Below are positions 1 through 41,014 of a stretch of DNA of 41,014 nucleotides, piece after piece (positions within the stretch are counted from its first letter, which is position 1; each line of letters opens with the position of its first letter). The stretch is taken from positions 1 to 41,014 of the IMG/VR virus record IMGVR_UViG_3300003691_000021; one strand, 5' to 3'. The stretch is from a virus. The notes below the pieces were generated by a model. It ran no database searches. It was not told the DNA's origin and was given only the letters and a program-made list of their open reading frames with translations. The translations under genes were made by a program, and so were the position numbers.

Positions 1-73
1 CCCCCATTGTTTGCTACAAGTTTGTTATACTTACGCTGGTCTCTGCGCTTTGGGCGCTCCTTTTTGTACCCCT
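1..73. repeat. Left copy of 73-bp terminal direct repeat
   Basis: Bases 1-73 are identical to 40942-41014. The repeat lies inside a reading frame that continues from one end to the other, so it marks circularity or terminal redundancy of the contig rather than a dispersed repeat. It may be an assembly overlap of a circular map or a short physical end repeat; the sequence alone does not decide which. Confidence 0.95.
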
Positions 74-107
74 TCCTCTTTCTAATTTTTTGTGGTCTGC
101 CTAACAT
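1..107 (-). CDS. Small basic protein, 5' part (gene crosses the contig join)
   Basis: I chose the ATG at 107-105, because AGGAGG at 120-115 lies 7 nt upstream of it; an ATG at 113 would be too close. The frame runs off base 1 and continues at 40941, ending with TAA at 40889-40887, giving 53 aa in the circular map. The N-terminal half is very basic (MLGRPQKIRKRKGYKKERPK) and the C-terminal half is acidic and Pro/Asn-rich. It sits after the integrase in the leftward early region. A nucleic-acid-binding role fits the charge, but I recognise no family. Confidence 0.7.
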   Translation of the reverse strand, partial: MLGRPQKIRKRKGYKKERPKRRDQRKYNKLVANNG

Positions 108-224
108 CCTCATTCCTCCTTTTTAAAATTAAGGGGCGGGGCTGGTGATCTCCCTGACTTGTCACCAATCTCAGGCTGGTCGTTATTACCGGACGGGATT
201 ATTCATCCATCAGGGCCAGCCCCT
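108..224. other. Structured 117-bp gap downstream of integrase
   Basis: No gene is seen here apart from the ribosome-binding site of the next small gene. It contains long-range inverted repeats: GGGGCTGG near 135-142 with CCAGCCCC near 217-224, and TGGTGA with TCACCA nested inside. It lies directly 3' of the integrase, one of the usual places for a phage attachment site or an integrase regulatory hairpin. Neither role is shown. Confidence 0.35.
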
Positions 225-1196
225 TTAGTTTCCGACATCGAATTTTTTAACTCCATCTTTCAGGGTTTCCCGATCAGTCCTGGCATAGATCAGGGTGGTC
301 TTGAAATCAGAATGGCCCATCAGCTCCTGAATGGTGGTGAGAGCCACTCCCTGTTTAATGAGGTAACAGGCCCCAAAATGTCTAAAATTGTGCATGGCTC
401 TCCCGTGAGTCCAGCCACACGCCTTGAACGCCCTGCCTACGGACGAACACACAGCCTCGGCTCTCATATTAGGGAACCACCGGCTATCACCTAAGAGTGG
501 TACGGGGATACCTTGGAAGGCTTCTTTCAGTCTGTTAGTCATCGGCACAAATAGGGGGGCTTTGTTTTTGTAGCGGGTTTTCCTGCGGGTATAGGTGATG
601 CCGGCGTCCGGCCCACTAAATACAACCTGGTCTTTTGTGAGGTGCAGTAAATCAGAGAGGGGCATTGTTGAATACATGGCGACATGGGCAATGCCTTTAT
701 ACTTGCTCCGTCGTGGCCCGGTGCTCAGGTCTTGAATGACCGCGTGGGCCAATTCTTCTGATACAATTTGGGATCCATCGAATTTCTTTCCGGGTCGCAG
801 GACCAGGCTCTTATAATCTATTTTCAATCCCAGCTCGACAGGGACCCGCATGATCGACAGCGCGGTGGACTCAACATATTTTTCCGAGAGCCGGACAGCC
901 CATGCCTGAATATCAATCTCATGCAACCGCTTTCCGGAGAACTCCGGGACCAGGTGATTCTTTAAATTCATTAATTTGTTTTTTTTGTCAACCGGGGGGT
1001 CGTATTTGGCCACCAGGTCATCAAACTTGACGAGGTAAAACTGATAACGGCCTTCCCGTATCAGCATAAAAATTTCCGCGAGACGTTCAACCGCAATTTG
1101 CTGATCTTCGGTTTTCAGCGAGTGCCTTAAATGGATTTTCATATAAGAACAATTCGCATACCAAATGCGGCCCTTCTTTTTAATCAAGTCTGCCAT
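225..1196 (-). CDS. int: Tyrosine recombinase / phage integrase with altered active site
   Basis: It would catalyse site-specific integration and possibly excision of the phage. The product is 323 aa starting MADLIKKKGRIWYANCS; this ATG (1196) has GAGGGG six bases upstream, better than an in-frame ATG at 1283. The C-terminal catalytic domain is clear: HNFRH (box II His and Arg), MGHS, and a Tyr in LIYART. The Lys-bearing beta-hairpin is plausible around TRRKTRYKNK. The first catalytic Arg, normally in a TGLRxSEL-type motif, is replaced: the matching segment reads STMPLSDLL, with Pro encoded by CCC, one base from CGC (Arg). Activity is therefore uncertain. It is read in the same direction as the tRNA-like gene just upstream. 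Confidence 0.9.
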   Translation of the reverse strand: MADLIKKKGRIWYANCSYMKIHLRHSLKTEDQQIAVERLAEIFMLIREGRYQFYLVKFDDLVAKYDPPVDKKNKLMNLKNHLVPEFSGKRLHEIDIQAWAVRLSEKYVESTALSIMRVPVELGLKIDYKSLVLRPGKKFDGSQIVSEELAHAVIQDLSTGPRRSKYKGIAHVAMYSTMPLSDLLHLTKDQVVFSGPDAGITYTRRKTRYKNKAPLFVPMTNRLKEAFQGIPVPLLGDSRWFPNMRAEAVCSSVGRAFKACGWTHGRAMHNFRHFGACYLIKQGVALTTIQELMGHSDFKTTLIYARTDRETLKDGVKKFDVGN

Positions 1197-1299
1197 AGGT
1201 ATCCCCTCTTGTTTATAGCGGTGACTATTCACCAGCCAAGCGGGTAAAGATACCATATTGGGATTTTTGATTTCTTGAATCATATTTAAGACCTTAATA

Positions 1300-1406
1300 G
1301 GTGCCCGGTGGGATTCGAACCCACAAACCTTGCGGCAAAACTAACAAAAAATCCGCAAGCAAGGGGGCATGAGCCCCAAGGCTTTGCCTGTTAAGCTACG
1401 GGCTAC
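1300..1406 (-). tRNA. Atypical tRNA-like gene, CAU anticodon, very long variable arm
   Basis: The T-arm is perfect (GTGGG-TTCGAAT-CCCAC, 1324-1308), followed by acceptor strand CGGGCAC and discriminator C; CCA is not encoded. The 5' side reads GTAGCCCG then TA, so the outer two acceptor pairs match only if an A is bulged. The D-stem is GCTT/AAGC with GG in the loop. The anticodon arm is GGGG-CTCATGC-CCCC, placing CAU at 1371-1369 after U33. Between anticodon and T arms is a perfect 7-bp stem, CTTGCGG/CCGCAAG, with a 17-nt T-rich loop, far larger than a Met or Ile2 tRNA variable loop. It could be a functional odd tRNA, a degenerate one, or a tRNA-derived attachment site next to the integrase. 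Confidence 0.55.
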
Positions 1407-1410
1407 TCGT

Positions 1411-1617
1411 TTAATCATTATTTTTATACGCTCTCCTGCGAGAGCCCTTTAACTGCGTGTCGATTTCAGGGACATATATTTTCCCTCCGTTTACTTCTCG
1501 GCACATCCACAAGAAGCCCTCTGCACCAAATTTTTTCACAAACAGTTTCCAAGTCATCTGGTCTGCTGTCCTGCACTTCATATCCTCAATCTGGAAACCC
1601 TGTTCAACCTTGTCCAT
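1411..1617 (-). CDS. Small hypothetical protein, faint Mor-like pattern
   Basis: A 68-aa protein with a good ribosome-binding site (AAGGGG, then ATG at 1617). The middle reads GAEGFLWMCREVNGGKIYVP and is followed by a basic stretch KGSRRRAYKNND. This recalls the helix, GG and IYIP-type pattern of the Mor/C transcription-activator family followed by a basic DNA-contacting end, but the protein is much shorter than Mor and the match is by eye only. It lies between the annealing-protein gene and the tRNA-like gene in the leftward early region. Confidence 0.6.
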   Translation of the reverse strand: MDKVEQGFQIEDMKCRTADQMTWKLFVKKFGAEGFLWMCREVNGGKIYVPEIDTQLKGSRRRAYKNND

Positions 1618-1745
1618 TAGGCCCCTTTTTATTAAAGGTGAAACATAGCGGGGGAGTTAGGTTGCTCCCCCTTTATGTCCTGGGTTAGTGTGGTCGACCC
1701 CGCCGCCCCGGGTTTAGCGAACACCTCCGACCACTGAGGTTTTTG
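1618..1745. other. Intergenic hairpins after the annealing-protein gene
   Basis: Two inverted repeats fill this 128-bp gap: GGGGGAG/CTCCCCC at 1650-1671 with an 8-nt loop, and GTGGTCG (1690-1696) with CGACCAC (1728-1734), the latter followed on the plus strand by GGTTTTTG. On the minus strand, the transcribed direction here, neither is followed by a U-run. They are more likely mRNA-processing or stability structures than terminators for this operon. Confidence 0.4.
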
Positions 1746-2504
1746 TTAAAACGGGATATCATCGTCCGGGTTATCCCGATCAACGGGATTCAACTGGCCA
1801 GCGGCGGCCTTCTCAACAATTTCTTTCATCGCACGAGCTGGCAGATAATACTGGTTCTGCGCCTTATAATTGGTAAGACAATATGCGTCCCTGGCTGCAT
1901 CAGAAAACCCGGCATCCTTGAACTTGTAATAAAGCAGCCCTGCTTGTTTCTTGGTTACTCGCGCCTCCCCGTCCTCAGTGAGCTTCTTTTCTGTTGAGGA
2001 AGTTTTGGTAGTGTTGGTGTTGGTGGGCGCGGTGGAGCTGTCATTGTCCCCGTACTTTTCTTTTAATTCAGCGACATATTTACTATCGTCCCAGTCACCA
2101 CCAAAAATATCGGCACTCATTCCGATCAGCTGGGAGGCCTTGGTAATTGCGTCAGTAAGGCTCTTCTTTGCGGCATCGTCATCCGTATAAGGACCGGAGG
2201 AATAATTCCCCGAAAATGTCGTCCCGCCGTACCCGGGTATCAGCGCAGACCTTTTGCCATCCAGCTCATACCAGAGCCCAATCCTTACAGAATGAACAAT
2301 ATCTCCATTCTTTCCGGTCTGCCAGGTCTCATCCTGAACCTCAAAGCACCAGCCAATGCCACAAGGGCCAAACTGTTTGGTCAGCTTTTCATATATATAA
2401 TTGGGATTAATGCTATCCCCTTTATATTTCTTTCCAGTTATTTTTTTAGTCCTGTTCGGATCTGTCTCTTTGAGAGCATCCCAAATTTTCATGTTTTCAG
2501 ACAT
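1746..2504 (-). CDS. Predicted single-strand annealing protein (Rad52/Erf superfamily, Sak/DUF1071-like)
   Basis: A 252-aa protein expected to anneal complementary single strands in phage recombination. The N-terminal 150 residues carry the pattern I associate with phage Sak/DUF1071-like proteins: a KITGKKYKGDSINPNY start, FGPCGIGWCFEV, then AAKKSLTDAITKASQLIG followed by a YVAELKEKYG-type end. These resemble the Rad52-type core in which a conserved GxGW strand precedes an A-K-x-x-TDA helix. Residues about 155-250 are low-complexity Thr/Ser-rich, then acidic, ending DNPDDDIPF, like the acidic tail many SSB-type proteins use for partner contacts. The start ATG follows GGAGGAG and overlaps the upstream gene by 8 bp. 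The family call is by eye. Confidence 0.65.
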   Translation of the reverse strand: MSENMKIWDALKETDPNRTKKITGKKYKGDSINPNYIYEKLTKQFGPCGIGWCFEVQDETWQTGKNGDIVHSVRIGLWYELDGKRSALIPGYGGTTFSGNYSSGPYTDDDAAKKSLTDAITKASQLIGMSADIFGGDWDDSKYVAELKEKYGDNDSSTAPTNTNTTKTSSTEKKLTEDGEARVTKKQAGLLYYKFKDAGFSDAARDAYCLTNYKAQNQYYLPARAMKEIVEKAAAGQLNPVDRDNPDDDIPF

Positions 2505-2685
2505 TATTTTTCTCCTCCTGTTCCCATGCGTCGCAATCCAAATAGGGCCTCTCTTCAGAAATTGTAAGGTCGGCGTTGAACATCAGGATTCTCGCCCAAG
2601 GAGGGGAGCCGGCTACACCCCAATCGCATGTAGATCCTTCAAAATTTGCATAGGTACAATCCAGACAACTCTTTTTTATTTCCAT
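2497..2685 (-). CDS. Small Cys-rich hypothetical protein
   Basis: A 62-aa protein with a strong AGGAGG ribosome-binding site. It has four Cys, two as CLDC near the N-terminus, then CDW and DCDAW, which could bind a metal. It overlaps the start of the annealing-protein gene, so the two are translationally coupled. No family is recognised. Confidence 0.65.
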   Translation of the reverse strand: MEIKKSCLDCTYANFEGSTCDWGVAGSPPWARILMFNADLTISEERPYLDCDAWEQEEKNNV

Positions 2686-2694
2686 CCTTACCTC

Positions 2695-2793
2695 CTAAAA
2701 CCAGTTATGTTTACGAGCCGCGAAGTACGCCCACACCATGCAGGCGCATCCTACCGGCCCTATAATGAATATCTCGTAAGCTTCAAATACCAT
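2695..2793 (-). CDS. 32-aa single-pass membrane microprotein
   Basis: ATG at 2793 follows AGGGGGGAT; the frame ends with TAG at 2697-2695. The peptide has a short acidic N-terminus, one hydrophobic segment (about residues 8-26, IFIIGPVGCACMVWAYFAA) and a basic end RKHNWF, a typical N-out, C-in microprotein layout. It fits tightly between two well-supported small genes. Function is unknown; early phage membrane microproteins can modulate host envelope functions, but nothing here shows that. Confidence 0.55.
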   Translation of the reverse strand: MVFEAYEIFIIGPVGCACMVWAYFAARKHNWF

Positions 2794-2804
2794 TTGTATC
2801 CCCC

Positions 2805-2978
2805 CTATTTTCCGGCGCCGCCTTTGACTTGTTCGTAAAGTTTTACTACATCATCTTCGTGCCATAGGTGCATCCCCGGGCACTCGTAGAAATCACCCGC
2901 CTTCTTCTCAAAGCCCTCATCAGCGAGGAACTCTTCGAAGTCATCTTCTTCTTTGGATTGGTTTCCTAAATGGCTCAT
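2805..2978 (-). CDS. 57-aa acidic hypothetical protein
   Basis: ATG at 2978 with GGAGGT five bases upstream; it overlaps the preceding stop by one base (TAATG) and ends with TAG at 2807-2805. The sequence starts MSHLGNQSKEEDDFEEFL and is strongly acidic, with a YECPGMHLWH patch that has one Cys and two His. The good ribosome site and the tight packing on both sides argue it is real. No family is recognised. Confidence 0.65.
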   Translation of the reverse strand: MSHLGNQSKEEDDFEEFLADEGFEKKAGDFYECPGMHLWHEDDVVKLYEQVKGGAGK

Positions 2979-3217
2979 TAGCTACCTCCATGTCGGTTAA
3001 GAAACCGCCTTGACCCACCAAACGGAATGGCAGGCTCCTTGTAAGGAGTTATTGGCGGAATGATTATTTCAGGCTTCTCCTTTAAACACTTTTTGCAAGT
3101 GGTCTTGCCCCAGTCATGGGTAGTTGTGCGCGAGTAAAGAGATCCGCACTCAACATTGGATAGGTTTGGCGCAGGGGTAGGCCCATCCAGTTCTTTATGG
3201 ATAAGTTCTTTTTTCAT
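2978..3217 (-). CDS. Small zinc-knuckle-like protein (paralogue of 40270-40431)
   Basis: A 79-aa protein with MKKELIHKEL at the start, then VECGSLYSRTT, W, and TTCKKCLKEKP. The C-x(n)-CxxC spacing with a conserved Trp is a common phage zinc-ribbon pattern. A 53-aa protein encoded at 40270-40431 has the same layout (KELNK, ACGSQF, W, TTCKKCL), so the genome carries two copies. The C-terminus is Pro- and Ile-rich. It is coupled to its neighbours by one-base stop-start overlaps at both ends. Confidence 0.65.
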   Translation of the reverse strand: MKKELIHKELDGPTPAPNLSNVECGSLYSRTTTHDWGKTTCKKCLKEKPEIIIPPITPYKEPAIPFGGSRRFLNRHGGS

Positions 3218-3564
3218 TAGAAGTCACCATTGTTATGGCCGGCCTCACGCATGCGGTCGTCATCGGACATTGTTTCGCCCATTTCGTCCATGCGATCCTC
3301 ATAGCCTTTCTCGGCGTGTTCATTTAATCCGGACAAGTCATCTATCGCCGCAGAGAGGTCATCACTCAAAAGAATCAGCTGGGTGCTATAATTCTTCACG
3401 GCTTTAACTTCTTTCTCTGTTTCCGGACTATTAATATCTTCCGGAAGTCCCTCTACGTCGTGCAGATTTTTAGATAGCTTAAGGATTAAACTTTCGATAT
3501 TATCTCGGTGCTCATTCCATTCCGCGTCAATGTTTCTTAGCTTTGGTCGTTTCATTTCATTCAC
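3217..3564 (-). CDS. Hypothetical helical protein, first gene of leftward early operon
   Basis: A 115-aa highly charged protein, mostly predicted helix or coiled coil (residues about 15-85), with an acidic Asp/Glu/Met-rich C-terminus. It starts at GTG (3564) with GGAG six bases upstream; there is an in-frame ATG three codons in. It is the first gene behind the leftward promoter and terminator leader, so its expression would depend on readthrough. No family is recognised. Confidence 0.65.
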   Translation of the reverse strand: MNEMKRPKLRNIDAEWNEHRDNIESLILKLSKNLHDVEGLPEDINSPETEKEVKAVKNYSTQLILLSDDLSAAIDDLSGLNEHAEKGYEDRMDEMGETMSDDDRMREAGHNNGDF

Positions 3565-3610
3565 GGTGTTCTCCTAAGTATTTGATTGACAATCCTTAAA
3601 TAGTGTGGCA

Positions 3611-3742
3611 AAAATAAAAGGCCAACTGCAAGGTACCCGTGGACAGGTTATGCAGTTGGCCTTTTGGACCGGCATGGGATTGCTCCCGGAGCCGACTTTT
3701 TTATTTGATTTAAGCGCGTACCTCATAATCAACCTGTCCATA
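3611..3742 (-). ncRNA. Leftward leader RNA ending in intrinsic terminator
   Basis: From a start near 3742, the RNA has UGGACAGGUU (3740-3731) at its very 5' end, then an A/U-rich part, then a GGGA-GCAA-UCCC tetraloop hairpin (about 3686-3675). A perfect 15-bp terminator stem follows (3665-3651 with 3630-3616, GGCCAACTGCA core), with a TTTTATTTTT tail. The 20-nt terminator loop contains AACCUGUCCA (3649-3640), exactly complementary to the 5' end. It stands between the leftward promoter and the first gene. The structure is directly visible; transcription and function are inferred. Confidence 0.6.
3616..3665 (-). terminator. Rho-independent terminator in the leftward leader
   Basis: Perfect 15-bp inverted repeat AAAAGGCCAACTGCA / TGCAGTTGGCCTTTT with a 20-nt loop. 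On the minus strand it is followed by TTTTATTTTT; on the plus strand the tract is only TTTTGG, so it works best leftward. It lies before the first early gene, implying attenuation or antitermination control. Confidence 0.75.
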
Positions 3743-3748
3743 TCTACA

Positions 3749-3776
3749 ATAATAAACATTTTTAAACTAAATGCAA
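3749..3776 (-). promoter_or_regulatory. Candidate leftward early promoter
   Basis: On the minus strand, TTGCAT (3776-3771), a 16-nt spacer and TATTAT (3754-3749). The -10 is one base off consensus and the -35 is weak. It is placed between divergent repressor and early genes, where a repressor-controlled promoter is expected. The predicted start is near 3742. Confidence 0.5.
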
Positions 3777-3796
3777 CATAAATTCTACTTTTTTCT

Positions 3797-4159
3797 ATGA
3801 AAACCAAACAAGAAAATGTTGCGGATGTGTTAGAGGGTTGGTTAAGGGATTTGAAAATGGGTACACAAACAGAACTTGCGCATTTTTTAGAAGTGAAACC
3901 AGCCGCAATTACAGCTGCAAAAGCGCGTGGTGTCCTACCTAAAAATTGGGTAAGGAAAATAGCTCAATATAGGTTAGAATCCGGTTCCGAAGAAAAACTC
4001 CACCTAGAGGGGGTGATACAAGGTCTCAAGATTGCGTTGGATAAGGCTCACCAGGAAATTATCAGGCTTTCACGAGAAGGGGCATTTGCAGAATTTCAAA
4101 AAAAAACCTCCCCGCAAGAATCTGGAGGACAGGCAACTGAATCTTTTTCCGCAGGATGA
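3797..4159 (+). CDS. CI-type phage repressor (HTH domain, no peptidase domain)
   Basis: A 120-aa protein matching the bacteriophage CI repressor helix-turn-helix family: residues 20-60 read TQTELAHFLEVKPAAITAAK, then RGVLPKNWVRKIAQ, the typical recognition helix and R-G-x-[IL]-P end. Residues 66-95 form a helical, probably oligomerising segment (EKLHLEGVIQGLKIALDKAH). The LexA-like self-cleaving domain is absent, so induction would not follow the usual RecA route. It is transcribed divergently from the early genes and should silence them. An A9 run at 4098-4106 precedes the last 18 residues. Removing one A changes the end to a longer, more protein-like tail, so the true C-terminus is uncertain. 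Confidence 0.8.
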   Translation: MKTKQENVADVLEGWLRDLKMGTQTELAHFLEVKPAAITAAKARGVLPKNWVRKIAQYRLESGSEEKLHLEGVIQGLKIALDKAHQEIIRLSREGAFAEFQKKTSPQESGGQATESFSAG

Positions 4160-4196
4160 AATTATCGTGCTGGATAAATTTAGAAGTAAAAAATAA
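4098..4196 (+). other. Homopolymer-linked alternative C-terminus of the repressor
   Basis: Nine A residues at 4098-4106 separate the annotated frame from a +1 frame that runs to TAA at 4194-4196. In that frame the tail reads KNLEDRQLNLFPQDEIIVLD, then KFRSKK. With eight A's the repressor would be 132 aa and end this way. QLNLF resembles the bacterial beta-clamp-binding pentapeptide (consensus QL[SD]LF). Possible causes are a read error in the run, polymerase slippage, or phase variation. Confidence 0.5.
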
Positions 4197-4226
4197 ACTT
4201 TTATAGATTCAATTTCGTAATCGAGC

Positions 4227-4268
4227 CACACTATAGATGGATTGATTTTAACCATGCCTTCGGGCAGA
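4227..4268 (+). promoter_or_regulatory. Possible promoter and regulatory site before the lipoprotein
   Basis: GCCACACTAT (4227-4236) is an exact inverted copy of ATAGTGTGGC at 3600-3609, so the same 10-mer precedes the first early gene and the lipoprotein in their own reading directions. TATAGA inside it could be a -10, but no good -35 is seen. TGCC-TTCG-GGCA at 4257-4268 forms a small, stable UUCG hairpin just before the ribosome-binding site AAAGGAAA. Confidence 0.35.
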
Positions 4269-4278
4269 AAGGAAACAC

Positions 4279-4680
4279 ATGAAAAGAGGTATTTTTGCTT
4301 TACTTATCGTAGGACTTTTAACCCTCACAGGTTGTGACGGGGATGATGGCAAGAATGGGGTCAATGGCCTTGTGGGCCCAAGTGGGATGGATGATCTTCT
4401 CTCCGGTACCAAGGGCGACGTGTATGATTCAGGTCTGCATAAAGTCTCAGCGGAAATTGCGGACTTAGTGCAGGCTGTTAAAGATGCCAAGGTTGCTCTG
4501 AAAGCCGCTGAAGAGAATGTGGTAGCTAAACAGACCCTTCTGGACAATGCCACAACCTCCGGAGCTGCCGCAGCACAGACTGCTCTCGATACCGCTACAG
4601 ATACGCGGGATACGGCATTAACTACGTTGAGTGATGCTGAGGAAGCTCTCGCTGACGCTAGGGATGAAGATGCAGAGTAA
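4279..4680 (+). CDS. Secreted lipoprotein with coiled coil (probable lysogenic-conversion gene)
   Basis: A 133-aa protein with a clear type II signal peptide: MKRG, a hydrophobic stretch IFALLIVGLLT and lipobox LTGC, with Cys18 as the lipidated residue. Asp follows at +2, which in Enterobacteria favours retention in the inner membrane. Next is a short collagen-like Gly-x-x stretch (residues 20-36), then an Ala/Asp/Thr-rich heptad coiled coil to the C-terminus. It lies downstream of and in the same direction as the repressor, so it is probably expressed in the lysogen. Small phage lipoproteins in this position often block superinfection or alter the cell surface; that role is inferred. The ribosome site AAAGGAAA precedes the ATG well. 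Confidence 0.75.
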   Translation: MKRGIFALLIVGLLTLTGCDGDDGKNGVNGLVGPSGMDDLLSGTKGDVYDSGLHKVSAEIADLVQAVKDAKVALKAAEENVVAKQTLLDNATTSGAAAAQTALDTATDTRDTALTTLSDAEEALADARDEDAE

Positions 4681-4686
4681 CCGATG

Positions 4687-4757
4687 GAACTTGTAAGGCA
4701 AACTAAACTATCCCGTTTGGGGGCCTTTTCCCCGGCCTAGTGGCCGGGGGCAAGTTC
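4687..4757 (+). terminator. Terminator-like multi-hairpin between convergent genes
   Basis: An outer stem GAACTTG (4687-4693) / CAAGTTC (4751-4757) encloses two hairpins: one around CAAAC/GTTTG and one perfect, CCCCGGCC-TAGT-GGCCGGGG (4730-4749). The plus strand continues TACTTTTTATTT. It separates the rightward lipoprotein from the end of the leftward late operon and probably ends the lipoprotein transcript. It reaches the stop codon of the opposing gene. Confidence 0.6.
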
Positions 4758-5008
4758 TACTTTTTATTTAATTGTTTCTTGATATCTTGCAGGTGGATCA
4801 TTATATGTTTTTGCGCCTCATCAAACTGTGCTTTCGATACCATCCTGGTATCTACATACAAGAGTATGGTTATGAGAAGACCGCCCACTCCCATAAGGAG
4901 TGCCTTCCACCGGACGTACCCGTTTTCCTTTATTTCTTCCACAATAGTCTTCCCTTTATGTTGGACCACTGTGGCTCCTTTGGTGGGTAGCTGGTCATCC
5001 AGTGGCAC
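4757..5008 (-). CDS. One-TM membrane protein, candidate holin or spanin-like lysis protein
   Basis: An 83-aa protein at the end of the late operon. It has a polar N-terminus of about 33 residues, one membrane segment (about residues 35-53, ALLMGVGGLLITILLYV) and a C-terminal amphipathic or coiled-coil segment ending KKQLNKK. Position after the tail fibre and topology suit a holin or an inner-membrane spanin subunit, but no diagnostic motif is present. The start is GTG with a weak ribosome site, which would fit low translation. No endolysin gene is recognised nearby, so the lysis assignment is a guess from context. Confidence 0.6.
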   Translation of the reverse strand: MPLDDQLPTKGATVVQHKGKTIVEEIKENGYVRWKALLMGVGGLLITILLYVDTRMVSKAQFDEAQKHIMIHLQDIKKQLNKK

Positions 5009-5026
5009 GTTATCCGCGTGTCGGTT

Positions 5027-5044
5027 CGGGCGAGTCCACGCCCG
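5027..5044 (-). other. Short hairpin between tail fibre and membrane protein genes
   Basis: A perfect 6-bp stem CGGGCG/CGCCCG with a 6-nt loop, no U-run. It could be an mRNA stability element or partial terminator lowering expression of the downstream membrane protein. Confidence 0.4.
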
Positions 5045-5053
5045 GCCTACTCT

Positions 5054-6235
5054 CTACTCTATAATCTCCATGCAAAAGTTATTTGAAACTTGGCCGGCCT
5101 TAGCGTCTAGCTCTATCCCTGAGTTTTGATATATATAAACTGAAAAATAATCCCCCGCGCTCACCGGAATAACCACACTGGTAAAAGACTGTATTGTCAT
5201 CCGAGAGGCGTCAACAGCTTCTTGGGTGCCACCTATATTACCCGGATAAGCACTTGATCCCTTTTTGTATAAATAGATGCCCCGGTGCCCAGCGGCATTC
5301 ATTTCCCATGAAATAAGCGCCGACATCCTTACTTTGGAAACTCCGCTGGGGACAAATAAGCGCTTGGTATTTGTAGACGAATCAAAAATATTATCCGTGT
5401 CATAAACCGTTATACTCCATGGCTGTTCCTCAATGGTGGCATTGGCTACTGGGTTGTCACCGCCGTTGTAAACCAAACAACCACGGAATGCAGGCGGTCC
5501 TGGTAGAACAGCTAGATCATAACCATCCCCCGCAGTATTTACCTCTAATATCTTCCCCGTATCTCCCGAGTCAATGTCTGGGAGGTTATTGGTTGCGGCA
5601 GATTCCGCCGCTTCCGCCGCTGAAACTCCAGCCGCATCTTCGGAGGCCTTTGCATTGTCTTCTGATACCTGAGCGTCCGCCGCTGATTGTGCGGCTTCTG
5701 CGGCACTCGTACCCGCCGCATCCGGGTCCCCTTCTGTCATAACAATCTTGAAATTCCCGCCGCCGCTATCTTCAAAAACGATCCCGCGCCTATCAACAGG
5801 CTGGGGAAGGTTCCTATCAAGGTTTGTTCCTACGCCGGGGTCTTGGCGTATGGTATCCTCAGCCTCCATTGAAATGTCTTGACTGATGCGTATGCCATTA
5901 TCAAAGTCTGGGTTGACCGTAACGGCTTGGAACTTCCCAGAAGCAGGGTAGTTGTTCTCCCTGTCAATCAGAGTATTCCGCGAGAGAGTCCATATATCAC
6001 CGGCTGTCAGAGTGTATCCCGTGGGCGTGATTGTGCCACCCCCGTTATTTCCCAGCCCACTCGTTACGCTGTAATCAACTCCCTCTACTAATGGGTCGGA
6101 AATAGCCTTTGTGGTTCCGTCTTGGACAACAACGACAAGATCCTCTCCGGCCTCAAGATACCAGAGCCAGTTGACGGTTACGGTGCTTCCGGTAATCTCA
6201 ACCTGGTTGCGCGGTGTTTGGGGTGGTACGCTCAT
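5054..6235 (-). CDS. Tail fibre protein (T7 gp17-like N-terminus, C1q-like tip)
   Basis: A 393-aa receptor-binding fibre. Residues 1-140 resemble the virion-binding N-terminus of T7-type fibres: a beta-rich start, SRNTLIDRENNY, then DNGIRISQDISMEAEDTIR before the fibre shaft. Residues about 170-215 are Ala/Ser-rich heptads (AAEAAQSAADAQ) typical of a trimeric coiled-coil shaft. Residues 248-393 form a C1q/TNF-like jelly roll: CLVYNGG, WSITVYDTDNIFD, RLFVPSGVSKVRMSA, then GDYFSVYIYQNSG and a final MEIIE. The tip would contact the host surface. AGGAGG lies before the ATG, and the gene overlaps the end of the large ejection protein by 4 bp. Confidence 0.85.
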   Translation of the reverse strand: MSVPPQTPRNQVEITGSTVTVNWLWYLEAGEDLVVVVQDGTTKAISDPLVEGVDYSVTSGLGNNGGGTITPTGYTLTAGDIWTLSRNTLIDRENNYPASGKFQAVTVNPDFDNGIRISQDISMEAEDTIRQDPGVGTNLDRNLPQPVDRRGIVFEDSGGGNFKIVMTEGDPDAAGTSAAEAAQSAADAQVSEDNAKASEDAAGVSAAEAAESAATNNLPDIDSGDTGKILEVNTAGDGYDLAVLPGPPAFRGCLVYNGGDNPVANATIEEQPWSITVYDTDNIFDSSTNTKRLFVPSGVSKVRMSALISWEMNAAGHRGIYLYKKGSSAYPGNIGGTQEAVDASRMTIQSFTSVVIPVSAGDYFSVYIYQNSGIELDAKAGQVSNNFCMEIIE

Positions 6236-9200
6236 TGTCTTCCTCCTAATAAGGCTCTAACGTCAGTCTGCGGTGCAGCCTCTTCTTCTTCAAAGAATGG
6301 AAAGGCGGCGTCACCCGGCGTGGTATCCACTTGAATAGCCGCAGCTTCGTCACTGGTTCTTAATATATGATCTTTCGTAAAAATCCGATTTAATAAATCC
6401 GGGTACTGGCTCTTCATTTCCTGCCGGCCAAACTGGCGAGACTTCCGGATAAGCTCTCTAATTAAATTTGCCTTCATTCCATCGGGCCCAGCAGAGAGAG
6501 AATCGAACCCGCTAGAGTTCACTAAAGTGTGTATCTGTGAGGCATAGAATTCCCCCGATAACCTCTGGTACTCACTATATTCAGACCGGGTGAGCTCAAC
6601 TCCGTCAATATACTTCCCGACCCGTGTAATTGGGACCTGATTCTCTCGGATAACGGTGCTCGGCTTGTCTTTTTTCTCAATGCTGGCCCAGTTTGGTGAA
6701 AGAAAATCAAGGGCTGTCCATACTTGCGCCGGGCTCTTAATTTCATTCCCTTCCAAGTCCCTATCGAGGGGCAAAGAAGCAGAAAGACCAGGCGTGACAT
6801 TCCGGAACTGGGCAAACGTATTATCCATCCAAACATTGTAAGGCTCTGAAATACCAGGGAATTCTGATACGTCTGGATCCCCGGCCGCTGTTCGGAGCAC
6901 CCTCAAATTAGGGTCTATCGCCCTGGCCATCCCCCTTGCAAAGCTAGAGTAAGGCGCTAAGGAGGGCAGAAAACGCTGCAGCCACCCCTCAGGCGTCTTA
7001 ACTGGGTTGGTCGGGTCAATCGCCCCTATCGCATCAAAGAGGCCTCTAAGGTATCTCTCGCTGCTCAGGTGCTGGCCCAAACCAATGACAGCGCTGCCTA
7101 TCATAAACTCAGCATCGTCCTGTCCCAGGTGGTTGACAATCTCTCCAATATTCGCACCCCACGAAAACAGGTTCCCAATCGGGTCCAGTTTGTCGTAGGC
7201 CACATAGGCATCACCCATCTTGATAGAATATGGGCGCCATCCTGTGGCCCTCATGGCTCTCTGCATGTCTTTATTATCTGGGCCTGCCCCAGTAATCAGT
7301 CCCTCATGGGCAAGTGTGCCGACCGTCATCATTAGAGTGGATCCCATGGTCATCCGGCCCCAAGCCTCTGCGGCCTCCGGGCCTCCCTTGCTGACAGCAT
7401 CTCTCCAGCTTTTAGCTGTCCAGGCAAACGGCGATCGCTCCCACGATCGTAAAAGAATCTGGCTGGGCGTGTTGATAAATGGAACCACGAAACGGCCCAT
7501 CGGAACCTGTCTCAACGCATGGACACCAGCTTGAAAGCCAGGCCCCATCCTGTTGGTGAAGGTTATGTAGTGGGCCTTGTCCATAGAATCTGCATGGATA
7601 GAATCCGGTGGGTTGTCGACAATCTCACGAACCCGGGCTTCTCGAGTAAGTCCATCCAATCCTTCGGCGCTGGCCTTCCTTTCGGCAAGAGCAAACAGTT
7701 CCATATAATATCCGACAGCCTTGGAGGCTTTATCCTCCATCTGCAGGGCCTTGGTGGGCAATCGAATGAACTTCCCGAGCATGTTCACCGCGTAGGCTCC
7801 GCTGCTTCCCGGGTCCAGACCCATGGCCTCAGAAGTTATGGCCTCCGGATAGGCAATATCCAGTTGGCGTTGACGCTCAAACTCTGTGTTTAAATGGCCC
7901 GAGGTCGGATCCTTCGCACCGTTCCGTGCTAACCGGTAAGCATTCCTCATCCCTTGGGCATATCCATAAGCCCGGGAGCTCGCCTCTTCCCACGAAACCT
8001 CACCCTTCATAAAGGTCTTCGAAATCCCGGCGTTCCAGAACCCTTCTGCCAGTGAATACGCAGAAAATATATTGGTGCTCACAACATTCCTGAAGTGACT
8101 CCCTACTCCGGACAGGATGCCATTGATAAAGACCTCGTAAATCATATCGGTAACGCCCGGCTTGTTGTACTCGCGCAAGAGCTTGTTGAGCATGGTCGGG
8201 TCATCGTTTGCCAGAAGGTAAGCCTTCCCGCGTTCCAGTATCTTGGCGGTACCACCCCCCGATCGGATAGCATCCTCGATGTCCTGAATACGCTCCCGGC
8301 TGGTAAGAGGTAGCCCTTGCTGTCTTCGCGCTTCACGAATAGACCGGAGAGTACGACCGGCCGCAGACGTTGACTGTTCGAAATGAGTCACTACCATGTG
8401 ATTAAATATTTCAGCTTCATGCGCCCGGGCCACATCAGCGTCTGTAGCATCAGGCATCAGCGCAATCCGGTGACGGTCAATCTGCATCTGCCTGGCGCTG
8501 GCGAGGATCTCTGTGAAAGCCGCCACTTCTTCAGGGTCACGGAACCCAACCGGGCCACCGAGAGTTTCTTCCAAGTCTCGGAGCCTGGTCTGGGCACCCT
8601 CATTCCATTCCGTAAGAGTCTGCTTATCTCTCTTCTTGAACCCGTTTAAAAGGGCTCTGAGTTCCAGAGTTTTCCTGTCCACCAGTTCACCGATTGGATC
8701 ATCACCCTCCAGCGCACTTATGTTTATAGACTCACGCGGTTCTGTGTTCCCAAGGTCTGCACCTTTGACCATGAAGTTTTCGGCCCGTTCCATCTTCACG
8801 CGGAACTTATCACCAGGAGACAATTCTCTCAGCTTCCCCTTGGCAGCGGCGCGCATGAACTCTACAGAGTCTTCAAACTTCTGCAGGGCTTGAGTCCGTT
8901 GCCGGCGAGTACCCAACTTCGGGTCAATTAATACCTGACGCAATTTCAGAGCACGTTTTTCTAGTTCTTTAATAGCCTTTCTTTTTATCTTTCCGGTTTC
9001 GGCTTTCAGTTTTGTGCGCACACCCTTGGCACGTTTAACTTCTTCTTTCGCGGCATTCAGAGCGCGTTGGTTGGGTTTGGTTTTCTGTGCCTGGAGTTCA
9101 AAATCCAAAGACTTCTGGGCCTGCTCCAATACACTGTTTACCTCACCGGTAGCCTTTTGGTTGGCAACCGCTTCCACATTCGCGTCAAAAATATCACCGG

Positions 9201-10590
9201 TCTCGGCCAGGTCATTGTCGGTTTTCTTGAGGCCTTTAATCTGCTGTCGGATAGCCGGTGTATCAAACTGTGATTCGGCAACCTCTATCCCGCGTATAAA
9301 TTTAGTGAGCAACGTATCAAACTGGACCAGCGCCTCGCGGCCCAGAGGCTTGGCGTCCAGGAGGGCCTCATCAATCACGCTTCCCAGCAGGTCGGTGAAC
9401 TCAGTGATTTCAGCAGGCAGTGGATCCGCATTCGTTTTAGGCTGAAGGTCCAACCGGTTTCGCACCCGGGACGGAACCTGGTCCCCGGTCAAGAGCGGTT
9501 CATTGGAAGAACTTTTAAATACCGATTCGGTGAGCTCGTCCGGGACCTCGCGTTCTGCGCCGGCAGCCATTCTCATAATATCGTCAGCAGTTACAGAGGA
9601 CTCGTCTGCCTTGGGCTCGCCCTTGCCTGCGGGCGCGGCCTCAGAAGCATTCTTCTCTAATGTGATTTCAGCATCGGCCTTAACCTCAGGCGGATTCTTT
9701 GGGGTCTCAATAGGAGGCTCTTCAATCTTGGGCCCTCCGCTGATATTCATGGTTTCCTGTGGCGGAGCTTCCGGATTAATCCTTCGGCTCTTATACATCC
9801 TGAATACACCCATCAAGGCACCAGCCATGGTCCCTAACGCGGCTCCTTCCAGGACATTCTTTAGGCGGCCCTCCCATTCCGTTTCATTATCCGGATTATT
9901 ATCCGCAAGATAGTCAGGAACAATCTGAGAAAGGCCTGGAATTTGATTGAGGTAACTGGACAATCTATCTTCATGCGGGTCAAATACAAACGCGGTAGCA
10001 ATCCCGCCAGCTACTTCAGCTTGGAATATATCTCCCGCCAACTTTTGAACCTGGTCGGAGAAAAGACGCGGGTTCTTGCGCTGGGCTTTCGCCAACATAT
10101 TGGCGGTCCCCTTGGTGAGAAACAAATTTTTGGCACCCGCAACAATAGCTTTGGCCGGTCGCTGCGCTCCTATAAAACCAGTGAGGAATTGGAATGTACT
10201 TCGAATCAATCCACCGGTCACACTCTCCGGAGCATCGGTGGTATTAATGTCAGGGATAGCAAACTGCGCTCCAAATAAAGAGCCAATGTCCTCAACAGTA
10301 TCACCGGTCTCATTGACAGCATCAATCACTCCACCGGCTGCCTGCATGGGAGAGTTAGCCAGGCCGGTCCCAATGTCACCGAGCACAGCTCCAAGGAATG
10401 ACTGGGTAGCATCGTCATTAGACGCGCCCAGGGAAGGCCCCATAGACTCGGGCTTCTTCTGGAAGTTTGGCGGTGTCTGGAGGATAGTGTTCAGCTGATT
10501 GTTGACATCCTGCGTGTCGACCCGCGTCCTGAAAGCCTTGAACTTCTCAGAGAAATCATCTTCTGGTTTAGGATAGGTTCCTAAGGGCAT
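6232..10590 (-). CDS. Giant internal virion / ejection protein (gp16-like)
   Basis: A 1452-aa protein, the largest in the genome, placed where T7-type phages encode the inner core protein that enters the cell with the DNA. Residues 60-260 are Gly/Ala-rich with possible membrane-interacting helices, 280-700 are charged and coiled-coil-like, and 770-1150 hold a conserved region I know from very large phage virion proteins: TDMIYEVFINGILSGVGSHFR, later RFVVPFINTPSQILL followed by RSWERSPF. That region is shared with 'large polyvalent protein' domains. No lytic transglycosylase or peptidase motif was recognised. It follows two further ejection-type genes and precedes the tail fibre. GGTGGAG precedes the ATG. 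Confidence 0.75.
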   Translation of the reverse strand: MPLGTYPKPEDDFSEKFKAFRTRVDTQDVNNQLNTILQTPPNFQKKPESMGPSLGASNDDATQSFLGAVLGDIGTGLANSPMQAAGGVIDAVNETGDTVEDIGSLFGAQFAIPDINTTDAPESVTGGLIRSTFQFLTGFIGAQRPAKAIVAGAKNLFLTKGTANMLAKAQRKNPRLFSDQVQKLAGDIFQAEVAGGIATAFVFDPHEDRLSSYLNQIPGLSQIVPDYLADNNPDNETEWEGRLKNVLEGAALGTMAGALMGVFRMYKSRRINPEAPPQETMNISGGPKIEEPPIETPKNPPEVKADAEITLEKNASEAAPAGKGEPKADESSVTADDIMRMAAGAEREVPDELTESVFKSSSNEPLLTGDQVPSRVRNRLDLQPKTNADPLPAEITEFTDLLGSVIDEALLDAKPLGREALVQFDTLLTKFIRGIEVAESQFDTPAIRQQIKGLKKTDNDLAETGDIFDANVEAVANQKATGEVNSVLEQAQKSLDFELQAQKTKPNQRALNAAKEEVKRAKGVRTKLKAETGKIKRKAIKELEKRALKLRQVLIDPKLGTRRQRTQALQKFEDSVEFMRAAAKGKLRELSPGDKFRVKMERAENFMVKGADLGNTEPRESINISALEGDDPIGELVDRKTLELRALLNGFKKRDKQTLTEWNEGAQTRLRDLEETLGGPVGFRDPEEVAAFTEILASARQMQIDRHRIALMPDATDADVARAHEAEIFNHMVVTHFEQSTSAAGRTLRSIREARRQQGLPLTSRERIQDIEDAIRSGGGTAKILERGKAYLLANDDPTMLNKLLREYNKPGVTDMIYEVFINGILSGVGSHFRNVVSTNIFSAYSLAEGFWNAGISKTFMKGEVSWEEASSRAYGYAQGMRNAYRLARNGAKDPTSGHLNTEFERQRQLDIAYPEAITSEAMGLDPGSSGAYAVNMLGKFIRLPTKALQMEDKASKAVGYYMELFALAERKASAEGLDGLTREARVREIVDNPPDSIHADSMDKAHYITFTNRMGPGFQAGVHALRQVPMGRFVVPFINTPSQILLRSWERSPFAWTAKSWRDAVSKGGPEAAEAWGRMTMGSTLMMTVGTLAHEGLITGAGPDNKDMQRAMRATGWRPYSIKMGDAYVAYDKLDPIGNLFSWGANIGEIVNHLGQDDAEFMIGSAVIGLGQHLSSERYLRGLFDAIGAIDPTNPVKTPEGWLQRFLPSLAPYSSFARGMARAIDPNLRVLRTAAGDPDVSEFPGISEPYNVWMDNTFAQFRNVTPGLSASLPLDRDLEGNEIKSPAQVWTALDFLSPNWASIEKKDKPSTVIRENQVPITRVGKYIDGVELTRSEYSEYQRLSGEFYASQIHTLVNSSGFDSLSAGPDGMKANLIRELIRKSRQFGRQEMKSQYPDLLNRIFTKDHILRTSDEAAAIQVDTTPGDAAFPFFEEEEAAPQTDVRALLGGRQ

Positions 10591-10593
10591 ATA

Positions 10594-12477
10594 TTAATCT
10601 CCACCATAAAAGTCAGCAATATTTTGGAACGACCGTTTAAGAATCTGTGCCTCTTCAGAATCTGCCAGCTTATCAAGCCCCAGAATTTCAAGCTCACTTC
10701 TGGCAGCTAAACGCTCCTTCTCTTTTCGCGCATCCGAGACAACTTTGTCAGCTGCTACCTGGGCATCGAATTCAGCGCGCTCCTTTGCATCAAACAAATC
10801 TATCCAACCTAAAATAGTTTTACGTTCATTGTTGACGACCGTTTTTGATAACGGCATTCTTTCTTCATCAATCACCAGAGCCCTGCTTGAAGTCAACACA
10901 TCTGCAGGAGAAATTTTAGCATTAGGTTTGCTCGACCCATAAGGTGCTCGCATGGATTCTCGCATCTTGGCCGGCGCTGAAGAGACAGCCTGGTCTCTCA
11001 TTCTTTCGTAAATCTGGTCAACGGTTTCAGTTCTGTCGGGGTCATTGGCAGCAGCCTCAAATTCAAGCATGGCATTATTTGCCAGGCGCACGGAGGCGGC
11101 CTTGTTCGCTGGTGTTTGAACGGTACCCACCGACACTGCTATCTCATCCCTTAAGGCGTTTAGCAACGTCCTGGTCCTGCCGGCGTCTTTGGTCTCAGCC
11201 TTCCCTTCTCTCGTATCAATCCCGTGCCTGTTCTGTCTTCGCAGTAACGCCTCGTCTTTCCATGCAAGTCGCCCCGCCTGTGAAGAAGAGTTTATAGCCT
11301 GTGTCGCATCTCCACCCGCATCAATTATTGAGTAAATATCTCGTGCAGTATCTGGATCCGTGAACTCCGGGAGCGGTCGACCAATATCTCTGTCTATCGC
11401 ATCCCATTGGCCCGGGTTAATCACAGTAGCCTGTCGCAAGAGAGATAGCTGCTCTCTAAAATAGTCCTGGTCCTCGATGGTGAGGGTGCCACCATTGTTA
11501 GCCTTGGCTTCGTTCAGGAGTTCGATCTGGACAGAGGCCTGTTCTAGCTGGCTGAAGGTTCTATTCGTATCAATCTCTTGGTCTGCGGTGGCTTCCATCT
11601 TACTGAAAAAAGTTACATCGTCATCAATAAGAGCGCGCACTTTATCTTGAGCCCCTATTGACATGCTGTCCATGATATTAACTTCGGTCATATCATCGGC
11701 TGTTAATTCTTTTCCGGCTTTGACTCCCTTTTTTGGAATGACTTTCTTTAGGCCACCCTCACGAATAAAGTAAGCAGCCGTAGCTTTCTCATCGTCCGGC
11801 TGGTTCTTGTACCAACCAACCGCCTCAGAGATAAGGCCCTCATCCCTGCGAGCGGCTATCATATTGGCAATGGATCTTGCTATCGTTCCCTCCGGATCCG
11901 CAAGAGCCTGTAGACCCGCGACCCTCTCTATGAACATGGCGTCCTGAAATGCAACGTCTTGTCGGGAAGCAGCCCTCACTCCCTCGTCATCACTCTGCAA
12001 ACCAGCATTGGCATTCCTCCAAAGGGCCAGGTCATTCCCCTGAAAAATCCCCTCGGTGGTGATAGCATTCTGTCGGTCAATATTTTTTACATTTTTATTG
12101 GCATCAGCAATAGCCTTATTGGCGCTGGCATCAAGAAAGGCCCTGTATCTTTTCCGAAGAGGGCCATCAGGAACATCAGCAGAAAACCCCTTCCACCAGC
12201 TATCCACTCCCTCCTTGATCTGGGCCCCATTATTCGGAAACTTGGCAGCGTTCCTAGCGACCGCATCCCCAATTAATATTTCATTCGTCTGCTGTTCAGT
12301 TCGCTGGTTTTGCTGGAACTCGCTGCGAGCTGTGTCTATAGCGAGGTTGCCCAACCCCACAAGAAAGTTGTTGAGTGGAGAGCCAGAGTCAGCGATAGAC
12401 TGGGCCGGACGCTGGCGCGAGGACCCGACTGAGCTTTTTTTAGGTTTAAGTCCTAAGGTTGTTACTGCCTGTGCCAT
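10594..12477 (-). CDS. Internal virion / ejection protein (gp15-like position)
   Basis: A 627-aa, largely alpha-helical, soluble protein without signal peptide or TM segment. The ATG at 12477 (MAQAVTTLGLKPKK) has TAGGA five bases upstream, overlapping the stop of the previous gene; an upstream in-frame start would lie inside that gene. Its place between the small and giant ejection-type proteins matches the gp14-gp15-gp16 order of T7-like phages, whose products form a trans-envelope DNA channel. Similarity to T7 gp15 is positional; I recognise no sequence signature. Confidence 0.65.
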   Translation of the reverse strand: MAQAVTTLGLKPKKSSVGSSRQRPAQSIADSGSPLNNFLVGLGNLAIDTARSEFQQNQRTEQQTNEILIGDAVARNAAKFPNNGAQIKEGVDSWWKGFSADVPDGPLRKRYRAFLDASANKAIADANKNVKNIDRQNAITTEGIFQGNDLALWRNANAGLQSDDEGVRAASRQDVAFQDAMFIERVAGLQALADPEGTIARSIANMIAARRDEGLISEAVGWYKNQPDDEKATAAYFIREGGLKKVIPKKGVKAGKELTADDMTEVNIMDSMSIGAQDKVRALIDDDVTFFSKMEATADQEIDTNRTFSQLEQASVQIELLNEAKANNGGTLTIEDQDYFREQLSLLRQATVINPGQWDAIDRDIGRPLPEFTDPDTARDIYSIIDAGGDATQAINSSSQAGRLAWKDEALLRRQNRHGIDTREGKAETKDAGRTRTLLNALRDEIAVSVGTVQTPANKAASVRLANNAMLEFEAAANDPDRTETVDQIYERMRDQAVSSAPAKMRESMRAPYGSSKPNAKISPADVLTSSRALVIDEERMPLSKTVVNNERKTILGWIDLFDAKERAEFDAQVAADKVVSDARKEKERLAARSELEILGLDKLADSEEAQILKRSFQNIADFYGGD

Positions 12478-12484
12478 AAATATC

Positions 12485-12907
12485 CTATACGGAAGTTCTT
12501 TCTTTTTGAGCTTCTGCTCTTTCAAATTTAGCCTGACGGTACTTTTCTCCCGCGGCTATGGCTGCGTTTGCCGAAGTAACACCTACAAAGAAATCACGTT
12601 CCCTCTGCAGGGATTCATTGATTTCGAGAACAGAACCCTCAAGCCTCAATCCTCTGTGAAAATTATTCACGATATTGGCACCACGCGCTGAGGCAAGTTG
12701 CTTGTCGGCGTCCATGGCCTCTAGTTTTCCGTTCTTCACTTCCTGCTCCGCTTCAACCTCTAGAGACTTTGCATAAGACTCGCGGCTACGGGCACTCCCC
12801 AGGAGACTCTCGCGGCGAGCTTCTCTCTGTGCTCTCTGGGCTTTGTTTGAAGACCATACACTGAGGCCCAACTGCGCCACTCCTAAAGCTATCATCTGCC
12901 AAGCCAT
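12485..12907 (-). CDS. Small internal virion protein (gp14-like)
   Basis: A 140-aa protein with a hydrophobic N-terminal helix (MAWQMIALGVAQLGLSVWSS), then a long basic/Ala-rich amphipathic helix and coiled coil. This layout, and the position just after the nozzle gene and before the larger ejection proteins, matches gp14-type proteins that insert in the outer membrane in T7. It starts at TAATG overlapping the nozzle stop. The assignment rests on layout and order. Confidence 0.65.
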   Translation of the reverse strand: MAWQMIALGVAQLGLSVWSSNKAQRAQREARRESLLGSARSRESYAKSLEVEAEQEVKNGKLEAMDADKQLASARGANIVNNFHRGLRLEGSVLEINESLQRERDFFVGVTSANAAIAAGEKYRQAKFERAEAQKERTSV

Positions 12908-15900
12908 TATGCGCTCACCTCGTAATCAGTTCCGATTAGTGTCATGTCCAAAGGCTCTTCTCGTTTCTGGGTAAACTTGACGCGCCCATCCCGGTCATAC
13001 CCTAAAAATCCCTTTAACTCTTTGGATCCGGTTTCCTGGGGAATAGCCACATCCAGAACATTAGGCAAGAACCTGAACGGGACCTGTCTCCCCTGGACAT
13101 AGAAACCCTGCGTGTTAACGTATTTTATAAATATGGTAACAACACGCTTCTTCTTGCCCATTACTGTTCCAGATTTTAACACATAAGAAACCGGAAGTGT
13201 CTCTACAAGCACATTTACATCGTCTTCCTCTCCCTCAATGTCAGGAAAAGGCAGCCCTAGCTGGTAACTATATTTAGCGGTTTGCGGAAAAGTCAGGTCT
13301 CCATTCCCATCGACCGTGTAGGTCCCCTGTAACTCCCCGTCAATGATAAGCCCAACCGGTTCATGTGCCAATTGGAGCTGGTCGCTGACCCCAGCCACCG
13401 GCATATCAATATCGAATTCACAAATGGCCGCATCGAATTTTAGTTTGTCGTTGAATATTTCGATCCAGTCTGATTCTTCGCCTATCTGACTGTCGTTAGA
13501 GAAATCCAACTGGTAAGCTCTTTCGGTTTGAGTCCCTACCCACATTAAGGTTTTCCCGTTTGAGTTGAAACTCATTCCAAACGGGTTTGTGTCCAGGTGG
13601 CTAACGTCAATACTGTGGGTCCAGATAGCCGTGGAAGTGTCACCGTCTGTAGGCATCGTAAACTGGTAAATCTTGCTGTGCTGGGAGCCTGCGACAAAGA
13701 ACCTTTTGAGGTCGTGGGACCATTTAACATCCTGCGGGCTCGTATCAATCTCAGACAGATCCAGCTCCATGTCCAGGAAGGTATACCCATCCCCAAAGGT
13801 CCATGGGGTATTCAACTCCCACCGCTTGATCTTATCGGCCCCGGTCGCCACAATGATAACTTGCTTCCCGGTGTCTCTATCAATATCGAATCCTGTACCG
13901 CTCGATAACTCAGCAGAGAAATCCAGGACATTTTCTGAATCCTCAACATTTCCATCTTTCAGCGTATTGGGCTCATCCAAATTATATTCCAGAACCTTGT
14001 GGTCATCCAGATCAACTATGAACATCTTGTGGCCATCGGGACTGAGCACAACATCTTTTGGGTTCGCTGTTTGCCCTCCAAGAAAAAAACTGTTCCCCGT
14101 ATAAACAACGCGCTTCAAGCTGTCCTTGAAATTCAGGGCATACTCGTAAACACGGTCTCCCCTGTTATCTGTGATCAGCATTGTCTCGCCGTTAGAACTT
14201 AGTGCCACGCCCTGCGGGTTAGCATTTGAGCCTTGGAACTCGGTGAGGTTAAGGAAATAACCCGGGTCCTCTACGACCCCACCAGGCCATCTCTTCGCAT
14301 GGAAATAGGTTGTCTGGTCAAGAACGGCTACATTTTTAAAATCCCCCTGTGTGGTGCGAAGCGCAGCGGCATTAATCAGCTGTGATTTTAATACCGTGAA
14401 GGCAATCAAGGAACCGTCTTCGTTCACTATCCAAAGATAATTTCCATCGGTTGTGTCCAGTGATTTTTTTAGCGCCATATCCACGGGATTGTTTATCAGG
14501 TGACTCCAGAATATAGACGCGGGGTCAGAATCATAGGCTTTGAAATTATCAATAAAATGGAATTCCCGAACAGCGCCGCCTCCCTTTTGCACATAATAGA
14601 CAACACCGTCCACAGTGAATGGCTGGATACCAGGCTTTGACCCGACATCCGCAGTTTTACGAAAACTTATATTTCCGGGTGTTAGGGATTCAAGCGCCGA
14701 AGCTTCAGAATAGAATTCCGCGTTGTCACAAAGCAACTGAATATGGCGTCCAATGTGGATAGACAGAATTGTAGAAATAACACCACCCCCAAGAGTGGCT
14801 ACAATTCCATAATCATCTGTCACCCCACCTGAGTTGAAGTCTGTGGTATCACCAGCCCTGCTGATATACAGGGTGCTGGGCCGCGCCGCTGTAGCAGCTA
14901 ACATGAGGCGTCCCTCATAAAAAGTTCCACAGCGCGGATACCCATTATTCGTACTAAACTCGTCTTCTTCTATTAACCATTCAGTGGCACCCACCACAAA
15001 GCTTGCGACGGTATTTGGGGAAATCAGGGGGAGAGTTATGTATTCTGCGGTGCCTGCCGTGGTGCTCGTTAAGGTTTTTATCTCCATGTAACAAGAAAAA
15101 TTATTACCGGTTCCATCAGTCGAACCCCGGACTCTTATTTTCTTGCCGACATCTGCGGCGGCAACAAAATTAGCACTCGCAGCTGTGATGGTTCTTACCG
15201 ATCCGACAACCGGTACCCCACTGACATTGTATCCTACCGTCAAATTACCAGTGGTTGTTTTCCCAAACGCATAGGTCGGGATGTTGGTCATTTCATATTC
15301 ACTTAATGTCCAGATTTCACCGCCTGAGTAAGTCCGGATTATTTGTTGAGTCGGGACATCCTTGTGGAATATGAGAATGGTATCGAGTTCCTGTGTCCAC
15401 GATATTTCTGAGATTTGTTGGTTGGTGTAAATAAGATCATGGTTGGTGTCTACTAGCTGGTTGGCCCCAAATCCAACGTCTTCTTTCCGGTAGACATACC
15501 AACGACCCAGAGTAAAAACCAATAAATAATTCTGATCCTGTGAAAATGAAAAATCAATTTCTCTCAGAGCATCTTGAGTTCCTATTGTATAATTTACATC
15601 GAGGCCAGATCCGGCCCCAGTTACCTTTGTCGTAGGAGAAGGGCCTGGGTCTAGCTCCCAGTAATCACCCACCCTTAAAATGCGGATTCCCGAGACCACA
15701 CCTCCAGTCGCAATCGAGGTGACAACTCCTTGCGCTGGCTGGGTTGAGGTTCCATTTGATTTGTCTAGCGTAAAACTATCACCTACCGCATAACCAGATG
15801 AACTGTTTGGGGTGTCTATAGAAAGAGAATCAATACCAATCGGCCTGAGTCCTCGAGCCTCTGTCTGGAAATTAATAGTTGCTCCGCTGCCTGTTCCCCC

Positions 15901-16299
15901 CGTGAAAGCTACCCCTTGAGCGGGGAGAGTGGCATAAGTCCCGGGGCTTGATATGCTGAATAAATTAATCGCCCCTAACCCTTCGGTATTAAGGACCAGT
16001 ATAGTGAACGCGGTTTCCCCGCTTACCTGCCCGGGTATTGTCAAAACATCATTAATGCTGTACCCAACCCCCCTGCTCACAAAATTCATGTTTCTTAATG
16101 CGTAGGTTCCCTCAAAGGGAGGGATGCGAGTCAACGTCTGGAGACCGGCAGCCCGGGTAGCGCCTCCCTGTGCTAGCGGAAGAGCATTCCTCATTTTGCC
16201 AACACCATTGACATAGACTTCCAGCTCAGGCCTGTGGGTTAAGGTCTCATCAATCTCACCACTATTAAAACTGTTTTTGGAAACTCTAAAAAGGCCCAC
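12907..16299 (-). CDS. Tail nozzle protein (gp12-like) with inserted beta-propeller
   Basis: An 1130-aa protein. The N-terminus has the nozzle signature SFNSGEIDETLTHRPELEVY followed by MRNALPLAQGGATRAAG. Residues about 70-245 hold tandem beta modules of the type GVGYSINDVLTI ... GGTGSGATINF and GYAVGDSFTL ... GAGSGLDVNY. The central region is typical of the nozzle platform. Residues about 680-940 form a run of NHL/YVTN-like blades (NPQGVALSSNGETMLITD, NPKDVVLSPDGHKMFIVD, SPQDVKWSHDLKRFFVAG, NPFGMSFNSNGKTLMWVG), that is, a beta-propeller insertion. The C-terminal part returns to nozzle-like beta structure. T7 gp12 is about 800 aa, so roughly 300 extra residues are explained by the insertions. 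The start is GTG. Confidence 0.8.
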   Translation of the reverse strand: MGLFRVSKNSFNSGEIDETLTHRPELEVYVNGVGKMRNALPLAQGGATRAAGLQTLTRIPPFEGTYALRNMNFVSRGVGYSINDVLTIPGQVSGETAFTILVLNTEGLGAINLFSISSPGTYATLPAQGVAFTGGTGSGATINFQTEARGLRPIGIDSLSIDTPNSSSGYAVGDSFTLDKSNGTSTQPAQGVVTSIATGGVVSGIRILRVGDYWELDPGPSPTTKVTGAGSGLDVNYTIGTQDALREIDFSFSQDQNYLLVFTLGRWYVYRKEDVGFGANQLVDTNHDLIYTNQQISEISWTQELDTILIFHKDVPTQQIIRTYSGGEIWTLSEYEMTNIPTYAFGKTTTGNLTVGYNVSGVPVVGSVRTITAASANFVAAADVGKKIRVRGSTDGTGNNFSCYMEIKTLTSTTAGTAEYITLPLISPNTVASFVVGATEWLIEEDEFSTNNGYPRCGTFYEGRLMLAATAARPSTLYISRAGDTTDFNSGGVTDDYGIVATLGGGVISTILSIHIGRHIQLLCDNAEFYSEASALESLTPGNISFRKTADVGSKPGIQPFTVDGVVYYVQKGGGAVREFHFIDNFKAYDSDPASIFWSHLINNPVDMALKKSLDTTDGNYLWIVNEDGSLIAFTVLKSQLINAAALRTTQGDFKNVAVLDQTTYFHAKRWPGGVVEDPGYFLNLTEFQGSNANPQGVALSSNGETMLITDNRGDRVYEYALNFKDSLKRVVYTGNSFFLGGQTANPKDVVLSPDGHKMFIVDLDDHKVLEYNLDEPNTLKDGNVEDSENVLDFSAELSSGTGFDIDRDTGKQVIIVATGADKIKRWELNTPWTFGDGYTFLDMELDLSEIDTSPQDVKWSHDLKRFFVAGSQHSKIYQFTMPTDGDTSTAIWTHSIDVSHLDTNPFGMSFNSNGKTLMWVGTQTERAYQLDFSNDSQIGEESDWIEIFNDKLKFDAAICEFDIDMPVAGVSDQLQLAHEPVGLIIDGELQGTYTVDGNGDLTFPQTAKYSYQLGLPFPDIEGEEDDVNVLVETLPVSYVLKSGTVMGKKKRVVTIFIKYVNTQGFYVQGRQVPFRFLPNVLDVAIPQETGSKELKGFLGYDRDGRVKFTQKREEPLDMTLIGTDYEVSA

Positions 16300-16910
16300 T
16301 AATAACCCCCGTGTCTGACATCAATCAACGGGAAGTTTTGGATGCTTTGAGCTGGGTGCCCTTGGTCATCAATCCGGGAGGCAACTCGGGCATAGCCGGT
16401 TTTGCCATCCTTCCCCCATGCGTCTATAGTTGTGGCTGTCACTATTTCCTGCTTCTCCACAACCGGGAATGCCAACACCGCCATCATGGCGCGGATAAGA
16501 AGTTCTACGGCATGCACGGGCCATATTTCCACATTGGTAGGATACTGATAATCAATATAGATATTTTCCGTTGAGGAAAGGAGCTTCGTTTCGAATATGT
16601 TGAAATCGGTAAACTGCCCTTGAGTTCCCTGGCTGGACGGAGTGTTCCACACGGCTCGAGGCATACCATTCAACATGTCCGGAGGAAGGTCGTAACTGTA
16701 TTTATACTGTGAGGGAGGGGTTGTAGTGCTTTTAGGCAAAGACTCCGACTTCTTAGTATTGAATCTCCATGCGTGGAAAGTCTCTACAGTCAATTTAACT
16801 TGCGGGAAAAGCTCTTCACAGGTAGGCCCATTCCCCTCATTGAACGAGGCTATAGACTCGTCACCAAGACGAACCAGGGATTGAGAGCATATCGAAACAG
16901 GGGATGACAC
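16299..16910 (-). CDS. Tail tubular / head-tail adaptor protein (gp11-like)
   Basis: A 203-aa protein that would form the ring between portal and nozzle. The N-terminus SICSQSLVRLGDESIASF, then C-E-E-L-F-P and FHAWRFNTKK, matches the gp11/TtpA pattern (ALxRLGAxxIxSF ... YPxxRxxLLxxxxWxFA). The tail reads FPLIDVRHGGY, also typical. It starts at GTG with TATAGGAG upstream and is joined to the nozzle gene by stop-start overlap at 16299, as expected for co-expressed tail parts. Confidence 0.8.
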   Translation of the reverse strand: MSSPVSICSQSLVRLGDESIASFNEGNGPTCEELFPQVKLTVETFHAWRFNTKKSESLPKSTTTPPSQYKYSYDLPPDMLNGMPRAVWNTPSSQGTQGQFTDFNIFETKLLSSTENIYIDYQYPTNVEIWPVHAVELLIRAMMAVLAFPVVEKQEIVTATTIDAWGKDGKTGYARVASRIDDQGHPAQSIQNFPLIDVRHGGY

Positions 16911-16925
16911 AGGGCGGCTCCTATA

Positions 16926-17432
16926 TTAAAGGGTTCTGACTCCAGTCCCGGCGCGGCCTAGTTTTGCCTTAACATCCCCAGGTGTGGCAATATCACCAAA
17001 GCGAGTATATAAATTTCTGCTGCCACTCGCGCTCTCATTTAAAATGCGCGTTCTTTCTTTTCGGTTGGTAGTGTCTAGCTTGCGCTGGGCCTCAATAAGG
17101 TCCGTTGCAAACTGAGAGGCTATCGAACTAGGACGGTTGTTTTCAAGGATACTAGCAGCGCGCTGACCAGGTGTTTCCAGTCCAAAGCCTTGCCTCTGCG
17201 GTCCACTTTTGGAGACACTGGCTAAAAAAGCATCATATTCTCTTTTTAGGTTGGCGTCCCTTTCCGCTGGAGAAAGAGAAGCACCAGGCGGACGATTAGC
17301 GGCTCCAGTAGAGTAAAGAGTTCTACTAGGGGAAGCCAGCGCAGAAGGGGTGAAGGTTTTTTTAGCAAGTTCTTTTGTCTTCTTCTCATTCTGCTGCTTG
17401 GCGATCATAAGGTTGCCAGCGCCAGCACCCAT
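16926..17432 (-). CDS. Hypothetical virion-region protein
   Basis: A 168-aa basic protein, Ser/Ala/Arg-rich, with a disordered N-terminal half and a helical segment around residues 105-130 (ATDLIEAQRKLDTTNRKER). It begins MGAGAGNLMIAKQQNEKK, which resembles the start of some small internal virion proteins, but no family is recognised. It is translationally coupled to the last fibre-family member by TAATG and precedes the adaptor. Confidence 0.6.
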   Translation of the reverse strand: MGAGAGNLMIAKQQNEKKTKELAKKTFTPSALASPSRTLYSTGAANRPPGASLSPAERDANLKREYDAFLASVSKSGPQRQGFGLETPGQRAASILENNRPSSIASQFATDLIEAQRKLDTTNRKERTRILNESASGSRNLYTRFGDIATPGDVKAKLGRAGTGVRTL

Positions 17433-17743
17433 TATGCAGCCTTCTTCTTAGTTTTGCCCTTCGCGTTCTTTCGGATATTCTTGAACGGATCGGCAAACTT
17501 TAAGACTTCTTTGCGCATTACCACGGTAGGCATATTGCGCTCAACCACAATTTCAGCGATACAGTCTTTGCAGATTATCTTGATAAAAGAATTCTGACGC
17601 AAAAGAATCTTGTTCTTGTCAAAATACCCGTCCTCCATAATCTCAGATAGCGGATCCTCAATGTTGGTATAGGCAAATAGCCTCGGAGCGTCAACAGGCC
17701 CCTGTACCGCCATTGAAGTAAAACCCATATCTCTAAATGACAT
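17432..17743 (-). CDS. Capsid-fibre family member H8 (short, divergent)
   Basis: A 103-aa protein. Residues 17-45 keep the family core, DAPRLFAYTNIEDPLSEIME then DGYF, matching the APQ-aromatic-x-Y ... dGYF pattern of the other seven members, although the FxPxGxNSRRG start is degraded to FTSMAVQGPV. After a short beta segment (FIKIICKDCIAEIVVE) it ends in a strongly basic tail, GKTKKKAA. It would be a capsid-surface or cement protein if the family reading is right. It is the most diverged copy. Confidence 0.6.
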   Translation of the reverse strand: MSFRDMGFTSMAVQGPVDAPRLFAYTNIEDPLSEIMEDGYFDKNKILLRQNSFIKIICKDCIAEIVVERNMPTVVMRKEVLKFADPFKNIRKNAKGKTKKKAA

Positions 17744-17756
17744 AAATACCCTTTCT

Positions 17757-18356
17757 TTAGGTTGTGGCTAAAAGCTGTTTTAAGTTGAGAGTAATGTCAC
17801 CAGTTCCGGCAGGGACCTCTTCAATACCAGGCTTGGTGCCAGTAGCAGCCCCAAATGAAACTTTAAGGCCAGTACCAGAACCCGTTATCTTTGTGGTCGT
17901 TAGGTTTAAATATGTTGCTTCATATACATAGCTAGGTGTTGCAAACTCACCAGCGTCATAAATTGATATTCCCGTTGGGACACCACCCGTTTGGGCTGTT
18001 ATCTTGACGATTGTGGTGGTAATAACACCCACAGAATTGGGCCACGATACAGAAGCATAATCATTAGTCGCATAACCAGTTCCAGCGGCACTTCCAATGC
18101 TAGGATTTATAGCCTTGTTTTTCTCAAAACCATCTCGGTTAAAAATCCAATACCCATACGAGTTTGTACCCGCTATGGTGGTGGATGCCTGGAGCCAGTC
18201 CCCAGTCTTAACATCCCCTTTCAACGCATTAAAGTAACCATCTGCCCTCATGTCTGCGGTGGTGTCTTCGGTTTTATACGCAAACACCTGAGGGGCTTTC
18301 CCTTGCCTTGAATTAGCCCCTATAGGGGTAATATTTACGGGTATGAATTCAGCCAT
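17757..18356 (-). CDS. Capsid-fibre family member H7 (N-module plus beta module)
   Basis: A 199-aa protein. Residues 1-65 are the shared N-module (NITPIGANSRQGKAPQVFAY ... ADGYFNALKGDVKTGDWLQ). Residues 90-185 form one beta module with GYATNDYASV, IYDAGEFATPS and GSGTGLKVSF. That pattern also occurs in tandem in the tail nozzle (GYSINDVLTI ... GSGATINF), so a capsid-type and a tail protein share a module. It is likely a head decoration protein. AGGGAAGGA precedes the ATG. Confidence 0.7.
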   Translation of the reverse strand: MAEFIPVNITPIGANSRQGKAPQVFAYKTEDTTADMRADGYFNALKGDVKTGDWLQASTTIAGTNSYGYWIFNRDGFEKNKAINPSIGSAAGTGYATNDYASVSWPNSVGVITTTIVKITAQTGGVPTGISIYDAGEFATPSYVYEATYLNLTTTKITGSGTGLKVSFGAATGTKPGIEEVPAGTGDITLNLKQLLATT

Positions 18357-18370
18357 TTTTTATTCCTTCC

Positions 18371-18679
18371 CTATGAAGCTTTGATTGTTTTACCACTAAT
18401 GGAAACATTGGCAGTGCTTGGTGAGCGCAGCGAATTTGCTATTTGGAGTATAGAAAATGAAGCCGCTGAATCCCAAACCTTTACGATATCCCAACTATTC
18501 ACCACATTCCGCATGGTATTAAAATAGCCATTATTTGAGGTTATAATAGTCGAAAAGGTATCACTGGTGCTGCCCAAGTTCCAGTGGGCGGGTGCATTCT
18601 TCCCATCCTCCAGTTTTGTTTCTGAGCCGCCCCGGGCATTCCCACCGACAGGCTGGAAATATCTTTGATTGAAAGCCAT
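18371..18679 (-). CDS. Capsid-fibre family member H6 (short)
   Basis: A 102-aa protein consisting of the shared N-module only: MAFNQRYFQPVGGNARGG, then W and NNGYFNTMRNVVNSWDIVKV, followed by a beta segment ending VSISGKTIKAS. The insertion SETKLEDGKNAPAHWNLG replaces the usual APQ segment, as in H1. Lying a short way behind the capsid gene, it is a good candidate for an abundant head decoration protein. AGGAGAAG precedes the ATG. Confidence 0.7.
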   Translation of the reverse strand: MAFNQRYFQPVGGNARGGSETKLEDGKNAPAHWNLGSTSDTFSTIITSNNGYFNTMRNVVNSWDIVKVWDSAASFSILQIANSLRSPSTANVSISGKTIKAS

Positions 18680-18689
18680 AATTCTTCTC

Positions 18690-19004
18690 CTAGACGGTTA
18701 AAGCCATTTTTTTAGTCGTAACTGAGACATTCGTAACCAATGGAGTCCTGTGAACTACATTGAACGTGATAATCGCATATTCCCTTTGGGCTGATACGCT
18801 GTTATTAGCGTGAGCAGAGACATGAACACAGTCCCCTATGAAGACATCATCTCTCAGGTAATTAAAATAACCAGAAGTCATAACCTGGGCAAGAGTGTCA
18901 TTGGTTATATACGAATACTCAGCGAACCCTTTTTTGACAGTCGTATAATCGGAAGAATGGTGCCCCCCAATCGGACTGAACGAATCTGGTGTAAATGCAG
19001 CCAT
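18690..19004 (-). CDS. Capsid-fibre family member H5 (short, next to capsid gene)
   Basis: A 104-aa protein: FTPDSFSPIGGHHSSDYTT, then FAEYSYITNDTLAQVMTSGY and F-N-Y-L, followed by beta strands ending VSVTTKKMALTV, the same type of ending as H6. It starts 12 bp after the capsid gene with AAGGGG upstream. It should therefore be made in amounts near those of the capsid protein, as expected of a decoration protein. Confidence 0.7.
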   Translation of the reverse strand: MAAFTPDSFSPIGGHHSSDYTTVKKGFAEYSYITNDTLAQVMTSGYFNYLRDDVFIGDCVHVSAHANNSVSAQREYAIITFNVVHRTPLVTNVSVTTKKMALTV

Positions 19005-19016
19005 GCTTTCCCCTTT

Positions 19017-19862
19017 CTAGGATTCGTTTACAAGGACAGAGACTACGCCCTCAGGATCAATAACCGTGGATCCAGCAGAGAACAGTCCATTAGATAACCA
19101 GGAAGTCTTTTCAGCGATCCAGTCTACGGTAGCGCGGAAATCAATACCTACAGCCAGAGCCGTAGAGCCGCGAGACCCACCATGGAAACCAAAACAAGAC
19201 CGGACATTACCACTGGATTTAATCAAACCACCCTCAGCCCGGGTCTCAATCATGTGGAAAGTGAAGCCATAATACTCATTGAAAGTGCCATTCTGCAGGA
19301 CTCGCATTGCATTGTAATCAGCACTGGTGGCTTTTGGATCAGCCATCATCTGCTTTTTAGCCTTGGGAGACCAGACCAGGTGACGCTCAGACTCGGGAAC
19401 TCCCTTGTCATCAAAGTATTCACCAACATCTGTTAACTTTGCCAGCGTCATCACAGATGACGGGGACGTTCCAGCAATGCCACCCGCTGTTACAGCGGCG
19501 GTGAGAGCATCCAGAATCAACTGGTCCTGGCGTCGACCGATAGCCATGGCAATCGTAGTTGCCAGTTCAGCGCGCTCAGAGTAGTTGACCTTCTGCTGGT
19601 CAAAAATATCAGTGTATTCCGGAGCGTTCCAGTCTTCCAACGTTGCAATAACGTGGCTTTGCTGGACGTTCATGGGAATAACGTCAGTTTGGGGCAATCG
19701 GGGAGTCGCTAGACCCTTGCCGAATAAAGGAAATTGAACCGTAGCACCTACAACACCGGTCTTTACCCGGACAGCACCACGCAAAATAGAAGATTTTTGA
19801 TAAGCTTGCTTAACGATCGCGTCAAATTCAGCTACCTTATTGACGGTTAGGGACCTAGCCAT
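19017..19862 (-). CDS. Major capsid protein
   Basis: A 281-aa protein forming the icosahedral head. It fits an HK97-fold capsid of compact size: a helical N-terminus (VNKVAEFDAIVKQAYQKSS), an E-loop-like region rich in Gly and Pro, a spine-helix segment (ERAELATTIAMAIGRRQDQL), and P-domain features such as VWSPKAKKQMMADPKA and VLQNGTFNEYYGFTFHM. It ends in a beta part, GIDFRATVDWIAEKTSW. No frame-shifted extension is seen. GAGGT lies nine bases before the ATG. A strong promoter and long leader lie immediately upstream, unlike other late genes. Confidence 0.85.
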   Translation of the reverse strand: MARSLTVNKVAEFDAIVKQAYQKSSILRGAVRVKTGVVGATVQFPLFGKGLATPRLPQTDVIPMNVQQSHVIATLEDWNAPEYTDIFDQQKVNYSERAELATTIAMAIGRRQDQLILDALTAAVTAGGIAGTSPSSVMTLAKLTDVGEYFDDKGVPESERHLVWSPKAKKQMMADPKATSADYNAMRVLQNGTFNEYYGFTFHMIETRAEGGLIKSSGNVRSCFGFHGGSRGSTALAVGIDFRATVDWIAEKTSWLSNGLFSAGSTVIDPEGVVSVLVNES

Positions 19863-20028
19863 TTGGCATACCTCAGACGAAGATTAGAGAATTAGATTCT
19901 TAAACTAAGTCGATTGCCAATTGGTATAAGGCGGGTCCGGTAAGGGATTGCCACCGACCTTTCGGGTCGATACAACGTGCTTCTAAAACGGATTAGTTGC
20001 GAGTGTATAGAAACACCCGGCTAATCTA
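19863..20028 (-). other. Structured 5' leader of capsid mRNA
   Basis: About 165 nt between the predicted start and the capsid ATG. Inverted repeats include GATTAG/CTAATC enclosing GTGT/ACAC (about 20025-19990), CGACC-CGAAA-GGTCG (about 19973-19959), AGAAT-CTA-ATTCT and palindromic CCAATTGG. None is followed by a U-run on this strand. A long structured leader on an abundant capsid mRNA could stabilise it; no known riboswitch was recognised. Confidence 0.5.
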
Positions 20029-20034
20029 TGTGAA

Positions 20035-20063
20035 AGTATACATAGATACAGATGTACTGTCAA
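20035..20063 (-). promoter_or_regulatory. Strong sigma-70 promoter for the capsid gene
   Basis: On the minus strand, TTGACA (20063-20058), exactly 17 nt, then TATACT (20040-20035): a perfect -35 and a one-mismatch -10. An 8-bp inverted repeat, ATCTATGT/ACATAGAT, overlaps the -10 and could bind a regulator. It lies immediately past the stop of the upstream fibre gene, so capsid expression is uncoupled from the four fibre genes. Confidence 0.8.
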
Positions 20064-20067
20064 GCTA

Positions 20068-21852
20068 TTACGTCCTTACATTAAACTGGACAGCTTCCAA
20101 CAGAAAGGCGTTTGCTGAACCAGTTTTCACCTCGACACGCACCATGTCCTCCGGCTCTAAATAAATCAGAGAATCTCTCCGGTAGGGAGTGGGGAAGTTA
20201 GCATTTATTACCAAGTTCCAAGATTCCTCAACTCTGATATGGTTCCCATACTCGTCCACTATTGCCAGCCTAAAATCATAACTTATATCAGATTCCCCTT
20301 GCCAGGTCATATTCAAGGTATAGGCAAACGTAGAAGAAGTATCACCTACATAAATGTAGTCAATCTCGTTCATGCCTATTATAGGTTCCATCCCCTGAGG
20401 CAGACCTCCACGAGCAGGTAGAACTCCAGTCGAATCAGAATCATAAATGATCCCTTGATACTCCCCGCTCTCGTTATTAGCAGGAAGGAGATATGGGCTA
20501 TGTGTATTTGCTTTTGCCCTAGGACTTGGCACCCCGGAGTTGTTGTACCCAGAAATTTTAGCATACGGATCTGTAGTAAACCCCTCCGGAGTAATGACTC
20601 CATAATATATATCATGGTTATATGAATATTGTTGATCCACAATAACTTTAGTGGTACTTATCACTTTTAGTATTGCCACATCAGCAATACCACCAGTTGA
20701 GAAGTCTACTCCAAAACCCCAAGGATTGACCTTGTCACCTACGGTTAACCCATGTGCCTCATAGGTTTCTACAACCAACTTCCCATAATAGTATCCTTCT
20801 TCTTTACCCCCTGTAGAAACAGTTTTTATAAGTAGGGGTTCATAGAGAAATGGGGTGGAAATAAAAAACCCGCTCCTGATGGTTTGGCAGTTCTCAAAAG
20901 AAACAGAAGGGACATCGATCCCATCGGTTTGGGGGATGATAAGCCCATTCGCAGAAACAGGCGCTATTTTAAAGGTGCAGTTCTTAAAAAAAGCGCTCCC
21001 ACGCGGCTCCATATCCAAATAAAGACACGGATACTGGTTAGACTGGGAAGCCCATGAACAGTTATTGACTCTCACGCTAGAGCAAGACGATATATAAACA
21101 GCAGAAGATATATTTGCAGTGGGAGGATTTCCAGAGGCATCAGTGTTGAAATCTTCGATTACAAGCTGATCTATTTCTGACACACTTAAGGTCCCATTAA
21201 ATCCCTTAATATTGCAATTCCTGAGTGTCAGTCTTTCTGTGCGGTGGTATATGTCAGATCCAATTTTAACAGCAGTTCCAGATGCCCCAGAATTGTTAAA
21301 ATTAAACCCATCCAGAACAAATGAGAGGGGATTACTTTCAAACGCACCGTCTTCCACAGAAATAAAAGAATCCGCTGACCCGGTGTAATTCCAGTTTAGG
21401 CCACCTTTCGACCCTATATAAGTTAATGACCCTCCTAAATTATAATTCTTGGGAAGCAATATATTCGCGTCACTTGTGACATCACTACCTATTGCCACCA
21501 GGTAATTGACACCATTTTCAAGGATTATAGTATTTGAGTCATAGTAATTGAAGCTATCCAAATGACTTATGATAATAAAAGAAGACGGAAGTGAGCTTAT
21601 TCTTCTCTCGGCAATGACAACCTGTTTGCGGATTGAGTCGGAAGAAACAACCCTGAGGATATAAGTCCCCCCTTTCACTACAGCCCTAATAAAATCATTA
21701 GCACTTATCAGGGGAGCCTCTGGGCCAAAATAAGACGGGTCTGTAACCTTGTCGATGTTGTCAGACTTATTGTGGTAATTGAACTCCTGCGGAGCGGTTC
21801 CCCTTCTCGAGTTTGCGCCCGCGCATGTAAATTGCGCAGCTATAAAAGCCAT
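20068..21852 (-). CDS. Capsid-fibre family member H4 (long, beta-helix)
   Basis: A 594-aa protein. Residues 1-80 are the shared N-module (FTCAGANSRRGTAPQEFNYH ... SYFGPEAPLISANDFI). Residues about 95-330 read as a right-handed beta-helix: IILENGVNYLVAIGSDVTS, GGSLTYIG, then repeated short strands with Asn/Cys turns (LRNCNIKGF, VNNCSW, FKNCTF, FENCQT). Residues about 365-430 form a YEAHGLTVGDKVNPWGF module, then GVPSPRAKAN, and a C-terminal jelly-roll-like domain with LEPEDMVRVEVKTGSA. It is inferred to be a trimeric fibre anchored on the head. No enzymatic motif was recognised. Confidence 0.75.
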   Translation of the reverse strand: MAFIAAQFTCAGANSRRGTAPQEFNYHNKSDNIDKVTDPSYFGPEAPLISANDFIRAVVKGGTYILRVVSSDSIRKQVVIAERRISSLPSSFIIISHLDSFNYYDSNTIILENGVNYLVAIGSDVTSDANILLPKNYNLGGSLTYIGSKGGLNWNYTGSADSFISVEDGAFESNPLSFVLDGFNFNNSGASGTAVKIGSDIYHRTERLTLRNCNIKGFNGTLSVSEIDQLVIEDFNTDASGNPPTANISSAVYISSCSSVRVNNCSWASQSNQYPCLYLDMEPRGSAFFKNCTFKIAPVSANGLIIPQTDGIDVPSVSFENCQTIRSGFFISTPFLYEPLLIKTVSTGGKEEGYYYGKLVVETYEAHGLTVGDKVNPWGFGVDFSTGGIADVAILKVISTTKVIVDQQYSYNHDIYYGVITPEGFTTDPYAKISGYNNSGVPSPRAKANTHSPYLLPANNESGEYQGIIYDSDSTGVLPARGGLPQGMEPIIGMNEIDYIYVGDTSSTFAYTLNMTWQGESDISYDFRLAIVDEYGNHIRVEESWNLVINANFPTPYRRDSLIYLEPEDMVRVEVKTGSANAFLLEAVQFNVRT

Positions 21853-21854
21853 TC

Positions 21855-23645
21855 CTACACCTCACATATAAAGTAAAGGTTTTCTATCTTAATGTTTCCA
21901 CCGGAGACCTCGGCTGCTATTTCAGGATAAATATGCTCCCCACCATCTACCTGAATTATGGTGTCAAAACTATAAAATAATACCACATCGTTTTCGTCAC
22001 TGTCAGCCCGTGAAATTTCCCATTCCTCGCTTACCGTTCCAGAATCGGTTGCCATTCTTATCTTATAAGTCTTCGCTGAAGTATCGGGAAGGATACCTAA
22101 CCCTATGCTACATCTGACCTGGGCCCGACTACGCCCTAAATACTGCAATTTCAAATGGTTGTAGTTGGTAGCCTTAAAATCCTTCATAAACCCGGATTCT
22201 GGGACTAGAATTTTACCAGGAGTATTCAATATTATGGCGAAACTTGTTCCAGTAAATCCCTGCCCAAAACTTCCATCTGTTATGGTCACGCATCCTTTTT
22301 GTCTGGGGCTGTCTATACCTATGCAGTTGTAGGCATTCATAACATTATAGCCGATAGGGTCCAGAGACCGGTTGGCATTCGTTCCGTTTTGCGCGAATGT
22401 AACCCCGCCACCGTAATTGTCATTTGTATACTGGGCATCACATATAAAAGTTGTCGTGCTTTCGATGGTTAGAGCTGTCACGGTCACGTCATCATAGTCT
22501 GCCGTTCCCCAAATTGATAGTTCGTCATTGGCTACTATGGTGATAGCTCTTCGAAGAGTTATCCTTGTGCTTGAACCAATTTGGGTTATTGATTTTATAG
22601 GGATACTCCGGGTGTTATATGAGTTTTTGCCGACATTCCCATCCTCATCCAGCAGACGACACCCCGTAAAAACATAATCTCTATTCAGGGAGTTTGAATA
22701 AGGGTCAATAGGAACGTATTGGATAGCCCCATAACCCGTAGTCGGGTATACAAGCTCACAGTCTGTAAAATAAATCTTTTCAATCTCATCTGGATTGATA
22801 TGTAAAATTGACAACTCATCATTTAGGTTTGGATACCTAAAATTGCAATTGGCAAATGTCCCGTCATTTATGTTATCAACCCGAAATGCAGGATAGGAGG
22901 GAACAATTGGGTCCTCTGTAAGAGTGTAGAAAGACATGTTTGTTGCAATAACCTTATCAACATTGAAGACATCTCCGAATCTACCAAAATCTTGGAAATC
23001 ACAGTTAATTACATACAGACTCCCCAGAGAGACAGGGGTGAAGTCAAGCGCAACGCTGCCGGGATTAGCTACGGTATCTCCCTTAACTGAAAAATTCTCA
23101 AGAGTAAAGGAACCAGTCGCCCCAACAGAAGCGGACATGCTTAAAAACTGGTCTGCCGTGGTTTCCCATTGTAAAACTCCCTGGCCGCCCATGTACCTTA
23201 AAGAGCCACCTCCGGAATAATCGGACTCACAAACAAATTTTTTATCTGTTGAAACGGAGGCGTCTATAAATACTCTATAGTTCACTCCATTCTTAAGAAG
23301 ATAATCTCCATTCCCATCCTCTTCAAAGTCGTCTAAGGAATAAATATTCTCAAAAGACGCGTCTCCCAGGGTTTTGCTGGATGTTATGATGTCAGGAGAA
23401 ATCACAACGGTCCCAAAGGGGGCTGGTCCCGAGGACAGGACTGTAAATACGGCTATTTCTGCAAAGCTATCAACAATAGTTATTGTGTCATTAGCTACCA
23501 GCTGGTAGACCACTTCTTTAAAATAATCATCCTCTAGCATCTGGTGAATGCCATCATCGGAGGTTTGATATGTGTATGCCTGCGGAGCGTCCCCTCTTCT
23601 TGAGTTCGCTCCAGCCGTACTAAAATGCTCTATTTTAAAAGCCAC
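21855..23645 (-). CDS. Capsid-fibre family member H3 (long, beta-helix)
   Basis: A 596-aa protein with start GTG (GGAGAAATATA upstream). The N-module is FSTAGANSRRGDAPQAYTYQ ... DDYFKEVVYQLVANDTI. The beta-helix begins with YLLKNGVNYRVFIDASVSTD and GGSLRYMGGQG and continues with FANCNFR, FTDCEL and FTGCRL turns. Then come NDELSIWGTADYDDVTV, NCIGIDSPRQKG and a C-terminal jelly-roll-like domain with VDGGEHIYPEIAAEVSGG. The layout follows H2 closely through the whole length, so the two arose by whole-gene duplication. Likely role: head fibre. Confidence 0.75.
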   Translation of the reverse strand: MAFKIEHFSTAGANSRRGDAPQAYTYQTSDDGIHQMLEDDYFKEVVYQLVANDTITIVDSFAEIAVFTVLSSGPAPFGTVVISPDIITSSKTLGDASFENIYSLDDFEEDGNGDYLLKNGVNYRVFIDASVSTDKKFVCESDYSGGGSLRYMGGQGVLQWETTADQFLSMSASVGATGSFTLENFSVKGDTVANPGSVALDFTPVSLGSLYVINCDFQDFGRFGDVFNVDKVIATNMSFYTLTEDPIVPSYPAFRVDNINDGTFANCNFRYPNLNDELSILHINPDEIEKIYFTDCELVYPTTGYGAIQYVPIDPYSNSLNRDYVFTGCRLLDEDGNVGKNSYNTRSIPIKSITQIGSSTRITLRRAITIVANDELSIWGTADYDDVTVTALTIESTTTFICDAQYTNDNYGGGVTFAQNGTNANRSLDPIGYNVMNAYNCIGIDSPRQKGCVTITDGSFGQGFTGTSFAIILNTPGKILVPESGFMKDFKATNYNHLKLQYLGRSRAQVRCSIGLGILPDTSAKTYKIRMATDSGTVSEEWEISRADSDENDVVLFYSFDTIIQVDGGEHIYPEIAAEVSGGNIKIENLYFICEV

Positions 23646-23668
23646 TATATTTCTCCAGTATCTTATTA

Positions 23669-25393
23669 TTAACTTGTGTGGACCATGGCATATAAGTTTT
23701 CAACAACCAGGTCTATATCATCGGAACCTGCAGTCTTTCGAATTTGGGGGTAGATTAAATCACCGGGATCTAAGTGCAGTGGGAAGACTGCAGTGTATGG
23801 CATGAGATTCCCCCTATCCTCGAAAAGGAATTCGACATCCTGTAATTCCATGCTGAATTCTTCTTTTGTGCTACTACTCCCGGTTGATGTCAACATAAAA
23901 CTAATTTGAAGAAAACAATCAATCACCGATTCCCCTGTGTATTTTATAGACACCTCATTGTGTGATGAGATAGCGAAATCTTTAGGGAAGACAGTTCTGG
24001 ATGGCTGGCTTTTCCCGCTATTAACCGGAATAGGTTGTTTGGTAGTGTTGTTTGTATACGTTTTTTCTGCTGTATTCCCCGAAAAGTATAGGAACCCCCG
24101 CGCCTTAGGACTTGGGATGCCTATGCAATTTAAAGCTTTAATTTTCGTGGAAGAATGAGTCGTAAAACTTTCAATCGTATTGAAAGCCCCGCCAGTATTT
24201 ATACCAACGAAATCCTTAACCACTGTGAAGTGTGTAGAGTCAATAACGCTATTAACAGCCTCTAATGTACTGTTATAGTTTAAGGTCCCCCACAACTGGA
24301 ACTCATCAGCAGTGACCAACCCATGCGCTGCGTAGGTTTCTATATTTATAACAGTCGCGCTTGTCTGGGTAATAGCTTTTATTATTTTTTGATCTACATT
24401 AAACGGGTTAGCGACCTGCGCACCATTAGCAGTTAATAAACTACAGTTTGAGAATAAAATATAATCTGAGGGAGCATTCCCGGGGGTTATTCTCAATCCG
24501 GGTGAAGTTGTAGCCGGTACCACAAGCTGGCAATTTGAAATATATGCCTTATTGAGGCTGTTTGTTTTAATTTCTAACGCGCCATGCTCACTTCCAGGAG
24601 ATTCTATTTTTGAATTCTCCATAATAATATCTGTGCCAGCTACCTTAAAAAAATCATCGACAGAATGATGTCCAGTATCGGTTGTTGCAACATTAACATT
24701 ATTTATACGGAGCACATGTATTCCACTATTTAAAATAGCCGCAGTAACAAATCCAAATAAACCAACATTGCTAATAACGAGCTTATCAATAAATGGGTCT
24801 CCCATTCTTAGGCCAAGTGACTCTTCAGTGCTTGTGGTCGTGATATTGAAATTCTTTAAAGAGAACACCGGACCTTTGGTCCCGAGATAATCCCCATAGA
24901 TGAAGTATTCTGCGCTCGTGTTCCATTCAAGCAACCCTTCTGGACCCATAAACGCTAATTCGCCACCATTCGAATAATCGTCATCAAAAATAAAGTATTT
25001 ATCAGTCGTGACTGTCCCTTCAATATAAACCTGATAGATAATCCCATTCTCAAGGATAAAATTCCCTTCAAAATCTTTTTTAAAGTCATCTACACTGTAA
25101 ATATCCACAAAGGTAGGCTTCTGTATAGGATGCACATAGGGGATGTTGCTCTTAACCACAACGTTCTTTGACACAGGGTCTGAAGACACTACTTGATATA
25201 TGATCATGCCATCACTCGTGACGCAGTCGATTGTGTCATCGGGGACAAGCTGGAAACTAACCTCCGAAAAATAATTGTCCCCTGACATATCGGATATTGA
25301 GTCACCCATATTCTTGTATGTATATTTTTGCGGGGCTTCTCCACGTCTAGTCTGAGAACCCACCGGAGCAAACTGATTTATTAAAAATGACAT
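23669..25393 (-). CDS. Capsid-fibre family member H2 (long, beta-helix)
   Basis: A 574-aa protein. The N-module is FAPVGSQTRRGEAPQKYTYK ... DNYFSEVSFQLVPDDTI. The beta-helix section has FILENGIIYQVYIEGTVTTD, GGELAFMGPEG, then ISNVGLFGF, ISNCQLV and FSNCSLL turns. A YAAHGLVTADEFQLWGTLNY module follows, then NCIGIPSPKARG and a C-terminal beta-sandwich with LDPGDLIYPQIRKTAGSD and the shared ENLYAM end. It would stand on the capsid surface as a fibre, with the C-terminal domain distal; this is inferred from layout. Confidence 0.75.
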   Translation of the reverse strand: MSFLINQFAPVGSQTRRGEAPQKYTYKNMGDSISDMSGDNYFSEVSFQLVPDDTIDCVTSDGMIIYQVVSSDPVSKNVVVKSNIPYVHPIQKPTFVDIYSVDDFKKDFEGNFILENGIIYQVYIEGTVTTDKYFIFDDDYSNGGELAFMGPEGLLEWNTSAEYFIYGDYLGTKGPVFSLKNFNITTTSTEESLGLRMGDPFIDKLVISNVGLFGFVTAAILNSGIHVLRINNVNVATTDTGHHSVDDFFKVAGTDIIMENSKIESPGSEHGALEIKTNSLNKAYISNCQLVVPATTSPGLRITPGNAPSDYILFSNCSLLTANGAQVANPFNVDQKIIKAITQTSATVINIETYAAHGLVTADEFQLWGTLNYNSTLEAVNSVIDSTHFTVVKDFVGINTGGAFNTIESFTTHSSTKIKALNCIGIPSPKARGFLYFSGNTAEKTYTNNTTKQPIPVNSGKSQPSRTVFPKDFAISSHNEVSIKYTGESVIDCFLQISFMLTSTGSSSTKEEFSMELQDVEFLFEDRGNLMPYTAVFPLHLDPGDLIYPQIRKTAGSDDIDLVVENLYAMVHTS

Positions 25394-25395
25394 GA

Positions 25396-27612
25396 TTAAC
25401 TCCCGTTGAAACTGAATGAACGCACGTTTAAATTACTCGTACTTGTTAGATTTTTAAGTCTCATCTTGATCAAATCGCCCTGAGATAATTCAGTGGCCCC
25501 TGAAATTGGGACAGAAAGAGGGACGTTCCCAAATGTCCCCATGGCTTGCCCTACATCAAGTAATTGCCGAAAGGCAGTGTCAGACGCTCTGTAAATCCAT
25601 GGGACAAACGCAAACTCAGTAGCAGTGTTTCCCGATTCATTTTCCGCTGCAATTGAAGAACTTAACTGGAATGTTTTAGTGACCGCGCCATCATATCTGA
25701 ATGTCCCAGCTTCAACATCGACCAAAGTGAACTTTTCAGTACCATCTAAAATAGGAATGTTGTCTACAAATTTAAAGTCCGTATACTGACTCTGGTTCGT
25801 AATGGTAATGACTTCGCCTGTTTGTATGGAGTCAATCGTGTAACTAAAAAGCAACTGACTGTCTTTTTCTCCAGCTACTCCTGAAATCATCATTCTGGGA
25901 TCGGTGCCTGTTATTGAACCATTATCTACTGTCATCACCCTCGGATTTCCAGACACCCAACCTCCAGTATCAGTCCCCAAAACAGAACTATCTAACTTTA
26001 TGGTCACCTCTGTTTTTGCCGTATTGATAGACGCAATAAAATGACTTCCCTTATATTCGGAGATAGCGTCAGGCATAAGAAAAATGAATTGATTTTTTTT
26101 AAGAGTGCTGGATGCAAGAAGAGTGACCGTTGAAAACCCATCACCAAGAGATGTTATTAGGCTAAAATGACCATCTTCGCCAAACTCAACTCCCTTTGCG
26201 GGTCGACTTATTTTTAGGCCAGAAAATTTGGTATCAAATGCTTTCGCACCACCATTATAATTAATGGTATTTTCAATCAAAACTGTGTCCCCGTTTGTAT
26301 ACTTCTCACTCTGAGACACTAGCTCAACGCTCACAGCATCGGCTTGAAATTTACCGCTTGAATCCCCTGAATATTCACCCTCTATAATCAGATAGGTAGG
26401 GCCAACTGTTTTAATATTGTAGGTTTCGTTATAGGCCGTATCTACCATGTCATATAGAGTTATTTCCTGATGGGGCCAAAAGTTGGAAGTATCTATACTT
26501 ATTGTTATCTCCAGCTCACCATCCACCGTTCCTGCCACAACCCCAGTCACATTCCCACTACTAGAATGGTCTGCCCCTATTCCCTCAATTGGCTCTGTTC
26601 TACCTTCCTGAAAAAAGGAAGAGTCCCCACTTAAGAGAACTTCTGTAGAATTAATTTGAATGGTCGCATCATCAGCCAGATAAGGGTCAATGTAAACTGC
26701 ACTCTCCTGATCTGGAACTTCGAAAGACATGTCCTGCATTGAAATAAAAGAAGAGGCCCTATCACCATCAAAAGAAAGTGCTATGTTTCCGGGGTCTGAC
26801 TGATTCCCATTAAGTTTGTAGGGTCCGAGTCTCACATCTAGACAATTCCTGATAATTAAACCACCGCAATTAACAGCCCCGGAATGGTCAATGAAAACAC
26901 TTCTATAATTTTGAATGGTGCCCATGCTTTTAAAGTTGATAACACTTCCTTCAAAAAACCTTATCAGGCCAGTGTCGGGGTTGCCATTATCCAAATCCAA
27001 GAAAATATTTTCCCCTTTTATTCTGGCCGGATAGTCTCCATTGGCAGCATCCTCTGTCAGAAAATTCATCATCCTTACCACAGTTGCACTGGACTTAAGG
27101 AAAACATTTAATTCAGTGGGCGGCTTAAAAGCTACCCGATTAAAGATAAAAAATGTTGACTCAAATTCAAGAACGGCACCAACACCCGGTGTAGTAAAAA
27201 GATTCTTTGTCAGCAATGTATAGTCCATCATCAAATATTTTTGGAATGGATTAATCTGGATTGAATCATTAATCACAGTCCCCTCAAAATCCGCCTCTTT
27301 AAAAATAGGGGTAACATTTTTAGCGCTAGGCAATGCTGGCTGGATATATTCTGTCGCAAGAGTGACTTGCTGGAGCGTCCGGTCAACCGACTCAATAGTA
27401 AAAATGACATTATTATCTTTAAGAGAACAATAAATAAACTGCCCAGCGGCCAATAGCTTATTCATGGTATCGAAGTAACCAGCAGTGGAAACTGTCTCCA
27501 CATTATCTACTGTGCTTAGATAGCCCCACCCCATAGGAGCATTCCTGGTCGTTTCGACTCCAGACCTGGAATTACCCCCAATAGGAGTGAATCTTAAAGA
27601 ATCAAACGGCAT
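25396..27612 (-). CDS. Capsid-fibre family member H1 (longest)
   Basis: A 738-aa protein encoded directly after the scaffold. The N-module is FTPIGGNSRSGVETTRNAPM-G-W ... AGYFDTMNKLLAAGQFIY; like H6 it has the longer inter-motif segment. The central part is beta-rich with helix-like repeats (RNCLDVRLGPYKLNG). At least three internal modules of about 60 residues follow, of the ITxxxxxxxGxxVxI ... Y-x-V ... type (for example ITLYDMVDTAYNETYNIKTV and FLMPDAISEYKGSHFIASIN). The C-terminal end LSQGDLIKMRLKNL matches the ends of H2-H4. GAGGAAT precedes the ATG. Likely head fibre. Confidence 0.7.
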   Translation of the reverse strand: MPFDSLRFTPIGGNSRSGVETTRNAPMGWGYLSTVDNVETVSTAGYFDTMNKLLAAGQFIYCSLKDNNVIFTIESVDRTLQQVTLATEYIQPALPSAKNVTPIFKEADFEGTVINDSIQINPFQKYLMMDYTLLTKNLFTTPGVGAVLEFESTFFIFNRVAFKPPTELNVFLKSSATVVRMMNFLTEDAANGDYPARIKGENIFLDLDNGNPDTGLIRFFEGSVINFKSMGTIQNYRSVFIDHSGAVNCGGLIIRNCLDVRLGPYKLNGNQSDPGNIALSFDGDRASSFISMQDMSFEVPDQESAVYIDPYLADDATIQINSTEVLLSGDSSFFQEGRTEPIEGIGADHSSSGNVTGVVAGTVDGELEITISIDTSNFWPHQEITLYDMVDTAYNETYNIKTVGPTYLIIEGEYSGDSSGKFQADAVSVELVSQSEKYTNGDTVLIENTINYNGGAKAFDTKFSGLKISRPAKGVEFGEDGHFSLITSLGDGFSTVTLLASSTLKKNQFIFLMPDAISEYKGSHFIASINTAKTEVTIKLDSSVLGTDTGGWVSGNPRVMTVDNGSITGTDPRMMISGVAGEKDSQLLFSYTIDSIQTGEVITITNQSQYTDFKFVDNIPILDGTEKFTLVDVEAGTFRYDGAVTKTFQLSSSIAAENESGNTATEFAFVPWIYRASDTAFRQLLDVGQAMGTFGNVPLSVPISGATELSQGDLIKMRLKNLTSTSNLNVRSFSFNGS

Positions 27613-27613
27613 T

Positions 27614-28618
27614 CTATTCCTCTAACTCGGTTCCAAATGTTTCGGCAAAAGACTTCTCAATCAATTCTCGATGAGCTTTCCCTTCCGGAGTCTCCTGATC
27701 CATGAGCATAACCCCCGGCTTACCGGGAACCTCTACACCCATAAGAGCCTGACATTCTGCAGGAGTTTTAGCTCCCGTAGTGACTTCAGAACTCAATTTC
27801 ACAGGAATGGGCTTCTCTCCACTGTTCTGACGGAGTTTATTTGTAAGCTGAACTCCTAGCGCGGTACTCCCTAAATCCGCGAGCTTGTTACGTTCAGCTT
27901 CGTTTAAAATCCCGTTTCTCATTAGAGAGTTGATCCAGCTGCTGTTTACTTTCAGAATATGCTCACCATTTTCTCCGAGCAATTCCATTTCTTTCGTAGT
28001 ATCAGGTTGCTCGGGGAGAAACGCCTCAAGACCTTCCATAACATCCTGCAGGCCATCGGTAAACTGAGCCTTGCTCATATTCCCGGCCTTGGCAAACTTA
28101 GCCAGAGCCTGAAATACAGGATCGGCTGGAGTCATGTCCCCAAACTTGGTGAACTTGTCACCTTCTGCCTGGTCTCCAGACGCTTTGGCCCGGATAGGAG
28201 GTTTAAAGTCTTTCAGGTAATCGTTGTAATCCTCAGGCGTCTCACCACGCTCATTGAGGATATTGTTCATTTTCTTTCGAAGATCATTGTACGAGTTGGC
28301 CATCTCATTTTCTTTGACCTTGCCGGCTTCATAGTCCCAAAAGGCTTCAGGAACATTATCAGGGCGACCACCTGTGACACCGGGGCCTTGATTCCCCCCA
28401 GGCTCTGGGCTTCCACTCAGGTTTGCATTCTGCGCATCCCCTAATGGCTGTGGATCGTCAGCATGTCCGGGCGTCCTTTCGTCGGCATGGACATTGCTCA
28501 TATCAATATGAGAAGAGGAACTCTCTTCAGAATCAGCCGCTACAGCACCTTCCATTAATCCTGTACCACCTTCTGCACCATCTGCGGCAAAGAATATCTT
28601 TAAAAATTCCTTTAACAT
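27614..28618 (-). CDS. Capsid scaffolding protein
   Basis: A 334-aa acidic, helical protein upstream of the head genes, as T7 gp9-type scaffolds are. The N-terminal 90 residues are Gly/Asp/Ser-rich and disordered. The motif VPEAFWDYEAGKVKENEMAN followed by SYNDLRKKM is a pattern I associate with phage scaffolds (pekFWD..G.vd...la.sYkeLe). The C-terminal third carries helices and a basic patch suitable for contacting capsid subunits. AGGAG lies before the ATG. Unusually, four large genes separate it from the capsid gene it serves. Confidence 0.8.
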   Translation of the reverse strand: MLKEFLKIFFAADGAEGGTGLMEGAVAADSEESSSSHIDMSNVHADERTPGHADDPQPLGDAQNANLSGSPEPGGNQGPGVTGGRPDNVPEAFWDYEAGKVKENEMANSYNDLRKKMNNILNERGETPEDYNDYLKDFKPPIRAKASGDQAEGDKFTKFGDMTPADPVFQALAKFAKAGNMSKAQFTDGLQDVMEGLEAFLPEQPDTTKEMELLGENGEHILKVNSSWINSLMRNGILNEAERNKLADLGSTALGVQLTNKLRQNSGEKPIPVKLSSEVTTGAKTPAECQALMGVEVPGKPGVMLMDQETPEGKAHRELIEKSFAETFGTELEE

Positions 28619-28626
28619 AAATTCTC

Positions 28627-28947
28627 CTATTTATTTTTCTGTGAGCGCTTAATTCTAGCCTTCAACTGTCGGACCAGTTCATTCTGACCCTCTCTGAAAT
28701 AACCTTCATGGGATCCAGCCAGGTCCTGACCAATCTTCCTGAACACTGGCTTCCCTATTGTTTCGTCATGCAACCACTCGAGAACCCTCTGGCCGGCAGG
28801 CGTTGAAAACGTCTTGGCAATCAAGGCATCCATATCCCGATCATCCTTTGTGGCCTGTTGCAGTTTTGCTTTTTCTTCTTCTGGATTAGCTTCCTCGGGC
28901 CCGTAAGGACTCTCCGGAATGTCCATACCCCTCCATTGATCGTTCAC
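28627..28947 (-). CDS. Bbp19-like virion-region protein
   Basis: A 106-aa protein. Residues 46-106 follow a pattern common between portal and scaffold in BPP-1-like podoviruses: FSTPAGQRVLEWLHDETIGK, then F-R-K, then YFREGQNELVRQLKARI (F.t..G..VL..L ... reGqr.lv..I). The function is unknown; it may be a small portal- or packaging-associated protein. It starts at GTG inside the preceding gene's last codons (ATGTGA), with GGAG upstream. Confidence 0.7.
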   Translation of the reverse strand: MNDQWRGMDIPESPYGPEEANPEEEKAKLQQATKDDRDMDALIAKTFSTPAGQRVLEWLHDETIGKPVFRKIGQDLAGSHEGYFREGQNELVRQLKARIKRSQKNK

Positions 28948-29216
28948 ATTTTCTCCAAAGTTGGGATTGCTATTGATCCAGCAGACGGGAGCTTACCTTC
29001 TTCCTGTAAGACCTGGACCATCTCAAAGAAATCTTTTTGTTGCTCGTATGGATAACCTCTTGAAGCATTGACAATTTGGATATGGAGTTCCCCTTTTGCA
29101 TCTGTGGAATAAACCAACTTCCCCACCTGAACAGGAGTTTCCTTTCGCTTTGAAGACATACAGATGCCACTGGCCTTATTTTCATCTGCCTGCTGTACCG
29201 CGCTTTTGATCGTCAT
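28944..29216 (-). CDS. Hypothetical protein between portal and Bbp19-like gene
   Basis: A 90-aa protein starting MTIKSAVQQADENKASG; the ATG at 29216 has TTAGGAG four bases upstream and overlaps the end of the portal gene, so I prefer it to an in-frame start further upstream. It is compact and of mixed alpha/beta type, containing VGKLVYSTDAKGELHIQIV. It is tightly packed in the head operon. No family is recognised. Confidence 0.65.
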   Translation of the reverse strand: MTIKSAVQQADENKASGICMSSKRKETPVQVGKLVYSTDAKGELHIQIVNASRGYPYEQQKDFFEMVQVLQEEGKLPSAGSIAIPTLEKM

Positions 29217-29223
29217 AAATCTC

Positions 29224-30828
29224 CTAAGCTGCTTGAGGTTGAGTTTGACCTGCCTGTGCTTCTTGTTGAGCCGCTGCAAGTAATTGCGCGACCATATCTT
29301 TCATTTCTGAGCGTTCACCATCAGATTTTACAAGTTTGAGATCAACCCCGAGTTTTTCAGCTGACCATTCTGCGAAGTCTTCAACACGGACAGTACCGAG
29401 CATAACTTCCGGACCAATCCCTTGCACAATCGTCAGCCATTGAACCGCTGACTCAAGATCATTAAGATTCTGTTCCCTGGCAAGTGGTGAGGTCGGAATA
29501 ACTTTCACAGCCTTCCCATCTACCTTGATCGGGAAATCCAGCATCCCTCTTTTATCCATAATGCCAAGAACTCTTGTGGCTACGCGCTGGAGCATTTCAG
29601 AATTAATCCTTGAGAAAGGTGCGCCAATATCCTGAGCGAGTTCGCGTACTCTTTCAATAATTTCAGTGGGTGATCGAACAGCTCCGGTTGGATCCGGAAG
29701 AGACCGGTCAAAAAGTGCTGCTCTAATACTATTTTCTAATTTCTCGGAGATTGCTTCGCCTATTCCAAGGTCTCCAGGAACATCGAGCCTTTCAATATCT
29801 TCTATCCGGTCCATAGGAAGAAATGTGCCGGCTGACAGTTTCACCATGTTCAGATTGCTGATAGAGTCTGACTGTACAGCCCAGAGTCCACCAATGGCCA
29901 TGGAAGCATTCTGGAGCATGAGCTCCGTAGTTTTATTTAGAGTTTTAATATCTGGGAGTGCGAACAGAAGCGGACCGCGACCGAATGTTTCACCGGCCAG
30001 TTTAATCCAGCGCGTGATAATCCATGGCGTGTCAGTCAGTACGCGTTCAACCAAAAGTACCGCAGAACTTGAATCGAGAGATTGTGTGGGAGTGGACTGT
30101 GAAATTTCAGAATTATCCTGCGTCCCTTTGAGGACAACCTGGTAGTACCATTTTTTTGTTTTCAGGTCTTGATAGGTTGCTTCCAGAACATTCACTTTTT
30201 GAGCGTCACTTTTTTCACCCTGGGATTTTATCAGCTCGGCTATCTTGGCTTTGCCCCCAGGCAAAATGTCAGGCCATGTCGCCTCGATGTTTCTGACAGC
30301 GATCGTATGTTGCCGGAACACTCCATCCACTTCGCTCATAGGCCCCTCGTCCATGGAGATTTGAGCATTGGGTACGGCGGTGAACCTCACAGGGTTGTCG
30401 TCATCCCCTTCCTGTACGAGCATGCAACCGGTACCGGCCGCCAGGTCAAGATAAAATTCTGTAATGACAGTATCGAAATTTGAGTTTTCAATGACAGAGA
30501 AGAATCGCTTGCGGACTTGTTGAAGTTCGAGCATGGCCTCTTCGCGGTTCTCATCGGGTATTTCAACACCGGGAACAAAGTCAAGCCACTGTTGGTAGGG
30601 AGGGGTGAGGTTGGCCTGTAAGCGAGAAGCAAACTTCTGGGTAGAAATTATCGCGGTGGAATTATAAACCCGCGTCATCTTGTCTGCGCCCTTGGTATAG
30701 GTCGTGTAAAGATTGCGCATGGGCATTGCCAGTTCATAAACGTCACGATACTGGGAAACCCAGTTCAGTTTTTCCTGGTCAGCCGCATTCCCGCGTATGA
30801 CAAGCTGTTTGGCGCTAAGTCCTGCCAT
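29224..30828 (-). CDS. Portal / head-tail connector protein
   Basis: A 534-aa protein of the T7 gp8-type head-tail connector family, forming the dodecameric ring for DNA packaging and tail attachment. Typical features are the N-terminal YRDVYELAMPMRN, then STAIISTQKFASRLQANLTP with PPYQQWLDF, a mid-protein W-I-I-T-R-W-x-K...GETFGRGPLLFALPDIKTLN, and the C-terminal helical crown with PLAREQNLNDLESAVQWL and a Gln/Ala-rich tail. The length is normal for the family (about 535). TTAGAGGA precedes the ATG. Confidence 0.9.
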   Translation of the reverse strand: MAGLSAKQLVIRGNAADQEKLNWVSQYRDVYELAMPMRNLYTTYTKGADKMTRVYNSTAIISTQKFASRLQANLTPPYQQWLDFVPGVEIPDENREEAMLELQQVRKRFFSVIENSNFDTVITEFYLDLAAGTGCMLVQEGDDDNPVRFTAVPNAQISMDEGPMSEVDGVFRQHTIAVRNIEATWPDILPGGKAKIAELIKSQGEKSDAQKVNVLEATYQDLKTKKWYYQVVLKGTQDNSEISQSTPTQSLDSSSAVLLVERVLTDTPWIITRWIKLAGETFGRGPLLFALPDIKTLNKTTELMLQNASMAIGGLWAVQSDSISNLNMVKLSAGTFLPMDRIEDIERLDVPGDLGIGEAISEKLENSIRAALFDRSLPDPTGAVRSPTEIIERVRELAQDIGAPFSRINSEMLQRVATRVLGIMDKRGMLDFPIKVDGKAVKVIPTSPLAREQNLNDLESAVQWLTIVQGIGPEVMLGTVRVEDFAEWSAEKLGVDLKLVKSDGERSEMKDMVAQLLAAAQQEAQAGQTQPQAA

Positions 30829-30837
30829 AGTGATCCT

Positions 30838-31128
30838 CTAATTAAAAATAATTGATTCCTTGGAAAGAAAGTCAGGCCCAGGTATCCCTATTTTATAGGG
30901 GTGGGCCTTCCCATTCACAATGTCAAATTCAGCCACGACCATCCATGACAATTCCTTTTTAGTCATCCTGGCAAGCCGATTAAGGACCTGAATCTTGGTG
31001 GGGCAAATATCAATCACAGATAATGCGTTCACATGCACTCCATGCTCGGATTCCATCTTGTTTCGGTTGACGATGACCCAGTTGGTCTCTTTTGACCGGA
31101 CAACCTTTTTAGTGAGTATGTCTTTCAT
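30838..31128 (-). CDS. Hypothetical protein in head operon
   Basis: A 96-aa basic protein between the terminase and portal genes: MKDILTKKVVRSKETNW, then IDICPTKIQVLNRLARMTKK. It starts by a TGATG overlap with the previous stop, so it is translationally coupled. No domain is recognised. Confidence 0.6.
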   Translation of the reverse strand: MKDILTKKVVRSKETNWVIVNRNKMESEHGVHVNALSVIDICPTKIQVLNRLARMTKKELSWMVVAEFDIVNGKAHPYKIGIPGPDFLSKESIIFN

Positions 31129-31331
31129 CAGGCATCTTCTATTTTAAATTTAAAATCCTTGCTGCCCGGGAAATTGGCTACCGAAAACTCTTTACCCAGG
31201 TAATCTGTTCGGTTAATTCTTCCAAGTCTATAGAATGCTCGAGCTATATCTTCTTTCGAATACTCATTTTCATTTACTAGAGATACCCGCACATTAAGCC
31301 CAAGGTTCTCCTTCTCAACACTATAACTCAT
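31128..31331 (-). CDS. Small hypothetical protein in head operon
   Basis: A 67-aa protein, MSYSVEKENLGLNVRVSLV ... RAFYRLGRINRTDY. GGAG lies about 13 bases before the ATG, a long spacing. It is coupled to the next gene by a one-base overlap. No family is recognised. Confidence 0.55.
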   Translation of the reverse strand: MSYSVEKENLGLNVRVSLVNENEYSKEDIARAFYRLGRINRTDYLGKEFSVANFPGSKDFKFKIEDA

Positions 31332-31346
31332 TGTAAATATAATCTC

Positions 31347-32873
31347 CTAAGAAAAAACATCCCAATTAAATTTAGCTTTGATCGGCCTGATCTTCTTTTT
31401 GCTGTCGCGGCCCTGAATGGCTTTGAATTCACCAGAGCCAATGCAATAATACCCTAAAGCATCACAAACATGCGAATATTTCCCCTTGTCCGGCTTCTCT
31501 GCGAATCGTTCTACTCCGGAAACTTGCAGGCGTTTGTAGATCCACTTCCCTGCCAGGCCGGCGCGGAGAACTTTACAGCGCTTGTGGATGAGTATACCAG
31601 ACTTTCCATCAATCATGCGAGTCATCGGCATGCGGGTACCTTCTATGCGGGTCTCGATAGCATTGGTAGGCGCTCCTTTTATTGGAATACCCTTACTTTT
31701 AAGGTGATTGAAGACTACCGTCTCGTAGATTTCATCCCGTTTCTGTCCGGCAGGGTCTCCCCATCCATACTCTAATTCCCGCCCCGGGAACAACTCCGCC
31801 ATGGTTTGGTTGACCTGGTTACTGAATTCCTCTATCCCCATATCGAAGCAAACGATTTCAGCATGGATAAGGATAGTCCCCCTGGGGTGGCGCTGACAGA
31901 TGAGGGCGGAAGGAGATAAGGTCCCGCCGCCAACGTCGGCACCAAGTCCCAGAGGAACATCTTTGAGGACAGGGAGCTGTTCCACAGACATCATATCGTC
32001 ATTGTATTCCGGGATTACAGGCTTTCCTTGCCCGACTACTCCATATTTGGATTCGTAGTAGACTCGTATTCGGTCCCGGTTATTGAAGGGGATTTTCTTT
32101 TGGTAATAATTTGTTGGTAGATTTGGGATATTTTCAGCTTCCGGATTGACGATGTATTGCCTGCCGGCCGCTTGGATGACTTCTTTGTGCTTGTGGGCTT
32201 CGTGGGAAACATCAATTACAGCTCCTGGTTGATTAAAGAATTTTAATGACTTCATCACCCTATCACCATTTGAATCGGTCGGCCCCCCATATTCCCATGA
32301 ATACATCCAGTGGTCTTCATCCGGAGGGTTGGTATCGCCAATCATGCAGGGGTATGTGCATTCGACACCGTGCTTATCAGCGGCCCTGTTGGGGAAACGC
32401 CCTACCCGGTCCCAGCCGGCCAAAATTATTTCCTCCTGGAATTCCCGCATTTCGTTCCAATAAATATGAGAGACATTCAGGGAGAGTAGCTTTCTGACAT
32501 CCTTCGGCTGGTCCATGGCCAGGAAATAGACTTCGCAATCGAGTTCACCGGGGATTTTTATATGCTGGATGATCGGAGGGGTGCCACCAATGGTGCCAAA
32601 GACATCTTCAGGGAAATTCTCCTTCCATGTCTGGATGGTGGTGGTTTTGAGTTCTGAGTAGGTATTTCGGAGGATAACGGGTCGACTGTACCGAACCCCG
32701 TCTTTAGGGGAGCGTTCCTGGTCCATAGCCACCCTCATAACCTCAAAGCATAGCCCTGTGGTCTTTCCAGAGCCTACTGGCCCTTTGATGATACGAATAT
32801 CAGACCGGTCTTTAAAGAACTCCCCTATCACAGGGGCATAATCTAAATTTAATGTGGATATCTCAGCTGCCAC
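31347..32873 (-). CDS. terL: Terminase large subunit (packaging ATPase and nuclease)
   Basis: A 508-aa DNA-packaging motor. Walker A is GPVGSGKT (residues 31-38). The adenine/coupling region follows, RPVILRNTYSELKTTTI. Walker B is within VSHIYWNEMRE, with catalytic Glu141. The nuclease domain begins near residue 308 with LGLGADVGGGTLSP (acidic Asp313), and later Asp-containing segments GWGDPAGQKRDE and KYSHVCDALGYY complete an RNase H-like site. It starts at GTG with TAGGAG upstream. In BPP-1/T7-like phages terL lies just before the portal, as here. Confidence 0.92.
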   Translation of the reverse strand: MAAEISTLNLDYAPVIGEFFKDRSDIRIIKGPVGSGKTTGLCFEVMRVAMDQERSPKDGVRYSRPVILRNTYSELKTTTIQTWKENFPEDVFGTIGGTPPIIQHIKIPGELDCEVYFLAMDQPKDVRKLLSLNVSHIYWNEMREFQEEIILAGWDRVGRFPNRAADKHGVECTYPCMIGDTNPPDEDHWMYSWEYGGPTDSNGDRVMKSLKFFNQPGAVIDVSHEAHKHKEVIQAAGRQYIVNPEAENIPNLPTNYYQKKIPFNNRDRIRVYYESKYGVVGQGKPVIPEYNDDMMSVEQLPVLKDVPLGLGADVGGGTLSPSALICQRHPRGTILIHAEIVCFDMGIEEFSNQVNQTMAELFPGRELEYGWGDPAGQKRDEIYETVVFNHLKSKGIPIKGAPTNAIETRIEGTRMPMTRMIDGKSGILIHKRCKVLRAGLAGKWIYKRLQVSGVERFAEKPDKGKYSHVCDALGYYCIGSGEFKAIQGRDSKKKIRPIKAKFNWDVFS

Positions 32874-32932
32874 TAAATCTCCTATATTTCACATGGAACA
32901 ATCAACCAGCTGCGAGGTGTAACCCCTCAAAA

Positions 32933-33211
32933 TTATATAGAAACCTCAGCAACATACTTCATTGTCTTTGAACGCCTATCATCATCCCCCTGACGAAGAA
33001 GGTCTACAGTTCCATAAACACGCCTCTCCATAAAACGCCTCTCCGTGTCCACAGCTACCATCAGAGGCATCAATGTACAATTACAATTAGGGCACGTCCT
33101 ATTATCTCGCATACGACCCGCAGGAACAACACCAACAATCTTTAAACCAGAATACTCTCTCACATCGTCCTTAGGATCCGGATCACCTGGTTCAATATCT
33201 TTAACTACCAT
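32933..33211 (-). CDS. Hypothetical protein with CPNCNC zinc motif
   Basis: A 92-aa protein between the terminase subunits. I place the start at 33211 (MVVKDIEPGD) because TAGGAG lies eight bases upstream; a longer in-frame start at 33247 lacks this. It has RTCPNCNCTLMPLMV in the middle, a single zinc-knuckle half, and then a basic region RRFMERRVYGTVDLLRQ. No family is recognised; small genes between the two terminase genes are common. Confidence 0.6.
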   Translation of the reverse strand: MVVKDIEPGDPDPKDDVREYSGLKIVGVVPAGRMRDNRTCPNCNCTLMPLMVAVDTERRFMERRVYGTVDLLRQGDDDRRSKTMKYVAEVSI

Positions 33212-33335
33212 AAAAGAACTCCTATTTGGTGTGTATCTGTTAGACAACTACTTATTCCTGAGGGATTGGGTATTTACGTTCAGAGAAGCCGCCTTTCTTC
33301 GGGGGGCCTTCTCGCATGTCACAGACACAGTTTTT

Positions 33336-33797
33336 TTATTTGGGTGTTAGCTCTTCTTTACTATCTTGATTGAATAGCACCTGTACCTTACTACCGGGCA
33401 TGTTAATGACGATACCCCCAAAGGTAGGCTTATCCTGTACCTGACCAGCATCAGTGTACTTGCCACCTAGTTTAGCTAGCTGGTCTAGGCCCTTAAGTGC
33501 TTGATTAGTGTCGCCTGTCTCTTCTGCTGCCTTGGTGACGTTGTTAACTCTGGTGACTAAAGACCTGAATATAGCTTGCTCCTTCGCATCTAGCTCTTTA
33601 TGGAGCGAATCGAGGAAAGCGACTACCCCTACATTTCTTAACATGCGGTACCCCTGCATTTCAGCCCCTTTTTCGCTGTATCCAGCGTCCCTAGCTGATT
33701 TCGTGGCGTTACCACTGGTCATGTAGGCCCTGCAGAACTTACGCTGTTTCGGGTTAAGCTTGACCTGTTTACCTGTCTTTTCTGGTAGTTTGTCCAT
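33336..33797 (-). CDS. terS: Terminase small subunit
   Basis: A 153-aa protein of the Terminase_2 type that recognises phage DNA for packaging. The N-terminal HTH reads LNPKQRKFCRAYMTSGNATK then SARDAGYS, followed by the oligomerisation helices around residues 75-115. The C-terminus KPTFGGIVINMPGS is common in this family. It is the first gene of the late leftward operon. Its ribosome site is weak (TTCTTTCTT before ATG). Confidence 0.85.
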   Translation of the reverse strand: MDKLPEKTGKQVKLNPKQRKFCRAYMTSGNATKSARDAGYSEKGAEMQGYRMLRNVGVVAFLDSLHKELDAKEQAIFRSLVTRVNNVTKAAEETGDTNQALKGLDQLAKLGGKYTDAGQVQDKPTFGGIVINMPGSKVQVLFNQDSKEELTPK

Positions 33798-33850
33798 AAG
33801 AAAGAATCAAAAGCGTAGTTTAGGGTTTAAAACACGATAAAGCATTAACT

Positions 33851-33881
33851 GCTATTCTCGCCCTTGCAGGGCTTAAATAGC
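33851..33881 (-). other. Hairpin in the terS leader
   Basis: Outer stem GCTATT/AATAGC and inner stem GCCCT/AGGGC with a three-base loop. No U-run follows in either direction. Located between the candidate late promoter and terS; it may protect or regulate the long late mRNA. Confidence 0.5.
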
Positions 33882-33896
33882 TAAACCTTATCAACA

Positions 33897-33926
33897 ATGC
33901 TAGCACGGGTTTGGAATTCAATTCAA
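33897..33926 (-). promoter_or_regulatory. Weak candidate late promoter for terS
   Basis: On the minus strand, TTGAAT (33926-33921), 18-nt spacer, TAGCAT (33902-33897). Both boxes are imperfect, so late expression may need an activator or readthrough. It is back to back with the strong rightward promoter at 33977. Confidence 0.35.
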
Positions 33927-33976
33927 CTTAATTTTGCCTTTCCTTTTATTGTTTAACTTAGCTATCAATAAAAGAC

Positions 33977-34005
33977 TTGACATAAATATCTCTGTTCCGT
34001 AGAAT
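33977..34005 (+). promoter_or_regulatory. Strong sigma-70 promoter for the rightward two-gene unit
   Basis: TTGACA (33977-33982), exactly 17 nt, TAGAAT (34000-34005). The predicted start is near 34012. An in-frame ATG at 34004 falls inside the -10 box and so cannot start translation from this promoter. Confidence 0.8.
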
Positions 34006-34011
34006 GGTTGC

Positions 34012-34145
34012 TGCTATGAGATACCGCAAGCTAACAATAAATTCAATTGACGAGGGCTGCGCTCAGTTACGACTGAGTGTTAACCCTTATCTAAAAGGTC
34101 AGTCCCTAGGCGATAGCGGTATCTCAAGGGGCTGGCCTTTTTTTA
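34012..34145 (+). ncRNA. Rightward leader RNA ending in intrinsic terminator
   Basis: From the promoter, the RNA has UGAGAUACCGC (34017-34027) near its 5' end, a CUCAGU-UACG-ACUGAG hairpin (34061-34076) and a terminator with GGTCAGTCCC / GGGGCTGGCC (34097-34106, 34128-34137; two G-U pairs), extended by AAAA/TTTT and followed by seven T. The 21-nt loop holds GCGGUAUCUCA (34116-34126), exactly complementary to the 5' element. GAGAUACCGC occurs again at 34150-34159, overlapping the ribosome-binding site of the next gene. The same layout and length are seen in the leftward leader at 3742-3611. Function is inferred. Confidence 0.65.
34097..34144 (+). terminator. Rho-independent terminator inside the rightward leader
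   Basis: A 10-bp stem (8 Watson-Crick, 2 G-U), lengthened by flanking A4/T4, then T7. It stands between promoter and gene, so the downstream pair is expressed only on readthrough, or the leader is itself the main product. Confidence 0.8.
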
Positions 34146-34162
34146 TTGGGAGATACCGCACC

Positions 34163-35302
34163 ATGTTAAAGAAAACAGAGTTTGAATGGCAAATGCGTGA
34201 AAGAACACGCCTGCTAGACGGTGAACACCAACAAATCCCTATAGAATGGCTCGATATTATAGGCCGTGCGGATATGGATACCCGTTTAAAGGTTCACCTC
34301 AATTATTATCCTCATGTCTCTAAAAAAGACCCTTCCAAGCTTGCCTACACTGAAAGTCCTGAAAAGGGCGAGAAAGATATTCAATCGATTATCAAGCCAG
34401 GCAAATTCCTCAAAAAAGTCATACCGGACTTGACCGATGTACAGGTGCAAGAATTGGTACAGGCTTTCAATGGTGTCTCTGTCACTGGCGAGCTTAAACT
34501 TGCCACTACTGAACAGGATATTATTGACGTTTACAGAAATGGGCCTAATTCCTGCATGGCACACCCTGCAACCTCTTATGGTTCAAGCCCCATCCACCCC
34601 GTATCTGTTTATGCGTCCGGTGATATTGGGATAGCTTATTTGAAGAAAGAAGGAGCAGAGCGCATCTCATGCCGCACAGTAGTCCGCCTGAAAACTAAGA
34701 AGTATGTACGGATTTATGGTGAACCCAGTCTTTTAAAGCCCCTACTGGAGCAGGCTGGCTATGAGCAGGACAGCTATGCGCTTGACGGTGCAAGGTTGCT
34801 TAAAAAAGAAAACCAGCACGGTGAAACAATCGCCCCTTATCTGGATGGGAGTGCAACCGATATTTCCATAAATTGTGAGTATCTACATATACAGCAATAT
34901 GATGGGGATTATACAGCCGATAATACCAATGGCCTCTTATCATGCGGAGATGTTTGCTATAACTGCGCCTGCTCCGTCTATTCTGATGAGTGTTCCACCT
35001 ATAATGGCGATTATTATTGTGACGCCTGTTTTGAGCAGAGCTATTTTTATTGCTTCGCTTGTGGAGAATCCACAAATAGAGATGAGGCCTGCTCTGTTCC
35101 CAATAACGAAACAGTATGCCAGCATTGTTTCGATCTAAACTATTTCCGTTGTGGCGATTGTGACAAAAACCACCACGATTCAGATAATAGCCCCAACCAT
35201 GACGAAACGTGCACCGATTGTGGAAAAGAACGAGACGCAGAAGAGGACGAAAGAGAAAGAGACGCAGAAGAGCAGGAAAAGGAGGTGACTACCAATGCCT
35301 GA
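34163..35302 (+). CDS. Phage protein of unknown function with tandem C-terminal zinc fingers
   Basis: A 379-aa protein. I chose the ATG at 34163, preceded by GGGAG, since an upstream in-frame ATG lies in the promoter. Residues about 95-230 form a conserved-looking domain (RNGPNSCMAHPATSY, PIHPVSVYASGDIGIAYL, CRTVVRLKTKKYVRIYGEPS, APYLDGS). I recall this combination from uncharacterised phage proteins but know no function. Residues 255-355 carry about 18 Cys in three treble-clef or LIM-like repeats (CYNCAC ... YYCDAC; FYCFACGES ... VCQHCF; FRCGDCDKN ... CTDCGKE). The end is Glu/Arg-rich. It overlaps the next gene by 8 bp, so the two work together. Confidence 0.75.
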   Translation: MLKKTEFEWQMRERTRLLDGEHQQIPIEWLDIIGRADMDTRLKVHLNYYPHVSKKDPSKLAYTESPEKGEKDIQSIIKPGKFLKKVIPDLTDVQVQELVQAFNGVSVTGELKLATTEQDIIDVYRNGPNSCMAHPATSYGSSPIHPVSVYASGDIGIAYLKKEGAERISCRTVVRLKTKKYVRIYGEPSLLKPLLEQAGYEQDSYALDGARLLKKENQHGETIAPYLDGSATDISINCEYLHIQQYDGDYTADNTNGLLSCGDVCYNCACSVYSDECSTYNGDYYCDACFEQSYFYCFACGESTNRDEACSVPNNETVCQHCFDLNYFRCGDCDKNHHDSDNSPNHDETCTDCGKERDAEEDERERDAEEQEKEVTTNA

Positions 35303-36179
35303 ATTATTAAAAGAAATGCTCCGATATAAAAGACCGCACGGGTCTTATACTGAACAGCTATTTATTGAAAAGTATATTATCCCGTTGGGAGTTGAAATTG
35401 ACGAGGCTGGAAATCTATTCAAGCGCATAGGCTCTGCTCCGGTCGTCTGGTCATGCCATACCGACACAGTACATAATAAAAACGGTATGCAAAAGGTTCG
35501 CTTCGATGGTCAATTTTTTAGTGTGAAAAAATCCTCATGCCTTGGTGCCGATGACGGTGCAGGGCTTTGGCTCATGCTGGAGATGATTAAAAATGAAAAG
35601 GAAGGATTGTATATTTTCCATCGAGGTGAAGAATTAGGGGGAATTGGTAGTAATTATATAGCTAGTAAGACCCCTGAACGCCTAGACGGTATCAAGTTTG
35701 CAATTGCTTTCGATAGGAAGGGCACTAGCTCAATTATTACTGACCAGTGCGGCAATTGCTGTTCAGACGAGTTCGCCCAGTCTATGATTGACCAGATGCC
35801 CGGATATAAAAAAGACCCTACCGGGACTTTCACGGATACAGCAAACTATACAGAGATAGTTCCAGAATGTACCAATATCTCTGTAGGCTACGAAAACCAA
35901 CACTCTAAAAGGGAAATATTAGATTTCAACCATTTATACAAGCTGAAAGAATTAATGCTGAATTTGGATGTCTCGAAATTGGTTGCTAAAAGAGACCCGT
36001 CTATTATTGAACAGTCAAGCTTTGGCTATGCCGATCAAGGGTGGTACCGTTCAAGCCGCAACGATTCGATGCTTGATATTATTTGGGATAATCCAGACGC
36101 TATAGCGGACTTGTTAGAGCAATACGGGTTCACACCTGAAAGTCTACAGGAAGAGCTAGGGCAGGCCATACCATTTTAA
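35295..36179 (+). CDS. Di-zinc metallopeptidase-like hydrolase (M20/M28/M42 type)
   Basis: A 294-aa protein with the full set of co-catalytic zinc-peptidase residues: His55 and Asp57 in SCHTDTVH, bridging Asp86/87 in CLGADDGAGLWLM, general base Glu112 and Glu113 in HRGEELGG, Asp140 in AIAFDRKG and His203 in GYENQHSKRE. There is no signal peptide, so it acts in the cytoplasm on a peptide or amide substrate. Residues 225-294 are an extra C-terminal domain, acidic, ending QAIPF. AAAAGGAGGTGA lies just before the ATG, an unusually strong ribosome site, inside the preceding gene. Its partner is probably the zinc-finger protein. The substrate is unknown; it is not a recognisable cell-wall hydrolase. 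Confidence 0.8.
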   Translation: MPELLKEMLRYKRPHGSYTEQLFIEKYIIPLGVEIDEAGNLFKRIGSAPVVWSCHTDTVHNKNGMQKVRFDGQFFSVKKSSCLGADDGAGLWLMLEMIKNEKEGLYIFHRGEELGGIGSNYIASKTPERLDGIKFAIAFDRKGTSSIITDQCGNCCSDEFAQSMIDQMPGYKKDPTGTFTDTANYTEIVPECTNISVGYENQHSKREILDFNHLYKLKELMLNLDVSKLVAKRDPSIIEQSSFGYADQGWYRSSRNDSMLDIIWDNPDAIADLLEQYGFTPESLQEELGQAIPF

Positions 36180-36223
36180 ATCCCTCCGCACCTCTGCTCG
36201 ACAATCCCTCCCCATATCCTCAA

Positions 36224-36511
36224 TCATACCTTAGGAGAGGCCCTTAATTGGGTCTCTCTTCCCTTCTCATCTCTTCCCTTCTCATCTTTTTCCACCATAG
36301 CCTGCAATAATGCGTCTAAAATATCAAACTCTGTATAAGCATAGAAGCCGAGAATAGTAGAAGCCGCAGGAAGGGAAATAGCCTTCTCTATTTCGCATAA
36401 GGCACTCTGAGAGCTTTGAACAAGCTCTGCCAATTCCTTTTGCGTCATGCCTTCCCCTTTTCTCCAACCAACCAGAGAGGCCGCAAATTGCTCTTTATTA
36501 ATCTGGATCAT
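36224..36511 (-). CDS. XRE-family HTH regulator
   Basis: A 95-aa DNA-binding protein. HTH residues 15-50 read WRKGEGMTQKELAELVQSSQ then SALCEIEKAISLP, the XRE/Cro pattern. Residues 75-86 contain a DEKGRDEKGRE duplication, from a tandem repeat TTCCCTTCTCATCTC at the DNA level. It is read leftward in its own unit past the replication genes. Palindromes and direct repeats upstream (36524-36556) could be its operators. It could act as a Cro-like switch partner of the CI-type repressor, or regulate the opposed rightward operon. Confidence 0.75.
   Translation of the reverse strand: MIQINKEQFAASLVGWRKGEGMTQKELAELVQSSQSALCEIEKAISLPAASTILGFYAYTEFDILDALLQAMVEKDEKGRDEKGRETQLRASPKV
36235..36258 (+). terminator. 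Terminator of the rightward two-gene unit
   Basis: Stem GAGAGGCCC / GGGTCTCTC (one G-U pair) with a TTAATT loop, followed by pyrimidine-rich TTCCCTTCTC on the plus strand. It lies 56 bases beyond the peptidase stop and within the 3' end of the opposing XRE gene. Confidence 0.55.
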
Positions 36512-36727
36512 CTTATCTCAAGGTTAGAGGCCGTGAATTAGAGGCCACAATTTGTGCCACAGGTAGAACATTCTGGATAAAGTTGTCTGTTTAGGGTAAT
36601 CTGGAGGTATTTAGTGGGTCCCAAGCACTACCAAGTGCGTGTTCCCCTAACAGAAGGGTCGGCTCGGAAAGATGTGGTGTCCGGATGAGTCGGCCCTTTG
36701 AATATCCTACCACAGAAGACGCAAAAA
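36512..36727. other. Regulatory region with operators and a structured element
   Basis: This 216-bp gap separates the replication operon end from the XRE gene. Near the XRE start lie two direct copies of TTAGAGGCC (36524-36532, 36538-36546) and the palindrome CACAATTTGTG (36546-36556). Further right, CTGTTTAGGG (36587-36596) pairs with CCCTAACAG (36645-36653) around a GCACT-ACCA-AGTGC hairpin. An 11-bp hairpin AAGGGTCGGCT / AGTCGGCCCTT (36654-36698) stacks next to it. The latter has two G-U pairs only as plus-strand RNA. No clear promoter is seen for that strand. Confidence 0.45.
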
Positions 36728-36913
36728 TCAAGCGTGGCGGTTAGAAGCCGCAATAGTTTTGCCTGCCACTCTGGCCGCCGTTTCAATAACCACGTCTACC
36801 GCGTCTTCAATATGCTCCAGGGACTCGCCCCGGTCCGCGAGCCGGTTGATCAGATCCGGAACCATCCTACCTACCAGCCTGTCCATTAACTGCGTTTTAC
36901 GATTAATCACCAT
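36728..36913 (-). CDS. Small hypothetical protein, end of replication operon
   Basis: A 61-aa helical protein, MVINRKTQLMDRLVGRMVPD then LINRLADRGESLEHIEDAVD, with a strong AGGAG site. It follows the DUF1064 gene after two bases. No family is recognised. Confidence 0.6.
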   Translation of the reverse strand: MVINRKTQLMDRLVGRMVPDLINRLADRGESLEHIEDAVDVVIETAARVAGKTIAASNRHA

Positions 36914-36915
36914 TT

Positions 36916-37221
36916 TTATATCTCCTGAATTTCAACGTGTGGATAATGTACTGCCATCATTCGTTTCTTCGATTTATAGGTAGGAGTAAGCATTCCCTTT
37001 ACATCCTCCACCGTTACCGTACCGTCGGCCCAGAACACCATAAAATCAGCCACATACTTTACCCCTGGCATATAAAATGGGGGCTGGAGCATAAAAAAAA
37101 GCACTTCCCCGGCATTTTTGAGCAATACGAGCTCATCGTACCGCGTCCTCTCCTTTTTGCTGCTGAATTTATAGCCATCACGCTCGACACGGACAGCTCG
37201 GTATTTATGCCTTAAGCTCAT
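36916..37221 (-). CDS. DUF1064-family protein (predicted nuclease fold)
   Basis: A 101-aa protein matching DUF1064: KYRAVRVERDGYKFSSKKER, then RYDELVLLKNAGEVLFFMLQ with QPPF, then YVADFMVF-x(6)-VTVEDVKGML and YKSKKRMM. The E...D...E-x-K arrangement (Glu in SSKKE, Asp in YVADF, Glu-Asp-Val-Lys) is that of restriction-endonuclease-fold or Holliday-junction-type nucleases. It is probably a recombination or DNA-processing endonuclease. Its start overlaps the previous gene by 17 bp. Confidence 0.75.
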   Translation of the reverse strand: MSLRHKYRAVRVERDGYKFSSKKERTRYDELVLLKNAGEVLFFMLQPPFYMPGVKYVADFMVFWADGTVTVEDVKGMLTPTYKSKKRMMAVHYPHVEIQEI

Positions 37222-37420
37222 CTAATTTCCGCTTCATTTCCGGGCTGATTAAATCATAAAGCTTTGAAGTTAAAGGCCCTTCTTGTTTAAGCCTCTCCTT
37301 CATTTTAGGCTTTATTTCCGCGTTATTTCCACGGGCAGCCTTCCTCGCATTCCGGTATCTGGAATAAGGTTTAACTTTTCGCTTTTTCCGTTCTTCCCAC
37401 AACTCTTCTAAATTATCCAT
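37205..37420 (-). CDS. Small basic hypothetical protein
   Basis: A 71-aa very basic, helical protein (MDNLEELWEERKKRKVKPYS, RYRNARKAARGN, KMKERLKQEGPL). Coupled to both neighbours by overlaps. The basic charge and replication-operon setting suggest nucleic-acid binding, but no family is recognised. Confidence 0.6.
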   Translation of the reverse strand: MDNLEELWEERKKRKVKPYSRYRNARKAARGNNAEIKPKMKERLKQEGPLTSKLYDLISPEMKRKLDELKA

Positions 37421-37812
37421 TATCTAGGCATAGTCCTAAAAGTCTCTCGGTTCATTTTCTTGAAATTCGCAACACACTGGAGTCTCTCTTCTTCACTCCC
37501 ATAAGAGTCAATCGCCTCTTGGCGCTCTCGATCCCGCCGCGCCTGGTCATCCTCAACCCTTTGGGCAATCAGCTTCTGGCCGATTTCCTTCTGCTTTAGG
37601 GCACAAATCCCTATTAATTGTGCGGGGATATTATCGGTCTCCCAAAACTTTAAGTTAGTCCTACATAAATGTAAACAGCTTTGCTCATACGAACCAAAAC
37701 CTAACTCGTCTTTAAGGGCCCGAAACCATATTTGAAGCTCCCAAGCACCCTTTTCCTTCATTCCAAAGGCGTAGAGGATAGTAATACCTTGCATAAATTG
37801 TTCCCAGGTCAT
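37420..37812 (-). CDS. Probable replicative helicase loader (G39P-like)
   Basis: A 130-aa protein directly downstream of, and overlapping by 4 bp (ATGA), the primase-helicase gene. The N-terminal half, MTWEQFMQGITILYAFGMKE, then W-F-R-A-L-K-D-E-L-x(4)-YEQSCLHLCRTN and WETDNIPAQLIGI, follows the layout of phage G39P-type helicase loaders: helix, aromatic W-x(3)-L, 'fxxxxxA', then a P-x-I turn. The length is also close (about 126 for G39P). The C-terminal half is charged and helical. The assignment rests on pattern and position, not on a search. Confidence 0.55.
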   Translation of the reverse strand: MTWEQFMQGITILYAFGMKEKGAWELQIWFRALKDELGFGSYEQSCLHLCRTNLKFWETDNIPAQLIGICALKQKEIGQKLIAQRVEDDQARRDRERQEAIDSYGSEEERLQCVANFKKMNRETFRTMPR

Positions 37813-39515
37813 ATATCCGAATAGCTCCCTACTGTAGGATCGTAGTTTAAATAAGCGACACCATGCTTGCCGTTTTCTCTAAACCTGATCTTCTGAACAT
37901 GGATCTGGACTTCCCGGTTGGGCTTTTCAGAAGGCTCAGGCGGAGTAAGATCACGCCAGATAGAGATGCAATTGTCCGCCTTGTTGTACCAGTGGGCGCT
38001 TCCCGAAACATCGTACGGGGTGACCACAGGGTATTTTTGAGCCTCAGTCTTTACCAGTTTCGTGGGGTGCGCCATGATCCAAACATGGACCCCGCGCTGC
38101 CTGGCAAACCGCCGTACCTTGGACAGGGAGGAGCTTATGTACTCCGTTTCGGTAGAATAAGCCGGACGTGTGTGGTCAAGCTCATTCCAGGGGTCAATAA
38201 TCAGCCCCTTTATCCCCTTTCGCAGCACAAGGTCCTCGGCCCTTTTTAAAATCAAGTCAAGAGTAGGAGCGTCCCCCTCCGGCAAAATAAAAGTAAAATG
38301 CTCATCAAGCCAATAGACCGCTTCAGTAAGCTGAGACCTGGTCATTCTGCCACACGGGCCCTCCTTGAACGGGAGCTCTAGAAATTTGGCTGCAAGTCTG
38401 CCTACATGGCTTTCGATCGGCTGGTTTTCAGGGCTGCACACTCCGAAGCGCCATCCGTGGTCCCGGGCTAAATTTATCTGGATCTGGTCCAGAAACTCAG
38501 ACTTCCCGTTAGAAGGGGACCCCGAAACCAGCGTCCACTCCCCCGGTTTTACAGAATAGAGGTCTTTCAGACCGTCAAACCCAACTGGAGTGCCGCCCTG
38601 CACCCCATTATCGTAAAGGTCAAAAATCCCCCCACAGAGACTCTCAACGGAGATTACCCCATCAATATTAACGTAGGGGGCTGAACTAATAACGCCCTCA
38701 AGCATTTCACTCCCGTAGAGCATCAGAACCTCGTTAAAGTCCTTGCAATTTTCCGGCCAGTTTACCTCCTTGCACTTCGCGGGTCCCAGCCTTTGGATAA
38801 GGCGTGTTTTTAACTCTTCACCCTTGGCATCGTTATCGACACCAATAATATGAACTTTAATATCTAGCAGGGACTGCGGGGGGTCATCTAAAAAGGTAAG
38901 TTTACTCCCCGCGCCGGATGGGACACTCACGCAATTTTCAAACCCGGCTACGTCAGCGGAAAGCTTGTCAATTTCACCTTCCACCCAAATAAGTGTGTCA
39001 CCCTTGATATCGTCATACCCGTAAAGGCAGATTTCCGCGCCAGGGTCCATACTAAAACGTTTCTTCTCTCCTTCTTTCTCGTAACGGTATTTTGTGTTGA
39101 CGTGCTCGCCGCCTTTAAAATACGGGAACTTCAAGGTTATGCCCTGATCCCCCAATGATGCGTTAGCAGGCGATGAGTCGGCAATCATATTCCTATCTAA
39201 AACCTCGTCGTGGATGCCTCTGTTGTTTAAAATCGTGGATCCTCGTGTGGTCATAGGTGTTCCAGTTAGGAGTTCTGGAGGCTTGGGCGCTTTTTTAAGA
39301 GATGAGGAGCTGTCCCCATCCGGGGATGCTCTCTCTTCTATGCACCCGGCCCACCCACAGTTATGACAGTTATAAACACCCTCATCAATGTTCACACTTA
39401 GGCATGGGTCCCTGCTTTTTTTCCGGCTGGCGCTGCATTCAGGGCATAAGGTCTTCGTTTGGCCGGCCCGCTGCCCATGAATATCAATGCCCAGCTCGTG
39501 AAATGTTTTCTTCAA
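37809..39515 (-). CDS. Bifunctional primase-helicase (T7 gp4 / Twinkle-like)
   Basis: A 568-aa replication protein that unwinds DNA and may prime it. The N-terminal zinc finger has C24-x2-C27 and C50-x2-C53 (TLCPECSASR ... YNCHNCGWAG). The TOPRIM domain has IWVEGEIDKL (Glu179) and GVDNDAKGEE (Asp227, Asp229). The RecA-like DnaB helicase domain has Walker A GSPSNGKS (332-339) and Walker B KGLIIDPWNE (Asp441), later VWIMAHPTK and ADNCISIWRD. It starts at TTG with AGGAGG upstream and overlaps the preceding gene. With no phage polymerase seen, it would hand over to the host polymerase III. Confidence 0.9.
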   Translation of the reverse strand: MKKTFHELGIDIHGQRAGQTKTLCPECSASRKKSRDPCLSVNIDEGVYNCHNCGWAGCIEERASPDGDSSSSLKKAPKPPELLTGTPMTTRGSTILNNRGIHDEVLDRNMIADSSPANASLGDQGITLKFPYFKGGEHVNTKYRYEKEGEKKRFSMDPGAEICLYGYDDIKGDTLIWVEGEIDKLSADVAGFENCVSVPSGAGSKLTFLDDPPQSLLDIKVHIIGVDNDAKGEELKTRLIQRLGPAKCKEVNWPENCKDFNEVLMLYGSEMLEGVISSAPYVNIDGVISVESLCGGIFDLYDNGVQGGTPVGFDGLKDLYSVKPGEWTLVSGSPSNGKSEFLDQIQINLARDHGWRFGVCSPENQPIESHVGRLAAKFLELPFKEGPCGRMTRSQLTEAVYWLDEHFTFILPEGDAPTLDLILKRAEDLVLRKGIKGLIIDPWNELDHTRPAYSTETEYISSSLSKVRRFARQRGVHVWIMAHPTKLVKTEAQKYPVVTPYDVSGSAHWYNKADNCISIWRDLTPPEPSEKPNREVQIHVQKIRFRENGKHGVAYLNYDPTVGSYSDI

Positions 39516-40270
39516 AACACCAACCTCCTGGAAGTCCCGCAGTTAGAATTAGCGGCACGTTTTTTGGTGTCTCCCATCTGTGCCACAATTTTATCAAAAT
39601 TATTCCGAAGACCGCTCGCGCTTAAGACAGTAGACGCCCAGAATCTATTGTCATTATTCGCGTACTTAAACACCTCTTTGATCTGCTCCGTGGTTCTTTT
39701 ATCCACCACGCGCATCAGCCGCACATCATTTGCCCATTTTTTAAGATCCGGCTCCTTGGTCGTTGGGTACAGACGACTGATAGATACCCAGAAAGAAGTG
39801 GCTATTTCAAGATCCTCTGAGGAAAAAAAAAGCTTTCTAGGGGCAGGCTTTTCTCGCCCCGGGGTTTTATTCTTTTTTACTTCTACTTCTACTTCTAGGG
39901 GCGACATTTTACCGTCATTGTTCTGCCCCTGCGCAGCCTTTTGTCGGCACCTTTTTGTGTAATTGTCGTGTCTTTCCAATAGTTTAGGGTCGCTGATTCT
40001 GATAAGCAAATCAGAACAAACTACTTTAAAACCAAATAGCTTCTCTAGTGCTTTTAAGAAGCAAACAAGTTGCTTTCGTTTTACTTTCAATAATGAACAC
40101 CATTCAGTTGAAGGTTGTTCATAATGGCACCGGTCGGTTTCGTCCATTTTATGCGCAAGAACTTCTTGAATTCTAAAAAACCAACCATAGCCAGCGTAAC
40201 CAAATTGGCTGATTAGGGCCTTCATGTTTTCGTCATCCTTGAGCGCGGTACGGTGCTGAAAGTATTTCAT
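39512..40270 (-). CDS. Replication protein with DUF4373 (Lin1244/Lin1753-like) N-domain
   Basis: A 252-aa protein. The N-terminus MKYFQHRTALKDDENMKALI then SQFGYAGYGWFFRIQEVLA matches phage DUF4373 or replisome-organiser proteins (YFxHDxxxxxDxKIxxLixkyGxeGyGiyxxLiE). Residues 125-150 are a low-complexity linker (EVEVEVKKNK), and residues 160-235 form a helical DnaD-like C-part (YANNDNRFWASTVLSASGLR). I place the start at 40270, where GAGGA lies seven bases upstream, not at an earlier GTG. It is likely to bind the origin or recruit the helicase. Confidence 0.75.
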   Translation of the reverse strand: MKYFQHRTALKDDENMKALISQFGYAGYGWFFRIQEVLAHKMDETDRCHYEQPSTEWCSLLKVKRKQLVCFLKALEKLFGFKVVCSDLLIRISDPKLLERHDNYTKRCRQKAAQGQNNDGKMSPLEVEVEVKKNKTPGREKPAPRKLFFSSEDLEIATSFWVSISRLYPTTKEPDLKKWANDVRLMRVVDKRTTEQIKEVFKYANNDNRFWASTVLSASGLRNNFDKIVAQMGDTKKRAANSNCGTSRRLVF

Positions 40271-40431
40271 TATTTTTTCCTCGACAGGCACTTTTTACAA
40301 GTAGTGTCTCTCCATTCCAGAGAAGTTGCGCCGGGGAACTGAGAGCCGCAAGCGACCGGAGAGATGTTGTAATTTAGGTTCCCGGACGCCTTATTTAGCT
40401 CTTTATGGATGGTTCTGCCTTTAGCTTTCAT
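40270..40431 (-). CDS. 53-aa zinc-knuckle-like protein (paralogue of 2978-3217)
   Basis: MKAKGRTIHKELNKASGN, then VACGSQFPGATSLEW and DTTCKKCLSRKK: C-x16-C-x2-C with a conserved Trp. It shares KEL, CGS, W and TTCKKCL with the 79-aa protein at 2978-3217. It starts inside the previous gene and stops at TAATG with the replication gene. The function is unknown; zinc ribbons of this size are common in phage early regions. Confidence 0.65.
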   Translation of the reverse strand: MKAKGRTIHKELNKASGNLNYNISPVACGSQFPGATSLEWRDTTCKKCLSRKK

Positions 40432-40615
40432 GGGTTTTCTCCTCCACTTTGGGTTTTATGAACTCCTGCACCTTTAGGAAGGCGCTCTTTTGCCCTTTAA
40501 AAAAGTTTCGGTACAAATCCCCGAGACTTTTGTCGTCTATTTTTTCCTGCACCTTTTCCAACGCGGTCTTTAGGCGCTCCTCAATTTTTACTCCGGCGCA
40601 TTCGTCACTCAACAC
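40421..40615 (-). CDS. Small hypothetical helical protein
   Basis: About 64 aa, reading VLSDECAGVKIEERLKTALE, then KVQEKIDDKSLGD and FIKPKVEEKTHES. The start is probably GTG at 40615 (or TTG at 40612), just after GAGGGGGAAGG and overlapping the stop of the zinc-ribbon gene. A longer frame upstream would run through that gene and is not preferred. No family is recognised. Confidence 0.55.
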   Translation of the reverse strand: MLSDECAGVKIEERLKTALEKVQEKIDDKSLGDLYRNFFKGQKSAFLKVQEFIKPKVEEKTHES

Positions 40616-40758
40616 CCTTCCCCCTCGCCGTACCAATCTCGGCACTTCTGGCAAAACTCCCTTCCCTGCTCATCGGGGGGAAACAAATCCCCGCAGTTAA
40701 GACAAATAGCCTCATCCTCACCCTCTCTCTCGTCTTCAAGCTCATCATCGTAAACCAT
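40609..40758 (-). CDS. 49-aa zinc-ribbon protein
   Basis: ATG at 40758 with GCGAGGT six bases upstream; stop TGA at 40611-40609. An acidic N-terminus (MVYDDELEDEREGEDEA) leads to ICLNCGDLFPPDEQGREFCQ and KCRDWY, a classical CxxC-x13-CxxC ribbon. This frame is preferred over an overlapping longer frame that lacks any such pattern. It opens the right-hand set of early genes. Confidence 0.65.
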   Translation of the reverse strand: MVYDDELEDEREGEDEAICLNCGDLFPPDEQGREFCQKCRDWYGEGEGC

Positions 40759-40886
40759 CGGAGCACCTCGCAATTTAAGTTTGGCAAAAGTTCGCTACGA
40801 AAAACGGGGTGTCAAAAACCCCACACCGTTGTATAATTAGGTCGTTATGCTCTACGTCAATAATTGTTCCTACTGTTGACGGTAAT
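40759..40886 (-). other. Intergenic region with hairpin and possible promoter
   Basis: Minus-strand TTGACG (40860-40855), 18 nt, TTATAC (40836-40831) is a possible promoter. Immediately after it, GGGGT-TTTTGAC-ACCCC followed by GTTTTTCG forms a terminator-like hairpin close to the predicted start. CGTCAA (40855-40860) and TTGACG (40876-40881) form an inverted repeat around the -35. This suggests a second control point before the replication genes. Confidence 0.4.
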
Positions 40887-41014
40887 TTAGGGTCCCAAAG
40901 CCCCTATGTTTTCAGGGTCTTGCGGGGCGTCATTTTCTTGACCCCCATTGTTTGCTACAAGTTTGTTATACTTACGCTGGTCTCTGCGCTTTGGGCGCTC
41001 CTTTTTGTACCCCT
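40887..41014 (-). CDS. Small basic protein, 3' part (gene crosses the contig join)
   Basis: The right-hand portion of the 53-aa gene that begins at 107. Because of the 73-bp terminal repeat, part of its coding sequence appears at both ends. The unique part encodes the C-terminal residues GGQENDAPQDPENIGALGP and ends with TAA at 40889-40887. Confidence 0.7.
   Translation of the reverse strand, partial: GYKKERPKRRDQRKYNKLVANNGGQENDAPQDPENIGALGP
40942..41014. repeat. Right copy of 73-bp terminal direct repeat
   Basis: Identical to 1-73. Joining the ends at this repeat restores an open 53-aa gene and links the integrase region to the replication genes in one leftward transcription unit. Confidence 0.95.

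Follow-up and report, generated by a model that had tools for sequence, protein, structure and literature searches.

An uncultured short-tailed virus of bacteria carries, around its capsid gene, eight genes (H1 to H8) whose products all open with a homologous module of about 85 residues. We consider it likely that this is a capsid-docking module which has expanded into a display set, made up of abundant short decorators or cement proteins (H5-H8) and scarcer long adhesin fibres (H1-H4). The stretch analysed, referred to here as the window, is the record IMGVR_UViG_3300003691_000021 at its full length of 41,014 bases.

The structural genes of the window follow a T7-like order on the minus strand, running from terminase, portal and scaffold through H1-H4, capsid and H5-H8 to a 168-aa ORF, the tail tubular proteins and the tail genes. 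The H genes are intact and form one run at 17432-27612 (minus strand), each with an RBS-like sequence upstream and separated by gaps of 1 to 23 bases, the exception being a 205-bp gap ahead of the capsid gene. At the upstream border of the cluster lies the gene for the scaffolding protein of T7-type capsid assembly (27614-28618, minus; Pfam PF05396, E 5.5e-7). It is followed by the four long members, all on the minus strand: H1 (25396-27612, 738 aa) joins its N-module (27343-27612) to a long fibre part, H2 (23669-25393, 574 aa; module 25142-25393) and H4 (20068-21852, 594 aa; module 21598-21852) continue into a shaft and a C-terminal domain, and H3 (21855-23645, 596 aa; module 23385-23645) has a predicted beta-helix shaft with a predicted TNF/C1q-like jelly-roll tip. 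H4 and H5 flank the gene for the HK97-type major capsid protein (19017-19862, minus, 281 aa; PF19821, E 5e-63). Downstream on the same strand, H5 (18690-19004, 104 aa) and H6 (18371-18679, 102 aa) consist of the N-module only, H7 (17757-18356, 199 aa) adds a C-terminal extension to its module (18132-18356), and H8 (17432-17743, 103 aa) ends in a basic tail. The downstream border comprises the 168-aa ORF (16926-17432), which has neither the module nor a family match, and tail tubular protein A, the head-tail adaptor (16299-16910, minus; phrog_394, E 5e-20). No counterpart of the 168-aa ORF was found at the same position in four related capsid loci (L012, L013, L016 and L018). Misassembly of the window is unlikely, as L018 keeps the order scaffold, long fibre, capsid, short copies and tail adaptor. 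Pfam searches of H1-H8 gave nothing of note, and no enzyme domain in H1-H4.

The homology of the eight modules can be established in several ways. Paralogue comparison by BLASTP connects all eight via their first 60-110 residues or so, and a profile of the window's eight modules plus those of two isolates matches eight proteins, and no more, across the full record. As a safeguard against circularity, a window-free profile was built exclusively from other phages, using 53 modules. Within the window it retrieves exactly H1-H8 (E 4.8e-13 to 1.2e-19), with the next ORF at E 1.1, and its best E among 1,600 shuffled N-termini is 0.066; together these results rule out chance or low-complexity similarity. 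The original prediction of eight paralogues with a common N-module is thus borne out. The motif it had ascribed to them, F-x-P-x-G-x-N-S-R-R-G, holds in part: it is complete in some members, but NSRRG is missing from H5 and H8, which have HHSS and VQGP there, and the accompanying APQ is exact in H2, H3, H4 and H7 only. What all eight have in common is a core formed by a Tyr-Phe pair, present in 8 of 8 modules, and a GD-x-I-like strand. Structure predictions of H5 (pLDDT 84) and H3, the two members modelled, agree in the succession of strands and helices along the module and do not show the different folds that had been named as a counter-sign; the two models shared alignment rows and are not independent. 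A recent duplication at the DNA level was considered and rejected, since hardly any similarity is left in the DNA, BLASTN giving two weak matches (H2-H3, 67% over 141 bp; H3-H4, 71% over 66 bp).

What does the module bind to? It corresponds to phrog_18004, a family of unknown function matched by 41 of the 58 modules collected. Searching solved structures with a profile of all 58 leads to residues 1-87 of orf16 in the particle structure 9EG4 (9eg4_H, E 3.3e-9; E 0.006 with an earlier profile of ten rows), and the capsid protein of the same entry (9eg4_A) is homologous to that of the window (E 2.3e-32). The entry contains seven capsid chains and seven orf16 chains. For 9EG4 these chain counts suggest one decoration protein per capsid subunit, as would be expected for the asymmetric unit of a T=7 shell. 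This joint homology to orf16 and to the capsid chains beside it is what argues most strongly for docking on the head, and it supports the earlier proposal that the N-module is a common head-docking unit. Among the 50 matches listed by a Foldseek search of the PDB with the H5 model, 9EG4 does not appear, and the search gave nothing below E 0.1, so the link to orf16 rests on sequence profiles. Against BFVD the same model finds uncharacterised viral proteins (E 2e-5 to 2e-4), one of them a 164-aa entry equal in length to the module protein of Dunaliella virus SI2. The N-terminus of orf16 itself yielded no relative in annotated phages or GTDB genomes. While module and capsid protein are homologous in both systems, a single orf16 species of 269 aa is modelled in 9EG4, as opposed to eight module proteins in the window, four of them long fibres.

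The number of copies is likewise unusual. We compared 134 capsid loci, taken from the window, from two isolates and from IMG/VR. Because many of the contigs are fragments or near-duplicates, the counts are lower bounds. In 127 of the 134, the capsid gene is followed within 200 bp by the start of a module, which is the place taken by H5 in the window. Five loci have no copy, 115 have one, 10 have two and 2 have three; the highest counts are five, in L018, and eight, in the window, which is the extreme. The isolates Methylophilales phage MEP301 (gp30) and SI2 (DVVG_00003) carry the same phrog_18004 module at the same position behind the capsid gene, each as one copy in the stretches read, in contrast to the eight of the window. 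An expansion past the usual single copy, as had been suspected, is therefore supported. Querying IMG/VR with the H1, H3 and H4 proteins returned no close relatives, and an H1-type module query no further contig; the NSR-G-APQ motif, run there as a DNA pattern, hit seven stretches, two of which encode a module. In the open-access papers searched we found no description of eight paralogues on one docking module.

A tree of the modules gives indications on how the set arose. H5, H6 and H7 pair with the first, second and third short copies of L018, with support of 95/92 for H5 and H6 and a weaker 93/83 for H7. H8 has its orthologue in the last copy of every near relative and falls inside a clade of such last copies (100/98), and H1 groups with the long proteins encoded upstream in L018, L016 and L015 (100/98). 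The remaining three, H2-H4, make up a clade of their own, to which no other locus contributes (97/91). The five copies matched in L018 stand there in the same gene order, and their modules share 38-50% identity with their orthologues as against 14-34% among the five paralogues. Tree and identities together indicate that the lineages of H1 and H5-H8 probably predate the split of the window phage and L018, with gene order kept since. H2-H4 would then be a later expansion in the lineage of the window, judging by the relatives sampled.

The outward parts behave differently from the module. H2-H4 align over their full length, shafts and ends included, at 25-28% identity. H1 represents a separate fibre family, which aligns with the L018 fibre (28% over 476 aa) and with L017. 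The similar C-terminal ends expected for all four long members are accordingly found in H2-H4, whereas the end of H1 is only weakly like theirs over the last 36 residues or so (hhalign probability 8%, E 0.004). Among the relatives, L013 joins the module to collagen repeats (PF01391, E 1.3e-7), L015, L018, L027 and L062 carry it on long fibres, and a knob common to the module proteins of L013 and L016 occurs without the module in L012. With collagen, beta-helix and other long C-terminal parts on one module, the idea of interchangeable outward parts finds support, and these comparisons establish that outward parts have been exchanged on it. The G+C content of H1-H4 is 0.40-0.43, compared with 0.48-0.50 in the surrounding portal, scaffold, capsid and tail genes; the fibre of L018 is likewise lower, at 0.399 against 0.489 for its capsid gene. 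Several relatives have inserts between scaffold and capsid (L018:6158-7879, L013:8946-9722, L016:1431-3634, L012:1968-3897), which include a lipoprotein-like gene, LamG/concanavalin-like proteins (a weak Pfam match in L018) and others. With such varied genes the interval looks like a general insertion site.

For the fold of the long members we rely on the model of H3, whose overall confidence is modest (pLDDT 68, pTM 0.47); its N-module mostly reaches 74-94, and residues 407-486 are of very low confidence. The shaft is strand-rich and matches beta-helices of phage spikes such as Klebsiella phage Kp7 gp52 and the K2-2 spike (E 3e-4 to 1e-3), with low TM-scores of 0.15-0.25, so that its likeness to depolymerase spikes is one of fold only. 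The C-terminal jelly roll weakly resembles TNF, C1q, bacterial TNF-like lectins and the CBD of a phage tail fibre (E 0.02-0.06). Beta-helix shafts with jelly-roll ends had been proposed for the long proteins in general; the prediction agrees for H3, the member it covers. Collagen and TNF/C1q-like domains usually form trimers, and by this analogy the long H fibres are likely to be trimers.

Taken together, these observations can be combined into a proposal for how the head works. The N-module would plug each H protein onto the shell, where H5-H8 would form an abundant layer of decoration or cement. H1-H4 would be less numerous and project from the head as beta-helix fibres, probably in trimers; their TNF/C1q-like tips, which probably bind sugars, could keep the particle close to polysaccharide of the host until the tail fibres take hold. 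A possible basis for the different amounts lies ahead of the capsid gene, where the 205-bp gap that separates it from H4 contains a promoter-like site at 20035-20063 on the minus strand (TTGACA-17-TATACT, 11 of 12 positions), a consensus match only, which is the best sigma-70-like match in 15.5 kb. Sites with 10-12 matches occur in the same gap of L019, L026 and L029, and most other relatives have nothing there above shuffles. This extra apparent promoter would co-transcribe the capsid gene with H5-H8, with H1-H4 being transcribed upstream of it, and we therefore propose that the short proteins are made in large amounts, as the capsid protein is, and the long ones in small amounts. More tentatively, the window may represent a small podovirus that displays eight proteins on its capsid via a single module, has gained its fibres by domain swapping, and combines at least five specialised, conserved positions or roles with a fast-expanding, lectin-tipped set.

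By analogy, two classes of protein on one head would have precedents. PhicrAss001 has the head fibres gp21 and gp29, whose N-termini (residues 1-38 and 1-58) dock in hexon-centre pockets, each in its own hexon environment (PMC10172136). It has two head-fibre types, compared with the eight module proteins of the window. The T=9 head of Sf14 combines a lattice cement with a second, adhesin-like decoration, gp33 and gp20, which have two folds, beta-tulip and Hoc-like (PMC11821841). This resembles the division into cement and adhesives proposed here; the Sf14 pair is not presented as a set of paralogues sharing a docking module. The head fibres of phi29, which are alpha-helical coiled coils, and T4 Hoc are head proteins which are not essential and are believed to promote contact with the host cell (PMC7602432), Hoc being Ig-like (PMC11821841). 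Unlike H1-H8, neither is described as a paralogue set in those papers.

How the eight proteins are distributed can also be viewed differently. They might compete for equivalent capsid sites, in which case expression levels would determine the mix and each particle would bear a random assortment of cements and fibres. The module core common to all eight fits such mixed occupancy, as does the later, window-only expansion of H2-H4, and if the chains of 9EG4 are a guide, one module per capsid subunit would offer about 415 near-equivalent sites. We nevertheless regard this as unlikely. The positional orthologues of H1 and H5-H8 in L018, closer to their counterparts than the paralogues are to each other, indicate that the copies have been kept distinct, and PhicrAss001 sorts its two fibre types to different hexon pockets (PMC10172136). 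Long separation with conserved positions argues that dedicated roles fit these five better than random mixing.

Another reading, which we think quite improbable, assigns the decoration of the whole shell to just the short copies that follow the capsid gene and places one or more of the others at the portal vertex or neck, or on the tail as spikes with a borrowed domain. It draws on H8, which is the last gene of the cluster, near the tail genes, and belongs with its orthologues to a separate clade. The C-terminal tails of H8 and its orthologues in L012-L019 are net positive (+1 to +11 over 35 residues) and strongly basic in H8, L016 and L012. A cement role does not account for such a tail, and, as a point against the proposal made above, H8 may not be a surface protein. 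Genomic position is also not fixed, with the module fibre of L027 sitting between the terminase and portal genes. Against this stands the window's own tail-fibre candidate at 5054-6235 (phrog tail-fibre matches), which lacks the module, the search of the record having found H1-H8 only; moreover, the common core predicts a common binding partner. We see hardly any room for the view that the H proteins are not virion components at all and that the module is an assembly chaperone or other intracellular domain. The missing functional assignment of phrog_18004 would allow it, but the module-bearing orf16 is a modelled chain beside the capsid protein in the 9EG4 particle, and extensions of the collagen and beta-helix kind are characteristic of exposed fibres.

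Should the proposed capsid-displayed set of decorators and fibres hold, it would suggest a function for a widespread, unassigned family. A head-decoration domain could then serve as a general fibre plug, as tail-fibre adaptors do for tails, and the way in which a near-symmetric shell sorts paralogous binders would become testable. The N-module also suggests itself as a natural docking tag for protein display on phage heads, and the concept is relevant to the way in which small podoviruses in the environment get to their hosts.

Further features of the window lie outside the cluster. Tail tubular protein B (12907-16299) has 1,130 aa compared with 660-800 in several relatives, that of L018 also being long at 1,041 aa, and the repeats in its C-terminal half (SNGETMLITDNRGDRVYEY..., SPDGHKMFIVDLDDHKVLEY...) resemble a beta-propeller. 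Amid minus-strand genes, two plus-strand genes at 34004-36179 look like an accessory cassette: the first (432 aa) matches phrog_6980 and phrog_13313, both of unknown function, and the second (294 aa) Peptidase_M28 (E 1.5e-5). A phage integrase gene at 225-1283 (PF00589, E 1.6e-10) suggests that the phage may be temperate.
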